This document shows, piece after piece, positions 1 to 40,209 of a DNA stretch of 40,209 bases (positions are counted from its first letter, which is position 1; each line of letters starts with the position of its first letter). Below the pieces are notes generated by a model. That model worked only from the letters and a program-made list of their open reading frames with translations, made no database searches and was not told where the DNA came from. The DNA lies in assembly GCA_016188985.1 (NCBI GenBank), contig JACPGM010000047.1, forward strand, positions 1-40,209, written 5' to 3'. Source of the DNA: Lentisphaerota bacterium (GTDB lineage: Bacteria; Verrucomicrobiota; Kiritimatiellia; JAAZAB01). The translations under genes and the position numbers were made by a program.

Positions 1-807
1 CGCTCCGCCGCCGTAAGGCCCCGTCCCCGACGAATTGCTGCTCACCGTGCAGTTATACAGGATGCCGCCATACACTCCGGCGCCCTGGTTAGCCGGCCCA
101 TTGCGGATCACCGTGCAGTTATACAGGGTGCTGCCGTACGCGCCGGCGCCATAGCTATAGCCTTCAGTGGAATACCGCGCAAGATTCGCGGACACCGTGC
201 AGTTATACAGGGTGCCTAAGTACGCGCCGCCGCCGAATCTCACCCCCGCGTTGCCGGTTAACACGCAATTGGAAATCACCGTATTGGTTGATTGGGACCA
301 TACCCCTCCGCCGTTGCGATCATCGGCATTCGACGGCATATTTGTCAATGTAGCGCCGTTGGTTACAGTGAACCCGATCAGCGAAGCGCCATTGGTCATG
401 TACACGCAGCGCACCGCATTAGAATAATGTACCGGCGATCCCCAGTAACCCTTGATGATCGTATTGGTCGGATCGTTGTCCTTGCTGCGCACTGTAATGG
501 CCTTGTAAATTGCAATCCGGTTGGTCAGGACCGTGCCGGCGGGATAGCCGCTGACCCCGCCCGTGTCATACACGCCATTGGAGACCAAGACCGTGTCGCC
601 CGCGTTTGACGCATCTATCGCGCCCTGAATGCTGTTGGTGGCGTTGGCCCAGTTTGTGCCGTTTCCGGTTCCGTTGGTCGCCACGAACCAGTCCGCGGCA
701 TAGGCTGAGGTCATTAACGCGCCGGCCAGAGCCAGAACTACCACGCATCTCGCCTGGCTTGCCAAGCGTTGCGCATGGTCAGCTAACAATGTATCGGATC
801 TTTTCAT
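1..807 (-). CDS. Secreted right-handed beta-helix repeat protein (N-terminal 269 residues, runs off the window)
   Basis: The frame opens at an ATG at 807 behind a GGAGG (814-818) and stays open to base 1, so the C-terminus is missing. The first ~35 residues are basic and then hydrophobic (VVLALAGALMTSAYA), a signal peptide. After it comes the DWFVATNGTGNGTNW type of start that is typical of extracellular beta-helix proteins, then asparagine- and glycine-rich turns. The unit LYNCTV recurs three times about every 25 residues near the window edge (DNA 1-210), each followed by SxN or xRN, which fits successive coils of a parallel beta-helix. Proteins of this type are surface or secreted polysaccharide-binding, lyase or adhesin scaffolds, and are abundant in Kiritimatiellota and Lentisphaerota. 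No catalytic residues can be assigned from this part. Function beyond a beta-helix surface protein is unknown. Confidence 0.8.
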   Translation of the reverse strand, partial: MKRSDTLLADHAQRLASQARCVVVLALAGALMTSAYAADWFVATNGTGNGTNWANATNSIQGAIDASNAGDTVLVSNGVYDTGGVSGYPAGTVLTNRIAIYKAITVRSKDNDPTNTIIKGYWGSPVHYSNAVRCVYMTNGASLIGFTVTNGATLTNMPSNADDRNGGGVWSQSTNTVISNCVLTGNAGVRFGGGAYLGTLYNCTVSANLARYSTEGYSYGAGAYGSTLYNCTVIRNGPANQGAGVYGGILYNCTVSSNSSGTGPYGGGA

Positions 808-952
808 TTTGATCCTCCGGACAAGTTTAAGCGACAATCGCAGCCTTACCCCATTGTTTGGACAAGACAGTTTTTGACGTAAGCATAGACTAAGGCGATG
901 AATCACGGTTGTCAACCTTTTCCTTTTTACCTTTTCCTTTTTACTTTTGTAT

Positions 953-1186
953 GGCCTCAGTCTTGAGGGTGGATTATGAACTTCAATGCCGTCATTCCCG
1001 CGAAGGCGGGAATCCAGCATTGATTTTTCTGGATTCCCGACTCGCGCTTCGTAGCGACTCTTCTACGCCCTGCGTAGCGGCTTCGCAGAGCAGGGAGGCT
1101 TTCCGCCAGAAGGCGGATCCGCTATGGCGGAACTTCGCAGAGTAGCATCAGGTCGGGAATGACAATCAGCCCTCAAGACTAAGGCC
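953..1186. repeat. 234-bp composite element with 17-bp terminal inverted repeats
   Basis: The ends GGCCTCAGTCTTGAGGG (953-969) and CCCTCAAGACTAAGGCC (1170-1186) are inverted copies with one mismatch. Nested inside is a second inverted pair built on GTCATTCCCG (991-1000) and CGGGAATGAC (1154-1163), and inside that a GGCGGATCC-type palindrome (1101-1132). The onion-like layering suggests successive insertions of small non-coding mobile repeats (MITE- or REP-like). No coding potential is evident. Confidence 0.7.
1101..1132. repeat. Palindromic repeat of the TTCCGCC...GGCGGATCCGC...GGCGGAA family
   Basis: This is one of four clear copies in the window that share the AGGCGGATCCGC core and TTCC/GGAA ends. 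The others are at 11386-11417 (inside hdrA), 19334-19366 and 27384-27415. The copy can fold into a short stem-loop. Confidence 0.65.
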
Positions 1187-1363
1187 TTACGAAATTTTTT
1201 GGGATTTTTTGGGGCCAGACAGGCCGATACACCGGAGGTCAGGATCTTTGGGAAGGTGGGTCTCCCTGCTTCTCGCGCTTATTCAATCGTCGGGAAATGT
1301 CCCGCGTAGAGATCGCGGGGAACGCCGGGTTGCAGCCATCGGAACTTTGCGCCGCAGCGCTTC

Positions 1364-2122
1364 TCAGGGCGCGAAGCCGTGATGAGCGAATAATGCGCGA
1401 GTTTCATCTTTTCGGCATTCAGCCAGAAAAGCATCGCGCATTTTTGGATGCGGGCACTGGCTGAGGCCGACAACCGTGACTTTAATCTCTGGATAGCGGT
1501 CGGCCGTAGGCACAAGTTGGACTTTGCCCTTGTAAAGCAAGGCCGCGAAGTTCCAGACGACCACGGCGTCAAGCGGGCCCAGAATCATGCCATTGACGAT
1601 TTCCGCATGCGTGCGGCCTTGAAGGCGGACATTGCGCATGACTGCTTCGCGGCTATGTTTGTCTTCAAGCAGCTTAACGAACAGTTCCCCGCACGTTGAA
1701 TAGCGCGGGTCGCCTATGCCTATCTTTGTGCCCGGCCGCGCAAGGTCCGCGATCGAGTTGATGTTTAACGGGTTGCCCGGCCGAACCAGAAGCACCGGCT
1801 GCAACACGCCGACATTAGCCGAACCGGCCCAGCGGCCCGCATCCTTTATCTTTTGCTCAAAAGGGTCATGACAGATAAAGATGTCCGCCGGCGCGTTCAT
1901 CAGAATCTTGGGCAACAAGGTTTCGGAGCCGCCCAAATCGAAAACAACTTCCACCTGGTGATTGCTCTCAAAACGGCGGCCCAATTCCCGGGCCGGCATG
2001 GCCATCGAACTGCCGCAAAGCACGTGGAGCGTCGGCGGGCCGGCCGCTTGACCGGATTTGTCCCGGCAGCCGCTCGCAAGGATCGCCGCAACAGCCAAGA
2101 ACACCGCCAAAGTCCGCTGCAT
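1364..2122 (-). CDS. Molybdate/tungstate-type periplasmic binding lipoprotein (ModA family)
   Basis: This 252-residue protein begins at the ATG at 2122, chosen because AGGAGGAA (2126-2133) sits just upstream; an in-frame start 16 codons earlier lacks one. The N-terminus is a lipoprotein signal (hydrophobic run, then ILASGC). The mature part follows the ModA pattern: LHVLCGSSM near the start, DIFICHDPFEQ at the first domain edge, LVRPGNP, the KIGIGDPRYSTCG loop, and an ending ALFAHHGFAP like that of many ModA proteins. It should bind an oxyanion at the membrane surface for an ABC importer, but no modB or modC partner is in the window. It is the last gene of the leftward hydrogenase string. Substrate (molybdate, tungstate or another anion) cannot be decided. 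Confidence 0.8.
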   Translation of the reverse strand: MQRTLAVFLAVAAILASGCRDKSGQAAGPPTLHVLCGSSMAMPARELGRRFESNHQVEVVFDLGGSETLLPKILMNAPADIFICHDPFEQKIKDAGRWAGSANVGVLQPVLLVRPGNPLNINSIADLARPGTKIGIGDPRYSTCGELFVKLLEDKHSREAVMRNVRLQGRTHAEIVNGMILGPLDAVVVWNFAALLYKGKVQLVPTADRYPEIKVTVVGLSQCPHPKMRDAFLAECRKDETRALFAHHGFAP

Positions 2123-2141
2123 TAATTCCTCCTGAGGGCCA

Positions 2142-2465
2142 TCAAAAGATTCCCCATTTGCGGAATTCATGACAGAGCATATAGGTCAGGCCGGCAACGA
2201 CTGTCAGGGACACGAGGACGCCGAGCGTTCTGATTGTCCGCGGACTGAGTGCGGCTTGGTCTGACGCCGGGCGGTTCAGCCAAAAACGCACGACCAGCGT
2301 CAGGACACCGGCGGACAGATAGGCAAAAAGCTGCATCCCATACCAGCCCTGGGACGGAACGCCCTTTGTCCCGCCCCATTTCCACGCGTGCTCTAAGGGA
2401 TAATAATGCAGCAGTTCACCGGATAACCACATGGCACAGCAATAGAAAACAGCCGTCAAGGTCAC
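2142..2465 (-). CDS. Small three-helix membrane protein, C-terminal part (GTG start)
   Basis: The 107-residue frame starts with GTG at 2465, overlapping the stop of the preceding 36-residue frame in a GTGA. It has three hydrophobic segments (about residues 2-17, 44-62 and 80-98) joined by loops with LLHYYP and WKWGGTKG. I do not recognise a named family. The layout resembles small bacterial membrane proteins in which an additional first helix would be supplied by the upstream frame. Either the two frames are one gene broken by a frameshift, or they are two coupled subunits. It lies 19 bases before the ModA-like gene. Confidence 0.5.
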   Translation of the reverse strand: MTLTAVFYCCAMWLSGELLHYYPLEHAWKWGGTKGVPSQGWYGMQLFAYLSAGVLTLVVRFWLNRPASDQAALSPRTIRTLGVLVSLTVVAGLTYMLCHEFRKWGIF

Positions 2466-2572
2466 GAAAACGGAACACAGAACAGATTATGCGTCAGGCT
2501 GCCGACCAACACAAAAGTGGCCAACAGATGAAGCATGAGCAGAAAACCATAACAGCCCTCGAGAAAAACCAT
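2462..2572 (-). CDS. 36-residue single-helix membrane ORF, likely N-terminal half of the split membrane protein
   Basis: An ATG at 2572, with AGGA about 10 bases upstream, opens a frame that encodes one hydrophobic helix (GFLLMLHLLATFVLVGS) followed by LTHNLF, and then ends in TGA at 2462. The next membrane frame begins inside this stop codon. The helix and the spacing suit the first transmembrane segment of a larger protein. The overlap means either programmed or mutational frameshifting, a sequencing error, or true translational coupling. There is no independent support for a stand-alone protein. Confidence 0.4.
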   Translation of the reverse strand: MVFLEGCYGFLLMLHLLATFVLVGSLTHNLFCVPFS

Positions 2573-2712
2573 CTGACAATTTCCTGTAATAAAAAGCGCG
2601 CTGCGCACTCCAGCGGTCAAGATGTCGCGCCGCCCTGCTCACCGCGGCGAGTAGAACAGCTATTGCCAAGACCGCTTCAGCGTGCTGAAAACCCGGCCAA
2701 CCGCGTCCAGAG

Positions 2713-3117
2713 TCAGGCAGTCGCGGTGGCCAGCAACTCTTCGACCTTCTTAAGAAGCTTGGCGGGCGCGACCGGTTTCTCGAGGTACATTTCCACCGGC
2801 AGGAAAACTGGATCGCGCGGATCGTCCTTGATGGGCCGGTAACCGGTTACGTCGCTCATACAGGTCAGCATGAGGATGGGGATGTTTTTATGCGCGGGAT
2901 CCTTGCGCAACTGGCGCGCGAAGATAATGCCTTCCGCTTTCCCGTGCATCAGCACATCGAGAATCATTCCGTCCGGCTGAAACCCCTGGTCCAGGACCTG
3001 TTGCGCCTGGGCGGTATCCGCGGCCGTGCGGACCTCATAGCCATTTTTTTCAAGGATCTGTTGCATCGTGAAAACCAGCGAACTGTCGTCGTCAACGACC
3101 AGGATTTTCTTGGGCAT
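2713..3117 (-). CDS. Stand-alone CheY-like receiver domain
   Basis: This 134-residue protein is only a receiver domain. It has the acidic pair DDD at 9-11, the phospho-acceptor aspartate in GMILDVLMHG (D54), a threonine after beta-4 (LMLTCMSD) and the EKPVAPAKLLKKVEELL ending with the conserved lysine. A GGAGG stands eight bases before the ATG at 3117. No DNA-binding or output domain is present, so it should act by protein contact. A loop after LTCMSD (about 18 extra residues, GYRPIKDDPRDPVFLP) is longer than in CheY and recurs in receivers of hydrogenase and Hdr operons as far as I recall. No kinase lies in this operon; the sensor kinase at 23035 is a possible partner. Confidence 0.85.
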   Translation of the reverse strand: MPKKILVVDDDSSLVFTMQQILEKNGYEVRTAADTAQAQQVLDQGFQPDGMILDVLMHGKAEGIIFARQLRKDPAHKNIPILMLTCMSDVTGYRPIKDDPRDPVFLPVEMYLEKPVAPAKLLKKVEELLATATA

Positions 3118-3153
3118 GGCGGCACCTCCCAGTATTACGGTTCCATTCCGTCA

Positions 3154-3690
3154 TTAAGCTTGAACCGGCGTTGCCGGCTTCAGCCGATTCATGATTAAAG
3201 CGCACATTGCGGGAATAGAGGCTTTGACGGCCGGGGAAAAACCCAGGCTGACTTCTTCCGGGATAAAGGCGCTCTGGCATCCCAGGACGCATACCTCAAT
3301 TGCGCCGAGCCGTTTAAGTTCCTTCAGCAGATTAGAGGTCGGCAACTGGTGCATGGAAAAGTCGTCCACTTTATTCTCCGGCAGATCATCAACCTCCAGC
3401 TCAAACAATTCTCCCGGAGGCCGGCCGGCATCCAGGGCGTCAACAATGATGATCTGCGATGGCTTCGTTTCGCTGAGCACGACGGTAAAGAGGATTTTGC
3501 GGACGCCCGTGCCGACGTCCAAGGCGCAAACGTCCTCCGGCAGTTCATAATTCCGCAACAGTTCCTCAATTACCGTCGGACCGAAGCCGTCGTCGCCGAA
3601 CAGGCGGTTGCCGCAGCCCAGCACCAGGACTTTCTTCCGCAACCATTCCGGAACCGAAACATCCTGTTGACTTGAATTATATTGGGCCAT
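3154..3690 (-). CDS. [NiFe]-hydrogenase large-subunit maturation endopeptidase (HycI/HyaD family)
   Basis: The 178-residue protein shows the family start VLGCGNRLFGDDGFGPTVIEEL with the first metal-binding acid, the second acid in CALDVGTG, IIIVDALDAG, and the histidine in FSMHQLPTSNLL followed by VLGCQ. These proteases clip the C-terminal tail from the hydrogenase large subunit once nickel is in place. The target is evidently MvhA at 5401-6849, which has a 26-residue tail after its final histidine. The gene follows hdrB by 12 bases in the same operon. Its presence shows that the [NiFe] centre is really assembled here, which matters because the usual hyp genes are missing nearby. Confidence 0.92.
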   Translation of the reverse strand: MAQYNSSQQDVSVPEWLRKKVLVLGCGNRLFGDDGFGPTVIEELLRNYELPEDVCALDVGTGVRKILFTVVLSETKPSQIIIVDALDAGRPPGELFELEVDDLPENKVDDFSMHQLPTSNLLKELKRLGAIEVCVLGCQSAFIPEEVSLGFSPAVKASIPAMCALIMNRLKPATPVQA

Positions 3691-3702
3691 AGCTTCAGGC
3701 GT

Positions 3703-4626
3703 TTACCAGGACATCCTGGACTGCTCCTTTCCCACATTCCGCAACAGCGCCGGTTCGGTCAGGTGCTTATTTATCAACATTTCTTCAGGGCTGTAACCGA
3801 ATGCCAGTCCCATCAACTGCGTGAAGTAGTATATCGGCATATTGTAGTTGGTATTATATTTAGCGTTGATTTCGGCCTGCCGGGTATCAGGATTAGCGTG
3901 GCAAAGCGGGCAGGCCACGACAATGGCATCGGCGCCAACCTCAAGGGCGTTCTTGAGTATTCTCTGGGTGAGTGTCAGAACCGCATCGGTCTCGCTCAAC
4001 GCAAAGGCCCCACCACAGCAATCCGTCTTATACGACCAATCCAAGACATTAATGCCGACATTTTCCAGGATCTTATCCATGGTTGTCGGATACTCAACAT
4101 CATCCCCGGCTTCAGGCGGGGTCTGGCCTCCGGCAACAAACCGCACCACCTTAGGCGGGCGGGTCAGCAGACAGCCGTAGTAACAGACCACCTTCAGGTC
4201 GTCTATTTGCCGTTTCACATTCTCCTTCAGAACAGCCGCCGGCAGCTTTGCGATCACTTCCAACGGGTGCAGCACTTTGATATTGCCCTGGAATGATGAC
4301 CCGACAATCTCTTTAACCTCATCCCCGATTTTTTGATCATGATGCATATCGTAGAGCGCGAACTTAAAGCGCGAGTAGCACGCGGCGCAGGGAACCACCA
4401 TCTGCGTTGCCTTAGCCGCTTCAGCCAGCGCCAGGTTTTTAATCGGCAGCGCGATGGATAACAGGTGCGAGGTAGAATGGGCCGGCGAGGTGCCGCAGCA
4501 AACCCAGCCCGGAACTTCTTCCAGTTCTATATCGAGTTTAGCGGCGACCGCCTTGAACGAGGCGTCGTATTCCACCGCGGTAGAATGCAACGAACAACCC
4601 GGATAATAGGCATATTTAGCAGTCAT
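3703..4626 (-). CDS. hdrB: Heterodisulfide reductase subunit B (CCG-domain protein)
   Basis: The protein of 307 residues has two complete CCG cysteine motifs: the first built from CSLHS near residue 11, WVCCG near 42 and CAACYSRF near 80, the second from CYYGC, TDCCGGAF and VACPLCH. These hold the two non-cubane [4Fe-4S] clusters that reduce disulfides in HdrB. Its ATG at 4626 overlaps the stop of hdrC in an ATGA, so the two are translationally coupled, as expected for subunits of one complex. In bacteria without methanogenesis the physiological disulfide or other acceptor is unknown. Confidence 0.95.
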   Translation of the reverse strand: MTAKYAYYPGCSLHSTAVEYDASFKAVAAKLDIELEEVPGWVCCGTSPAHSTSHLLSIALPIKNLALAEAAKATQMVVPCAACYSRFKFALYDMHHDQKIGDEVKEIVGSSFQGNIKVLHPLEVIAKLPAAVLKENVKRQIDDLKVVCYYGCLLTRPPKVVRFVAGGQTPPEAGDDVEYPTTMDKILENVGINVLDWSYKTDCCGGAFALSETDAVLTLTQRILKNALEVGADAIVVACPLCHANPDTRQAEINAKYNTNYNMPIYYFTQLMGLAFGYSPEEMLINKHLTEPALLRNVGKEQSRMSW

Positions 4627-5189
4627 TTCTTCGTCTGCCCCTCTTTATTGCTAACCCTTGAAAATATGCTCATAGTGGCAAGAGTTCGGCCCGGCGAAAC
4701 AGATGGAACAAGCTTCAGCTTGCCCTTCCGCAACATTCTTACGCCCAGCCCAAGATCCTTGAAAAACTCAAGGGTGCGCAGTTTCAAGTCGCAGATAAGG
4801 CCGAGTTCATACATCCGACCAAACCATTTGATATTCCTCAGCGTCGCTTTATTGAAAGCAATGACCTTTGGAACCTGCGGCTTAACGCCTTCGGCAACCG
4901 CGATAATTTTGACCGCATCCATCACCCTGGCAATGTCCACTTCCTGCGGACAACGGGTGCTGCAGGTTTGGCAGGATGAACACAGCCACATCGTCTTGCT
5001 GTTAAGCACCAGGTCTTTCAAGCCCAGGCGGATGGCATGGATAAGCTGTGCCGGCGTAAGATCCATTGCATAATTCATCGGGCAACCGGCCGAACATTTT
5101 CCGCACTGGTAACAGGCGTTGACGTTCACCTTAATCTCGTTATCCAAGCGCTTCAGGAAGCCTGCATCAGGCATTATGGCTGTTTCCAT
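4623..5189 (-). CDS. hdrC: Heterodisulfide reductase subunit C (two [4Fe-4S] clusters)
   Basis: The 188-residue protein carries two ferredoxin motifs, CYQCGKCSAGCP near residue 26 and CSSCQTCSTRCP near residue 70, the standard HdrC pattern that passes electrons between HdrA and HdrB. The helical C-terminus (YELGLICDLKLRTLEFFKDLGLGVRM) is also typical. It is followed without a gap by hdrB. A 211-base gap with strong hairpins separates it from mvhA upstream, which could allow different transcript levels of the two halves. Confidence 0.95.
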   Translation of the reverse strand: METAIMPDAGFLKRLDNEIKVNVNACYQCGKCSAGCPMNYAMDLTPAQLIHAIRLGLKDLVLNSKTMWLCSSCQTCSTRCPQEVDIARVMDAVKIIAVAEGVKPQVPKVIAFNKATLRNIKWFGRMYELGLICDLKLRTLEFFKDLGLGVRMLRKGKLKLVPSVSPGRTLATMSIFSRVSNKEGQTKK

Positions 5190-5400
5190 AAGTCTTCCCC
5201 AAGGCGGCCTTTGGCCGCAACCTAACTTTTATCGCCTCCCGTTGTCCATCGCAGGGCGCATTTCGTTTCGCCCTGCACCCATGCCACGCAACCGCGGCGG
5301 TTGCGTGATCTAAGACTTGAGCAATTCCCGATCATACCCTTGACCTACGGCTTGGGATGCCAAACTTCTACGCAAAAGCGTGTTATCCTCCGCCACGGCT
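5190..5400. other. Operon-internal gap with strong stem-loops between mvhA and hdrC
   Basis: The gap contains two perfect inverted repeats: GCAGGGCG (5251-5258) with CGCCCTGC (5269-5276), and CACGCAACCGC (5285-5295) with GCGGTTGCGTG (5297-5307). Neither is followed by a good T-run on the minus strand, so they look more like processing or attenuation structures or palindromic repeats than intrinsic terminators. Confidence 0.45.
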
Positions 5401-6849
5401 TCAAGCGTTTACCAGAACGTTCTGGACTGCTCCTTTCCGGTTAAGAATCGTTATTTTCACCGGCAGGCTGCCATCCAGGGCATGGGTTGCGCACGAGAGG
5501 CACGGGTCGTAAGCGCGGATAGCCATCTCCACCCGGTTAAGTATGCCCTGATCATAGCGGCCATTCTTGATGAGGCTCATTGCCGCCTGCTTGACCGACA
5601 TATTGATCGGGGCGTTGTTGTGCGTGGTGCCGACAATGAGGTTCACGTTGGTGACCAGGCCCTGGTCATCGGTCTCATAGTCATGGATCAGCGTGCCCCG
5701 CGGCGCCTCGACGCAGCCGACTCCGCGCGCGGCGCGCGGCTTGACCTTGACGCGCGTCTCCTTGCCGGTGATCTCCGGATCGTTCAGCAACTGCAGCGCC
5801 AGTTCGGCGTTGTAAAGCAGCTCAATCAGCCGCGCGTAGTGATAGAGCAGCGTCAGTTGCGCCGGGCGGCCAAAGGCCTTGCGGAACTCCACAAACTCGG
5901 CCTGGGCCAGGGGCGTCGCCAGGCGGTCGCAAACATTCAGGCGCGCCAGGGTGTTGGTGCGGTAAATGCCCTTGGGAGCCGCCAGATCCATGTCAAAACC
6001 TTCGCCCCACGCTTTGGCAAAGGGGAACTTGAGATAGGACCAGGGCCGCACATTTTCGCCGATGTAATCGGTGTACTGCTCGGAGGCAAAGTCGGTATAG
6101 GAACCGTCCGGCTTCATCAGGCGCAGCTTGCCGTCGTAAAGATTGAGCGTCCCGTCCGAGGTCACCGTTCCCAGAAAGCCGGTTTTGATAACCGCGAGCG
6201 ATTTAATAGCGTCAAGGTACTTGGGCACAATGTTATCCTTGGCGAAAGTCATGGCAAACTTGGCAAATTCGAGCAGCTCGCCGGCCATGGGCAACAAGCG
6301 CTGGCGCTCATCTTCCCGCAAAGGCTTGCTGAACCCGCCCGGGACGGCTGTTACCGGGTGGATTGATTTTCCCGAAACGATATTCAACATCTGGGCGCCA
6401 AGGTGCCGGCAGCGGACAACCCGTTTGCCGATCTCCGGGTGCGCCTGGGCAATGCCGATCACGTTGCGCACGGCATAGTCAGCATCCGGCCCCATGACGA
6501 AATCCGCGCCGGCCAGGAAGAAGAAGTGCAGAATGTGTTCTTCCATGTAGGCGATGGCGTTGCACAATTCGCGCAATTTCCGGCCGGTCGGCGGAATCTG
6601 GACGCCGAAGACCGCGTCATTGGCCTTGGCCGAAGCCAGGTGATGGCTCCAGGGGCATACGCCGCAGATGCTGGTTACGATGCGGGGCAGCTCTTCCACT
6701 GGGCGGCCGATACAGAACTTCTCGAAGCCGCGCAACTCAACAACGTTAACCTGGGTGTCGGCCACGTTGCCGGCATCATCGAGCTGGATGGTGACCTTAG
6801 CGTGGCCTTCGATCCTGGTTACCGGACTGATGGTGATGGTCTTAGTCAT
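5401..6849 (-). CDS. mvhA: F420-non-reducing type [NiFe] hydrogenase large subunit (group 3c)
   Basis: The protein has 482 residues and starts [18 protein letters not shown], the usual large-subunit opening. The two cysteine pairs that bind the Ni-Fe site are intact: [11 protein letters not shown] with C62 and C65, and DPCLSCATH with C450 and C453 near the end. After the last histidine (456) there is a 26-residue tail beginning ALDG, the peptide removed by the maturation protease. It pairs with MvhG and MvhD to feed H2 electrons to HdrA. The active site is therefore a standard [NiFe] centre needing CO and CN ligands, although the adjacent maturation operon contains HydG and HydE instead of HypD, HypE and HypF. 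Confidence 0.95.
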
Positions 6850-6855
6850 GATATT

Positions 6856-7812
6856 TTACCTCCCTATTGCGGTTTTTTGCGGAAGCGGCCGAAGCCGGTT
6901 TTGCGCGCCGATGTAGCGATTGAGCAGCGCGCGCCGATCCAGAACCTCCTTGGCATCAAGGCCAATGGAAGTCACGGCGCCCATCATATCCACCAGCGGA
7001 TTGGCGCCCTTGCGAATTGGGCCGAAGCAGCCGCGGCAGGCCATGTGGCCCTTGATGCAGCGGGGAACCTTTTCCTTCCCGGTTTCCATTGAGCGCGCAC
7101 AGCCGGCGCGCGTCACCGGACCCAGGCAAATAAAACCCTGCTCCATGAAGCAGCGGGTATTTTCCAACGGGCCTTCGGCAATAGCCATGGTTTCCAGCGG
7201 ACGTTTAAGCGTTCCGCCGGAGGCTTTCTTTTCGCGCTTCGTAGGACAGTCATCGCACACGCTGCGCTCCGGCAGATCGAAAGATTTGCCCGTGAGCAAT
7301 GCCGTGAGCGCCTCGACTACCAGCTCGGGCGCGGTCGGACAGCCCGGTATATACACGTCCACCTTGACAACTTCATCGAGCGCTTTGACCGCATCCATAA
7401 GCGGCGGCAGGTTGTCGGCGGGCGTATTGGCGCTCGCCGTAGTCTTGGAGCCCCGGTAGATTTTATCGAACATTTCCTCCAGTTTGAACATATTGGCCAG
7501 GGCGGGAATGCCGCCAAAACAGGCGCAGGAACCCAGGGCAATCAAGGTCTTGCATTTTTTGCGCATCTCCTCAGCCACGTGCTTTTCCTTTTCGTTGCGC
7601 ACGCCGCCGGACACCAGGCCGACGTCGGCCGCCGGAATTTCCATTTCGTTTCTTTCCCCGGTCTGGCCGAAGTATTTGTGGTCCATCAGCACGGGCAGAT
7701 GGACAAACTCCAGTTGGGGCAGCAGATCCAGCAACGGCTCGCCGATGTCCAGGATAGTAACCTCGCAACCACCGCAGATGTTCAGCCATTCTCCAGCTAC
7801 TTTTACCGCCAT
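6856..7812 (-). CDS. mvhG: F420-non-reducing type [NiFe] hydrogenase small subunit
   Basis: The start is taken at the ATG at 7812 (MAVKVAGEW) because an AAGGAGG lies 8 bases upstream; an upstream in-frame start adds eight residues without a site. The 318-residue protein has the cysteines for three Fe-S clusters: ICGGCE at the start, [18 protein letters not shown], then [23 protein letters not shown] and CRGCFGP. It lacks a twin-arginine signal, so it is cytoplasmic. It ends 6 bases before mvhA. Confidence 0.95.
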
Positions 7813-7856
7813 TTTGGCATCCTCCTTCCTTTCCAATGAACCCCGCGCCGGTCAGG

Positions 7857-7892
7857 CCTGCCCGCAATGCTACGCATAGCGTTACAGGCGGG
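7857..7892. repeat. 36-bp CCTGCCCGCAATGC...AGGCGGG palindromic repeat, copy 1
   Basis: This copy is identical except for one base to the one at 35919-35954. It is a perfect-looking hairpin (CCTGCCCGC, then GCTACGCATAGC in the middle, then GGCGGG). It lies between mvhG and the 72-residue gene and supplies the last codons (PARL and stop) of that gene. Related shorter copies are at 23093-23142 and 24850-24902. Confidence 0.7.
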
Positions 7893-8100
7893 CCGGCGGA
7901 GGCGTGCCTTGCAGCACAATTTCTTTAACTACTCTACGGGTATAGAGAAGGACTTTGCCATCCTCCTCGACCCTTGCGGTTTCGAAACCTTGCGCGGCGT
8001 AGTCTTGCTCGCGCGCCGCGGCAGCCGCGGGCGAATCATAGACCACCCCATCCCACATAAACTTTTTCCCGGCAATCAACCTGAAATTGGCGGGCGTCAT
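7882..8100 (-). CDS. 72-residue hypothetical protein in the hydrogenase operon
   Basis: The ATG at 8100 follows AAAGGAG, and the gene sits between mvhD (11 bases upstream) and mvhG. The product, starting MTPANFRLIAGKKFMWDG, is a small soluble alpha/beta protein with the stretch VYDSPAAAAAREQDYAAQGFETARVEEDGKVL abbreviated here as a Tyr-Asp turn, an alanine helix and two strands, ending in VVKEIVL. It has no cysteines, so it does not bind a cluster through them. I do not recognise the family. Its position suggests an accessory or assembly role for the Mvh-Hdr complex. Its last residues are encoded by a mobile repeat, so the native C-terminus may have been altered. Confidence 0.7.
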   Translation of the reverse strand: MTPANFRLIAGKKFMWDGVVYDSPAAAAAREQDYAAQGFETARVEEDGKVLLYTRRVVKEIVLQGTPPPARL

Positions 8101-8111
8101 GGTCTGCTCCT

Positions 8112-8531
8112 TTACCCCACGTGGTACGGACTGGGACCAAGCGCTTTGACCTGCTCGGTCATTGTTTGCATCACCGCGGCAAACTTCGCGCCCTCCGAGG
8201 CCGAGACCCACTCCAGCCGGAAGCGCTCTTGTTCCAGACCGAAATCTTCCAGCATGAGCTTAATGGCCTCCGCGCGTTTCTCGGCCTTCAGGTTGCCTTC
8301 CAGATAATGGCAATCGCCCTTGTGGCAGCCGCAGATCACCACGCCATCCGCCCCTTTGGTGAGCGCATCCATGACCAGATTGGGATGCACCATCCCGGAA
8401 CACATCACCCGGATAATGCGCACATTGGGCGGATAGCGCAGGCGCGAGGTGCCCGCCAAATCCGCGCCGGTGTACGAGCACCAGTGGCAGCAGAACGCAA
8501 TGATTAAAGGCTCATATCCGTTTGTGCTCAT
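8112..8531 (-). CDS. mvhD: Hydrogenase-Hdr linker iron-sulfur protein MvhD
   Basis: The ATG at 8531 overlaps the hdrA stop in ATGA, which fixes the start and gives 139 residues. The protein has the MvhD cysteine pattern: FCCHWCSYTGAD near the start, VRIIRVMCSGMVHP, and VVICGCHKGDCHYLEGN. MvhD holds a [2Fe-2S] cluster and carries electrons from the MvhAG hydrogenase to HdrA. The tight coupling to hdrA supports formation of one MvhADG-HdrABC complex. Confidence 0.95.
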   Translation of the reverse strand: MSTNGYEPLIIAFCCHWCSYTGADLAGTSRLRYPPNVRIIRVMCSGMVHPNLVMDALTKGADGVVICGCHKGDCHYLEGNLKAEKRAEAIKLMLEDFGLEQERFRLEWVSASEGAKFAAVMQTMTEQVKALGPSPYHVG

Positions 8532-11500
8532 GCCGTTGCTCCCGTCAGCGCGGCATCCACCATGGCGCCGATCTGCTCGAGTTTGAAGCCCCGCACAAAG
8601 ATGCCTTTCTTGGGACAAGTCGCCATGCAGACACCGCAGCCCTTGCAGAGCGCCAGATCGCGGTCCACGGTCTTCTTAATGCTGCCGTTCCTTGCGTATT
8701 CAATCAAAGTCAGCGCATGATATGGGCAAGGATCAACGCAGTAGGCGCAGCCGTCGCAATTTTCATCAAGCACCATAGAGACAATTGCATCGAGCTCAAT
8801 TTTATCCTTGGCAATGATTGTGACGGCGCGCGAGGCCGCGGCGCAAGCCTGGTTGATGCTTTCTTCAACCAGTTTGGGCGAATGCGCCAGCCCACAGAGA
8901 AAAATGCCGTCGGTCGCGAAATCCACCGGCCTCAATTTCATATGCGCTTCCATGAAGAATTTGTCTTGGTTCAGAGGCACCTTCAACTTCTTGGCTAAAT
9001 CATCGTTGGCCGGCGCCGGAACGGTTCCCGCGGAAAGCACTACTAAATCGGCAGCGATAGACACTCTCTGTTTGAGAATAGGATCTTCCAGAGAAACTCT
9101 TAAGTGGCCGTTAGTCCTTGCCACCTCCGGCTTGTTAGTATCCTCATAACGGATAAACACCACGCCGGCCTCGCGCGCCTTGCGGTAGTATTCCTCGCGG
9201 AAGCCGTAGGAGCGCATATCGCGATAGAGGACATACACCGAGGCCTCCGGCTTAAGCTGCTTGAATTTCAAGGCATTCTTTATGGCAACCGAACAGCAGA
9301 TACGACTACAGTAAGGATGGTCCTTATCGCGCGAGCCAACACACTGGATCATTACAACCGAATTAACCCCGGTTACATCAGGATCGGAAACGGCGGCTGC
9401 TTCTTTTTGGCTGTCACCCTGAGCAGACCCCGAAGCAAATTGACTTGCAATCTTTTCCTCAAACTGGACCTGGGTAATCACCATTGGGTCTTGGCCGTAG
9501 AGGTATTCTTTCGGCTTATACTCCTCGGCGCCGGTTGCAACGATGATCACGCCGTGTTTAACCACCGCCTCCCGCCCGACTTGCGCGGAACGAGCTTCGC
9601 CCGAAGCAGGGGCCGCCCCGTCTTGCATAACCAGAGTGGTCTTAAAATTGCCCATTGAACCCTCAACTACACGCACCTCGGTTGTGGTATAAACTTTTAT
9701 CTTTTGATGAGTTGCAACTTTATCAATAAGGCGGTTTAACTCTTTCTGCGGGTCGGAACCTTCTTCCAGCAGGTATTTCAGATGTTTCATATTGCCGCCC
9801 AGTTCCGCCGCGCGCTCAACCAGATGAACGGCGAATCCCTGGTTGGCCAGTTCCAGGGCAGCGGTCATACCGGAAAGCCCGGCGCCAATTACGAGGGCAG
9901 CGTTCTGAACCTCTAAGAAACGGTTCTGGAGCGGTTCCAATAAGCGCGCCTTGGCTACTGCCATGCGGACTAAATCCTTGGCCTTCCTCGTGGCCTTTTC
10001 CGGCTCAAGCATATGCACCCAGGTATTCTGGTCGCGGATATTGGCCATTTCAAACAGGTACGGATTTAGCCCTGCTTCTCTGCATGTATTACGGAATAAC
10101 GATTCGTGTGTGCGCGGCGTGCAGGAGGCAACCACCACCCGGTTCAGGTCGTGCTTCTTGATCATCTCCTTAATCTTCTTCTGGGTATCCGATGAACAGG
10201 TGTAAAGATTGTCCTCGGCATAAACGACATCCGGCAGGCTCTGGGCATAATCGCGGATAGAGGGCACATCGGCCACGCCGCCGATATTCTTGCCGCAGTG
10301 ACATACGAATACGCCAATACGCGGGTTCTGACCATTGATACCCTTTTCCGGCGGGTATTCGCGGCTGGTAACCAACGTGCCTCTGGCTTCGGCCAGGAGC
10401 GTCATCGCCCTGGAAGCCGCGCCGGAGGCCTCCATCACTGTCTCCGGAATGTCCTTTGGCGCCACAAACGGTCCGCAGGCAAAAATGCCCGGCTGCGATG
10501 TCTCAACCGGCGTGAACTGGCCGGTCTTGCAGAAGTTGTGCTGGTTAAGCTCCACGTCGCAAATCCGGGCAAGTTGTTGCACGTCTTCCGGCGGGGCCAG
10601 GCCGGCCGATAGCACCACCATGTCAAACTCCGCCACCTGCCGCTGCTGGTCTTCATCGTAATAAACCAGCTCCAGGTTTCTGGTTTGCGGAACTTCTTTT
10701 ATGCTCGAAGGCCGGCACCGGGTGTACTTGACGCCCAATTCCTTGGCACGTTCATAGTAGGCCTCAAAACCCTTGCCGAAAGCGCGGATATCAATATAGA
10801 AAATATGGCATTCCAGATCCGGCTGATGCTCTTTGGCAATGATGGCTTCTTTGGTCGCATACATGCAGCAGACCGATGAGCAATAATTATGCTCCATCTC
10901 GCGCGAGCCGACACACTGGATAAAGGCAATCTTGTGGGGATGCTTGGCATCGGCCGGCCTCAGGATTTGGCCCTGATACGGGCCGCTGGCCGACATAATC
11001 CGTTCAAACTGGAGCGACGACACCACATTGGGATAGCGCCCGAACCCGAATTCCTGTTTGCGATTGGAATCAAACAGTTCAAAGCCCGGCGCGAGAATAA
11101 GCGCGCCCACATCAAGCGTTTGTTTCTCTTCAGCGGGCATATCATGGTTAATTGCCTTGGCCTCGCAGGCCGCCGCACAGAGCAGGCACTCACAGCAGAC
11201 TGCGCAGGAAAGACAGCGGCTTGCCTCTGCCTTGGCCTGCTCCTCGGTGTAACCGAGCTCCACCTCGCGGAAATTGCCCTTCCTCTGTTCTACCGGCAGG
11301 GTCGGCATTTTGACCCGCGCTTTCTTTTCTACGCCTTCAGTTTCTTTCTTTACCTCATCACGTACTGGTTCTTCCCGACCGACTTTTCCACCGGAGGCGG
11401 ATCCGCCTTTGGCGGAAAGATCCTGACCGCTCAGATAGCGGTCAATAGATTCAGCGGCTCGGCGACCGGCCACAATCGCTTCTATAGCTGTCGAAGGCCC

Positions 11501-13177
11501 GGAAACCGCATCGCCTCCGCAGAAAATTCCGGGGACGGACGTCTCCAGAGTTATACTATCAACCTCGACTAAGCCCCGCCGGTTGATCTTGATAGACTTG
11601 TCCGCCGAAGCCTCAGCGAAAGCGGCAGTTTTATCAAGGTTCGGCTGATTGCGTAGCGGAGTGGTATCCGGCTGTTGGCTGATTGCCGGGACAATAATAT
11701 CTACAGGAACGGTAAATTCAGAATCCTTGAGCGGGACTGGCCTGCGCCGGCCGGATGCATCCGGTTCGCCGAGTTCCATCTTGACACATTCCAAACCGGT
11801 CACCGCGCCCTTCCGGCCTAACACCCCGGTTGGCGCAGTTAGATAAGTAATCCTGATGCCTTCCTTTAAAGCCTCTTCAATTTCATTGGGGTTGGCCGGC
11901 ATTTCTTTGTGACTGCGGCGATAAATGATGGTAACTTCTGACGCCCCAAGCCGCCAAGCGCTGCGGGCCACATCCATCGCCACGTTACCGCCGCCGATTA
12001 CAGCCACCTTCTTACCCTTGACCTCCGGCGGGTTGCCGAGATTAAGGTCTTTCAAGAATGTGACCGCATCAATAACGCCGGCATATTCCTGCTCGCCGGA
12101 AATATCAAGTTTCAGCCCCTGCCAGGCGCCAATCGCCAAAAAGATCGCTTTGTAGCCCTGCTTCCTTAAACCATCCAACGTTAAATCCCGGCCCAGGGCG
12201 GAATTGAGCCTGAGTTCTACACCGAGATCAAGGACCGCCGCCCGAATCTCATTTTGTAATATCTCTTTAGGCAGGCGATAGTCCGGGATGCCGTATCTGA
12301 GCATCCCGCCGACATCCGGTTGCGACTCAAAGATGACAACCTGATATCCTTTGAGCGCCAACTCCCGTGCGGCCATTAGACCGGCCGGGCCGGCGCCAAT
12401 GATAGCGACTTTCTCGTCATGCTTCGCAATCTGTTGAACCTGCGGCTTTTTGTCGGGATTGGCCAATTCCCAATCTGAAAGAAATCGCTTAAGCGCCGCA
12501 ATGGAGATGGGCTCATCAAGTTCGTTACGGGTACATTCAGCCTCGCAAGGATGCAGACAAATCCGTCCGCAGATGGACGGAAATGGATTCTGACGGCGCT
12601 CAACCTCAAGCGCTTCGGCATACCGGCCTTGCGCAATCAGGGCAACATAAGCATGCGCATTAACCCCAGCCGGACAGGCAAACCGGCAGGGACTGACGCC
12701 CTGTTTGTCTATGGCAAACGCGCCGGGAACCGCCTGGGGGTAACGGCGGTAAATCGCATTGCGTTTGATGAGATCCACGTCAAACTCACTGTCAACCCTC
12801 ACCGGGCACTTAACCACACAGTCTGAACAGCCCGTGCATTTGGATAAATCAATGTAACGGGCGCGTTTTCTAATCGTTACCTTGAAATTGCCCGGCTCGC
12901 CTTCTACCTTCTCTAAATCGGCATTGGTAATTTTCTCTATATTAAAATGACTGCCCACATCAACGATTCTGGGCGCAAGCGTGCACATTGCGCAATCGTT
13001 GGTCGGAAAGGTCTTGTCCAACTGGGCCATTACGCCGCCAATACAGGGGGTCTTGTCTAATAGATAAACCTTGTAGCCGGCCTCGACCAAATCAAGCGAG
13101 GCCTGCATGCCGCCGATGCCGCCGCCTACGACCAGGGCGGCGCCGACTTTTCCGCTAAATTTCTTGTTTGGCGTCAT
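8528..13177 (-). CDS. hdrA: Giant HdrA: tandem HdrA flavoprotein with embedded GltD/NfnB-like NAD(P)H domain
   Basis: From the ATG at 13177 (a TTG seven codons upstream is the alternative) the protein is 1549 residues, roughly twice an ordinary HdrA. In order: a first FAD fold (ALVVGGGIGGMQ, ~14-60) with the HdrA loop NDCAMCTLAPR; a ferredoxin motif CTGCSDCVVKC (~114); a GltD-like unit (~163-580) with cysteines CRFAC, CGRICLHPCEAEC, an FAD fold VAIIGAGPAGLMA and a nucleotide fold VAVIGGGNVAMDVARSA followed by YRRSHKEMPA, the basic pair being typical for NADPH; a cysteine cluster CLSCAVCCECLLCAAAC (~655); an HdrA core with QCVGSRE; the HdrA start VFVCHCGKNIGG (~956); a second FAD fold VIGAGLSGMTAALEL (~1096); another QCVGSRD; and two C-terminal [4Fe-4S] motifs (CDGCAYCVDPC, CKGCGVCMATC). 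It should split electrons between ferredoxin, NAD(P)H and HdrBC. Several repeat-derived peptides sit in linkers. Confidence 0.93.
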   Translation of the reverse strand: MTPNKKFSGKVGAALVVGGGIGGMQASLDLVEAGYKVYLLDKTPCIGGVMAQLDKTFPTNDCAMCTLAPRIVDVGSHFNIEKITNADLEKVEGEPGNFKVTIRKRARYIDLSKCTGCSDCVVKCPVRVDSEFDVDLIKRNAIYRRYPQAVPGAFAIDKQGVSPCRFACPAGVNAHAYVALIAQGRYAEALEVERRQNPFPSICGRICLHPCEAECTRNELDEPISIAALKRFLSDWELANPDKKPQVQQIAKHDEKVAIIGAGPAGLMAARELALKGYQVVIFESQPDVGGMLRYGIPDYRLPKEILQNEIRAAVLDLGVELRLNSALGRDLTLDGLRKQGYKAIFLAIGAWQGLKLDISGEQEYAGVIDAVTFLKDLNLGNPPEVKGKKVAVIGGGNVAMDVARSAWRLGASEVTIIYRRSHKEMPANPNEIEEALKEGIRITYLTAPTGVLGRKGAVTGLECVKMELGEPDASGRRRPVPLKDSEFTVPVDIIVPAISQQPDTTPLRNQPNLDKTAAFAEASADKSIKINRRGLVEVDSITLETSVPGIFCGGDAVSGPSTAIEAIVAGRRAAESIDRYLSGQDLSAKGGSASGGKVGREEPVRDEVKKETEGVEKKARVKMPTLPVEQRKGNFREVELGYTEEQAKAEASRCLSCAVCCECLLCAAACEAKAINHDMPAEEKQTLDVGALILAPGFELFDSNRKQEFGFGRYPNVVSSLQFERIMSASGPYQGQILRPADAKHPHKIAFIQCVGSREMEHNYCSSVCCMYATKEAIIAKEHQPDLECHIFYIDIRAFGKGFEAYYERAKELGVKYTRCRPSSIKEVPQTRNLELVYYDEDQQRQVAEFDMVVLSAGLAPPEDVQQLARICDVELNQHNFCKTGQFTPVETSQPGIFACGPFVAPKDIPETVMEASGAASRAMTLLAEARGTLVTSREYPPEKGINGQNPRIGVFVCHCGKNIGGVADVPSIRDYAQSLPDVVYAEDNLYTCSSDTQKKIKEMIKKHDLNRVVVASCTPRTHESLFRNTCREAGLNPYLFEMANIRDQNTWVHMLEPEKATRKAKDLVRMAVAKARLLEPLQNRFLEVQNAALVIGAGLSGMTAALELANQGFAVHLVERAAELGGNMKHLKYLLEEGSDPQKELNRLIDKVATHQKIKVYTTTEVRVVEGSMGNFKTTLVMQDGAAPASGEARSAQVGREAVVKHGVIIVATGAEEYKPKEYLYGQDPMVITQVQFEEKIASQFASGSAQGDSQKEAAAVSDPDVTGVNSVVMIQCVGSRDKDHPYCSRICCSVAIKNALKFKQLKPEASVYVLYRDMRSYGFREEYYRKAREAGVVFIRYEDTNKPEVARTNGHLRVSLEDPILKQRVSIAADLVVLSAGTVPAPANDDLAKKLKVPLNQDKFFMEAHMKLRPVDFATDGIFLCGLAHSPKLVEESINQACAAASRAVTIIAKDKIELDAIVSMVLDENCDGCAYCVDPCPYHALTLIEYARNGSIKKTVDRDLALCKGCGVCMATCPKKGIFVRGFKLEQIGAMVDAALTGATA
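11386..11417. repeat. GGCGGATCCGCC palindromic repeat inserted in frame in hdrA
   Basis: This copy of the 32-bp palindrome family encodes the peptide LSAKGGSASGGK on the minus strand, in the linker between the GltD-like unit and the next cysteine cluster of HdrA (about residue 588). The reading frame is kept. A second repeat-like stretch at about 11608-11640 encodes AFAEASADK nearby, and a third at 9405-9440 (CACCCTGAGC motif) encodes SGSAQGDSQ. Confidence 0.6.
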
Positions 13178-13300
13178 GATCGCACCTGAACTCCTCAAAC
13201 TGCGGTCTCCACGCGTGTTTCCACGATCTTACTTGCCTCCCGTCCTGCCATTAAAAATGGTTTAACCTTTGCCGTTTTATTTCGGGCGGTTGCCCGGGTT

Positions 13301-15187
13301 TCAGCTCAGCGCCTCGAACTCCAGCCGGAACGAATAAACATCGCCGATCAATTGGCTATGAACGGTGCAATCAGCCTTGTTAAGGACCGCCAACATCGGT
13401 TTGTTTTCCACCAGCACTTCGGCGGCAAAGCCACTGATTCCATTGCGGCGCGCGATCCGGATAAGGTAGCTCAGCAAGAAGCTGCCCAGGCCGCGCCGCT
13501 GCCATTTATCGTGCACGGTAAAGGCCACCTCGGCCCAGTTGGTCTTCGGGTCCAGATAGTAGCTGCCGATGGCAATAATCTGCTCGCCATAGGCTTCCGG
13601 CAACACGCCGACAATGCAGACATCGTTGCGGTGGTCAACATAGACGAAGTCCTCGATCTGTTTCCGCGAGATACCCTTGACCGTCCGCATGAAGCGGTTG
13701 TAAATGGACTGCTCCGACAGGCCATAGAAATGCTCCCGCATCCGCGCCATGTCGGTGGGATGAATCGGCCGGAAGAGGATCTGCGTGCCGTCCTTGAGCA
13801 GATAAGTGACCCGCATTTCCTTGGCGGCGACGACAATCAGGCCCTCTTTATCGGCCAGCCCGGCGGAAAGATACTTGGCCGCAACGGCTTCGCGCAGGAG
13901 CTGCGCGCGGAACTTCGGATGGGCAATACTGATGAGCGCCATGGCGCGCTCGCTGATGCTTTTGCCGTAGAGATAGGCAACGCCGTATTCGGTGACAACA
14001 TACTGGACGCCGGCGTTGGCCATAACTACGCCCGCGCCGGGGCTGAGCCGGGTGACAATGCGCGAACCGGCGCCGTCCGCGGTGGTCGCGGGCAAGACAA
14101 TGATCGCCTTGCCGCCGCGCGATTTAGCCGCGCCACGACTGAAGTCCGCCTGCCCGCCGACGCCGCCGAAGAACTCCGCGCCCGGGGCGCCGGCGCAGAC
14201 CTGACCGGTGAGGTCCACCTCCAAGGCCGCGTTAATGGCAACCATCTTGTATTGTTTCTGGATGACCGCTTGGTCGTTGACATATTCGGTCGGATAAAAC
14301 GCAATGGCTGGGTTGCGGTCCACAAAGTCGTAGAGTTGCTTCGTGCCGACGCAGAAGCTGGCCACAACCTTGCCGCGGTCAATAGTCTTGCGGGCGCCCG
14401 TGACGGCGCCGCACTCGATCAATTCCCTGACGCCATCGGTAATCATCTCCGTGTGAATGCCTAAGTCCTTCTTGTCTTTAAGGTAAGGGAGCAATGTCTG
14501 CGGCAGGTAGCCGATGCCGGCCTCGATGGTGGAGCCGTTCTCGATGAGCGCCGCGAGATACTCGGCGATCTGCCGGGTGCACCCATTGGCCGACGGCAGC
14601 GTCACTTCCGGAATCGGGGTTTCCGTGGGCACGAGCACGTCAATATCATGGACATGCACGCAGGAATCGCCCAGGGTGCGCGGCATGTTGCTGTTGACCT
14701 GCGCGATAACCAGGCTGGCGTTGGCAATGGCGCTCTTAACCACGTCCACCGCGACGCCCAGACTGCACAAACCGTATTCGTCCGGCGGCGTCACCTGGAT
14801 CAGCGCCACGTCCAGCGGCAATTTGCCGGAGTTGAACAGGTGCGGGATGTCGGAGAGGAAGGTCGGCGTGTAATCACTCAGACCTTCCCGGATAAGGCCG
14901 TAAATGTTTTCGGTGATGAAGAAGCTGTTGACGCGGAAATAGCCGGTCAAATCCTTGCGCGCATAGGGCGCCTCGCCAAACGTAAGCAGATGCACAATTT
15001 CCGAGTCCGGCAGTTCGTAGGCCCGCTTGGTCAACGCCCCGACCAATTCCCGCGGCTGGCCGCAACCCGTGCCGATAAAGATGCGTTGGCCGGGACGAAT
15101 TTTACGGACGGCCTCGTCCGCGCCGGCAATCGTCGCCGCGTATTTTTGCCGCCACTGCGGATCGCAAGTTGGCTTAGGGTTGTTCAT
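13301..15187 (-). CDS. Acyl-CoA hydrolase/CoA-transferase fused to a GNAT domain
   Basis: The 628-residue protein is a family I-type acetyl-CoA hydrolase/transferase (4-hydroxybutyrate CoA-transferase class) over about residues 1-440, with GTGCGQPREL near the start, AGIGYLPQ, and the active-site region GAEFFGGVGGQADFSRGA. A GNAT acetyltransferase follows (about 460-628), with VAFTVHDKWQRRGLGSFLL as the acetyl-CoA binding loop. This two-domain form is common in anaerobes. It overlaps the upstream acyl-CoA synthetase by 14 bases, so the two are co-translated. Together they would move CoA between acids and conserve energy from acyl-CoA. The acid substrate cannot be read from the sequence; the GNAT part may regulate by lysine acetylation. 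Confidence 0.9.
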   Translation of the reverse strand: MNNPKPTCDPQWRQKYAATIAGADEAVRKIRPGQRIFIGTGCGQPRELVGALTKRAYELPDSEIVHLLTFGEAPYARKDLTGYFRVNSFFITENIYGLIREGLSDYTPTFLSDIPHLFNSGKLPLDVALIQVTPPDEYGLCSLGVAVDVVKSAIANASLVIAQVNSNMPRTLGDSCVHVHDIDVLVPTETPIPEVTLPSANGCTRQIAEYLAALIENGSTIEAGIGYLPQTLLPYLKDKKDLGIHTEMITDGVRELIECGAVTGARKTIDRGKVVASFCVGTKQLYDFVDRNPAIAFYPTEYVNDQAVIQKQYKMVAINAALEVDLTGQVCAGAPGAEFFGGVGGQADFSRGAAKSRGGKAIIVLPATTADGAGSRIVTRLSPGAGVVMANAGVQYVVTEYGVAYLYGKSISERAMALISIAHPKFRAQLLREAVAAKYLSAGLADKEGLIVVAAKEMRVTYLLKDGTQILFRPIHPTDMARMREHFYGLSEQSIYNRFMRTVKGISRKQIEDFVYVDHRNDVCIVGVLPEAYGEQIIAIGSYYLDPKTNWAEVAFTVHDKWQRRGLGSFLLSYLIRIARRNGISGFAAEVLVENKPMLAVLNKADCTVHSQLIGDVYSFRLEFEALS

Positions 15188-17390
15188 GTTTGACTTCCGC
15201 GTTGGCCAGGGTCATCCGGGCGTCGGCCACATAGGGCGTCATGCCTACTTCGCCGACCACAAAGGGATTGATATCCAGCTCCACAATCTGCGGGTAGTCC
15301 GTGACGAGCTGGCTGATATGCTGGAGCGCGCCGGCAATGGCGTCGAGGTCCACCGGCGCCTGGCCGCGCGCGCCTTTGAGCAGCTCATAGGAACGGGTGC
15401 CTATGAGCATCTGCATCGCTTCTTCGGCGGTTACCGGCGCGAGATGGAAGGTGACATCCTTCATCACCTCGACGAAAATGCCGCCTAAACCAAACATCAG
15501 CATGGGCCCGAACTGCGGATCGCGCGTCATGCCGAGAATGAGCTCGCGGCCGCGCGCGCCCATCTTCTCGACGAAACCACCGCGGATGTTGGCTTGCGGC
15601 GTCCGCCGGTGCGCGCGCAACATCATCAGGTCGAAGGCGTCGCGCACCTGCTCGGCGTTGGCCAGGTTGAGGCGGACGCCGCCGAAATCGGATTTGTGAA
15701 TAATGTCCGGCGAACAAATCTTGAGCACCACCGGATAGCCGATCCGCTCGGCGGCTTCCACCGCCTCGTCGGCGGTGCGGGCCAGGTGGCCCGGCAGGAT
15801 CATGAAGTTATAGGCTCGCAGAATCTCTTTGGCTTCCACCTCGCCCATTTGCTTAATGCCGCTGCGGACCTGCCAGTTGATGACGCGGTCCACGCGCCGG
15901 CGGTTGACGGGAAACCGCGTAACCAGCCGGGGCGGACGGTTGCGCCAGGCCGCGTAGTCGGCCATCGCCAGGAGCGCGCGCACGGCCCGGTCGGGCGATG
16001 GATAATTCGGGATGCCCACGCGCATCAATTCATCTATCGCCGCCTGCACGCTGTGGCCGCCCAGGAAGGCCGCCAGCAACGGTTTGCGGGCCTTATGGGC
16101 CGCCGCCAGTTTCTTGGCCAGTTCCAGCGGCTTGGTCATGCTCTGCGGTGTCACCACCACAATGATCGCATCCGTGGCGGGATCCTGCTGCAGGCAGTCG
16201 AACGCGGCCACGTAACGGTCCGGGTCGGCGTCGCCAATGACATCCACCGGATTGCCGAGCGTTGCGGTCGGCGGCAGCAACTTCTGCAAATCGGCCTTGG
16301 TCCGGGCAGTCGGCAGGGCCATCTGCAAGCCAAGATTTTCCACGGCGTCGGCCGCCATGATGCCGGGACCGCCCGCGTTGGTGATGATGCCGACCCGCTT
16401 GCCCGGCGGCAGCGGCTGCATCGCCAGCGCCAAGGCATAATCAAACAGCGCCTCGATGTTCTCAGCCCGAATAACGCCGGAACGCTTGAACGCGGAGCCA
16501 TAGGCCATATCCACCCCCGCCAAGCTGCCGGTGTGTGAAGAAGCGGCCCGCGCGCCGGCCGCGGTCGTGCCGACCTTGAGAATGACAACCGGTTTCTGGG
16601 AAGCCGCCTGCTCGGCGACGCGTAGAAACTCATCGCCCGCGCTGATGCTTTCGAGGTAGCCCGCGATAACCTTCGTTTCCCGGTCATCGGCCAGCGCCTG
16701 CAGAAAATCCACTTCGTTGAGATCGGCCTTGTTGCCGAAACTGATAATCTTGCTGAGCCCCATTTTCCGGCCGACGGCCAAGTCGAGCATCGCCGCGCAG
16801 AGCGCGCCGGACTGCGAGATAATCGAGATGGCGCCGACCGGCGGGAAAGCCGACGCAAAGGTCGCATTCATTTTGTGGTGCGTATTGATCAGGCCGATGC
16901 AATTCGGCCCCATCATCCGCACACCCTTGGCGTGGCAGACCGCCGCAATCTCATTCTCCAGTTCCGCGCCCTTTGGGCCGCTCTCCTTGAACCCGGCCGT
17001 GATGACGATGACGGCCTTCGCGCCGGCGCGGGCGGACATGACGATCGCGTCCTTCACTGCCTTTGTCGGCACCACAATCACGCTGAGGTCTATCGGGAGC
17101 TGATATTCGCTGAGGTCGCCGTAGCACTTCAGGCCCAGCACTTCCCTGGCGGCCGGGTTCACCGGCACGATCGTCCCCGCGTATCCGCCCTGCTGGAGAT
17201 TTACCAGGATCTCATGGCCGACCTTGCCGGGCGCGCGCGAGGCCCCGATGACCGCAATGCTGCCCGGCGCCAACAGGCTCTCAAGCGGCCGCGGCGCCGG
17301 ATGATCGTTGAAGACCATTTTTCTTGAGTTCGGCCATTCCGTCAATTCAGCGACCTCGCTAAGCACCGCCGTATCTGCGCACGTTTCCAC
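15174..17390 (-). CDS. acd: ADP-forming acyl-CoA (acetyl-CoA) synthetase, fused alpha-beta
   Basis: A GTG at 17390 with GGGAGG nine bases upstream is the start; the product has 738 residues. The order is CoA-binding domain (LLAPGSIAVIGASRAPGKVG, ~40-130), succinyl-CoA-synthetase-like ligase domain with the phosphohistidine loop SSHTGSLAGVD and TNAGGPGIMAADAVE, and a C-terminal ATP-grasp domain (~510-735) with YPVVLKICSPDIIHKSDFGG and GLGGIFVEV. The enzyme converts acyl-CoA, ADP and phosphate to acid, CoA and ATP, a fermentative ATP-yielding step in anaerobes without phosphotransacetylase and acetate kinase. As the first gene of the hydrogenase-Hdr string it ties H2 metabolism to acetate formation. 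The substrate range is not visible. Confidence 0.92.
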   Translation of the reverse strand: METCADTAVLSEVAELTEWPNSRKMVFNDHPAPRPLESLLAPGSIAVIGASRAPGKVGHEILVNLQQGGYAGTIVPVNPAAREVLGLKCYGDLSEYQLPIDLSVIVVPTKAVKDAIVMSARAGAKAVIVITAGFKESGPKGAELENEIAAVCHAKGVRMMGPNCIGLINTHHKMNATFASAFPPVGAISIISQSGALCAAMLDLAVGRKMGLSKIISFGNKADLNEVDFLQALADDRETKVIAGYLESISAGDEFLRVAEQAASQKPVVILKVGTTAAGARAASSHTGSLAGVDMAYGSAFKRSGVIRAENIEALFDYALALAMQPLPPGKRVGIITNAGGPGIMAADAVENLGLQMALPTARTKADLQKLLPPTATLGNPVDVIGDADPDRYVAAFDCLQQDPATDAIIVVVTPQSMTKPLELAKKLAAAHKARKPLLAAFLGGHSVQAAIDELMRVGIPNYPSPDRAVRALLAMADYAAWRNRPPRLVTRFPVNRRRVDRVINWQVRSGIKQMGEVEAKEILRAYNFMILPGHLARTADEAVEAAERIGYPVVLKICSPDIIHKSDFGGVRLNLANAEQVRDAFDLMMLRAHRRTPQANIRGGFVEKMGARGRELILGMTRDPQFGPMLMFGLGGIFVEVMKDVTFHLAPVTAEEAMQMLIGTRSYELLKGARGQAPVDLDAIAGALQHISQLVTDYPQIVELDINPFVVGEVGMTPYVADARMTLANAEVKHEQP

Positions 17391-17409
17391 GGGTCAAGTC
17401 CTCCCTATG

Positions 17410-17439
17410 CCAAAAGGCCGGTTTTGCGGCCTTTTTTGG
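17410..17439. terminator. Terminator-like hairpin in the leader of the hydrogenase operon
   Basis: CCAAAAGGCC (17410-17419) pairs with GGCCTTTTTTGG (17428-17439) around a short loop. On the plus strand a GC stem is followed by six T; on the minus strand by four T. On the minus strand it sits directly upstream of the ribosome-binding site of the acyl-CoA synthetase gene, so it could attenuate the operon or separate the divergent transcripts. Confidence 0.4.
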
Positions 17440-17462
17440 CCTTATTTGCCTTGCCAACCAAA

Positions 17463-17513
17463 GTGAAACATTTTTGCTTGCTATTGTCAAGCAATTAACG
17501 TTAAATATTTCAC
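17463..17513. promoter_or_regulatory. Nested inverted repeats between divergent hydrogenase and maturation operons
   Basis: An outer pair GTGAAACATTT (17463-17473) and AAATATTTCAC (17503-17513) matches 10 of 11 bases in inverted orientation. An inner perfect pair TTGCTTG (17474-17480) and CAAGCAA (17488-17494) is separated by 7 bases. The region is AT-rich and lies between the two divergent start codons, which suits operators for a regulator of both operons. The regulator is not identified; the GTGAA half-sites loosely resemble those of Rex or CRP/FNR-type proteins but the spacing does not fit. Confidence 0.45.
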
Positions 17514-17571
17514 GTCAAGAAAAGAGGACCGTTTCCGGCCCGGCCGGCCATTGGTAAAGGAGGCTGTCACC

Positions 17572-17823
17572 ATGCATGAGTGGGGAATTACGCAGGACCT
17601 GTTGAGCGAAGTTCAAAAACGCGTCGCGGAAAACCGGCTGGGCAAAGTAACCTTGATCCGGATTGATCTGGGCACGCGCGCCGGCTTGAGCGCGGCGGCG
17701 CTCAAGACCTGCTTCTCGGCGCTGACCCGGGACACCATTCTGGACCAAACCAGGTTGCAGATAAAAAAAACGCCCGGCGCTGCCATTGTCATTAAGACCA
17801 TTACCGGCTCCCGGGCGGAATGA
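17572..17823 (+). CDS. hypA: HypA-like nickel-insertion protein lacking the zinc-finger domain
   Basis: The ATG at 17572 follows AAAGGAGG and gives 83 residues beginning MHEWGITQDLL. The MHE start is the HypA nickel site (N-terminus, His2, Glu3), and KVTLIRIDLGTRAGLSAAALKTCFSALT matches the HypA core pattern around its first strand and helix. Ordinary HypA is about 113 residues and carries two CxxC pairs binding zinc after the LQI strand. Here that part is absent: the sequence goes from TRLQIKKTPG straight into AAIVIKTITG, which resembles the final HypA strand. It therefore looks like a HypA with the zinc module excised. HypA hands nickel to the hydrogenase large subunit. It opens the operon with hydG, 15 bases before it. 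The assignment rests on the N-terminal half. Confidence 0.75.
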   Translation: MHEWGITQDLLSEVQKRVAENRLGKVTLIRIDLGTRAGLSAAALKTCFSALTRDTILDQTRLQIKKTPGAAIVIKTITGSRAE

Positions 17824-17838
17824 ACCTGAGGCCGCACG

Positions 17839-19230
17839 ATGACCATACCACCAGAACTACAGACTGATTTTCTGGCCGGGCTTCTGCGCCGGACCAGCCG
17901 GCCGGCGCCGGCAATCGCCGCGGCAATTATCCAAAAAGCGCGCGCCAAAAAGGGACTGGCGCTTGAGGAGGTCGGCCGGCTGCTCAACCTGTCCGCCGCC
18001 GCCGGAAAAGATTCGCAACTCACCGAGCAACTTTTCCAGACAGCCGCGCTCGTCAAGCGGGAGATTTATGGGCCGCGGCTGGTTCTGTTTGCGCCACTGT
18101 ATATCTCGGACTACTGCGTCAACGACTGCGCCTACTGCAATTTCCATACCCGCAACCGGGAGCTCGTCCGCCGCAAGCTCACCCTGAGCGAAGTCGCCGC
18201 GCAGACCAGGTTCCTGATCAACCAGGGGCATAAACGTCTGCTCCTGGAGTTCGGGGAAGATCCGGTCCACAACCCCATAGACTATATCGTCAAGGTCATC
18301 CGTCAAATCTATGCGGCGCGAACGCCCCGGGGCAATATCCGCCGGGTAAATGTCAATATCGCCGCCACGACGGCGGCCGACTACCGCAAGCTCAAAGCCG
18401 CCGGCATCGGCACTTACCAGCTCTTTCAGGAAACCTATCACCGGCCGACCTATGAGCAATTGCACCGCGGTCCCAAGGCGGATTACGAGCGCCAGATCGG
18501 CGCGGCGGGCCGGGCCTTTGCCGGCGGGATTGAAGACGTGGGTTTGGGCGCGCTTTTCGGGCTGTATGACTGGCGCTTTGAAGTGCTCGCGCTGGTGGCC
18601 CACAGCCAGTATCTGGAGCGCACCTACAAGGTCGGTCCCCATACGATTTCAGTTCCGCGCTTGCGCCCCGCGCCGACGGTTACTTATCGGGCGGCTTACC
18701 CGGTGAGCGATGACGATTTTCTGCGGTTGATTGCGATCCTCCGGCTGGCCTTGCCGTATGTGGGCATGATTATTTCCACGCGCGAGCGTCCGGAAATCCG
18801 CCGGCAAGCGTTCCAAATTGGCATCTCCCAGGCCAGCGCCGGCTCGGTTACCGTTACCGGCGGCTACGGCCGCCAAAGGCGGCAACCCCAGTTTGCCATT
18901 GCGGATGAAAGGCCGCTACAGGAAGTAATCCGCGCCGTCATGGCGGACAAACTGATCCCGAGTTTCTGCACCGCCTGTTACCGCCGCGGCCGGACGGGCG
19001 AGCGCTTCATGCAACTGGCCAAGCCTGGATCCATTCAACACCTCTGTCAGCCCAACGCCCTCCTGACCTTGGCCGAATATCTGGCCGATTTCACCACGGA
19101 CGGCCTGCGGGAAAAAGGATACCGGCTGATTGCAGCCGGCCTGCGGCAGATCACCGATGATGCGGTGCGTTCGGAGACCGAGCGGCGCCTGGCGCAAGTG
19201 CGTGCCGGGGCGCGGGATTTATATTTTTGA
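17839..19230 (+). CDS. hydG: HydG, tyrosine lyase making CO and cyanide on iron
   Basis: The 463-residue protein follows T. italicus-type HydG from end to end. It has the radical SAM motif CVNDCAYC (C93, C97, C100), then the lines FGEDPVHNPIDYIV, RRVNVNIAATT, GTYQLFQETYHRPTYEQLH and VGPHTISVPRLRP, with H268 at the position that holds the dangler iron. The C-terminal cluster cysteines are CTACYRRGRTGERFM (C377, C380) and HLCQPN (C403), and the protein ends in RDLYF as HydG does. ThiH lacks this last domain, so HydG is clear. The enzyme cleaves tyrosine to yield an Fe(CO)2(CN) cysteine synthon for [FeFe] hydrogenase. No [FeFe] hydrogenase, nor hydF, is in the window; it stands between hypA-like and hypC-hydE genes opposite a [NiFe] operon. 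Confidence 0.95.
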   Translation: MTIPPELQTDFLAGLLRRTSRPAPAIAAAIIQKARAKKGLALEEVGRLLNLSAAAGKDSQLTEQLFQTAALVKREIYGPRLVLFAPLYISDYCVNDCAYCNFHTRNRELVRRKLTLSEVAAQTRFLINQGHKRLLLEFGEDPVHNPIDYIVKVIRQIYAARTPRGNIRRVNVNIAATTAADYRKLKAAGIGTYQLFQETYHRPTYEQLHRGPKADYERQIGAAGRAFAGGIEDVGLGALFGLYDWRFEVLALVAHSQYLERTYKVGPHTISVPRLRPAPTVTYRAAYPVSDDDFLRLIAILRLALPYVGMIISTRERPEIRRQAFQIGISQASAGSVTVTGGYGRQRRQPQFAIADERPLQEVIRAVMADKLIPSFCTACYRRGRTGERFMQLAKPGSIQHLCQPNALLTLAEYLADFTTDGLREKGYRLIAAGLRQITDDAVRSETERRLAQVRAGARDLYF

Positions 19231-19416
19231 TCGTGACTGTTCAGGTCGTTAAGAAATGGAACTACGAAAAACGTGAAAGACGCAAAAAAGAAAAAGGAAA
19301 TTGAAAATTTCGTGTATTTGGCGCATTTCGTAGTTTCCACCTGCGGCGGATCCGCTAACGGCGGAAATTGTTTGTTCAGATAGCTGAGCAGTTATTTTTG
19401 ATCAAGGCCTTAACCA
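19231..19416. repeat. Repeat-filled gap between hydG and hypC-hydE
   Basis: GGAACTACGAAAAACG (19258 onward) has an inverted partner ending in TTTCGTAGTTTCC (about 19325-19338), making a roughly 80-bp hairpin element. It is followed by a copy of the GGCGGATCC palindrome family at 19334-19366. No gene is seen. The start of the element, ACTGTTCAGGT (about 19236-19246), recurs after the tpx stop codon. Confidence 0.55.
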
Positions 19417-20634
19417 ATGTGTTACGCCATTCCAGGGAAAGTAGTGGAACTCAACGGACGCCACGCCGTCATTGACTACTTCGGCGAACGCCGCCAGGCC
19501 TATACCGACCTCACCCGCCCCTCTCCGGGCGACTATGTCTATGCCCAGGGCGGGTTCGTAATTCAAACCGTGCCGGCCCAGGAAGCCTTGGCAATTCTGG
19601 CTGACTGGCAGGAACTTTTTTTCCGGCTCCAGCAAACCGATCAAAAATTGGCCCAAAGGAAGCGCACGCTTCATGAGCAGGCCAACGCCGTCCGCCAGCA
19701 ATTTCAGGGCAACTCCTGTTGCGTTCACGGCATTCTGGAGTTCTCCAACTACTGCCGGAATAACTGCCTCTACTGCGGCATCCGCAAGGACAACCGCAAG
19801 TTACAACGCTATCGCATGAGCGAACAAGAAATCCTGCAAGCCGTCGAATACGCCGTTAATCAATTGGGGTTCCGCGCGCTGGTCCTGCAGTCGGGCGAAG
19901 ATTTTTGGTACAGCGAGGCCAAACTCTGCCGGATCGTCAGGGAAATCCGCGCGCGCTTTTCTGTGCTCATTTTTTTGTCGCTGGGCGAGCGGCCGCGCGC
20001 GACCTACCACAAGTTATATGAGGCCGGCGCCCGTGGCGCTTTGATCCGGTTCGAGACCAGCGACGCGGAGCAGTATAAAAAAATCAAGCCGGAATCCACC
20101 CTGGCCGACCGTCTCGGGCTCATCAAAGACCTCCGCGATCTCGGCTATCTGATTATTTCCGGTTTCCTGATGGGCTTGCCGGACCCGACGGCGGGCGTGG
20201 CCCAAAGCGGGCCGCGGGGACAGAACGGCCGGAACGTTCTTGCCGACATCAAGCGGACGGCCGAATCGGGGGCCGAGATGTTTTCGTTCGGGCCGTTCAT
20301 TCCCCACCCGGAAACGCCCTTGGCCGCCGCCCGAGGGCCCCGGCTGGCCACCGTGCTTAACGCCATTGCCCAGGCCCGCTTGATGTATCCGACCGCCAAG
20401 ATTCTGGTAACTACGGCCTTGGAGACTTTGGATCCCGCGCAGGGCGCGCGGGCCGGCCTGATGGCCGGCGCCAATTCCCTGATGATCAATATCACTCCGC
20501 AAAAATACCGCCGCCTTTACGAGATTTATCCTAACCGCGCCGGCGTTGAGGATGACACGCCTAAGCGCATTGACAAGCTGCTCGAATTACTGCATGCCCT
20601 CGGCCGCGCCCCGACCGATATCGGGGTTTCTTAG
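19417..20634 (+). CDS. hydE: HypC-HydE fusion protein
   Basis: This 405-residue protein joins two maturation factors. Residues 1-66 are HypC: MCYAIPGKVVEL with the essential Cys2, HAVIDYFGERRQAY, GDYVYAQGGFVIQ and EALAILADW; the usual HypC histidine in VHAG is replaced by Gln44. From about residue 85 it is HydE: ILEFSNYCRNNCLYCGIR with C113, C117 and C120, then YRMSEQEIL, LVLQSGEDFWY, FLSLGERP, MGLPDPT, FGPFIPHPETPLA, TTALETLDP, and GANSLMINITP. The HydE radical SAM enzyme processes the HydG iron synthon for [FeFe] hydrogenase; HypC carries Fe(CO)(CN)2 to [NiFe] large subunits. Covalent joining suggests the synthon is handed directly to HypC and then to MvhA. An AAGG stands 9 bases before the ATG. 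The first ~35 residues of normal HydE are replaced by HypC. Confidence 0.92.
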   Translation: MCYAIPGKVVELNGRHAVIDYFGERRQAYTDLTRPSPGDYVYAQGGFVIQTVPAQEALAILADWQELFFRLQQTDQKLAQRKRTLHEQANAVRQQFQGNSCCVHGILEFSNYCRNNCLYCGIRKDNRKLQRYRMSEQEILQAVEYAVNQLGFRALVLQSGEDFWYSEAKLCRIVREIRARFSVLIFLSLGERPRATYHKLYEAGARGALIRFETSDAEQYKKIKPESTLADRLGLIKDLRDLGYLIISGFLMGLPDPTAGVAQSGPRGQNGRNVLADIKRTAESGAEMFSFGPFIPHPETPLAAARGPRLATVLNAIAQARLMYPTAKILVTTALETLDPAQGARAGLMAGANSLMINITPQKYRRLYEIYPNRAGVEDDTPKRIDKLLELLHALGRAPTDIGVS

Positions 20635-20784
20635 CCCAACAGCAGATTTGCTTCCCGGCCGAAGTCGCCACTCTCCCATGATCAGTTCTTTTTCATTTGC
20701 ATATTCCCTGAGAAAAACGTAAACATTAAGCAGCGCTATCGCCAATAAGAACTGGACTCGCTAAGCTGAGCTTGGGACCGCAAT

Positions 20785-21915
20785 ATGGCCGTGGGCAAAA
20801 ACCTTAACACTCCCAGCGCCGTGCAGGCGCCTGGGCCGGAGCCAACGCCTGGTCAGCCCAGCAGCGCCAGCGCGCTTAATCACCCGTCGCTGCAGAAGCT
20901 TGACGAGCTTTCGCGCCAGTTGCTTGACATCGGTCTGGCCGTAGTCTTGCCGCACGCCAAGGGCTGGGAACACCTCTGGCTGAGCGGCAACGGGCCCTGG
21001 GCGCCCTATTGCCGGCTTTTCCTGCGCCATGCGGAAGGCGCCAAACAATGCAAGATGTGCCATATCCTCATGGCCGTTGCCGCCTGCACTCAAGGCATCC
21101 GCGAGCACCGTTGTCACACGGGCGCCTCGGTGCTCGTAGCGCCGGTTCAGCAGCCTCATGGTGAAGCCGCGGCGGTCTTGAGTAATTGTGTTTTTTTTAC
21201 CGGCAAGCGCGCCAACATCTGGCCCGAAACACGGGAACGCGGAAAAAAACTCGGCCTGGACCTGAAGAAGTTGCGCAAAGAGTTTCTGGCCTTGCCGGAA
21301 CCGACCGCCGAAAAAAAAGCGCTTGCCCATCTTATCCTGGAAACGGCCGCTCAGATGGCCGCGGAACTTTCCCGCCGGCGCCTGCTGGAACAGGAGTTGA
21401 ACAAACTGCGCAATCGCGTACAAGGCAAGGAGTTCAATCCCTCGGCGGTCGAACGCATCCTCAACACGGCCATGAAAATGCCATCGAATCACAAACCGGC
21501 CACGGCCCCGCCTGCCCGCCATAGCTCGCAGAGCGACGGCGGGCGGCACGGCGCGGCGCACGGCGCGCCGGAACCAGATTCCAACGGAAAAACTCCGCCG
21601 GCCATCGTCAAAGTGGTAAAAAACCTGGTGAACCATCGGCCGGATCTTAACTTCTGCGTAACCGAAATTGCGCGGGCCGCGCGCCTTTCCCCAAATTATT
21701 TCTCGGCCTTATTTCGCCGCTATGCCGACGAAAGATTCTCGGATTTCCTTCTCAACCGCCGGATTGAACTGGCCCAGAAATATCTGCGCGACAAAACCTT
21801 GAACGTCAGCGAGGTGGCCTTCAAGGTGGGTTTTGACGACCCCGGTTATTTTATCAGACGTTTCAAGCGCCGCGTGGGCCTGACGCCCGGAGCATGGCGC
21901 AGCCGCCTGGCGTAG
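20785..21915 (+). CDS. AraC-family regulator with PocR-type sensor domain
   Basis: The 376-residue protein has an N-terminal PocR-like domain (about 35-145) with YCRLFLRHAEGAKQCKMCHILMA shortened here to its Cys-x2-Cys-His motif, then REHRCHTG, a cysteine and histidine set usual for this sensor. A helical linker (about 180-215) and a low-complexity, Ala/His/Pro-rich stretch follow. The C-terminal AraC DNA-binding domain (about 275-376) has LNFCVTEIARAARLSPNYFS and VSEVAFKVGFDDPGYFIRRF. PocR-type domains sense small metabolites or, with their cysteines, possibly metals or redox state. It stands between the hydrogenase-maturation genes and the peptide-prenyl block and could control either. No strong ribosome-binding site is seen before its ATG. 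Confidence 0.88.
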   Translation: MAVGKNLNTPSAVQAPGPEPTPGQPSSASALNHPSLQKLDELSRQLLDIGLAVVLPHAKGWEHLWLSGNGPWAPYCRLFLRHAEGAKQCKMCHILMAVAACTQGIREHRCHTGASVLVAPVQQPHGEAAAVLSNCVFFTGKRANIWPETRERGKKLGLDLKKLRKEFLALPEPTAEKKALAHLILETAAQMAAELSRRRLLEQELNKLRNRVQGKEFNPSAVERILNTAMKMPSNHKPATAPPARHSSQSDGGRHGAAHGAPEPDSNGKTPPAIVKVVKNLVNHRPDLNFCVTEIARAARLSPNYFSALFRRYADERFSDFLLNRRIELAQKYLRDKTLNVSEVAFKVGFDDPGYFIRRFKRRVGLTPGAWRSRLA

Positions 21916-22035
21916 ATAGAAACGGACGGCGCGGACGGAGCCGCGCCCTCCCTGCTGATGAATTGCTTGGAGGGCGGACCTCCGTGTCCGCCGCGCTTGG
22001 AAGCATTATTACCCACTACGAATCGAAAGAACCAC

Positions 22036-22935
22036 ATGAGCAATAAATCCTTTGAGCTGCGGCTGAACGACGTGCGCGGGGTAATGCTCAATAGCCTGCG
22101 CCCTACAGCGCTTGGAGCGCTGAGCGCGGAGCTGCGGGGGGTCTTAAGCGCCGGCAAAATGTTGCGCGCGCGCCTGATTCTGCGTCTGGGCCCGGCCACT
22201 GGCCTGAACGCCGGCACGCAGGTCCTCACCGCCGCGGCCGTCGAAATGATCCATGCCGCCAGCCTGCTGCACGATGATGTCATTGACGGCTCCGAACTGC
22301 GGCGCGGGGCGCCGTCCTTTTGGATAACGCGCGGCGTCTCGGGCGCCATCCTCCTGGGCGACTTGCTGGTCTGTCGCACTTTCCGGGAGCTCAATGCCAA
22401 CTGCCCCCAACTGGTCAGCCCCCTGTTGCGCTTCATGGAAGAAATGTGCGACGCCGAAACCGAACAGGAATTGCTGCTGCGCAACACCGCGCCGGACTGG
22501 CCCAAATGCGTAAACCTGGCCCGGCGCAAGACCGGCTCGCTCTTTGCCTTCGCCGGCTATGCCTGCGGCCAGAACGACGCTGAGCTTTGCGAAGCGCTTC
22601 AGGAAGCCGGCTATGTCATCGGCACCGCCTATCAGTTAGCGGATGATGTTTTAGACGCCACCGGCGACCCCGCGGCGGCCGATAAAACATTGGGCACCGA
22701 TGCGCTGAACGGCAAATTGACCGCGGTCTCCGCCTGGGCCGGACCGAGCTCGGCCAGGGAAACGCGCCCGGCCAACCTGGGCCGTTATGTGGGCCAACTG
22801 TGCGCCGGCACCGGAAAGACGTTAAGGCCGTGGCCAACGGTTGAGGAAGCCTGGAACGAATATATGGCGCTGGACATGTTGCCGGCGATAGCTGCCATGA
22901 CCGAACTGCTCCCGGCCGCGGAGGCCGTAAAGTGA
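22036..22935 (+). CDS. Polyprenyl diphosphate synthase (trans-isoprenyl)
   Basis: The start is taken at the ATG at 22036 since the 26 upstream codons are repeat-like sequence. The 299-residue protein has the GKMLRARL substrate motif (about 40), the first aspartate-rich motif LLHDDVID (D80, D81, D84) followed by GSELRRGAPSFW, and the second, YQLADDVLDATGD (about 203-207). Both motifs are complete, so it should elongate allylic diphosphates with IPP. Residues just before the first motif (MIHAASLL) have no bulky block, which points to a long-chain product such as those used for quinone tails. At 299 residues it is a little short. The likely client is the UbiA-type prenyltransferase at 26372. IPP would come from the MEP pathway (ispF at 28619). 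Confidence 0.88.
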   Translation: MSNKSFELRLNDVRGVMLNSLRPTALGALSAELRGVLSAGKMLRARLILRLGPATGLNAGTQVLTAAAVEMIHAASLLHDDVIDGSELRRGAPSFWITRGVSGAILLGDLLVCRTFRELNANCPQLVSPLLRFMEEMCDAETEQELLLRNTAPDWPKCVNLARRKTGSLFAFAGYACGQNDAELCEALQEAGYVIGTAYQLADDVLDATGDPAAADKTLGTDALNGKLTAVSAWAGPSSARETRPANLGRYVGQLCAGTGKTLRPWPTVEEAWNEYMALDMLPAIAAMTELLPAAEAVK

Positions 22936-22971
22936 CACTCTACCACATGAACGCCGCGTGACCTGCCCGCA

Positions 22972-23007
22972 GTCGCTACGCTCCAACGTTGCGCGGGGGG
23001 GGGGGGG
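22972..23007. repeat. Degenerate CCTGCCCGC repeat ending in a run of 13 G
   Basis: The gap before the sensor kinase begins with CCTGCCCGCAGTCGCTACGC, a variant of the CCTGCCCGC repeat, and ends in thirteen consecutive G (22995-23007), 27 bases before the kinase ATG. Such a homopolymer is prone to slippage and also to assembly error. Confidence 0.6.
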
Positions 23008-23034
23008 CATGCGGCCTACAGAAATTGCCAACCC

Positions 23035-24501
23035 ATGAGCACGCTTGAATTGACCCCACCCGCTAAGTCCGCGCCAGAGCAACCCTTGCAAGCGGGCGGG
23101 CCTGCCCGCAATGCTTCCCGATTCTATCGGGATGCGGGCGGGTTCGACGCCGCCGTTTTCGTGAATAACGCCAAGTGGTTCATTCGCATCCGCTGGCTGG
23201 CGGTAGGCGTGCTGGCGCTCACGGGAGTTCTGGGCACTCTGTTTCCCGCTACCATCACGGAGCTTGGTTTCGTGCCGCCCATCCGATGGCCCTGGGCCTT
23301 GGCCGTAATCCTGGCCGGAGCCAATTTATGTTTCTGGATCCTGGCGCGAAAACTAAATGAAGCTGCGGAACTGCGCCTGGCCGAAAACAACATCTGGCTG
23401 CAGATCCTGGTAGACCTGGCGATTGTCACCCTTCTGGTTCATATCGTCGGCAGCACTACAACTTTCATCTCTTTCATTTACCTGCTGCACGTCGTGCTGG
23501 CCTGCGTCTTCTTTTCCATCCGGCAAAGCCTGCTGGTTACCATGCTGGCGGCGAATGCTTATCTGTTGTGCGTGGTCCTGGAATTGACCGGCGTCTGGCC
23601 AGCCGGCGGCGTTCTCCTGCACGCCGAATATCCCCATGCGCCGATCATGCTGGATATTGCCTTTGCCGCCTCGGCGGTGTTTATCTGGCTGGTCGTCTGG
23701 TATCTCGTTTCGCACCTGGCCGAAACCCTGCGCCGGCGCGATCGGCAACTCAGCCTGGCCAATGCAGCGCTTAAGGCTGCTGACCAGGAAAAAAACCTTC
23801 AGGTACTGCGCACCACCCACGACCTCAAGGCGCCGTTTTCCGGAATTGAAAGCAACATCCATATACTAAGATTCCAGCACTGGGACGCGCTGCCGCCGGC
23901 GGCTCGCGCCATCCTGGAGAACATCGAAACCCGCGCCCAGGTCTTGCGCGAACGTATTCGCGATATTTTCATTCTGGGCGAACTGCGCTCCCAGGCGCCC
24001 GGCGCCGACTCCGATAGCCAAACCGACCTGCAGGCCGTCATCAAGACAGTGATTGAAGACTTGGCCGATAAAGCGCAGAGCCGCACGATCGAGTTGCGCG
24101 TTGCCGTGCCGGCCATTGCCGTCAAGGTCAGTCCCAAACCACTAACCATGCTTTTTGCCAATGTGATTGCCAACGCCATTATTTACTCCCACCCCGGCGG
24201 CGAGGTCGAGGTCTCCGCCCAAGATGACGCCGCGGCCGTCACGGTTCAAGTCCGCGACCACGGCATTGGCATCCGCGACGAGGAACTGCCCCATATTTTC
24301 GAGGAGTATTACCGGACCAGGGAAGCCGCCGAGTTTAACAGCCTGTCCACCGGCTTAGGCCTGGCTATCGTCAAGGAAATAGCGCAAAAATGGGACCTTA
24401 CTTTGCGCGTTGAGAGCAGCTTAGGTCAGGGCACCATCTTCGCCGTGGTCTTGCCGCGCGCGAGTGCAACCACGGCCCAGGAGCTTAACAGTCGCGCGTA
24501 A
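23035..24501 (+). CDS. Six-helix membrane sensor histidine kinase (RegB-like layout)
   Basis: The 488-residue protein has six hydrophobic helices (about 48-70, 86-104, 120-137, 143-162, 166-185 and 204-228), then a short coiled linker and a kinase module. The H-box is TTHDLKAPFSGI with H262, the N-box NVIANAIIYS, the G1 box DHGIGIRDEE, and the G2 box STGLGLAIVKEIA. Six helices followed directly by the kinase resemble RegB/PrrB, which senses the quinone pool, but the GGxxNPF quinone motif appears only as GSTTTF. Location among prenyl and quinone-like genes fits a redox or quinone sensor. No response regulator is adjacent; the free receiver at 2713 is one candidate. Residues about 20-36 are encoded by a palindromic repeat, so the start may truly be the GTG at 23161. 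Confidence 0.85.
   Translation: MSTLELTPPAKSAPEQPLQAGGPARNASRFYRDAGGFDAAVFVNNAKWFIRIRWLAVGVLALTGVLGTLFPATITELGFVPPIRWPWALAVILAGANLCFWILARKLNEAAELRLAENNIWLQILVDLAIVTLLVHIVGSTTTFISFIYLLHVVLACVFFSIRQSLLVTMLAANAYLLCVVLELTGVWPAGGVLLHAEYPHAPIMLDIAFAASAVFIWLVVWYLVSHLAETLRRRDRQLSLANAALKAADQEKNLQVLRTTHDLKAPFSGIESNIHILRFQHWDALPPAARAILENIETRAQVLRERIRDIFILGELRSQAPGADSDSQTDLQAVIKTVIEDLADKAQSRTIELRVAVPAIAVKVSPKPLTMLFANVIANAIIYSHPGGEVEVSAQDDAAAVTVQVRDHGIGIRDEELPHIFEEYYRTREAAEFNSLSTGLGLAIVKEIAQKWDLTLRVESSLGQGTIFAVVLPRASATTAQELNSRA
23093..23142. repeat. Palindromic repeat within the start of the sensor kinase gene
   Basis: The stretch CGGGCCTGCCCGCAATGC and its mirrored half GATGCGGGCGGG, with an inner CCCGATTCTATCGGG hairpin (23117-23131), is related to the 36-bp repeat at 7857 and 35919. 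It lies in frame at codons 20-36, in the cytoplasmic leader before the first membrane helix. Confidence 0.65.
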
Positions 24502-24632
24502 TGACCGATTTGTTACATTTTTTTTACATTTTTTTGTATTGCTCTCTACGGGAACACACGCTAAATTGCGGCGCGTGGTTTGGGAAACAATAAAAGGTTG
24601 AGTAGTGTTCACTTAATAAGTGGAGGTGTGTG

Positions 24633-24779
24633 ATGGCTGCTGCGCAGGAAGTAAAACTGACCAAGAAAAGTCCCGCCAAGGGCGCATGCGGTAAAGAAAC
24701 CAAGCGGAAATGGGAAAAGCCCACCTGGCAGGATGTCTCCGGCGGCGTAATGGCCCAGCCGTATATCCGGTTCACTTGA
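24633..24779 (+). CDS. PqqA-like ribosomal precursor peptide (48 residues)
   Basis: An ATG at 24633 stands 6 bases after a good GGAGG (24622-24626). The first half is lysine-rich and polar with one cysteine (C19). The last 22 residues begin KWEKPTWQDVSGG and end PYIRFT. They line up without gaps with PqqA as I remember it from Klebsiella: W27, K29, P30, D34, G38, Y44 and I45 match, and the C-termini coincide. The glutamate that PqqE links to tyrosine is Met40 here. A Gly-Gly (37-38) could be a leader-cleavage point, leaving ten residues with Tyr44. The next genes encode a PqqD-like recognition protein and a radical SAM enzyme, so a modified peptide is likely. The final product is unknown. Confidence 0.72.
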   Translation: MAAAQEVKLTKKSPAKGACGKETKRKWEKPTWQDVSGGVMAQPYIRFT

Positions 24780-25146
24780 TTTTTAGATCAAGGCGGCTTA
24801 TCCAGCGGCGCACCACAGGCTAAAGCCAGAGAACAGTCCCGCGAGTCTGCCTGAGCGCCCGCAATGCTTCCCGATGCGCTGAACGCGATCGGAATGCAGG
24901 CGTCTCGTCTACCGGCCAGTTTGGAACAGGCAGATCGGTGTAGCGGCCGTTTCCACCACAGGCGGACAAGCGTGAGAACGGTGCCTTGGCGGTTCTAACG
25001 AACCGCACCTACACTCCTGATCGGCGCTCTCTGGCCGACGCTCGGGCAGGCGGGCAGACAGGCAGGCCGCCCAACAACTCACCAATGTCTGCCCGGGCAC
25101 GGCCGGGAAATCGCTTAACTCAGCTTGGCACATGAAAGGACAGCTT
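24780..25146. other. Gap between precursor peptide and PqqD-like gene, filled by repeats
   Basis: No gene or second precursor copy is visible in this 367-base gap. It holds a CGCCCGCAATGCTTCCCGAT hairpin repeat (about 24850-24902), the GGTGTAG element at 24938-25014, and GGCAGGCGGGCAGACAGGCAGG-like direct repeats near 25048-25070. A weak AAGGA at 25137 serves the next gene. Confidence 0.5.
24938..25014. repeat. GGTGTAG...CTACAC mobile repeat, copy 1
   Basis: The ends GGTGTAGCGGCCG (24938-24950) and CGAACCGCACCTACAC (24999-25014) both recur, in the opposite orientation, at 35903-35996, with 12 of 13 and 15 of 16 bases matching. The element is 77 bp here and non-coding. Confidence 0.6.
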
Positions 25147-25416
25147 ATGCAATTTGCCCCGCATGTAAAATGGCGCCGCGAAAAATTCGGCGCTGTGGTT
25201 TTCGACACGCTTAGCGAAAAAATTTACGTAACCAATGCCATCGGCGGCGCCGTCCTCTCCCTCATGGCGCAGGGTCTGGATGCCGCGGCCCTCATCGCGC
25301 GGTTGCAGCAGGATTTCGACGGCGACCCCGCCCAAATCGAAACGGAAGCGGCCGCCTTTCTCCAGGCGCTGCAATCGGCCGGGTTCCTGGCAAAACCGGG
25401 CGGGGGGGCGTCATGA
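25147..25416 (+). CDS. PqqD-family peptide recognition protein (RRE)
   Basis: The ATG at 25147 follows AAGGA; the product is 89 residues. VKWRREKFGAVVFDTLSEKIYVTNAIGGAVLSLM shortened to its features shows two edge strands followed by a helix, and then a second and third helix rich in leucine (ALIARLQQDF, AAAFLQALQSAGFL), the winged-helix pattern of PqqD and related RiPP recognition elements. Such proteins bind the leader of a precursor through its edge strand and bring it to a radical SAM enzyme. Its stop overlaps the radical SAM start in ATGA, so the two are made together. The W-x-K-P motif of the 48-residue peptide is the likely ligand. Confidence 0.88.
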   Translation: MQFAPHVKWRREKFGAVVFDTLSEKIYVTNAIGGAVLSLMAQGLDAAALIARLQQDFDGDPAQIETEAAAFLQALQSAGFLAKPGGGAS

Positions 25417-26375
25417 CACAAGCGCTCGCGACCATTCCCGGAGCATCGGTTGAGCAGTATGAGGCTCCGCTCTTCATCGCCTGGCAGATTAACGCCGAGT
25501 GCAATCTGAACTGCTTCCACTGCTGCGAAGAAGCCGGAATGGCCTTTCCCGATCAGATGAGCAAGGCGCAGATGCTCGATCTGTGCGCGCAGATCGTCAA
25601 GGCCCAGATCCCCTACGTCGCGCTCTCCGGCGGCGAGCCGCTCATCTGCCCGCATTTCTGGGACGTGCTGGAATACCTGCGCAAAAACAATGTCAGCGTC
25701 AAAATCGAAACCAACGGCGAATTTATTGACGAGAAGGTGGCGCGACGCCTGGGCGCCCTCACTCTGCGCTCCGTTCAGATCAGCATGGACGGCGCCACGG
25801 CCAAGAGCCATGAGGCTTTGCGCGAACGCGGCAACTGGCAGAAGGTGATCCGGGCCTGCAAGCTGCTGCGTGACACAAGCGCTAATATCGAGATCGTCTT
25901 CGTGCCCACCCGCTTCAACATCCACGAGGTCGGCGAGGCCGTGGACCTGGCGGCCTCGCTGCAGGCGCATGGCTTTTACACCGGCAAACTCATGCGCATC
26001 GGCCGCGCCGCCCAAAACTGGCAGAAACTATGTCCCTCCGACGACCAATACCGCGAATTCTTTGCCGTGCTGGAGCAGAAAAAGGCGCTCTATTTGGGGC
26101 GCATGAAGGTGTTTAATTATCCCTATGACGTGATTGAAGAATTGCGCTACCGGTTGGAAGCGCCCGCGGCCAGCCTGCTCGTGCTGCCTAACGGCAAGGT
26201 GAAGCTGATCGGACCCCTGCCCTTCATTTGCGGCGACGTGACCGTCATGCCGCTCACCCAGGTCTGGCGCAACTACAAGAAAGCCTGGAAGGATAAGCGC
26301 GTCACCGAGTTTGCCAGCCGCGTCCTCAAGAATCCCGCGCTGGTCGCCGAAGCCAACCGCTGGAGAGAATTGTGA
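25413..26375 (+). CDS. Radical SAM peptide-modifying enzyme (PqqE-like, no clear SPASM clusters)
   Basis: The 320-residue protein has the motif CNLNCFHC (C30, C34, C37) after IAWQINAE, SGGEPLICP for SAM binding, KIETNGE, and VQISMDGATAKSHEALRERGNW, all standard for the PqqE/AlbA/mycofactocin group. The C-terminal region ends FICGDVTVMPLTQVWRNYKKAW and is laid out like a SPASM domain, but has only one cysteine there. Auxiliary clusters are therefore probably lost, unlike PqqE. It should act on the precursor peptide at 24633, delivered by the PqqD-like protein. Possible reactions include a C-C bond, oxidation or decarboxylation at the conserved tyrosine. It overlaps the prenyltransferase gene by GTGA. 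Confidence 0.88.
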   Translation: MTQALATIPGASVEQYEAPLFIAWQINAECNLNCFHCCEEAGMAFPDQMSKAQMLDLCAQIVKAQIPYVALSGGEPLICPHFWDVLEYLRKNNVSVKIETNGEFIDEKVARRLGALTLRSVQISMDGATAKSHEALRERGNWQKVIRACKLLRDTSANIEIVFVPTRFNIHEVGEAVDLAASLQAHGFYTGKLMRIGRAAQNWQKLCPSDDQYREFFAVLEQKKALYLGRMKVFNYPYDVIEELRYRLEAPAASLLVLPNGKVKLIGPLPFICGDVTVMPLTQVWRNYKKAWKDKRVTEFASRVLKNPALVAEANRWREL

Positions 26376-27253
26376 GCGTTGGACTAAGCCTGGCCACCGT
26401 GGCCGGCGCATTGCGCTACCGCTTCTTCCTGGTGGCCGGCATATTTCCTTATCTCCTGGGAGCGGCCGTTGCCGGCCGGGACGGCGCAACCGCGGATTGG
26501 TGGCTGCTGTTTGTGGGATTGGCCGGTGTTCTCGCCGTCAGCGCGGGCATTGAAGGGCTAAACGAATACTTCGACACGCTAATCGGCACCGATCGAGTTT
26601 TTGAATTAGGCCAGCGCCCTAAGGCCCACTGGCCTTTGCCGGTAGGGATCTCAGGTTTTGGCGTTGCCTTCCTGATCGGGATATATCTGACCTGCCTGCG
26701 CGGCTGGCCGATTCTGGCGTTGATGCTCTTTGGCGGGGCGGCGGCCCTCTCGTATCTTTGCCCAGGCGTCCATTTGTCCTACCGCGGCCTGGGCGAAACC
26801 GTAATTACCATCAGCTACGGGTGCGGCTTGACCCTGGGCGGCTACTATCTGCAGGCCGGAGGCTTGAGCTGGAGCTGCGTGTGGGCATCGCTGCTGCCCG
26901 CGTTGCTGATCCTGGCCATGACGCTGGCTAACGAGGTCCCCGATTATCATGGCAGCCAGTTGGTCGGCAAGCGCAATATCGTCGTCCGCCTTGGCCGCCT
27001 GGGCGCGGCATGGGCGTATTGTCTCGTCACGGCCTCAGCCTTTCTCCTGTTGTTAGCCGGACTGCTCAGCGGCATTTATCCCGCGTTGCTGGGCTGGGCT
27101 TTTCTGCTGGCGCCTTTTGCGCTGGTTAACAGCCGAGCGGCCCTGCGCCTTTACGAGGCGCCGGTAAGTTTCTGCCGGGTTATTCGCGGCGCCATGCTCC
27201 AGTATGTTTTAATTACCCTCCTTGCCGCCGTGAGCTACGCCTGGGGCGGCTGA
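26372..27253 (+). CDS. UbiA-superfamily prenyltransferase (MenA-like)
   Basis: A GTG at 26372 overlaps the stop of the radical SAM gene. The 293-residue protein is highly hydrophobic with eight or nine predicted helices. The first prenyl-diphosphate motif is NEYFDTLIGTD (N64, D68, D74), the MenA spacing with Glu in place of the second residue. The second is NEVPDYHGSQLVGKRNIVVRLG abbreviated to N187, D191, K200 and R201, also like MenA. MenA attaches a polyprenyl tail to 1,4-dihydroxy-2-naphthoate. Here no other menaquinone gene is present, and the gene is translationally coupled to peptide-modifying enzymes, so the acceptor may be an aromatic compound derived from the peptide. The polyprenyl donor would be made by the synthase at 22036. 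Confidence 0.88.
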   Translation: MSVGLSLATVAGALRYRFFLVAGIFPYLLGAAVAGRDGATADWWLLFVGLAGVLAVSAGIEGLNEYFDTLIGTDRVFELGQRPKAHWPLPVGISGFGVAFLIGIYLTCLRGWPILALMLFGGAAALSYLCPGVHLSYRGLGETVITISYGCGLTLGGYYLQAGGLSWSCVWASLLPALLILAMTLANEVPDYHGSQLVGKRNIVVRLGRLGAAWAYCLVTASAFLLLLAGLLSGIYPALLGWAFLLAPFALVNSRAALRLYEAPVSFCRVIRGAMLQYVLITLLAAVSYAWGG

Positions 27254-27966
27254 ACCTGTGGTGAGCGTGGCCGAACCAAGGCGGCGCTGCTGCCAAGCGC
27301 AACTAGTGCTCAGATTCATCAAGTAGCCCTTCCCGGTTAGCGGTCGGATGTAATCGGTCAGTTTCGAGGTGGTCGCGTGAAGGTTCCGCCGGCAGGCGGA
27401 TCCGCCAGGGTGGAAGGGACGGCTCGCCTGTCTGCGTGCGTACCCGCACAGGCAGGCCGAGCCGTCCGCGGCGCGTTCGGGCCTACTCCGCCGTAGTAAG
27501 CCTACTGGCTACGAAGGCTGGACGAACGCGCCCTACCCGTTGCCACCACAAGACTGACGGATTACGGTTAGATCCACTGAGCACTGAGCACCTTCATGTT
27601 TGCATTGTTCAGACTACTTCGATATAGTAGCGCGGCATGGGGCAAGCCCACTCGGCGGAAAGACTCTTACGGCTCTCATCGAAGGCGTCTGGCGTGCCGA
27701 TCGCATAAATCAGATCTCGGGCGAGCGTTGCGCGCGCCCGATGTAACCGTGGGGCGAATTCGGTTTCCGCCGAAGGCGGATTCGGAAAAACAAGGCAAGT
27801 TTGGCGCAGATGCGCCGGCGGAGCGTGAAGCGCAATACTTGTGTATGCGCGAAAGCGCCAACGGCGCAGATGGGCTAAAATCGCCGTAGTATTTTCCGAA
27901 CCGAATTCGAACCACTTGGAACGGAAATAAGACAATGGAAGCAGACAATCATCATAGGAGCAACTC
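27254..27966. other. 713-base gap with an array of hairpin repeats
   Basis: I find no gene. The left part carries three adjacent palindromes: the GGCGGATCC family (27384-27415), a 24-bp-arm hairpin GGACGGCTCG...CGAGCCGTCC (27417-27467) and GCGCGTTCG...CGAACGCGC (27471-27531). The right part holds a 155-bp element with inverted ends (27755-27909). Frames in this area translate to repeat-derived peptides only. A ribosome-binding site AGGAG at 27956 belongs to tpx. Confidence 0.6.
27755..27909. repeat. 155-bp MITE-like element with 11-bp inverted ends
   Basis: CGAATTCGGTT at 27755-27765 and AACCGAATTCG at 27899-27909 are perfect inverted copies. Inside are further short inverted pairs (TTCCGCCGAAGGCGGA; GGCGCAGATGCGCC-type). 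No transposase is encoded, so it would be moved in trans. Confidence 0.55.
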
Positions 27967-28476
27967 ATGGCCAAAATCACATTAAAAGGACAAGTAATTC
28001 ATACGTCGGGGAAACTGCCGGCGCGGGGAACGATCGCGCCCGCCTTCAAACTGACCGGCGCGAACCTTGAGGATGTAACCCTGGCCAAGTTCGGTCAGAA
28101 GAAAAAGATCATCAATATTGTGCCCAGCTTGGACACGCCCGTTTGCGCCGCCTCGGCGCGCAAGTTCAACGAGGCCATCCCGACAATTCGGGACACGGTG
28201 TTGATCAATATCTCGGCCGACCTGCCCTTCGCCCAGAGCCGGTTTTGCGAAAACCAGGGTTTAAAAAACATTGTCACGCTTTCCACGCTGCGTTCGCCGT
28301 CCTTCGGCAAGCACTACGGCGTCCAGATCAAGGACGGGCCCCTGGCCGGCCTGATGAGCCGCGCCGTGCTGGTATTGGACGGCAACAACCGCATCGTTTA
28401 TGCCCAGCAGGTGCCGGAAATCACCCAGGAGCCGGATTATGCCGCCGCCCTCTCCGCGGTGAAGGCGCTCGCGTAA
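27967..28476 (+). CDS. tpx: Thiol peroxidase (atypical 2-Cys peroxiredoxin)
   Basis: The 169-residue protein starts MAKITLKGQ after AGGAGC. It has the Tpx peroxidatic site SLDTPVCAASARKFN (Cys about 60) and the resolving cysteine in SRFCENQGLKN (about 94), followed by SPSFGKHYGV and SRAVLVLDG. It reduces H2O2 and lipid hydroperoxides in the cytoplasm using thioredoxin. It may simply be an oxygen-defence gene of an anaerobe; the long repeat-rich gap before it argues against strict co-transcription with the prenyltransferase. Confidence 0.95.
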   Translation: MAKITLKGQVIHTSGKLPARGTIAPAFKLTGANLEDVTLAKFGQKKKIINIVPSLDTPVCAASARKFNEAIPTIRDTVLINISADLPFAQSRFCENQGLKNIVTLSTLRSPSFGKHYGVQIKDGPLAGLMSRAVLVLDGNNRIVYAQQVPEITQEPDYAAALSAVKALA

Positions 28477-28521
28477 GTAAAAAAGGTAACTGTTCAGGTA
28501 ACATATCCGAATACATTTTGA

Positions 28522-28602
28522 CCACGGATATCACTGATTACACTGATACTGACCGTCGCCGGTCGCCCGTCAACGGCCCGACCGTATCCGTGTAATCCGT
28601 GG
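28522..28602. repeat. Inverted repeat CCACGGAT...ATCCGTGG between tpx and ispF
   Basis: CCACGGATATCACTGATTAC (from 28522) faces GTATCCGTGTAATCCGTGG (28584-28602), forming a long imperfect hairpin. It may stop or stabilise the tpx transcript, but there is no T-run. It looks like another mobile palindrome. Confidence 0.5.
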
Positions 28603-28618
28603 CAAATAATCACTCATC

Positions 28619-29248
28619 ATGATTAAGACCGGCATCGGCTTTGATATTCACCCTTTGGTCAAGGGCCGGCGCCTGATCCTGGGCGGCGTGCACATCAAGC
28701 ATCCTTTTGGTTTGGCCGGGCATTCCGATGCCGATGCGCTCTGCCACGCTCTGGCCGACGCCCTGTTGGGCGCCATCGCCGATGGCGATATTGGAGAGCA
28801 TTTCCCGGACACCAACCCGCGCTGGAAAAACTCGTCCAGCCTCGATTTGCTTAAGCGCGTACGCGCGCGATTGAAAGCGGCCCAGGCGCGGGCGCTGCAC
28901 GTGGATGCAATTCTAATGGCCGAGGCGCCCAAAATAGCGCCCTACCGGCAGGCCATGCGCCGGCGCTTAGCCCGCGCGCTGGCACTGCCCTTGGCGGGTG
29001 TTTCGATCAAGGCTACCACCATGGAAGGTTTAGGCGCCTTGGGCCGCGGCGAAGGCATCGCCGCCCTGGCCATAGCCACCGTGGAAGTAGCAAAACGGAC
29101 GACAGACGTCAGACGACGGACGACGGAGCAGAAAAGCAAACATCCAACGCCCAACATCGAACGCCCAACGTCGAATGGAAAAGGGCGGATGACAGACGCC
29201 AGACGACGGACGACAGGAAATGGGAAGAAGCAGAAGATAATTCGATGA
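28619..29248 (+). CDS. ispF: 2-C-methyl-D-erythritol 2,4-cyclodiphosphate synthase with repeat-derived tail
   Basis: Residues 1 to about 158 are an ordinary IspF: GIGFDIHPLVKGR with the zinc ligands Asp and His, LAGHSDADALCHALADALLGA, GDIGEHFPDT, and IKATTMEGLGALGRGEGIAA. The enzyme makes the cyclic diphosphate in the MEP route to IPP and DMAPP, and works as a trimer. A normal family member stops here. This one continues for about 50 hydrophilic residues (RRTTDVRRRTTEQ type) encoded by CGACGGACGAC-rich repetitive DNA that also fills the following gap. The original stop was probably lost when the repeat arrived. The tail is likely disordered. Confidence 0.95.
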   Translation: MIKTGIGFDIHPLVKGRRLILGGVHIKHPFGLAGHSDADALCHALADALLGAIADGDIGEHFPDTNPRWKNSSSLDLLKRVRARLKAAQARALHVDAILMAEAPKIAPYRQAMRRRLARALALPLAGVSIKATTMEGLGALGRGEGIAALAIATVEVAKRTTDVRRRTTEQKSKHPTPNIERPTSNGKGRMTDARRRTTGNGKKQKIIR

Positions 29249-29364
29249 TTGGTTGATTCGTAAGACCAGGAACCGAATCCACGACAGACGACGAACGGAA
29301 GACCGATGACCGACTGAAGAACCGAGAGCCAGGAACCAAGACCGCATTTCCCAACGCATTCCTC

Positions 29365-30813
29365 ATGGCTTTATCTATTTACAACACCCTGACCCGGCGA
29401 TTGGAAGAATTTGCGCCGATCCAGGCTCCCCAAGTCGGGCTTTATACCTGCGGGCCGACGGTCTACGACTTTGCCCATATCGGCAATTTCCGCGCCTACA
29501 TCTTCGAGGACCTGTTGCGGCGCACCTTGCGCTTGCAGGGTTTCCGGGTCACGCAGGTCATGAACCTGACCGACGTGGACGACAAGACCATCCGCGGTTC
29601 CCAGGCCGCCGGAGTGCAGCTTGATGATTTCACGCGTCAATACAAGGAAGCTTTTTTTGAGGACTTGCGCACCCTGGCGATTGAGCCGGCCGAGCATTAT
29701 CCCGCCGCCACCGCCCACATTGCCGAAATGATCGCTTTGATCGCGAAGCTGCTTGCGAAAGGCTATGCTTATCACTCCGAGGATGGCTCCATCTATTTCA
29801 GTATTGCCAAGTTCAAGCCTTACGGACAATTGGCGCATCTGGATCGGGACGGCTTGCGGAGCGGCGCGCGCATCGCCCAGGATGAATACCAGAAGGAAAA
29901 CGCCTCCGACTTTGCCCTGTGGAAAGCCTGGCAAGCGGCGGATGGCGCTACCGCCTGGGAATCGCCTTGGGGCCGCGGCCGGCCCGGCTGGCACATCGAA
30001 TGCTCGGCCATGAGCATGAAATATCTGGGCAAAAGCTTTGAGCTGCATACCGGCGGCGTGGACAATATCTTTCCGCATCACGAGAATGAAATTGCCCAGA
30101 GCGAGGCTGCCACCGGCAAGCCCTTCGTCAAATACTGGCTGCACTGCGCTCACTTGGTCGTGGATGGGCGCAAAATGGCCAAATCGGCCGGCAACTTTTT
30201 CACTCTGCGCGACTTGCTCCAGCGCGGCTATACCGGCCGCGAAATCCGCTACGCGCTGCTCAGCGTTCATTACCGCCAAGTGCTTAATTTCACCTTTGAA
30301 GCCCTTGCGGCCGCCCGCGGAGCGCTAAAGCGCCTGGACGAGTTCGCCGAAAAAATGCAAAACCAAAGCCCACCGGCGGCCGCTGGCCGCGAATTCCAAC
30401 CGGTCAATGCTGAACTTCAATCGAAAATCGAAAATTGGGTTGCCGGCCATGTGGCCGCTTTCACCCGCGCATTGGAAGACGACCTCAACACTTCACTGGC
30501 GTTGGCCGCCTTGTTTGACCTCGTCTACGAAGGCAATAAGCGCCTGGCGGCCGGCGCTTTAACTCCGGCGCAAGCCCACCAGGCCCTGCAAGCCCTTGCC
30601 CAGATTGATCGCGTGCTGGATGTCCAACCCGGGATAACGCCACTTCCGCCGCAGACCATCATTGACCTGGCCCAAGCCCGCCTGGAAGCCCGCCGGCGCA
30701 AGGACTTTGCCGCGGCCGACCGTTTGCGCCGCCAGGTCGAGGCCCAAGGCTGGATTATTCAGGATACTGCTGAGGATTTCAAACTGAAGCGCTCAGGAGC
30801 AGCATCGTCGTAA
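29365..30813 (+). CDS. cysS: Cysteinyl-tRNA synthetase
   Basis: The 482-residue class I synthetase opens LYTCGPTVYDFAHIGNFRAY, with the HIGN form of the HIGH motif and the first zinc cysteine. It continues NLTDVDDKTI, GRPGWHIECSAM with further zinc ligands, GGVDNIFPHHENE, and GRKMAKSAGNF, the KMAKS form of KMSKS. Length and order are normal. The C-terminus holds the tRNA-binding helical part. No Shine-Dalgarno is visible before the ATG. The stop codon is immediately followed by TAATGGGTCAGT-type repeat sequence. Confidence 0.97.
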   Translation: MALSIYNTLTRRLEEFAPIQAPQVGLYTCGPTVYDFAHIGNFRAYIFEDLLRRTLRLQGFRVTQVMNLTDVDDKTIRGSQAAGVQLDDFTRQYKEAFFEDLRTLAIEPAEHYPAATAHIAEMIALIAKLLAKGYAYHSEDGSIYFSIAKFKPYGQLAHLDRDGLRSGARIAQDEYQKENASDFALWKAWQAADGATAWESPWGRGRPGWHIECSAMSMKYLGKSFELHTGGVDNIFPHHENEIAQSEAATGKPFVKYWLHCAHLVVDGRKMAKSAGNFFTLRDLLQRGYTGREIRYALLSVHYRQVLNFTFEALAAARGALKRLDEFAEKMQNQSPPAAAGREFQPVNAELQSKIENWVAGHVAAFTRALEDDLNTSLALAALFDLVYEGNKRLAAGALTPAQAHQALQALAQIDRVLDVQPGITPLPPQTIIDLAQARLEARRRKDFAAADRLRRQVEAQGWIIQDTAEDFKLKRSGAASS

Positions 30814-30840
30814 TGGGTCAGTTATTTTTTTGGGGGGCTT

Positions 30841-30894
30841 CCTGCCAGCTTGCCTGCCTGCCAAAGCCGCTTCGGCGCAGGCAGGTCCGGCAGG
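30841..30894. repeat. GCAGGCAGG-rich hairpin between cysS and tmk
   Basis: CCTGCCAGCTTGCCTGCC (from 30841) is mirrored by GGCAGGTCCGGCAGG (ending 30894) around a CCGCTTCGG loop. It forms a strong stem-loop and could act as a terminator-like or repeat element. No T-run follows. Confidence 0.5.
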
Positions 30895-30990
30895 TGCCAC
30901 AAATTTGTGCGCCCAGTGACGCAAGGTCACGGGGACGCGATAAGCCACCCCCAGATGGCTAAGGAGTTACGCATCGTCAGAAAGGTATGG

Positions 30991-31638
30991 ATGAAACCAC
31001 GCGGCAAGTTTATTACGCTGGAAGGACCGGAAGGCAGCGGCAAGTCAACCCATGCCCGATTGCTGGCGGCACGACTGCGTTCCGCGGGTCAGGCGGTTGC
31101 CGTTACCCGTGAGCCGGGCGGCACGCCCCTGGGCGAAAAGCTACGGCGCCTGCTGCAACACGACTCGGCCAGCGAGGGTATGTCCGCCGAAACCGAGACC
31201 TTACTCTTCATGGCCAGCCGGGCCGAGCTGGTGCGCCAGGTTATCGCGCCTGCCTTGGCCCGAGGCGCCTGGGTAGTATGCGATCGTTTTGCCGATTCCA
31301 CCACCGCTTACCAGGGCTATGGCCGCGGCATCAACATCAAAACAATTCTAACCCTGAACAGCCTGGCCACCGGCTCTTTGACGCCGGATCTTACGATTCT
31401 ACTGGACCTGACCGTCAAAGCCGGGTTTGCGCGCCTGCACCGGCGCAACCAGCGCGTCCGCGCGCAAAAGGACCGGCTTGAGCGCGAAGCCCTTGCCTTT
31501 CATGAACGCGTCCGCGCCGGTTATCGGAAGCTCGCCCGGCGCTGGCCGCAGAGGATCAAAGTAATTAATGCCGCTCGTCAAGTGGCAGCGGTCCAGGCCG
31601 ATATCTGGAGATTGACCCAGCATGTCCTGCGAGCCTGA
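30991..31638 (+). CDS. tmk: Thymidylate kinase
   Basis: The start at 30991 (MKPRGKFITLEG) follows AAAGG; an ATG 12 codons upstream is less well placed. The 215-residue protein has the P-loop GPEGSGKST, TREPGGTPLGEK, CDRFADSTTAYQGYGRG and LTILLDL. It phosphorylates dTMP to dTDP. Its end overlaps holB by 17 bases, a linkage (tmk-holB-PSP1) common in many bacteria. Confidence 0.96.
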   Translation: MKPRGKFITLEGPEGSGKSTHARLLAARLRSAGQAVAVTREPGGTPLGEKLRRLLQHDSASEGMSAETETLLFMASRAELVRQVIAPALARGAWVVCDRFADSTTAYQGYGRGINIKTILTLNSLATGSLTPDLTILLDLTVKAGFARLHRRNQRVRAQKDRLEREALAFHERVRAGYRKLARRWPQRIKVINAARQVAAVQADIWRLTQHVLRA

Positions 31639-32704
31639 AACTGGGCGAGTTTTGGCGTCGTTCCGGCTGGCCAAAGCCGAAGATCGCCTGGCGCATGCTT
31701 ATCTATTGGTGGGCGCGCCGCGCGGCGCGGCCGGAATGCTGGCCGAACGTATCGTAGCGCTGCTGTATTGCACCGCCGCTACTCAGCGTCCCTGCGGCCA
31801 GTGTGCCAAGTGCGCTCAGGCTGCGGCCCACACTTTGGCCGATGCCCTGTGGGTCGAGCCGCAAAAAAAGTCGCGCGGCATTCTGATCGAGCAGATTGCC
31901 GCCGTCCAGGAACACATCAACCTGACCGCCTTTGAGGGCGGCTGGAAAGCGGTGGTGCTGCTGTTTGCCGAGCGGTTAAACCGTGAAGCGGCCAACCATT
32001 TTTTAAAAACGCTCGAGGAACCGCCGGCCAAGTGCCTGTTTCTGCTGCTCAGCGACCAGCCGGCGGCGCTGCCGCCAACGGTGCGTTCGCGCTGCCAGCG
32101 CGTAGTGCTTCCCGCGGAAGAGCGCTTTGCCGGAAGCGAACTGCGCGCGGCGGTCATTGCGGCCATGACCGCGATCGAGGGTCGCACCGTCATTGCCGCC
32201 CTGGCGCGCGCGCGCCAGGTGCTGGCGGTGCTGAAGCAGGTGCGGGACGCAATTGAAGCAAAGGTGGATCAGGAACAATCCCATACCAAGGGCCAAGACG
32301 AACCGGAAGCAAGCGAAGAGATTTACGCGGCCCGGCTTGAAGGCCTTTACAAGGAGGCGGTCGCTCAACTGTTTTACTGGCTCTTACTGTGGCAACGCGA
32401 CGTGCTGCGCCAGGTCGTCGGCGCGGGCGCGGCAGCGGCCGGGGCCTTTCCCGAACAAGCCGCGGCAATTAAGCAGCAGGCGGCCACCTTGACTTACTCA
32501 GCCGCATTGGCTAACGTCTACACGATTGAAGACATGCGCTGGCAAGTCGAGCAACACTTAAGCGTGGCTACGGTGCTCGAGCGCGGTTTTATTCGCCTGA
32601 CGGCGGTAGTGCCGGAGGACCGACGACGGACCCCGCGAAACGTGGGGCAAGCGACAGATTTATCCCGCTTCGAGCGGGACGCCAGAGAGCCGAACACCGA
32701 ATAG
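31622..32704 (+). CDS. holB: DNA polymerase III delta-prime-like clamp-loader subunit
   Basis: The 360-residue AAA-type protein begins RLAHAYLLVGAPRGAAG, where the P-loop lysine is missing as usual for delta-prime. It has the zinc cysteines CGQCAKCAQAAAHTLAD, the sensor-like region VVLLFAERLNREAANHFLKTLEEPP, and TVRSRCQRVVL. It should load the sliding clamp with the other clamp-loader subunits. The last ~30 residues (RRRTPRNVGQATDLSRFERD type) come from short palindromes such as CCCGCGAAACGTGGGG, so the C-terminus appears extended by a repeat. Confidence 0.92.
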   Translation: MSCEPETGRVLASFRLAKAEDRLAHAYLLVGAPRGAAGMLAERIVALLYCTAATQRPCGQCAKCAQAAAHTLADALWVEPQKKSRGILIEQIAAVQEHINLTAFEGGWKAVVLLFAERLNREAANHFLKTLEEPPAKCLFLLLSDQPAALPPTVRSRCQRVVLPAEERFAGSELRAAVIAAMTAIEGRTVIAALARARQVLAVLKQVRDAIEAKVDQEQSHTKGQDEPEASEEIYAARLEGLYKEAVAQLFYWLLLWQRDVLRQVVGAGAAAAGAFPEQAAAIKQQAATLTYSAALANVYTIEDMRWQVEQHLSVATVLERGFIRLTAVVPEDRRRTPRNVGQATDLSRFERDAREPNTE

Positions 32705-32710
32705 TGATCC

Positions 32711-33472
32711 ATGCCCCGACTACTCCATATCAACTGCGACGACACCCACCCCTGGAAATGTATCGCCGCCGCCGAGCTGGCCATCGGCGCGGGCGACGCC
32801 TGCGTGGTCGAGGCCGATGGCGTGCCGGAATACGGCCACGTCCTGGCGCTTTCCGGCGAGAGAGAGTCCCTGCCCGGTGATTTGCCGCGCGTCCTGCGCC
32901 GGGCCACCATGCAGGACCAGACTCTGGCTCATGAAAATCAGCTGGTTGCCAAAGCGACCTGGCGTTTGTGCCTGGAAAAAATCAATGCGCTGCGGCTCAA
33001 CATGCGGCTCGTCCGGGTGCATTACGCCCTGGACCGCTCCCACCTGACGGTAACGTTCACGGCGGACGAGCGCGTTGATTTCCGGCAACTGGTTCAAGAC
33101 CTGGCGGCCGAAACCCGCGCGCGGGTGCGGATGCGTCAGATCGGCTCGCGCGACGAGGCCGCCATCCGCGGCGGACTTTCGCCCTGCGGCCGCGTCTTGT
33201 GCTGCGCGGTATGGCTCAAGGAGTTCAACAACATTCACATTCGCATGGCCAAAAGCCAGGGACTTTCGCTCAATCCCGCCGTGCTCAATGGAATGTGCGG
33301 ACGGCTGAAATGCTGCCTGCGCTTTGAACAGGCCGGCTACGAAGAGCCTCAGCGTTCCGATCAATCAGGATGCGCCGCCGGGGAAGATTGCCCGCGGGCC
33401 CAGCCCGCGCAATCTTCGCATTCGTGCTTGGCAATCTCCCCGGAAACAACGATAATCCCCCGCCATGCTTAA
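32711..33472 (+). CDS. PSP1-domain protein (YaaT/RicT-like)
   Basis: The 253-residue protein has the PSP1 core: GDACVVEADGVPEYGHVL, RLVRVHYALDRSHLTVTFTADERVDFR shortened to its strands, QIGSRDEAAIRGGLSPCGRVLCC, and NGMCGRLKCCLRFE. The cysteine set CGRxLCC and CGRLKCC is typical; in Bacillus such proteins (RicT) bind Fe-S clusters in a complex for RNA maturation. In other phyla the role is not settled. The end (after EQAGY) is Ser/Cys-rich and includes hairpin sequence GGGCCCAGCCCGCG. It overlaps aroQ by 8 bases. Confidence 0.9.
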   Translation: MPRLLHINCDDTHPWKCIAAAELAIGAGDACVVEADGVPEYGHVLALSGERESLPGDLPRVLRRATMQDQTLAHENQLVAKATWRLCLEKINALRLNMRLVRVHYALDRSHLTVTFTADERVDFRQLVQDLAAETRARVRMRQIGSRDEAAIRGGLSPCGRVLCCAVWLKEFNNIHIRMAKSQGLSLNPAVLNGMCGRLKCCLRFEQAGYEEPQRSDQSGCAAGEDCPRAQPAQSSHSCLAISPETTIIPRHA

Positions 33473-33929
33473 TATACTTGTCTTGAATGGGCCGAATTTG
33501 AACATGCTCGGACAGCGCGAGCCGGCGCTCTACGGCACCCAGACGCTGGATGATATTATCAAGGAGCTGCGCGAGCGCGCCAGGAGCCTTGCGGCGCGCA
33601 TTGAACATGTGCAGAGCAACGATGAGGGCGTGCTGGTCGCGCAGCTCCAGGCCAGCCAGAAAAAATTCGACGGCATCATCCTGAATCCAGCCGCTTATAC
33701 GCACACCAGCGTAGCCTTGCGCGACGCGTTGCAGACCATTACCGTGCCCTGCGTGGAGGTGCATCTGACCAATACGGCCGCCCGCGAGGAGTTCCGGCGC
33801 TTCAGCCTGACAGCGGGCGCCTGCCTGGGCCAGATCATGGGGTTCGGGGCTTTTGGCTACCATCTGGCTTTGATCGCTTTGGTTAATTATCTCAAGTCCG
33901 CGCTCAAGAGCGGCCAATCAGCGAGGTAA
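33465..33929 (+). CDS. aroQ: 3-dehydroquinate dehydratase, type II
   Basis: The 154-residue protein shows the type II pattern: ILVLNGPNLNMLGQREPALYG with the catalytic tyrosine (Y24 region), QSNDEGVLVAQLQ, IILNPAAYTHTSVALRDAL with the catalytic histidine, and VEVHLTNTAAREEFR. It removes water from 3-dehydroquinate in the shikimate pathway. It sits between PSP1 and accB, an arrangement often found beside accBC. Confidence 0.96.
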   Translation: MLNILVLNGPNLNMLGQREPALYGTQTLDDIIKELRERARSLAARIEHVQSNDEGVLVAQLQASQKKFDGIILNPAAYTHTSVALRDALQTITVPCVEVHLTNTAAREEFRRFSLTAGACLGQIMGFGAFGYHLALIALVNYLKSALKSGQSAR

Positions 33930-33931
33930 CC

Positions 33932-34393
33932 ATGCAACTGGAAAAAGTCAGGGAAATCGTTGACTTCATGACCGCGAACGGCCTGACCGAATTTGAAATG
34001 GAAGAGCACGGCGTGCGCTTGTGCATCAAGAAGAGCGTGGTCACGCCGGTGGTGCCCATGGTGGCGGTTCCCGCGGCGAGCGCCCCAAAAATCGAGGCCT
34101 CTCCGGCGGCAACCACGAGCGCCCCGTCCGCGGCTCCGGCCGAAGACGAGCGCCTGGCCGTTATCAAGGCACCCTTCGTGGGCACCTTGTACCACGCCCC
34201 CGCGCCGGACGCCGAGCCGTACGTAACTCTCGGGCAGGCCGTGACGCCGGAAACGGTCCTGTGCATTATCGAGGCCATGAAGGTCATGAACGAGATCAAG
34301 GCGGAAGTCAAAGGCGTCGTGCGCGAAATCCTGGTGGAAAACGCGCATGCCGTGCAATACGGCCAGCCGCTGTTTAAAATCGAGAAAACCTGA
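33932..34393 (+). CDS. accB: Biotin carboxyl carrier protein of acetyl-CoA carboxylase
   Basis: The 153-residue protein has an N-terminal helical part ([23 protein letters not shown]), an Ala/Pro-rich linker (about 48-75) and a biotinyl domain with [18 protein letters not shown], the lysine of AMKVM carrying biotin. The helix start and the thumb-like sequence [11 protein letters not shown] are those of AccB in acetyl-CoA carboxylase. It starts two bases after aroQ. Confidence 0.96.
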
Positions 34394-34491
34394 TTGTTCA
34401 GGTTCAAAGTTCAGGGGTTCACAGTTCACCGTTGAAGCGTGATGAATATTCGATGGCCGTCAACCCTGAACTCCGAACCGTGAACCTGACA
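34394..34491. repeat. Imperfect inverted repeat between accB and accC
   Basis: TTGTTCAGGTTCAAAGTTCAG (from 34394; key parts GTTCAGG and GGTTCAC) is mirrored by CCGTGAACCTGACAACC near 34479-34495. It makes a hairpin of about 98 bases in the operon and begins right after the accB stop with TTGTTCAGGT, a start shared with other post-stop repeats in the window. Confidence 0.55.
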
Positions 34492-34506
34492 ACCTGCCTA
34501 AAGATC

Positions 34507-35871
34507 ATGTTCAACCGCATTTTAATTGCCAACCGCGGCGAAATCGCGCTGCGCATCATTCGGGCCTGCCGCGAAATGGGCGTCAAGACCGTGGCGGTCT
34601 ATTCCGACGTTGACGAGCATTCCCTGCACGTCCAGATGGCCGATGAAGCCATCTGCATCGGGCCGGCCCCGGCCGCCGATAGCTACCTCAAGATCGCCAA
34701 CATCATCAGTGCGGCCGAAGTGGCCGACGTGGATGCCATCCACCCCGGCTACGGCTTCCTGGCGGAAAACGCGCACTTTGTCCAGATCTGCGAAAGCTGC
34801 AACATAACCTTTATCGGCCCAACCGCCGACAACATCCAGAAGATGGGCGATAAAGCCGTAGCCCGCGCCACCATGCGCAAGAGCGGCCTGGCAACCATCC
34901 CGGGCAGCGACGGCGTCGTTAAGACCAAGGAAGAGGCCCTGGACATTGCGCACCGCATAGGTTACCCCGTGCTGATCAAGGCCGTCGCCGGCGGCGGCGG
35001 CAAAGGCATGCGCATCGCCCACAATGATGTCAGCCTGGCCCAGGCCTTCATGATGGCCGGCGCTGAGGCCGAGGGCGCCTTCGGCAATGGCGCCGTCTAC
35101 ATCGAACGCTGCATCGAGAACGCCCGCCACGTGGAAATTCAGATTATGGCCGACCACCACGGCCACGTCGTCCAGCTCGGCGAGCGCGATTGCAGTATCC
35201 AGCGCCGGCACCAGAAACTCCTGGAAGAATCGCCCTGCCCGGTGCTTTCTTCCGACCAGCGCCGGCGGATGGGCCGGCTGGCGGTGCGGGCGGCTGAGAC
35301 CATCGGCTACCGCAACGCCGGCACCATCGAATTTCTGCTCGACCATTCCGGCAATTTTTATTTCATGGAAATGAACACGCGCATCCAGGTAGAACACCCC
35401 GTTACCGAACTCGTCACCGGCTATGATTTGGTCAAGGAGCAGATCAGAATCGCCGCCGGCGAGCGCTTGTCGTTCGACCAGAAGGAGATTAATCCCAATG
35501 GCCACGCCATCGAGTTCCGTCTCAATGCCGAGGATCCCGCCAATAATTTTGCGCCTTCACCCGGCCACGTGGAGTGGGTGCATTTCCCGGGCGGACCGGG
35601 CATCCGCGTGGATTCCCATGTCTACTGCGGCTATGATATCCTGCCCTACTACGACAGCCTGATTGCCAAGCTTATCGTGCGCGGCGACAACCGCGAGGAG
35701 GCCGTGCAGCGCCTGGCAGGCGCCTTAAGCGAATTCATGATTGAAGGCATCAAGACCACCGCGCCCCTGGGACGCGCGATCCTGAACGACGCCCTCTTTC
35801 GCCGCGGCCACTATCATACCGCCTGGCTGGAGCAATTCATCCAAGCCGGGTCGGGCGGAATGACTCCATGA
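34507..35871 (+). CDS. accC: Biotin carboxylase subunit of acetyl-CoA carboxylase
   Basis: The ATG at 34507 ([17 protein letters not shown]) is the conserved family start; the 25 codons ahead are repeat-derived. The 454-residue ATP-grasp enzyme has [44 protein letters not shown] with catalytic residues, [13 protein letters not shown], and [13 protein letters not shown]. It carboxylates biotin on AccB. It follows accB in the same direction, with a repeat in between. Confidence 0.97.
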
Positions 35872-35902
35872 ATTTTTTTTGTAATGGGTCAGTCATTTTG
35901 GG

Positions 35903-35996
35903 GTGTAGATGCGGTTCGCCTGCCCGCAATGCTACGCATAGCGTTGCAGGCGGGACAGAACCGCGGATTGCCGTTCTATCGAACGGTCGCTACACC
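35903..35996. repeat. GGTGTAG...CTACAC mobile repeat, copy 2, with nested 36-bp repeat
   Basis: The ends match those at 24938-25014 in reverse orientation: GTGTAGATGCGGTTCG (35903-35918) and CGGTCGCTACACC (35984-35996). Between them lies the 36-bp CCTGCCCGCAATGC repeat (35919-35954), an almost identical copy of 7857-7892. One repeat has apparently inserted in another. The rest of the 35872-36020 gap has only TAATGGGTCAGT (also present after cysS) and the ribosome-binding site. Confidence 0.65.
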
Positions 35997-36020
35997 TGAA
36001 GCGCATTGAGGAGGATAGTT

Positions 36021-36527
36021 ATGCTTGAAAAGAAACGCCCGGCCGGCGCGCCCAGCGCAACAATTGCCCCGCGCGCCGAGCCAGAGACCGCCGAAGAACA
36101 TGGCGAAGACGGAACCGACTTGGGCGCCATCCGCATCCACAACAGCGTCATGGCCGCAATCGCCCGACTGGCGGCGCTCAAAGTTCCCGGCGTGGTGGAA
36201 ATGAGCGGATCGTTCGCCGAAGGACTGGCCAGCATGGTGAGCAAGGCCTCGTTCGATCGCGGCATAAGAGTTGACATTGCCGACCAGAAAGTTAATCTGG
36301 AACTGCACATCGTAATCGCTTTTGGCGTGCGCATTCCGCAGGTGGCCTGGCGCCTCCAGAATGAAGTCCGCCAAGCTATCGAAGATATGACCGGTAAAAA
36401 GGTGGGCCTGATTAACGTGATCATCCAGGGGGTCAAGACGCCGGAGCCAATGGCGCCATCCGATTTGCAACCAAACAAAGCCGGTAACACACGGCCGGAT
36501 AACTCCAAGGGGGGACCGCTAACATGA
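36021..36527 (+). CDS. Asp23/Gls24 family protein
   Basis: The ATG at 36021 follows GAGGAGG and gives 168 residues. The core has LGAIRIHNSVMAAIARLAALKVPGVVEMSG, then VDIADQKVNLELHIVIAFGVRIPQVAWRLQNEVRQAIEDMTG in abbreviated form, and VGLINVIIQGV, the alternating strand and helix layout of Asp23/Gls24. In Firmicutes Asp23 lines the membrane through AmaP and responds to envelope stress. The next gene is an AmaP-like anchor, coupled by ATGA. A location after accBC is common for this family. Confidence 0.92.
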   Translation: MLEKKRPAGAPSATIAPRAEPETAEEHGEDGTDLGAIRIHNSVMAAIARLAALKVPGVVEMSGSFAEGLASMVSKASFDRGIRVDIADQKVNLELHIVIAFGVRIPQVAWRLQNEVRQAIEDMTGKKVGLINVIIQGVKTPEPMAPSDLQPNKAGNTRPDNSKGGPLT

Positions 36528-37069
36528 GAATACTGCATGGTCTGGTCAAATGCGCGCTTTCAATAGGGCTGTTGATCTTCGGCTTCCTGTTGCTGGCCAA
36601 TGTCTTCGGCGTTGACACGCCGCTGGGCAATTTTCTCATCACGGACAAGCTGGGAAAGTTCCTGGTGGGCATTGGCGCCATCTTCCTCGTCCTGCTCTAC
36701 TGGCTGACCGCCCTGCCGCTCAAGGAGGAGCAGTTTCTGACGTTCGAAAACGAGGGCGGCTCGGTAAGCATCAGCGTGAAGGCCATTAATGAGTTCCTGG
36801 CCAAACTCACCGATGAATTCGCCGGCGTCGTCCGCCTCAAGCCCCAGGTGGCCGCAACACGCGACGGGCGCGTCGAAGTCCGTCTGGACGTAAGCGTCAA
36901 GGCCGGCGCCAAAGTCCAGCAGTTGTCCCAGGTCCTCCAGCAGCGCGTGCGCGAAAGCCTGCGCGACAATCTCGGCATTACCGAGATCCAGGCCGTCAAG
37001 GTAAACGTGAGCGCCATCGCCACCGGAGAGACCGCGCCCAGTCAAGGCGCCGACTGGCCGGAAACTTAA
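36524..37069 (+). CDS. amaP: AmaP-like membrane anchor for Asp23
   Basis: The 181-residue protein has two N-terminal membrane helices (about 8-27 and 45-65), then a soluble part (TFENEGGSVSISVKAINEFL, RLKPQVAATRDGRVEVRLDVSVKAG) which resembles the AmaP and Asp23 folds, and ends with VKVNVSAIATG. AmaP holds Asp23 at the membrane in Staphylococcus. The start overlaps the Asp23-like gene. I infer a similar envelope role here. Confidence 0.85.
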   Translation: MRILHGLVKCALSIGLLIFGFLLLANVFGVDTPLGNFLITDKLGKFLVGIGAIFLVLLYWLTALPLKEEQFLTFENEGGSVSISVKAINEFLAKLTDEFAGVVRLKPQVAATRDGRVEVRLDVSVKAGAKVQQLSQVLQQRVRESLRDNLGITEIQAVKVNVSAIATGETAPSQGADWPET

Positions 37070-37079
37070 AGAATTTGTC

Positions 37080-37535
37080 ATGCGTTGTCCGAAGTGCGGA
37101 CAGATCAACGACAAGGTCATTGACAGCCGCGCAGCCCGCGAAGGCAGCATCATTCGCCGGCGCCGGCTCTGCCTGCAATGCGAGCACCGCTTCACGACCT
37201 ACGAGGAAATCATCAAGACACAGTTGCGCGTGATCAAGCGCGACGGACGCCATGAAGAACTCTCCCGTAACAAGCTGATCAGCGGCATTACCCGCGCCTG
37301 CCAGAAGCGGCCGATCAGCACCGAGCAGATTGAAACCATGGCCGACTCCATCCTGCGCGAATTGGACAACGAGCATGACCGCGAAGTGCCCAGCGCGGCC
37401 ATCGGCGAAAAAGTCATGGAACGCCTGGAAAAGTTGGATGACGTGGCCTATATCCGGTTTGCCTCGGTCTACCGGCGGTTTAAAGATGTCAACCAGTTTC
37501 TCACCGAGGTCAAGGGCATTATCGGCAAAACATGA
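37080..37535 (+). CDS. nrdR: Ribonucleotide reductase repressor NrdR
   Basis: The 151-residue protein begins MRCPKCGQINDKVIDSRAAREG and has CLQCEHRFTTYEE, completing the four-cysteine zinc ribbon. The ATP-cone follows: VIKRDGRHEELSRNKLISGITRAC and DVAYIRFASVYRRFKDV. NrdR senses ATP and dATP and represses ribonucleotide reductase genes. Its genomic link with rib genes is widespread. Confidence 0.97.
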   Translation: MRCPKCGQINDKVIDSRAAREGSIIRRRRLCLQCEHRFTTYEEIIKTQLRVIKRDGRHEELSRNKLISGITRACQKRPISTEQIETMADSILRELDNEHDREVPSAAIGEKVMERLEKLDDVAYIRFASVYRRFKDVNQFLTEVKGIIGKT

Positions 37536-38293
37536 TCTGGAATGCGCCAGCCACGGAGGAAGACGCTCCGGGCCAGACCCTCGAACAGGCCTTAATTCGT
37601 TATATTGCCGCTGAAATCGAGCCGGCCGAGGCGGCCGCGCCGCCAGAGGCCGCGGTTTGTCGGCGCGAATTGGCCGAAGCCATTGTCTTTTTTCTCCGGC
37701 ACCAGCACGCCCCGCTCTGGCGGGGCGCGCGCGGCGTTAACTTGAGCCGGCCGAGCGGCTTGCCCGCGGAATACCTGCTGTTGCTGATCGGCCGCGCGCT
37801 CTGGTCGGTGGGCGCGGAACAAACCGCGCGCCGCCTGCTGGCCGAACAGCTCCACGAGCTCAATCTGCCCGCCGCTTTCATGGAAGCCGCCTGGGCGCCG
37901 GACGTTTCCCTGGTGCATTGGTACCTCCTGCTTTCAACCCGGGCCCTGCGGACATCCCCGCTGACGCCTTCGGCGCACGAGCCTCTATGGGTCCTGGACC
38001 TGGAACGGATGATCGCGCCGGGAAGCGCCGGCTTGGAATTGCTGGCCGTAACGGTAGTGCACACGGTAATTGACCGCGTGGCGCCCCTGTGGGATCATTG
38101 CCAGGGTCGGGGTCTATTGGGCCTGCGCCACGCCAAAACGATTGCCGCCGGAGTGTTGGGTGTCACCCGCCACAGCGCCAAGAGCACGGCTTTTGCCAAC
38201 GAAATCCGCGCCGAAGTCGAGCGGCGCCTGGCCATGCTGCAAGCGGCTCGTGGATGGAACCAGAGCCCCCAAGTCATTATGCTGGATTTATAA
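37532..38293 (+). CDS. Hypothetical protein between nrdR and ribBA
   Basis: This 253-residue protein is coupled to nrdR by ATGA. It is rich in alanine and leucine, mostly helical, and lacks cysteine motifs or membrane segments. A first part (about 1-130) includes RRELAEAIVFFLRHQHAPLWRG and LIGRALWSVGAEQTARRLLAEQL, resembling a helical repeat. A central part has PLWVLDLERM and VTVVHTVIDRVAPLWDH, and the end RHAKTIAAGVLGVTRHSAKSTAFANEI is basic. I do not recognise a family. Its tight coupling with nrdR suggests a housekeeping role, which remains open. Confidence 0.75.
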   Translation: MIWNAPATEEDAPGQTLEQALIRYIAAEIEPAEAAAPPEAAVCRRELAEAIVFFLRHQHAPLWRGARGVNLSRPSGLPAEYLLLLIGRALWSVGAEQTARRLLAEQLHELNLPAAFMEAAWAPDVSLVHWYLLLSTRALRTSPLTPSAHEPLWVLDLERMIAPGSAGLELLAVTVVHTVIDRVAPLWDHCQGRGLLGLRHAKTIAAGVLGVTRHSAKSTAFANEIRAEVERRLAMLQAARGWNQSPQVIMLDL

Positions 38294-38308
38294 ACTTAGG
38301 CATGAGTT

Positions 38309-39544
38309 ATGACCACAGCCGGCCACCAAATGAAAAAGCCCAAAACATCGCCTTTCCATCCGATTGCGGAGGTTATTCGCCAGATCCGCCGCGGGCGGAT
38401 GGTTATCATCGTGGACGACCGTTCCCGGGAAAATGAAGGCGATCTGGTGCTGGCCGCCGAGAAAGTCACCGACCGGGCCATCAATTTCATGGCCCGTTTC
38501 GCCCGCGGCCTGATCTGCGTGGCCATGAGTCCGGAGCGTCTGGCGAGATTGAACATCACCAGAATGCCCACCACTTCCGCGCCGGATACGTTTCGCACGG
38601 CCTTTATGGTCTCGGTGGATGCGCGATCTGGCATAACCACCGGCATCAGCACCCATGACCGCGCCCGGACAATCCGCGTATTGCTGGATGAAAAGTCCCG
38701 GCCCGGCGATCTGGTCAGTCCCGGCCATGTTTTTCCGCTGGCCGGCCGCGAGGGCGGCGTGCTGCGCCGCGCGGGCCATACCGAAGCGGCGATTGATCTG
38801 GCGCGCCTGGCCGGCCTTAAACCGGCCGGCGTCATTTGTGAAATCATGCGCGCGGACGGGCACATGGCGCGCCTGCGCGACTTGCGCCGGTTCGCCGCCC
38901 GGCATAGCCTGGCCATCGCCTCGGTGGCCGACTTGATTGCTTATCGCCGGGGCAGCGAGAAACTGGTTACCTGCCTTAGGGCTGCGTCCTTGCCCACCGA
39001 GTTCGGCCTGTTTAATTTGCGCTTGTATCAATCGGTGCCCGACGGCCAGCATCACGTGGCGCTGGTGCTGGGCGATCCGGCGCGGGACGCTTCCGCCCTG
39101 GTCCGCGTGCATAGCGAATGCCTCACCGGCGATGTCTTCGGCTCGCTGCGTTGCGACTGCGGCGCGCAACTGCGCACCGCTATGCAAAAGGTGGCCGAGG
39201 CCGGCGCCGGTGTGGTCCTTTACATGCGCCAGGAAGGGCGCGGCATCGGGCTGGCCAATAAAATCCATGCCTATCAACTGCAGGAGCAGGGCCTGGATAC
39301 GGTGGCGGCCAATCGGCGCCTGGGTTTCTCCGACGACCTGCGCGATTATGGCGCGGGCGCCCAGATTCTGGCGGACTTGGGCCTCAAAAAAATCAGATTG
39401 ATGACCAATAATCCCCGTAAGGTCATCGGCCTGGAAGGTTATGGCATTCGGATTGTCGAAATAATTCCTGTCATTGCGCCGGCCAATCCCTATAATCGCA
39501 AATATCTGGATGCCAAAAAAAGAAAACTGGGCCACTGGCTGTAA
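38309..39544 (+). CDS. ribBA: Bifunctional DHBP synthase / GTP cyclohydrolase II
   Basis: The 411-residue protein has the RibB half (about 15-215) with VDDRSRENEGDLVLAAE, GISTHDRARTI and RRAGHTEAAIDLA, and the RibA half (about 220-411) with VRVHSECLTGDVFGSLRCDCGAQL holding the zinc cysteines and MRQEGRGIGLANKIHAYQLQ with the catalytic arginine region. It makes both riboflavin precursors, from ribulose-5-phosphate and GTP. ribH follows by 46 bases. A start seven codons later is possible as the ribosome-binding site is weak. Confidence 0.96.
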   Translation: MTTAGHQMKKPKTSPFHPIAEVIRQIRRGRMVIIVDDRSRENEGDLVLAAEKVTDRAINFMARFARGLICVAMSPERLARLNITRMPTTSAPDTFRTAFMVSVDARSGITTGISTHDRARTIRVLLDEKSRPGDLVSPGHVFPLAGREGGVLRRAGHTEAAIDLARLAGLKPAGVICEIMRADGHMARLRDLRRFAARHSLAIASVADLIAYRRGSEKLVTCLRAASLPTEFGLFNLRLYQSVPDGQHHVALVLGDPARDASALVRVHSECLTGDVFGSLRCDCGAQLRTAMQKVAEAGAGVVLYMRQEGRGIGLANKIHAYQLQEQGLDTVAANRRLGFSDDLRDYGAGAQILADLGLKKIRLMTNNPRKVIGLEGYGIRIVEIIPVIAPANPYNRKYLDAKKRKLGHWL

Positions 39545-39590
39545 AACGAATCAACCCATCAACGAATTAACTAATAACAAAGGAGCAACC

Positions 39591-40061
39591 ATGAAAACCA
39601 AGGAAATCGCAGGCAGCTTGCTGGCCCAGGACTTGACCTTCGGCCTCGTCGTCAGCCGGTATAATGATCTATTCACCCAGCAGCTCCTTCGCGGCGCGCT
39701 GGACTGTTTCCAGCGGCACGGGGCCAAGGACGAGGCTGTCACCGTAGTCTGGGTTCCGGGGGCATTTGAAATTCCGCTGGCGGCGCAGAAGCTGGCCGCC
39801 ACCGGAAAATTCAGCGCCCTGGTGGCGTTGGGCGTCGTAATCCAGGGCGCCACGCCGCACGCCGGACTGATCAACAGCCAGGTGGCGCGGGCCTTGTCCC
39901 AGATTGCGCTGGCCACTAATATCCCGATCATTGACGGCGTGGTCGCCGCCGACAGCCTGGAACAGGCCATCGAGCGTTCCGGTTCCAAAGCCGGCAATCG
40001 CGGCTGGCACGCCGCGCTCTCGGCCATCGAAATGGCTTCGCTCCTGAAAAAACTCATCTAA
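39591..40061 (+). CDS. ribH: 6,7-dimethyl-8-ribityllumazine synthase
   Basis: The ATG at 39591 follows AAAGGAGC and gives 156 residues. Family marks are FGLVVSRYNDLFTQQLLRGA, VPGAFEIPLAAQKLA, ALGVVIQGATPHAGLIN with the catalytic histidine, and PIIDGVVAADSLEQAIERSG. It condenses the two RibBA branch products and assembles into pentamers or capsids. It is the last housekeeping gene before the insertion sequence. Confidence 0.97.
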   Translation: MKTKEIAGSLLAQDLTFGLVVSRYNDLFTQQLLRGALDCFQRHGAKDEAVTVVWVPGAFEIPLAAQKLAATGKFSALVALGVVIQGATPHAGLINSQVARALSQIALATNIPIIDGVVAADSLEQAIERSGSKAGNRGWHAALSAIEMASLLKKLI

Positions 40062-40098
40062 GTACTCAGATCATTAGCATCCCATAGAAAATGAAAAA

Positions 40099-40162
40099 GC
40101 TGGAATGATCCAACCGTCATGAAATAATGACGGCAAAGGATGAAAGGAGGGATCATTCCAGC
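40099..40162. promoter_or_regulatory. Inverted repeats at the start of the insertion sequence, next to the transposase start
   Basis: GCTGGAATGATCC (40099-40111) and GGATCATTCCAGC (40150-40162) are perfect 13-bp inverted copies, and within the loop CCGTCAT (40114-40120) pairs with ATGACGG (40127-40133). The ribosome-binding site AAAGGAGG (40143-40150) lies against the outer stem, and the ATG is one base after it. A transcript entering from ribH would fold this hairpin and could hide the site, a known way for insertion sequences to avoid read-through expression. Confidence 0.6.
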
Positions 40163-40163
40163 G

Positions 40164-40209
40164 ATGAAAAAATACACGATGTTTAAGCAGGTTTGCAATC
40201 TTATTCCGC
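40164..40209 (+). mobile_element. Start of an IS4-like transposase gene (15 residues, cut by window end)
   Basis: ATG at 40164 behind AAAGGAGG encodes MKKYTMFKQVCNLIP and is still open at the window edge. This opening is like that of IS4-family transposases with an N-terminal DUF4372-type domain, which begin with FxQLLxLIP-like sequence. The element probably starts between 40062 and 40098. Only the family resemblance of 15 residues supports this. Confidence 0.65.

Follow-up and report, generated by a model that had tools for sequence, protein, structure and literature searches.

A HypC-HydE fusion protein of bacteria and archaea very probably marks a third route to the iron-CO-cyanide centre of hydrogenases

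Which hydrogenase is served by a protein that joins HypC, a [NiFe] hydrogenase chaperone, to HydE, an [FeFe] hydrogenase maturase? The question is raised by a gene at positions 19417-20634 (+) of the window, by which we mean the whole 40,209-nucleotide stretch of Lentisphaerota contig JACPGM010000047.1 that was analysed. Its frame is uninterrupted, starts with ATG and encodes 405 amino acids with the N-terminus 'MC'. Pfam matched residues 1-63 (19417-19605 (+)) to HupF_HypC (PF01455, E 1.9e-14) and residues 108-256 to Radical_SAM (E 2e-15). The NCBIfam profile hypC_hupF (TIGR00074) covered residues 1-77 with 50.6 bits, over its cut-off of 48, and rSAM_HydE (TIGR03956) covered residues 76-396 (E 6.4e-74) with 249.2 bits, narrowly missing its equivalog cut-off of 254.6 bits; the HydE-type radical SAM domain is placed at residues 77-396 (19645-20604 (+)). 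The N-terminal part has the profile match and Met-Cys start of the HypC/HupF family and lacks its conserved histidine, and the remainder has the CxxxCxxC motif and the fold of HydE; each domain is a member or a near neighbour of a known family. A joint protein of this kind had been proposed in the sequence-only reading, and the features on which that proposal was built, namely the MC start, C113/C117/C120 of the radical SAM motif (19753-19776 (+); present in 81/81 fusions), FGPFIPHPETPLA and GANSLMINITP, were all found. The fusion is the sole HypC of its source genome (3.09 Mb, 86% complete).

An AlphaFold2 model built with 57 family members as input reached a pLDDT of 94.2 and a pTM of 0.92, and the two domains of the model probably hold a fixed mutual arrangement. 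In a structure search, residues 82-403 superposed on Thermotoga maritima HydE with Z of 42-43, the complex-B-bound structures 7o1o and 8qmk included. A HypC match was absent among the structure matches listed, which the larger HydE domain fills, and the assignment of the N-terminus to HypC rests on its sequence.

The same full-length architecture in other genomes had been set beforehand as a check, and a scan of GTDB genomes found the fusion encoded by at least 80 of them, in about 13 phyla, two of these archaeal. Both domains were carried by all of the best 80 of 135 candidates, 2 of the 80 being cut by contig ends. The carriers include Planctomycetota, Omnitrophota, Elusimicrobiota, Margulisbacteria/Saganbacteria, Spirochaetota, Bdellovibrionota, Nitrospirota, Micrarchaeota and Woesearchaeota. 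Because the architecture recurs in so many independent genomes, an assembly join as the origin of the fusion was excluded without read mapping. A tree built on the HydE part placed 42 fusions on one side of a branch and 26 canonical HydE proteins, all from the window's own taxonomic class, on the other (SH-aLRT 100); as judged from these sequences, the fusion HydE part is a single clade, distinct from the canonical HydE sampled. In one Nitrospirota bin the joining goes further, HypC, HydE and HydG forming a single 943-aa chain (L077:10001-12829 (+)); a second fusion copy in the same genome adjoins another [NiFe] large subunit.

In the window, the fusion lies directly downstream of two genes on the same strand. 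One encodes a 463-aa HydG (17839-19230 (+); TIGR03955, 515.5 bits against a cut-off of 312) with a C-terminal CTAC...C auxiliary-cluster motif, and the other an 83-aa HypA-like protein (17572-17823 (+); PF01155, E 2.6e-13), referred to here as mini-HypA, which starts with MHE, has no CxxC zinc domain and matches only model positions 1-68 of 116 in TIGR00100 (E 1.4e-8). The opposite strand, from 3154 to 13198, encodes a [NiFe] hydrogenase of group-3c type together with HdrABC and a HycI protease. Its large subunit, of the VhuA/MvhA type (5401-6849 (-); PF00374, E 7e-34; VhuA, E 8.4e-139), has the four cysteine ligands in SICGVC and DPCLSC and a C-terminal extension, and bears out the [NiFe] partner of MvhA type that had been expected for the fusion. 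Profile matches also identified a VhuG/MvhG-type small subunit (6856-7836 (-)), an MvhD/VhuD subunit (FlpD; 8112-8618 (-); PF02662, E 7.4e-56), an HdrC-like protein (4623-5189 (-)), an HdrB-like protein (3703-4626 (-)) and the HycI/FrhD-type large-subunit maturation protease (3154-3690 (-); PF01750, E 1.7e-24; TIGR00072, E 5.5e-39). An HdrA-like flavoprotein of 1556 aa (8528-13198 (-)), with a glutamate-synthase-small-subunit-like region inside, possibly belongs to an NAD(P)H-linked electron-bifurcating complex. Elsewhere in the window are an acetyl-CoA hydrolase/transferase with a C-terminal GNAT acetyltransferase (13301-15187 (-)), an ADP-forming acyl-CoA synthetase overlapping it (15174-17390 (-)) and, between nrdR and ribAB, a 253-aa frame (37532-38293 (+)) that matched nothing in Pfam or NCBIfam. 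Immediately downstream of the fusion, a PocR-type sensor with an AraC DNA-binding domain (20785-21915 (+)) is a possible regulator.

Across loci, a gene order of [NiFe] small subunit, large subunit, HycI, mini-HypA, fusion and HydG recurs many times, and the frames of this operon often overlap or nearly do so. With two surveys combined, a large subunit was located within 15 kb of the fusion in about 28 of 54 genomes. Mini-HypA proteins of about 80 aa, with MHE kept and the zinc-finger CxxC motifs missing, were seen near the fusion at L048, L049, L057, L061, L067, L070, L072, L073, L075, L078 and L079, and their recurrence beside it suggests a reduced nickel chaperone. Fourteen loci among L002-L081 have a gene near the fusion that, judged by its sequence start, resembles a Rex-type redox repressor. 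The CX2C...C auxiliary-cluster motif of HydG is kept in 45 of 52 proteins; HydG of L041, L049, L051, L053, L055, L065 and L081 ends in CTAGYRC, not CTACYR, so that the CX2C spacing is altered, and most of these carry one more cysteine beyond it. Two genomes serve as natural controls. In G144 one [NiFe] enzyme has a Hyp operon beside it, and another has the fusion and a HypA. In G024 canonical HydE, HydG and HydF share one contig and the fusion adjoins a [NiFe] large subunit on another; its single HydG must serve both canonical HydE and fusion, unless a second HydG was missed, and the former has the usual Arg where the latter has Cys-x-His.

Gene content was surveyed in 54 fusion genomes. As nearly all of them are metagenome bins, an absence from one genome is weak evidence; the pattern over all 54 is not. 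A [NiFe] large subunit was matched by profile in 54/54 and HydG over cut-off in 53/54, the exception being G137. The two cysteine pairs that provide the four Ni/Fe ligands were readable in 51/54; two other large subunits break off at a contig end once the first pair is complete, and that of G135 was not found by motif. The hydrogenases concerned include group 3 and group-4-like types. The Hyp genes covered were HypA, HypB, HypC, HypD and HypF. HypD was detected in one of the 54 genomes, and not in the window genome (G000); HypF over cut-off was found in none, with one partial HypF in G144; HypB was present in eight. A HypA-like protein was found in 43, in 36 of them over cut-off, and HypC occurred solely in fused form in 53, one genome having a stand-alone copy. 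Ordinary Hyp genes could be envisaged to have been missed through incomplete bins or divergence, given that nearly all the genomes are bins, that the window genome is incomplete and that the survey covered five of the six Hyp genes. We consider this most improbable: chance loss of HypD in 53 of 54 genomes is not credible, HypF is likewise missing, HypC is only found fused, and the same search, run as a control, detected HypD in 51 of 97 class relatives of the window genome. Three relatives of the same genus have HypD and the window genome has none. Within the class, HypD was present in 0/4 fusion carriers versus 51/93 others (p 0.047), a thin comparison that, like the association tests generally, is uncorrected for phylogeny.

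The survey also bears on whether the fusion still matures [FeFe] hydrogenase, its [NiFe] neighbourhood being incidental, as could be supposed from the fact that HydE and HydG are [FeFe] maturases and that nine of the 54 genomes encode an [FeFe] hydrogenase (PF02906). The other 45, the window genome among them, have none, HydF over cut-off was found in only eight and is missing from the window genome, G024, which has HydF, keeps its separate canonical HydE beside it, and the fusion itself adjoins [NiFe] genes; we hold this explanation to be exceedingly improbable. Genome G105 (L011) has two [FeFe] hydrogenase matches and no HydF over cut-off, which may reflect an incomplete bin or HydF-free maturation. 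The sequence-only reading had supposed a HydE-type enzyme that passes an iron-CO/CN unit to HypC, which would dock on the large subunit, with HypDEF absent; the counterexample it had named, a fusion always accompanied by a full Hyp set and an [FeFe] hydrogenase, is not what these counts show, and they support the idea. The fusion thus very probably marks a third, undescribed route to the hydrogenase iron-CO-cyanide centre.

Alignment of the 81 fusions showed that Cys2 of the HypC domain (19420-19422 (+)) is kept in every one and that the usual HypC histidine, present in the solved HypC proteins 2z1c and 3vyr, is Gln44 (19546-19548 (+)) in every one as well. According to a 2025 review, this histidine is H51 in E. 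coli and lies near the iron site (PMC12134894). Strand 1 of the HydE barrel starts in the fusions with N-[SA]-[CS]-C-[VI]-H-[GA], which in the window protein is N99-S-C-C102-V-H104-G105 (19711-19731 (+)), and N99, Cys102 and His104 are present in 81/81. Position 104, invariably His in the fusions, is Arg in 26/26 canonical HydE proteins, and position 102, Cys in the fusions, is mostly His, Phe or Pro in the canonical proteins. As alternate residues of a barrel strand point to one side, Cys102 and His104 may both be exposed to the cavity, alongside the substrate, and they are candidate extra Fe ligands. Most other HydE-conserved residues are kept in the fusions, the stretch 256-267 in the residue list being a gap artefact from an insert in the window protein. 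Gln44 and Cys102-x-His104 support a changed site in the fusion. The loss of the histidine and the new pair in HydE could also favour a HypC that is only a docking adaptor, with the HydE barrel delivering iron straight to the large subunit and Cys2 never acting as carrier. This is improbable in view of the retention of Cys2 throughout the fusions, as in iron-carrying chaperones (PMC11565642).

The large subunits at fusion loci keep the PRG arginine of the second shell and the Thr/Ser position after it. In [NiFe] structures these residues are thought to hold the cyanides, and their retention argues for an end product with ordinary Fe(CN)2CO, which rather suggests that the finished enzyme has the usual ligand set. 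The replacement of histidine by Gln44 had been read as consistent with a changed ligand set; the replacement proved real and invariant, but the ligand set presumed from it sits poorly with large subunits that keep their cyanide-holding residues.

In the known [FeFe] pathway the HydG synthon is passed to HydE (PMC12752695), and in the known [NiFe] route Fe(CN)2CO is held by Cys2 of HypC and Cys41 of HypD and then passes from HypC to the large subunit (PMC11565642). The fusion would unite the first half of the former with the last step of the latter. The gene-content and sequence evidence for such a pathway is strong, and for its chemistry we infer the following substrate, transfer, iron-binding site, ligand exchange and role of nickel. 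HydG would cleave tyrosine to give an Fe-CO-CN-cysteine synthon, which the HydE barrel would take up, and radical SAM chemistry would free the iron unit from the cysteine. The iron unit would become Fe(CN)2CO, or something close to it, at a site built with Cys2 of the HypC domain and probably Cys102 and His104 inside the HydE barrel, and this site would replace Cys41 of HypD. One CO would be swapped for CN, the spare CN being available because tyrosine cleavage gives CO and CN one to one, or there would be no swap. The HypC domain would then dock on the apo large subunit and deliver the iron, so that the fusion route would stand in for HypCDEF; the small HypA would insert nickel, and HycI would clip the C-terminus of the large subunit. 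That the fusion is the central maturase of this pathway, which would supply the iron part of the [NiFe] site without HypD, and that the mechanism as a whole holds, we put at a probability of about 0.83. The known product of HydG carries two CO and one CN, and the [NiFe] site one CO and two CN. This mismatch, which the proposed exchange would have to bridge, counts against the proposal. It is possible, if doubtful, that iron from HydG and tyrosine keeps its two CO and one CN, held between Cys2 and the Cys/His site of the HydE barrel during assembly, which would make this a third way of maturing hydrogenases, and possibly one that gives an active site of new composition.

The 2025 review mentioned above states that the [NiFe] cofactor requires six Hyp proteins and that HypD is the assembly place of its iron unit, and HydE and HydG go unmentioned in it (PMC12134894). 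No description of a HypC-HydE protein or of HypD-free [NiFe] maturation was found in the open PMC literature, a scope that leaves aside preprints and most subscription papers. As prior descriptions, a Clostridium hydrogenase survey and the Hakuba actinobacterium paper were near misses and were set aside; a paper on hydrogen in Saganbacteria/Margulisbacteria is silent on maturation; and the strains of the Anaerosomatales paper have HypABCDEF, the 'HydG' there being a sulfhydrogenase subunit. A widespread HypD-less route would break the rule of six Hyp proteins and tie both hydrogenase classes to one shared HydG product. It would also explain active enzyme in the many uncultured bacteria and archaea that have [NiFe] genes and no HypD, and its compact gene set might serve for making [NiFe] hydrogenases in new hosts.

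Among known systems, the fusion genomes fall outside the Hyp system by their HypD and HypF content and outside the HydEFG system by HydF and [FeFe] hydrogenase, though not by HydG, and their presumed target is a [NiFe] large subunit that has CxxC near each end; the system belongs to neither. With HypCDEF/HypAB it shares a HypC with Cys2, a HypA-like protein, HycI and the four-cysteine large subunit as target. Unlike that system, it is without HypD or full HypF and rarely has HypB, its HypC has Gln for His and is joined to a radical SAM enzyme, and its CO and CN would presumably come from tyrosine, not carbamoyl phosphate. With HydEFG it shares a HydG with CTAC...C and a HydE that keeps the fold, the radical SAM motif and the majority of the conserved residues in the barrel. 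In contrast to HydEFG, HydF and [FeFe] hydrogenase are mostly absent, the fusion stands beside [NiFe] genes, and its HydE part forms a separate clade, has Cys102/His104 where canonical proteins have other residues and Arg, and is joined to HypC. T. maritima HydE with complex B (7o1o, 8qmk) shares its fold with the fusion (Z about 42) and is 38% identical to it over 307 residues; it has no HypC, and its strand reads 'VHIRA' where that of the fusion reads 'NSCCVHG'.

Follow-up and report, generated by a model that had tools for sequence, protein, structure and literature searches.

Genes of the locus

The genome of a Lentisphaerota bacterium (assembly GCA_016188985.1; 86% complete) carries, on contig JACPGM010000047.1, six forward-strand genes at positions 22036–27253 of the window, by which we mean the whole stretch analysed (positions 1–40,209; 40,209 nt). 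Their order is polyprenyl diphosphate synthase, sensor kinase, 48-residue peptide, PqqD-like protein, radical SAM (rSAM) enzyme and MenA-like UbiA prenyltransferase. The PqqD-like and rSAM genes overlap by ATGA (25413–25416) and the rSAM and UbiA genes by GTGA (26372–26375); the order and the 4-base overlaps reported in the preliminary description were recovered gene by gene, with the same coordinates.

The polyprenyl diphosphate synthase (22036..22935; PF00348, E = 1.5e-38), which probably supplies the prenyl tail, is 37% identical to the synthase heading the nqr operon of a Lentisphaeria genome (G276), and polyprenyl synthases also adjoin the cluster in loci L015, L016, L021 and L022. It is followed by a membrane sensor histidine kinase (23035..24501; HATPase, E = 5e-23, and HisKA). 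The kinase had been described as having six helices; its histidine kinase domains were confirmed, while the helix number is plausible, the match to a six-transmembrane PilS-like model being sub-threshold (18.9 versus 27 bits). The match to the RegB/PrrB/ActS model NF033792 is full-length and below the cut-off. In L021, a relative (28% identical over its full length, carrying GGIENPF) lies directly 3′ of the UbiA gene, and the kinase possibly regulates the system.

The precursor peptide (24633..24779; MAAAQEVKLTKKSPAKGACGKETKRKWEKPTWQDVSGGVMAQPYIRFT) matches no Pfam or NCBIfam model and ends in the core MAQPYIRFT (24750..24776), with the Tyr codon at 24762–24764. The PqqD-like peptide-recognition protein (25147..25416, alternative start 25132; PF05402, E = 2e-11) scores below every NCBIfam cut-off. 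The 320-residue, putatively peptide-modifying rSAM enzyme (25413..26375; PF04055, E = 3e-20) combines the CxxxCxxC motif (C30-x3-C34-x2-C37), GGEP and the fold of radical SAM peptide maturases, its structure model (pLDDT 90.7) being closest to SkfB, PqqE and SuiB, with PqqE second-best. Orthologues are present in all clusters, and C30, C34, C37 and G73-G74-E75-P76 are invariant among them; the SPASM cysteine set is lacking, since the only other invariant cysteine in 20 orthologues is C273. The last gene (26372..27253; PF01040, E = 3e-18) encodes a UbiA-superfamily membrane prenyltransferase with N64-E65-x2-D68, N187-x3-D191 and GKRN, as in MenA and UBIAD1. Its best fold match is UBIAD1, the human MK-4 prenyltransferase (TM 0.74/0.77), and its best NCBIfam models are of MenA type, although it stays below their cut-offs (PRK06080/NF004751, 87 versus 264 bits; TIGR00751, 35.7 versus 102) and, unlike MenA, is partnered by a peptide and an rSAM gene rather than by men or mqn genes. 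The other UbiA genes of this genome are decaprenyl-phosphate phosphoribosyltransferase-like.

Conservation and co-evolution of the cluster

The peptide was found in 21 loci, sparsely distributed among distant lineages: PVC-group phyla, Omnitrophota, a "Bacillota" MAG and Alpha-, Beta- and Gammaproteobacteria. The hosts include two type strains available in culture, Rhodothalassium salexigens DSM 2132 and Rhodovibrio sodomensis DSM 9895. Its C-terminal half is conserved throughout as W-x2-P-x3-D-V-S-x2-[VI]-M-A-Q-P-Y-I-R-F-T, directly followed by the stop codon. Because the last nine residues are identical in all 21 loci despite synonymous differences in nearly every codon, the peptide gene is real. 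Such invariance exceeds what a product made of the Tyr alone would need, which we count against the redox-carrier reading discussed below.

Peptide, PqqD-like, rSAM and UbiA genes are linked in 20 of the 21 loci, the Burkholderiales locus being broken. These intact loci thus hold precursor, recognition protein and modifying enzyme together, as in RiPPs with PqqD-type recognition, and UbiA is present in every one. Distances of rSAM and UbiA correlate over all 19 clusters (r = 0.65) and within the 13 single-rSAM clusters (r = 0.91), with no shuffle as high. The conserved gene set is not due to chance. The preliminary description would have been contradicted by relatives in which UbiA belongs to an ordinary menaquinone operon and the peptide varies; the opposite was found, an invariant core with UbiA as constant partner. 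Distant rSAM matches (L031, L034–L037) that come without a peptide or UbiA match were set aside. A mobile or viral origin was rejected as well, as viral contigs, phages and plasmids hold no orthologue, their matches being other rSAMs (<45% identity).

Respiratory setting and relation to known systems

The genomic context points to respiration. In G276, the genes nqrE and nqrF flank the four-gene set within a Na+-NQR operon headed by a polyprenyl synthase, a placement inferred from an exact overlap of 99 bases between contigs. The cluster of an Omnitrophota genome (G389) directly follows an Nqr/Rnf operon whose NqrF scores above its cut-off, while nuo and ApbE genes lie near L018 and frdCAB adjoins L033. 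In a Lentisphaerae genome (G052; 95% complete), the genes for NDH-2, polyprenyl synthase, CydA and CydB follow one another; the single UbiA-family gene of this genome is that of the cluster, and no MqnA/D, MenD or MenB scores over cut-off. The cluster UbiA is also the only one found in G392, G394 and G395. MenD and MenB are each over cut-off in none of 25 hosts, and the MqnA/D family in one of 20; with men and mqn neighbours absent as well, an ordinary menaquinone operon was rejected. Together with one genome whose only UbiA is that of the cluster, the proximity of genes for Nqr, for NDH-2 and cytochrome bd, and of nuo and frd genes, strengthens the earlier suggestion that the putative product is a quinone-like membrane carrier.

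Among peptide-derived cofactor systems, mycofactocin (MftA, MftB, MftC) likewise involves a redox cofactor made from a peptide, and MftC is the nearest model to the window rSAM, which reaches 137.7 bits against a cut-off of 265. MftA ends in Val-Tyr at its C-terminus, whereas all the peptides described here end in YIRFT, and prenylation is not part of mycofactocin. PQQ synthesis (PqqA, PqqD, PqqE) shares the small precursor, PqqD-type chaperone and rSAM enzyme, a W-x2-P motif ahead of the core and a single Tyr near the C-terminus. Yet the present cluster adds UbiA and has an invariant core, in which Met occupies the position of the cross-linked Glu of PqqA. The residue four before the Tyr, Glu in the PqqA motif E-x3-Y (PMC12423496), is Met in 21 of 21 loci. 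As no PqqA model matches either, the peptide is PqqA-like, as first described, in overall layout only. The window proteins stay below the PqqE (64.6 versus 381 bits) and PqqD (27.9 versus 46) equivalogs, and also below those of GeoRSP (rSAM, 74 versus 400; PqqD, 20.2 versus 100), which has the same pairing of PqqD and rSAM. The comparison with GeoRSP and PQQ-like systems, proposed at the outset, therefore places the window genes outside both, and a known PQQ, mycofactocin or GeoRSP system was rejected on these family cut-offs. Hyphomicrobium and others carry a second, 'anaerobic' pqqAED-puuD-serC-pyrD cluster with an extra PqqA, PqqD and PqqE set, but it lists no UbiA and its proposed product is PQQ, synthesized without oxygen (PMC12423496). 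Searches of open-licence PMC papers found neither the core sequence nor a link between PqqD and UbiA in one pathway.

A candidate pathway to a prenylated redox carrier

We consider it probable (roughly 0.6) that these genes constitute a pathway to a quinone-like lipid, a prenylated redox carrier bound to the membrane and derived from a ribosomal peptide. The content, order, conservation, co-evolution and surroundings of the genes have been shown, whereas each chemical step, the head group, the proteolysis and the role in electron transport are inferred. The PqqD-like protein would bind the peptide through the W-x2-P-x3-D-V-S region and pass it to the rSAM enzyme, which would modify the core, most likely at its single Tyr. 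An unlinked peptidase may then free a Tyr-derived aromatic unit, before or after UbiA adds a polyprenyl tail donated by the product of the neighbouring synthase. Once oxidized, the product could carry electrons from one membrane complex to another, for instance among Na+-NQR/Rnf-type pumps, NDH-2, complex I, fumarate reductase and cytochrome bd. That it is a respiratory lipoquinone, its head group cut from the ribosomal peptide, and is the only quinone in certain bacteria with an anaerobic or microaerobic life, we regard as having only slightly better than even odds. Several observations count against the redox-carrier reading: the cluster includes no conserved peptidase, oxidase or hydroxylase; position 195 of the window UbiA is Ser, where at least 90% of 19 sequences have Asp; and the window genome, at 86% completeness, shows only NrfD-type complexes and no NqrB, CydA or NuoH. 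Moreover, proteobacterial hosts also carry a ubiquinone-type UbiA, so there the product would not be the only quinone.

The layout of precursor, PqqD and rSAM is typical of RiPPs, and since prenylated RiPPs exist (PMC12715784), the peptide might instead be modified by rSAM and UbiA and leave the cell as a lipopeptide with a signalling or antimicrobial function. We judge this unlikely: bioactive RiPPs diversify, whereas this core is the same across several phyla; the cluster sits among respiratory operons; and inspection of the flanks by eye revealed no exporter or immunity gene. It is also rather improbable that the locus has two separate functions, a soluble cofactor akin to PQQ being made by peptide, PqqD and rSAM, and an ordinary or scavenged head group (DHNA, for example) being prenylated by UbiA and the synthase. 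A lone UbiA could use DHNA imported from outside, and this one does score best against MenA models, but in the window its gene overlaps that of the rSAM. Moreover, UbiA and rSAM co-evolve, UbiA is present in all 20 unbroken clusters, and no PqqB/C-like partner was recognized.

The MenA/UBIAD1-like character of UbiA would equally suit a ribosomal route to a DHNA-type head group, with menaquinone or a close naphthoquinone as product, yet we know of no chemistry leading from MAQPYIRFT to DHNA and consider this route unlikely. In its favour, MK-10 has been reported for Rhodovibrio (PMC7179689), yet R. sodomensis lacks MenD and MenB over cut-off and has only partial, sub-cut-off MqnA/D-family matches. 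However, that genome also encodes an orphan true MenA, which may draw on an unrecognized precursor route and which weakens the case for the cluster UbiA as the maker of MK-10, and the older report may need re-checking by mass spectrometry. Finally, the invariance of all nine C-terminal residues and the insertion within an nqr operon could fit an uncut peptide, acting as a small prenylated protein, anchored in the membrane, that assists respiratory complexes or carries a cofactor for them. This seems very unlikely, as some clusters adjoin nuo or frd genes, or no Nqr genes at all, and a PqqD-type recognition protein usually implies later removal of the leader.

The head groups of known isoprenoid quinones derive from small metabolites and, to our knowledge, no known peptide-derived redox cofactor (PQQ, mycofactocin) is a membrane quinone. 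If true, a peptide-encoded lipoquinone would represent a membrane-quinone route distinct from the ubiquinone, Men and futalosine pathways, uniting the fields of isoprenoid quinones and peptide cofactors. It would also provide a source of quinone for genomes that encode quinone enzymes yet lack any known pathway, and broaden the redox carriers open to Na+-NQR and similar pumps. Carriage of the cluster by cultured type strains makes the lipoquinone reading directly testable.

A conserved peptide, PqqD, radical SAM and UbiA gene set

Genes for a PqqD-like protein (25147-25416), a radical SAM (rSAM) enzyme (25413-26375) and a UbiA prenyltransferase (26372-27253) succeed one another with overlaps of ATGA and then GTGA, downstream of those for a polyprenyl diphosphate synthase (22036-22935), a sensor histidine kinase (23035-24501) and a 48-residue precursor peptide (24633-24779). 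Every feature of the set and its order, as given in the preliminary description, was recovered from the ORF listing and the sequence, the peptide being the sole protein without Pfam support. About 350 bases between the peptide and PqqD genes (24780-25130) hold no evident gene and could set the peptide-to-enzyme ratio; a weak terminator-like site lies at 24757-24772. The gene just upstream of the cluster (20785-21915) encodes an AraC-type regulator that has a PocR sensory domain.

Among 388 genomes of the window's phylum, rSAM orthologues beyond the window's own were found only in a Lentisphaeria genome (G276, 66% identity) and a Lentisphaerae genome (G052, 55%); searches of three genomes from the window's genus found none. 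Further loci came from scanning 85,000 species genomes, for a total of 21 distinct ones including the window: Planctomycetota (L013, L017, L019), Lentisphaerota (L014 in G276, L032 in G052), Omnitrophota (L015, L016, L018, L021, L022, with L020 placed beside them), L023, a 'Bacillota' MAG (L024), Rhodovibrio sodomensis, a betaproteobacterium, an Azospirillaceae MAG, Rhodothalassium salexigens and two gammaproteobacteria (L025-L030), and a broken Burkholderiales locus (L033). One Omnitrophota MAG (G389) carries two copies, L015 behind an Nqr/Rnf operon and L022 behind Hdr/sulfhydrogenase-type genes (by eye).

The peptide is present at all 21 loci and invariably ends in W-x2-P-x3-D-V-S-x2-[VI]-M-A-Q-P-Y-I-R-F-T-stop. 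Because the codons of the nine-residue core vary synonymously, with all four Ala, all four Pro and all six Arg codons in use, it is the amino acids and not the DNA that are kept fixed, while rSAM identity to the window's enzyme drops as low as 41%. The expectation of conserved UbiA and precursor neighbours was borne out, as UbiA also belongs to both recurring architectures. The single-rSAM form (peptide-PqqD-rSAM-UbiA) occurs in the window, Planctomycetota, Lentisphaerota, Omnitrophota, L023 and L024; the proteobacterial form runs PqqD-rSAM1-UbiA-rSAM2-peptide-rSAM3, each rSAM forming a separate clade and all three keeping C-x3-C-x2-C. The three-rSAM cluster is rare (0 of 398 other Pseudomonadota genomes sampled). 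Distances of rSAM correlated with those of UbiA (r = 0.91 in 13 single-rSAM clusters, 0.65 in all 19) and of PqqD (0.85 and 0.86, respectively), with none of 2,000 shuffles as high. At L033 (10001-11106), the peptide is intact with an identical core, and the rSAM pieces, directly behind frdCAB, are truncated or frame-broken, reflecting either decay or MAG errors.

Relation to known systems and a proposed chemistry

The gene set is a conserved, unnamed system. PQQ, mycofactocin, GeoRSP and MenA were each considered as its identity, and the defining features tested failed for all four. Peptide, PqqD and rSAM, as its front half, are of an already known kind; in the open-licence PMC papers searched, no report turned up that couples them to isoprenoid prenylation or to respiratory operons.

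The rSAM model (pLDDT 90.7) has SkfB, PqqE and SuiB, all peptide maturases, as its nearest folds. Across 20 aligned orthologues, C273 is the only invariant cysteine beyond the SAM-cluster triad, so the SPASM auxiliary clusters, which PqqE and MftC possess, are very probably missing here. For UbiA (pLDDT 85.2), the nearest fold is human UBIAD1 (TM 0.74/0.77), the maker of menaquinone-4, and the top sequence profiles are MenA types, under cut-off. The window's own copy carries Ser in place of Asp195 and may therefore be weakened. The window kinase aligns over its full length (28%) with the kinase after UbiA in L021, whose GGIENPF fits GGXXNPF, the RegB heptapeptide for quinone sensing (PMC8191878); the window kinase has GSTTTF at this position.

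If the peptide is handled as PqqA is by PqqD and PqqE, its conserved W-x2-P-x3-D-V-S would serve as the recognition part and MAQPYIRFT as the substrate, in which Tyr is the only residue readily able to give a phenolic, prenylatable ring. A transferase resembling MenA and UBIAD1 suggests that the acceptor is a phenol, either bicyclic or carboxylated, of a kind that ring-forming rSAM chemistry could produce. Peptidases and the last oxidation would be supplied from elsewhere in the genome, and some PQQ producers likewise encode these functions elsewhere. We infer this mechanism as a whole, from recognition to oxidation.

Respiratory neighbours and quinone supply

In G276, contig C16 carries a polyprenyl synthase gene and nqrA, B, C, D and E, and contig C250 the remainder of the peptide gene, pqqD, rSAM, ubiA and nqrF. 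The contig ends share exactly 99 identical bases within the peptide gene, from which, reading assembly ends and not finished sequence, we infer a single operon with the cluster inserted between nqrE and nqrF; NqrD scores over NCBIfam cut-offs and NqrB, C, E and F slightly under theirs. At L015, an Nqr/Rnf hybrid operon (NqrF above cut-off, first subunit RnfC-type) ends 10-25 bases 5' of the peptide gene, with a polyprenyl synthase gene after that for UbiA. ApbE and FMN-binding genes lie near L018 together with a series of complex I subunits (the latter by eye), and L020 has the same ApbE/FMN-binding stretch (by eye); frdC, frdA and frdB stand immediately upstream of L033. G052 (95% complete) encodes, consecutively, NDH-2 (PDB match E 9e-97), a polyprenyl synthase, CydA and CydB. 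Also in G052, a SAM-dependent methyltransferase gene (L012, 7663-8460) overlaps the UbiA end and could provide a tailoring step.

A prenylated membrane redox carrier fits this context better than any rival reading. It supports the earlier proposal of a putative prenylated quinone-like compound. MenD and MenB exceeded cut-off in none of 25 genomes (7 of 14 control genomes each in the same searches), and PF02621 (MqnA/MqnD) in one of 20 hosts. The cluster UbiA is the sole UbiA-family gene found in G052 and three other genomes (G392, G394, G395). G052 is the strongest case for no other quinone source, since its quinone-dependent enzymes stand at either end of the quinone pool and the cluster UbiA is the one prenyltransferase found there for making a quinone. 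Hosts might, alternatively, take up quinone from neighbours.

The window genome (3.09 Mb in 173 contigs, of which the window is one; 86% complete) shares its phylum with two Lentisphaeria-type genomes, and no NqrB, CydA or NuoH was found in it. Its two additional UbiA genes are decaprenyl-phosphate phosphoribosyltransferase-like. A single contig (C24, locus L070) encodes two NrfD-type membrane subunits with iron-sulfur proteins and multihaem cytochromes; NrfD was not found in any of the five same-genus or same-family genomes tested. This membrane redox cluster also includes a ferredoxin-like subunit, ApbE and Rex (partly by eye).

MK-10 has been reported for Rhodovibrio (PMC7179689). In the cluster host R. 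sodomensis, MenD and MenB were not over cut-off, and the only two MqnA/D-family matches were partial and under cut-off. It has a stand-alone true MenA (L088, 474-1436; 334 against a cut-off of 264 bits) with no men neighbours, and a second MenA-like gene. As a lead, either the peptide route feeds its menaquinone or an unrecognised route does.

Hydrogenase-related genes in the window

Genes for [FeFe] hydrogenase maturation sit upstream of the peptide-UbiA system. A HydE-like maturase (19417-20634; 249 bits, under the cut-off of 254.6) has an N-terminal HupF/HypC domain (E 1.9e-14) and is, judged from its sequence, a [NiFe]-maturation chaperone domain fused to an [FeFe]-maturase-type rSAM; HydG (17839-19230; 515 bits, well over the cut-off of 312) adjoins it. 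On the minus strand, 3154-13198 holds genes that by eye resemble those for an Mvh-type [NiFe] hydrogenase and for HdrA/HdrB/HdrC; one HdrA-like protein of 1556 residues appears to be fused to a GltD-like part.

Follow-up and report, generated by a model that had tools for sequence, protein, structure and literature searches.

A conserved peptide, PqqD, radical SAM and UbiA cassette as a candidate pathway to a respiratory redox carrier

A short peptide encoded in the stretch of DNA analysed here (40,209 nucleotides, hereafter the window) may serve as the precursor of a fat-soluble carrier of respiratory electrons not yet described. Its 48-residue open reading frame is real and conserved, and it is followed by genes for a PqqD-family chaperone, a radical SAM enzyme and a UbiA-family prenyltransferase. 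We consider it somewhat probable that this cassette is a RiPP redox-cofactor pathway resembling those of PQQ and mycofactocin, whose product, probably derived from an invariant tyrosine, is prenylated into a membrane redox carrier. To the broader proposal of a ribosomally encoded respiratory quinone we give an even chance: several phyla would build a membrane electron carrier from a tyrosine of a 40-80-residue peptide by means of radical SAM and UbiA enzymes, in some cases instead of menaquinone or ubiquinone, and with the whole pathway built into an NQR operon. An earlier note had compared the peptide with PqqA; it overlooked the invariant nine-residue core, the fact that UbiA is a fixed part of the cassette, and the connection with NQR and further quinone-dependent enzymes.

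The precursor peptide and its likeness to PqqA

The genes concerned lie on the forward strand of the window in the following order:

21958..22935, forward strand: polyprenyl diphosphate synthase, whose true start may lie further in (PF00348, E 1.9e-38)
23035..24501, forward strand: membrane sensor histidine kinase (PF02518)
24633..24779, forward strand: precursor peptide gene, 48 residues (translation, and 23 of 23 loci)
25132..25416, forward strand: PqqD-family peptide chaperone/RRE (PF05402, E 2e-11, 44.4 bits against a cut-off of 23.4)
25413..26375, forward strand: radical SAM peptide maturase carrying CxxxCxxC, its C-terminal region SPASM-like but without the SPASM cysteines (PF04055, E 3e-20)
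26372..27253, forward strand: UbiA-family membrane prenyltransferase (PF01040, E 3e-18, 66.5 bits against a cut-off of 34.2)

The peptide gene, whose translation is MAAAQEVKLTKKSPAKGACGKETKRKWEKPTWQDVSGGVMAQPYIRFT followed by a stop, has a GGAGG-like site immediately 5' of it; the sensor kinase gene ends 131 bases before it, and the PqqD gene starts about 350 bases after. The leader motif, Trp27-x-x-Pro30 with Asp34-Val35-Ser36, occupies positions 24711-24740, and the core MAQPYIRFT positions 24750-24776. No Rfam match was obtained in the window, a promoter scan found none, and the 356-base stretch 3' of the peptide gene folds no better than its shuffles (z -0.88).

The peptide was compared across 23 loci of 22 genomes from several phyla (the window, L008-L025, L027, L028, L035 and L044, with L010 and L017 being two loci of one MAG), after L006, L007, L033, L034, L036 and L040-L043 had been set aside as same-contig duplicates. 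All 23 share the C-terminal pattern W-x-x-P-x-x-x-DVS-x-x-[VI]-MAQPYIRFT-stop with no change in length, so that the Trp, the Pro, the Asp-Val-Ser and each residue of the core (Met, Ala, Gln, Pro, Tyr, Ile, Arg, Phe, Thr) are invariant, while the codons of the core vary synonymously (six for Arg, four each for Ala and Pro). The search expression demanded QPY near the end, which cost no locus. In a search made independently of the radical SAM gene, the back-translated MAQPYIRFT-stop pattern was found in 3 of 387 genomes of the window's phylum, exactly the three that carry that gene, and the reversed pattern had no match in the same 387. The conservation with synonymous codons and this pattern search together rule out a chance open reading frame. 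It was a signature of this sort, an invariant peptide end with varying codons, that brought Haft to mycofactocin, according to the available text of that paper (PMC3023750).

The proposed gap-free alignment with PqqA stands in part. Against four annotated PqqA, which are genes on plasmid records, mutually related and hence not independent tests, the window peptide has 7, 7, 7 and 6 identities with Trp and Tyr in register. When this peptide was shuffled 5000 times, the observed scores were reached 0, 1, 0 and 7 times, so that chance does not account for the likeness. The spacing between Trp and Tyr is 17 in all 23 cassette peptides and in the four PqqAs. The peptide is not, however, a strict PqqA homologue: the Pfam model PF08042 matches three of three real PqqAs but misses the window peptide and all six of the other cassette peptides compared with it. 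The observation that Met40 replaces the glutamate crosslinked in PqqA extends to every one of the 23 loci, which excludes the Glu-Tyr bond of PqqE at that site, as had been argued; the tyrosine, whose position was said to be kept, is likewise invariant, and its presence beside related radical SAM genes removes the objection by which the idea was to fall. Within the W-x-K-P motif put forward for checking, Trp and Pro hold throughout, but Lys29 is K in just 14 of the 23, and the Gly-Gly at 37-38, suggested as a cleavage site, occurs in a single locus and has to be abandoned.

We read the part that resembles PqqA as a putative PqqD/RRE recognition leader with PqqA-like spacing. The ten-residue stretch W-x-x-P-x-L-E also resembles the lasso-peptide leader NF033524 of the paeninodin family (E 0.008-0.07 in four of eight peptides, under the cut-off), and W-x-x-P-x-L may for this reason be a general PqqD/RRE recognition motif.

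The cassette genes and their distribution

The PqqD, radical SAM and UbiA genes are probably translationally coupled, as the radical SAM start overlaps the PqqD stop (ATGA) and the GTG start of UbiA overlaps the radical SAM stop (GTGA). For PqqD, a start at 25147 is better by alignment than that at 25132. The AlphaFold model of the radical SAM protein (pLDDT 93.6) has the peptide maturases SkfB, SuiB and PqqE as its nearest solved folds. The protein scores 64.6 bits with the PqqE equivalog TIGR02109, against a cut-off of 381, and 137.7 bits with the MftC equivalog TIGR03962, its best NCBIfam model, against 265; the SPASM motif CX2CX5CX3C is absent from all 31 aligned radical SAM sequences. PADLOC viperin models match it (E 1.4e-19), as do many radical SAM models, and with RiPP and UbiA genes for neighbours a viperin-type defence function was rejected. 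For the UbiA protein the nearest PDB entry is UBIAD1, both by sequence (E 5.8e-15) and by fold (model pLDDT 85.7), and both Asp-rich motifs are present in 18 of 18 aligned sequences. UBIAD1 is a menaquinone-4 synthase. MenA models give the best scores, yet stay under cut-off (at most 87 bits with the MenA equivalog, against 264), and the protein resembles the UBIAD1/MenA type more than the 4-hydroxybenzoate UbiA.

The order peptide-PqqD-radical SAM-UbiA is found in 13 non-proteobacterial loci (L008-L019 and L027) and, by listing of open reading frames, in L035 and L044, while six proteobacterial loci (L020-L025) have PqqD-radical SAM-UbiA-radical SAM-peptide-radical SAM. The three radical SAM proteins of the latter form three separate clades in the radical SAM tree, which left out the middle one of L023 and in which the proteobacterial row L025:11232-12098, as in the alignment, was entered with a late start and without CxxxCxxC. 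BLAST with the window proteins and the open reading frame listings place PqqD in 22 of the 23 peptide loci and UbiA in as many (split into two frames in L012), both being absent from L028. UbiA is also absent from five distant radical SAM loci, which likewise have neither peptide nor PqqD. Among the loci compared, neither a peptidase nor a hydroxylase constantly accompanies these genes. A polyprenyl synthase adjoins the cassette in L010, L011, L016, L017, L035 (partial) and G292; in the window the kinase gene sits between the two, and the synthase there is closest to those of the G292 and G397 NQR operons (37-39% identity). The kinase, a probable regulator, shares 38.6% identity over 471 residues with the NQR-adjacent kinase of G397, and its relatives adjoin UbiA in L016 and NQR genes in G397 and G405.

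Two loci depart from these arrangements. In a Burkholderiales contig (L028:10007-11106), an intact peptide gene lies next to Sdh/Frd genes with radical SAM fragments only and without UbiA or PqqD, perhaps a decaying or rearranged cassette. A sister order, radical SAM-PqqD-small open reading frame-UbiA, was seen once, beside metal-efflux-like genes (L045:8643-11101, in G425); its small frame, of 59 residues and with a ribosome-site-like stretch, ends in KKDGNYIVSTLF, a different core that again has Tyr-Ile near the C-terminus.

Clear radical SAM orthologues occur in two other genomes among 387 of the window's phylum, and nine other sampled genomes of the same genus or family gave no match over E 1e-25. 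The phylum of G398, sampled with 384 genomes, has clear orthologues in five, with one distant gene and one partial gene besides, the latter at a contig end in G536. Among 369 genomes of the class of G407, the centre genome alone has the gene. A scan of genome contigs returned 25 loci, of which 20 hold orthologues (fragments only in L028) and five distant radical SAM genes. The carrier records are labelled Lentisphaerae, Planctomycetota, Omnitrophota, Bacillota and Proteobacteria, and include the cultured Rhodovibrio sodomensis (DSM 9895) and Rhodothalassium salexigens (DSM 2132). Viral contigs yielded no relatives, and plasmids MftC-like and other radical SAM proteins only, under 37% identity. 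With close relatives lacking the cassette and a radical SAM tree that mixes phyla, the patchy presence probably reflects horizontal movement.

Respiratory neighbours and quinone genes of the carriers

Two carriers have the cassette and NQR genes together. In L010, genes for RnfC/NqrA-like, NqrB/RnfD, RnfG/NqrC, NqrD, NqrE/RnfA and NqrF proteins are followed directly by the peptide gene, 34 bases separating the nqrF stop from the peptide start codon (NqrF, TIGR01941, 311 bits against a cut-off of 295). In G292, contig C16 carries polyprenyl synthase-nqrA-B-C-D-E-peptide and contig C250 PqqD-radical SAM-UbiA-nqrF, and the last 99 bases of C16, within and after the peptide gene, are the start of C250. 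From this overlap we infer that the cassette lies inside a Na+-NQR operon in the order polyprenyl synthase, nqrA-E, peptide, PqqD, radical SAM, UbiA, nqrF. Elsewhere, G397 has polyprenyl synthase, nqr genes and a window-like kinase together, and G404 and G405 have NQR-type operons with nqrF, in each case on contigs other than that of the cassette. NqrF-type operons were thus seen in 5 of 13 non-proteobacterial carriers, or five of the eight with an NqrB/RnfD match, the remaining three (G399, G402 and G406) having ordinary Rnf only. Three hybrid RNF/NQR operons (L010:3990-9466, L048:3012-8501 and L060:1953-7107) pair NqrF with a first subunit of the RnfC type, which exceeds the RnfC cut-off in L010 and L048; RnfB was not seen in any of the three.

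Other loci have different respiratory neighbours: complex I genes in L013 and also, on the basis of gene clustering, in L015; succinate dehydrogenase/fumarate reductase genes in L028; NapC/NirT, the decaheme DmsE and MtrB/PioB in L021; and MtrB in L024 and L025. The gene lists of L008, L014, L020, L022, L023, L027 and L044 hold no clear respiratory neighbour, and searches of the window's own genome gave no NqrB/RnfD and no CydA, only two NrfD matches.

Most carriers have no known menaquinone pathway. In a survey of 19 carrier genomes (13 non-proteobacterial and 6 proteobacterial, the genome of L020 being left out), MqnA/MqnD were found in one (G397) and MenD over cut-off in none; these are mostly incomplete MAGs, drafts of unequal completeness, so such absences weigh little. 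Weak MenD matches of 42-75 bits, against a cut-off of 244, occur in 15 of the 19, and in the control set all 14 match but only seven reach the cut-off. The cassette UbiA is the sole UbiA-family gene in G095, G401, G403 and G404. The first of these, 95% complete, encodes CydA (514 bits) of cytochrome bd, and L013 and L015, with their complex I genes, belong to G401 and G403. Cytochrome bd oxidase is a quinol oxidase; bacteria with CydA and without quinone genes can live on scavenged quinones. The proteobacterial carriers have strong extra UbiA matches and for that reason probably make ubiquinone as well.

Proposed pathway, alternatives and relation to known systems

In the pathway that we propose, PqqD would hold the leader at Trp-x-x-Pro-x-Leu/Met-x-Asp-Val-Ser, and the core MAQPYIRFT would undergo oxidative modification by the radical SAM enzyme, the single tyrosine of the core being the most likely target. 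UbiA would then add to the aromatic ring derived from this tyrosine a polyprenyl tail made by the accompanying polyprenyl synthase, and a peptidase encoded outside the cassette would trim the peptide. The pathway would end in a quinone-like molecule that dissolves in the membrane and carries electrons, its likely partners being Na+-NQR (or an RNF/NQR hybrid), complex I, cytochrome bd and NapC/MtrAB-type enzymes. UbiA enzymes also act on non-quinone substrates. The invariance of the peptide, the fixed presence of UbiA and the NQR operons speak for a cofactor rather than an antibiotic or signal.

We regard it as unlikely that the prenylated peptide, or a large part of its nine-residue core, instead belongs permanently to an electron-transfer complex, as a lipid-anchored prosthetic group or small subunit, and is not a diffusible quinone. 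Such a role would account for the invariance of all nine core residues, which is more than a product made from tyrosine only needs, and for peptide genes inside or abutting an NQR operon, but the cassette also occurs in genomes without an NqrB/RnfD match (for example G000, G095, G401 and G403) and beside complex I, Mtr or Sdh genes. In mycofactocin, moreover, a long invariant stretch can be trimmed away.

That the cassette supplies the aromatic ring of a conventional quinone, the peptide tyrosine yielding a 4-hydroxybenzoate-like acceptor for ubiquinone-type synthesis, seems quite unlikely. UbiA belongs to the cassette, and a survey of Omnitrophota, in its available text, describes a polyprenyltransferase step with no chorismate-pyruvate lyase and suggests another 4-hydroxybenzoate source (PMC10066038). 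The five clear orthologues in 384 sampled genomes, however, make the cassette too rare to explain the general pattern of that phylum, and its UbiA is nearer the UBIAD1/MenA type.

It is very unlikely that UbiA is an ordinary MenA merely travelling with a PQQ-like cassette whose product stays unprenylated: although MenA models score best, the near-absence of MenD and MqnA/D from the surveyed carriers, and the presence of UbiA in nearly every peptide locus but in none of the five distant peptide-less ones, count against it. A prenylated peptide antibiotic or signal, as the RiPP logic and the lasso-like leader (under cut-off) might suggest, is highly improbable given a core without diversification across phyla, respiratory neighbours that recur and, in the 27 cross-locus gene clusters listed and judged from sequences, no obvious recurrence of genes for a transporter, immunity or a peptidase.

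Read as a redox-cofactor pathway, the cassette shares with PQQ biosynthesis (PqqA/PqqD/PqqE) a short precursor, a PqqD-family chaperone, a radical SAM maturase and the Trp-Tyr spacing. It differs in the Met for Glu, in the lack of a PqqA model match, in a radical SAM protein far below the PqqE cut-off and without SPASM cysteines, and in the addition of UbiA, and neither PqqB nor PqqC is found among the annotated window neighbours. With mycofactocin (MftA/B/C) it has in common an invariant C-terminus containing Tyr, codon-level variation and a radical SAM protein best matched by the MftC model, but the core is another one and, among the same neighbours, a prenyltransferase stands in place of the remaining mycofactocin genes. 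Like the isoprenoid quinone pathways (MenA, UbiA, UBIAD1, methyl-plastoquinone), it combines a UbiA-type prenyltransferase and a polyprenyl synthase near respiratory genes; here, in contrast, the acceptor apparently comes from a ribosomal peptide, MenD/Mqn are missing in nearly all carriers, and the system is known from genes alone. Lasso-peptide and other RRE systems share the leader stretch, whereas the core is unrelated and no lasso cyclase or protease was seen in the cassette.

Redox cofactors of RiPP origin are an established class, but as far as we could search no member that involves a prenyltransferase and NQR has been described. In 5.39 million open-licence PMC papers we found no description of MAQPYIRFT, of a PqqD-UbiA-radical SAM cassette, of a peptide-derived quinone or of an NQR-linked RiPP, and the papers that broader queries brought up do not, to judge from titles and the opening of abstracts, deal with a cassette of this sort. 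Many lineages without a known quinone pathway are described in the available text of a 2026 survey covering 26,264 bacterial genomes, which suggests undiscovered quinones (PMC13386864). In the accessible portion of a 2025 paper on the genome of Rhodothalassium salexigens, quinone comes up a single time, in connection with sulfide:quinone oxidoreductase (PMC11762602). The cassette is a concrete, testable candidate for such a quinone and occurs in cultured strains; if the proposal is true, PQQ and mycofactocin would gain a lipid-soluble counterpart, and a respiratory carrier would have been traced to a new kind of origin.

Two further genes of the window are recorded here. At 19417-20634 (forward strand) lies a HydE-like radical SAM protein with a fused N-terminal HypC/HupF domain (PF01455 and TIGR00074 over cut-off; HydE model TIGR03956, 249.2 against 254.6), so that maturation families of [NiFe]- and [FeFe]-hydrogenases are joined in one protein. 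At 8528-13198 (reverse strand), next to hydrogenase-like genes, a 1556-residue open reading frame contains ferredoxin-like and pyridine-nucleotide oxidoreductase-like stretches and, judged by eye from its translation, is apparently an HdrA-type fusion.
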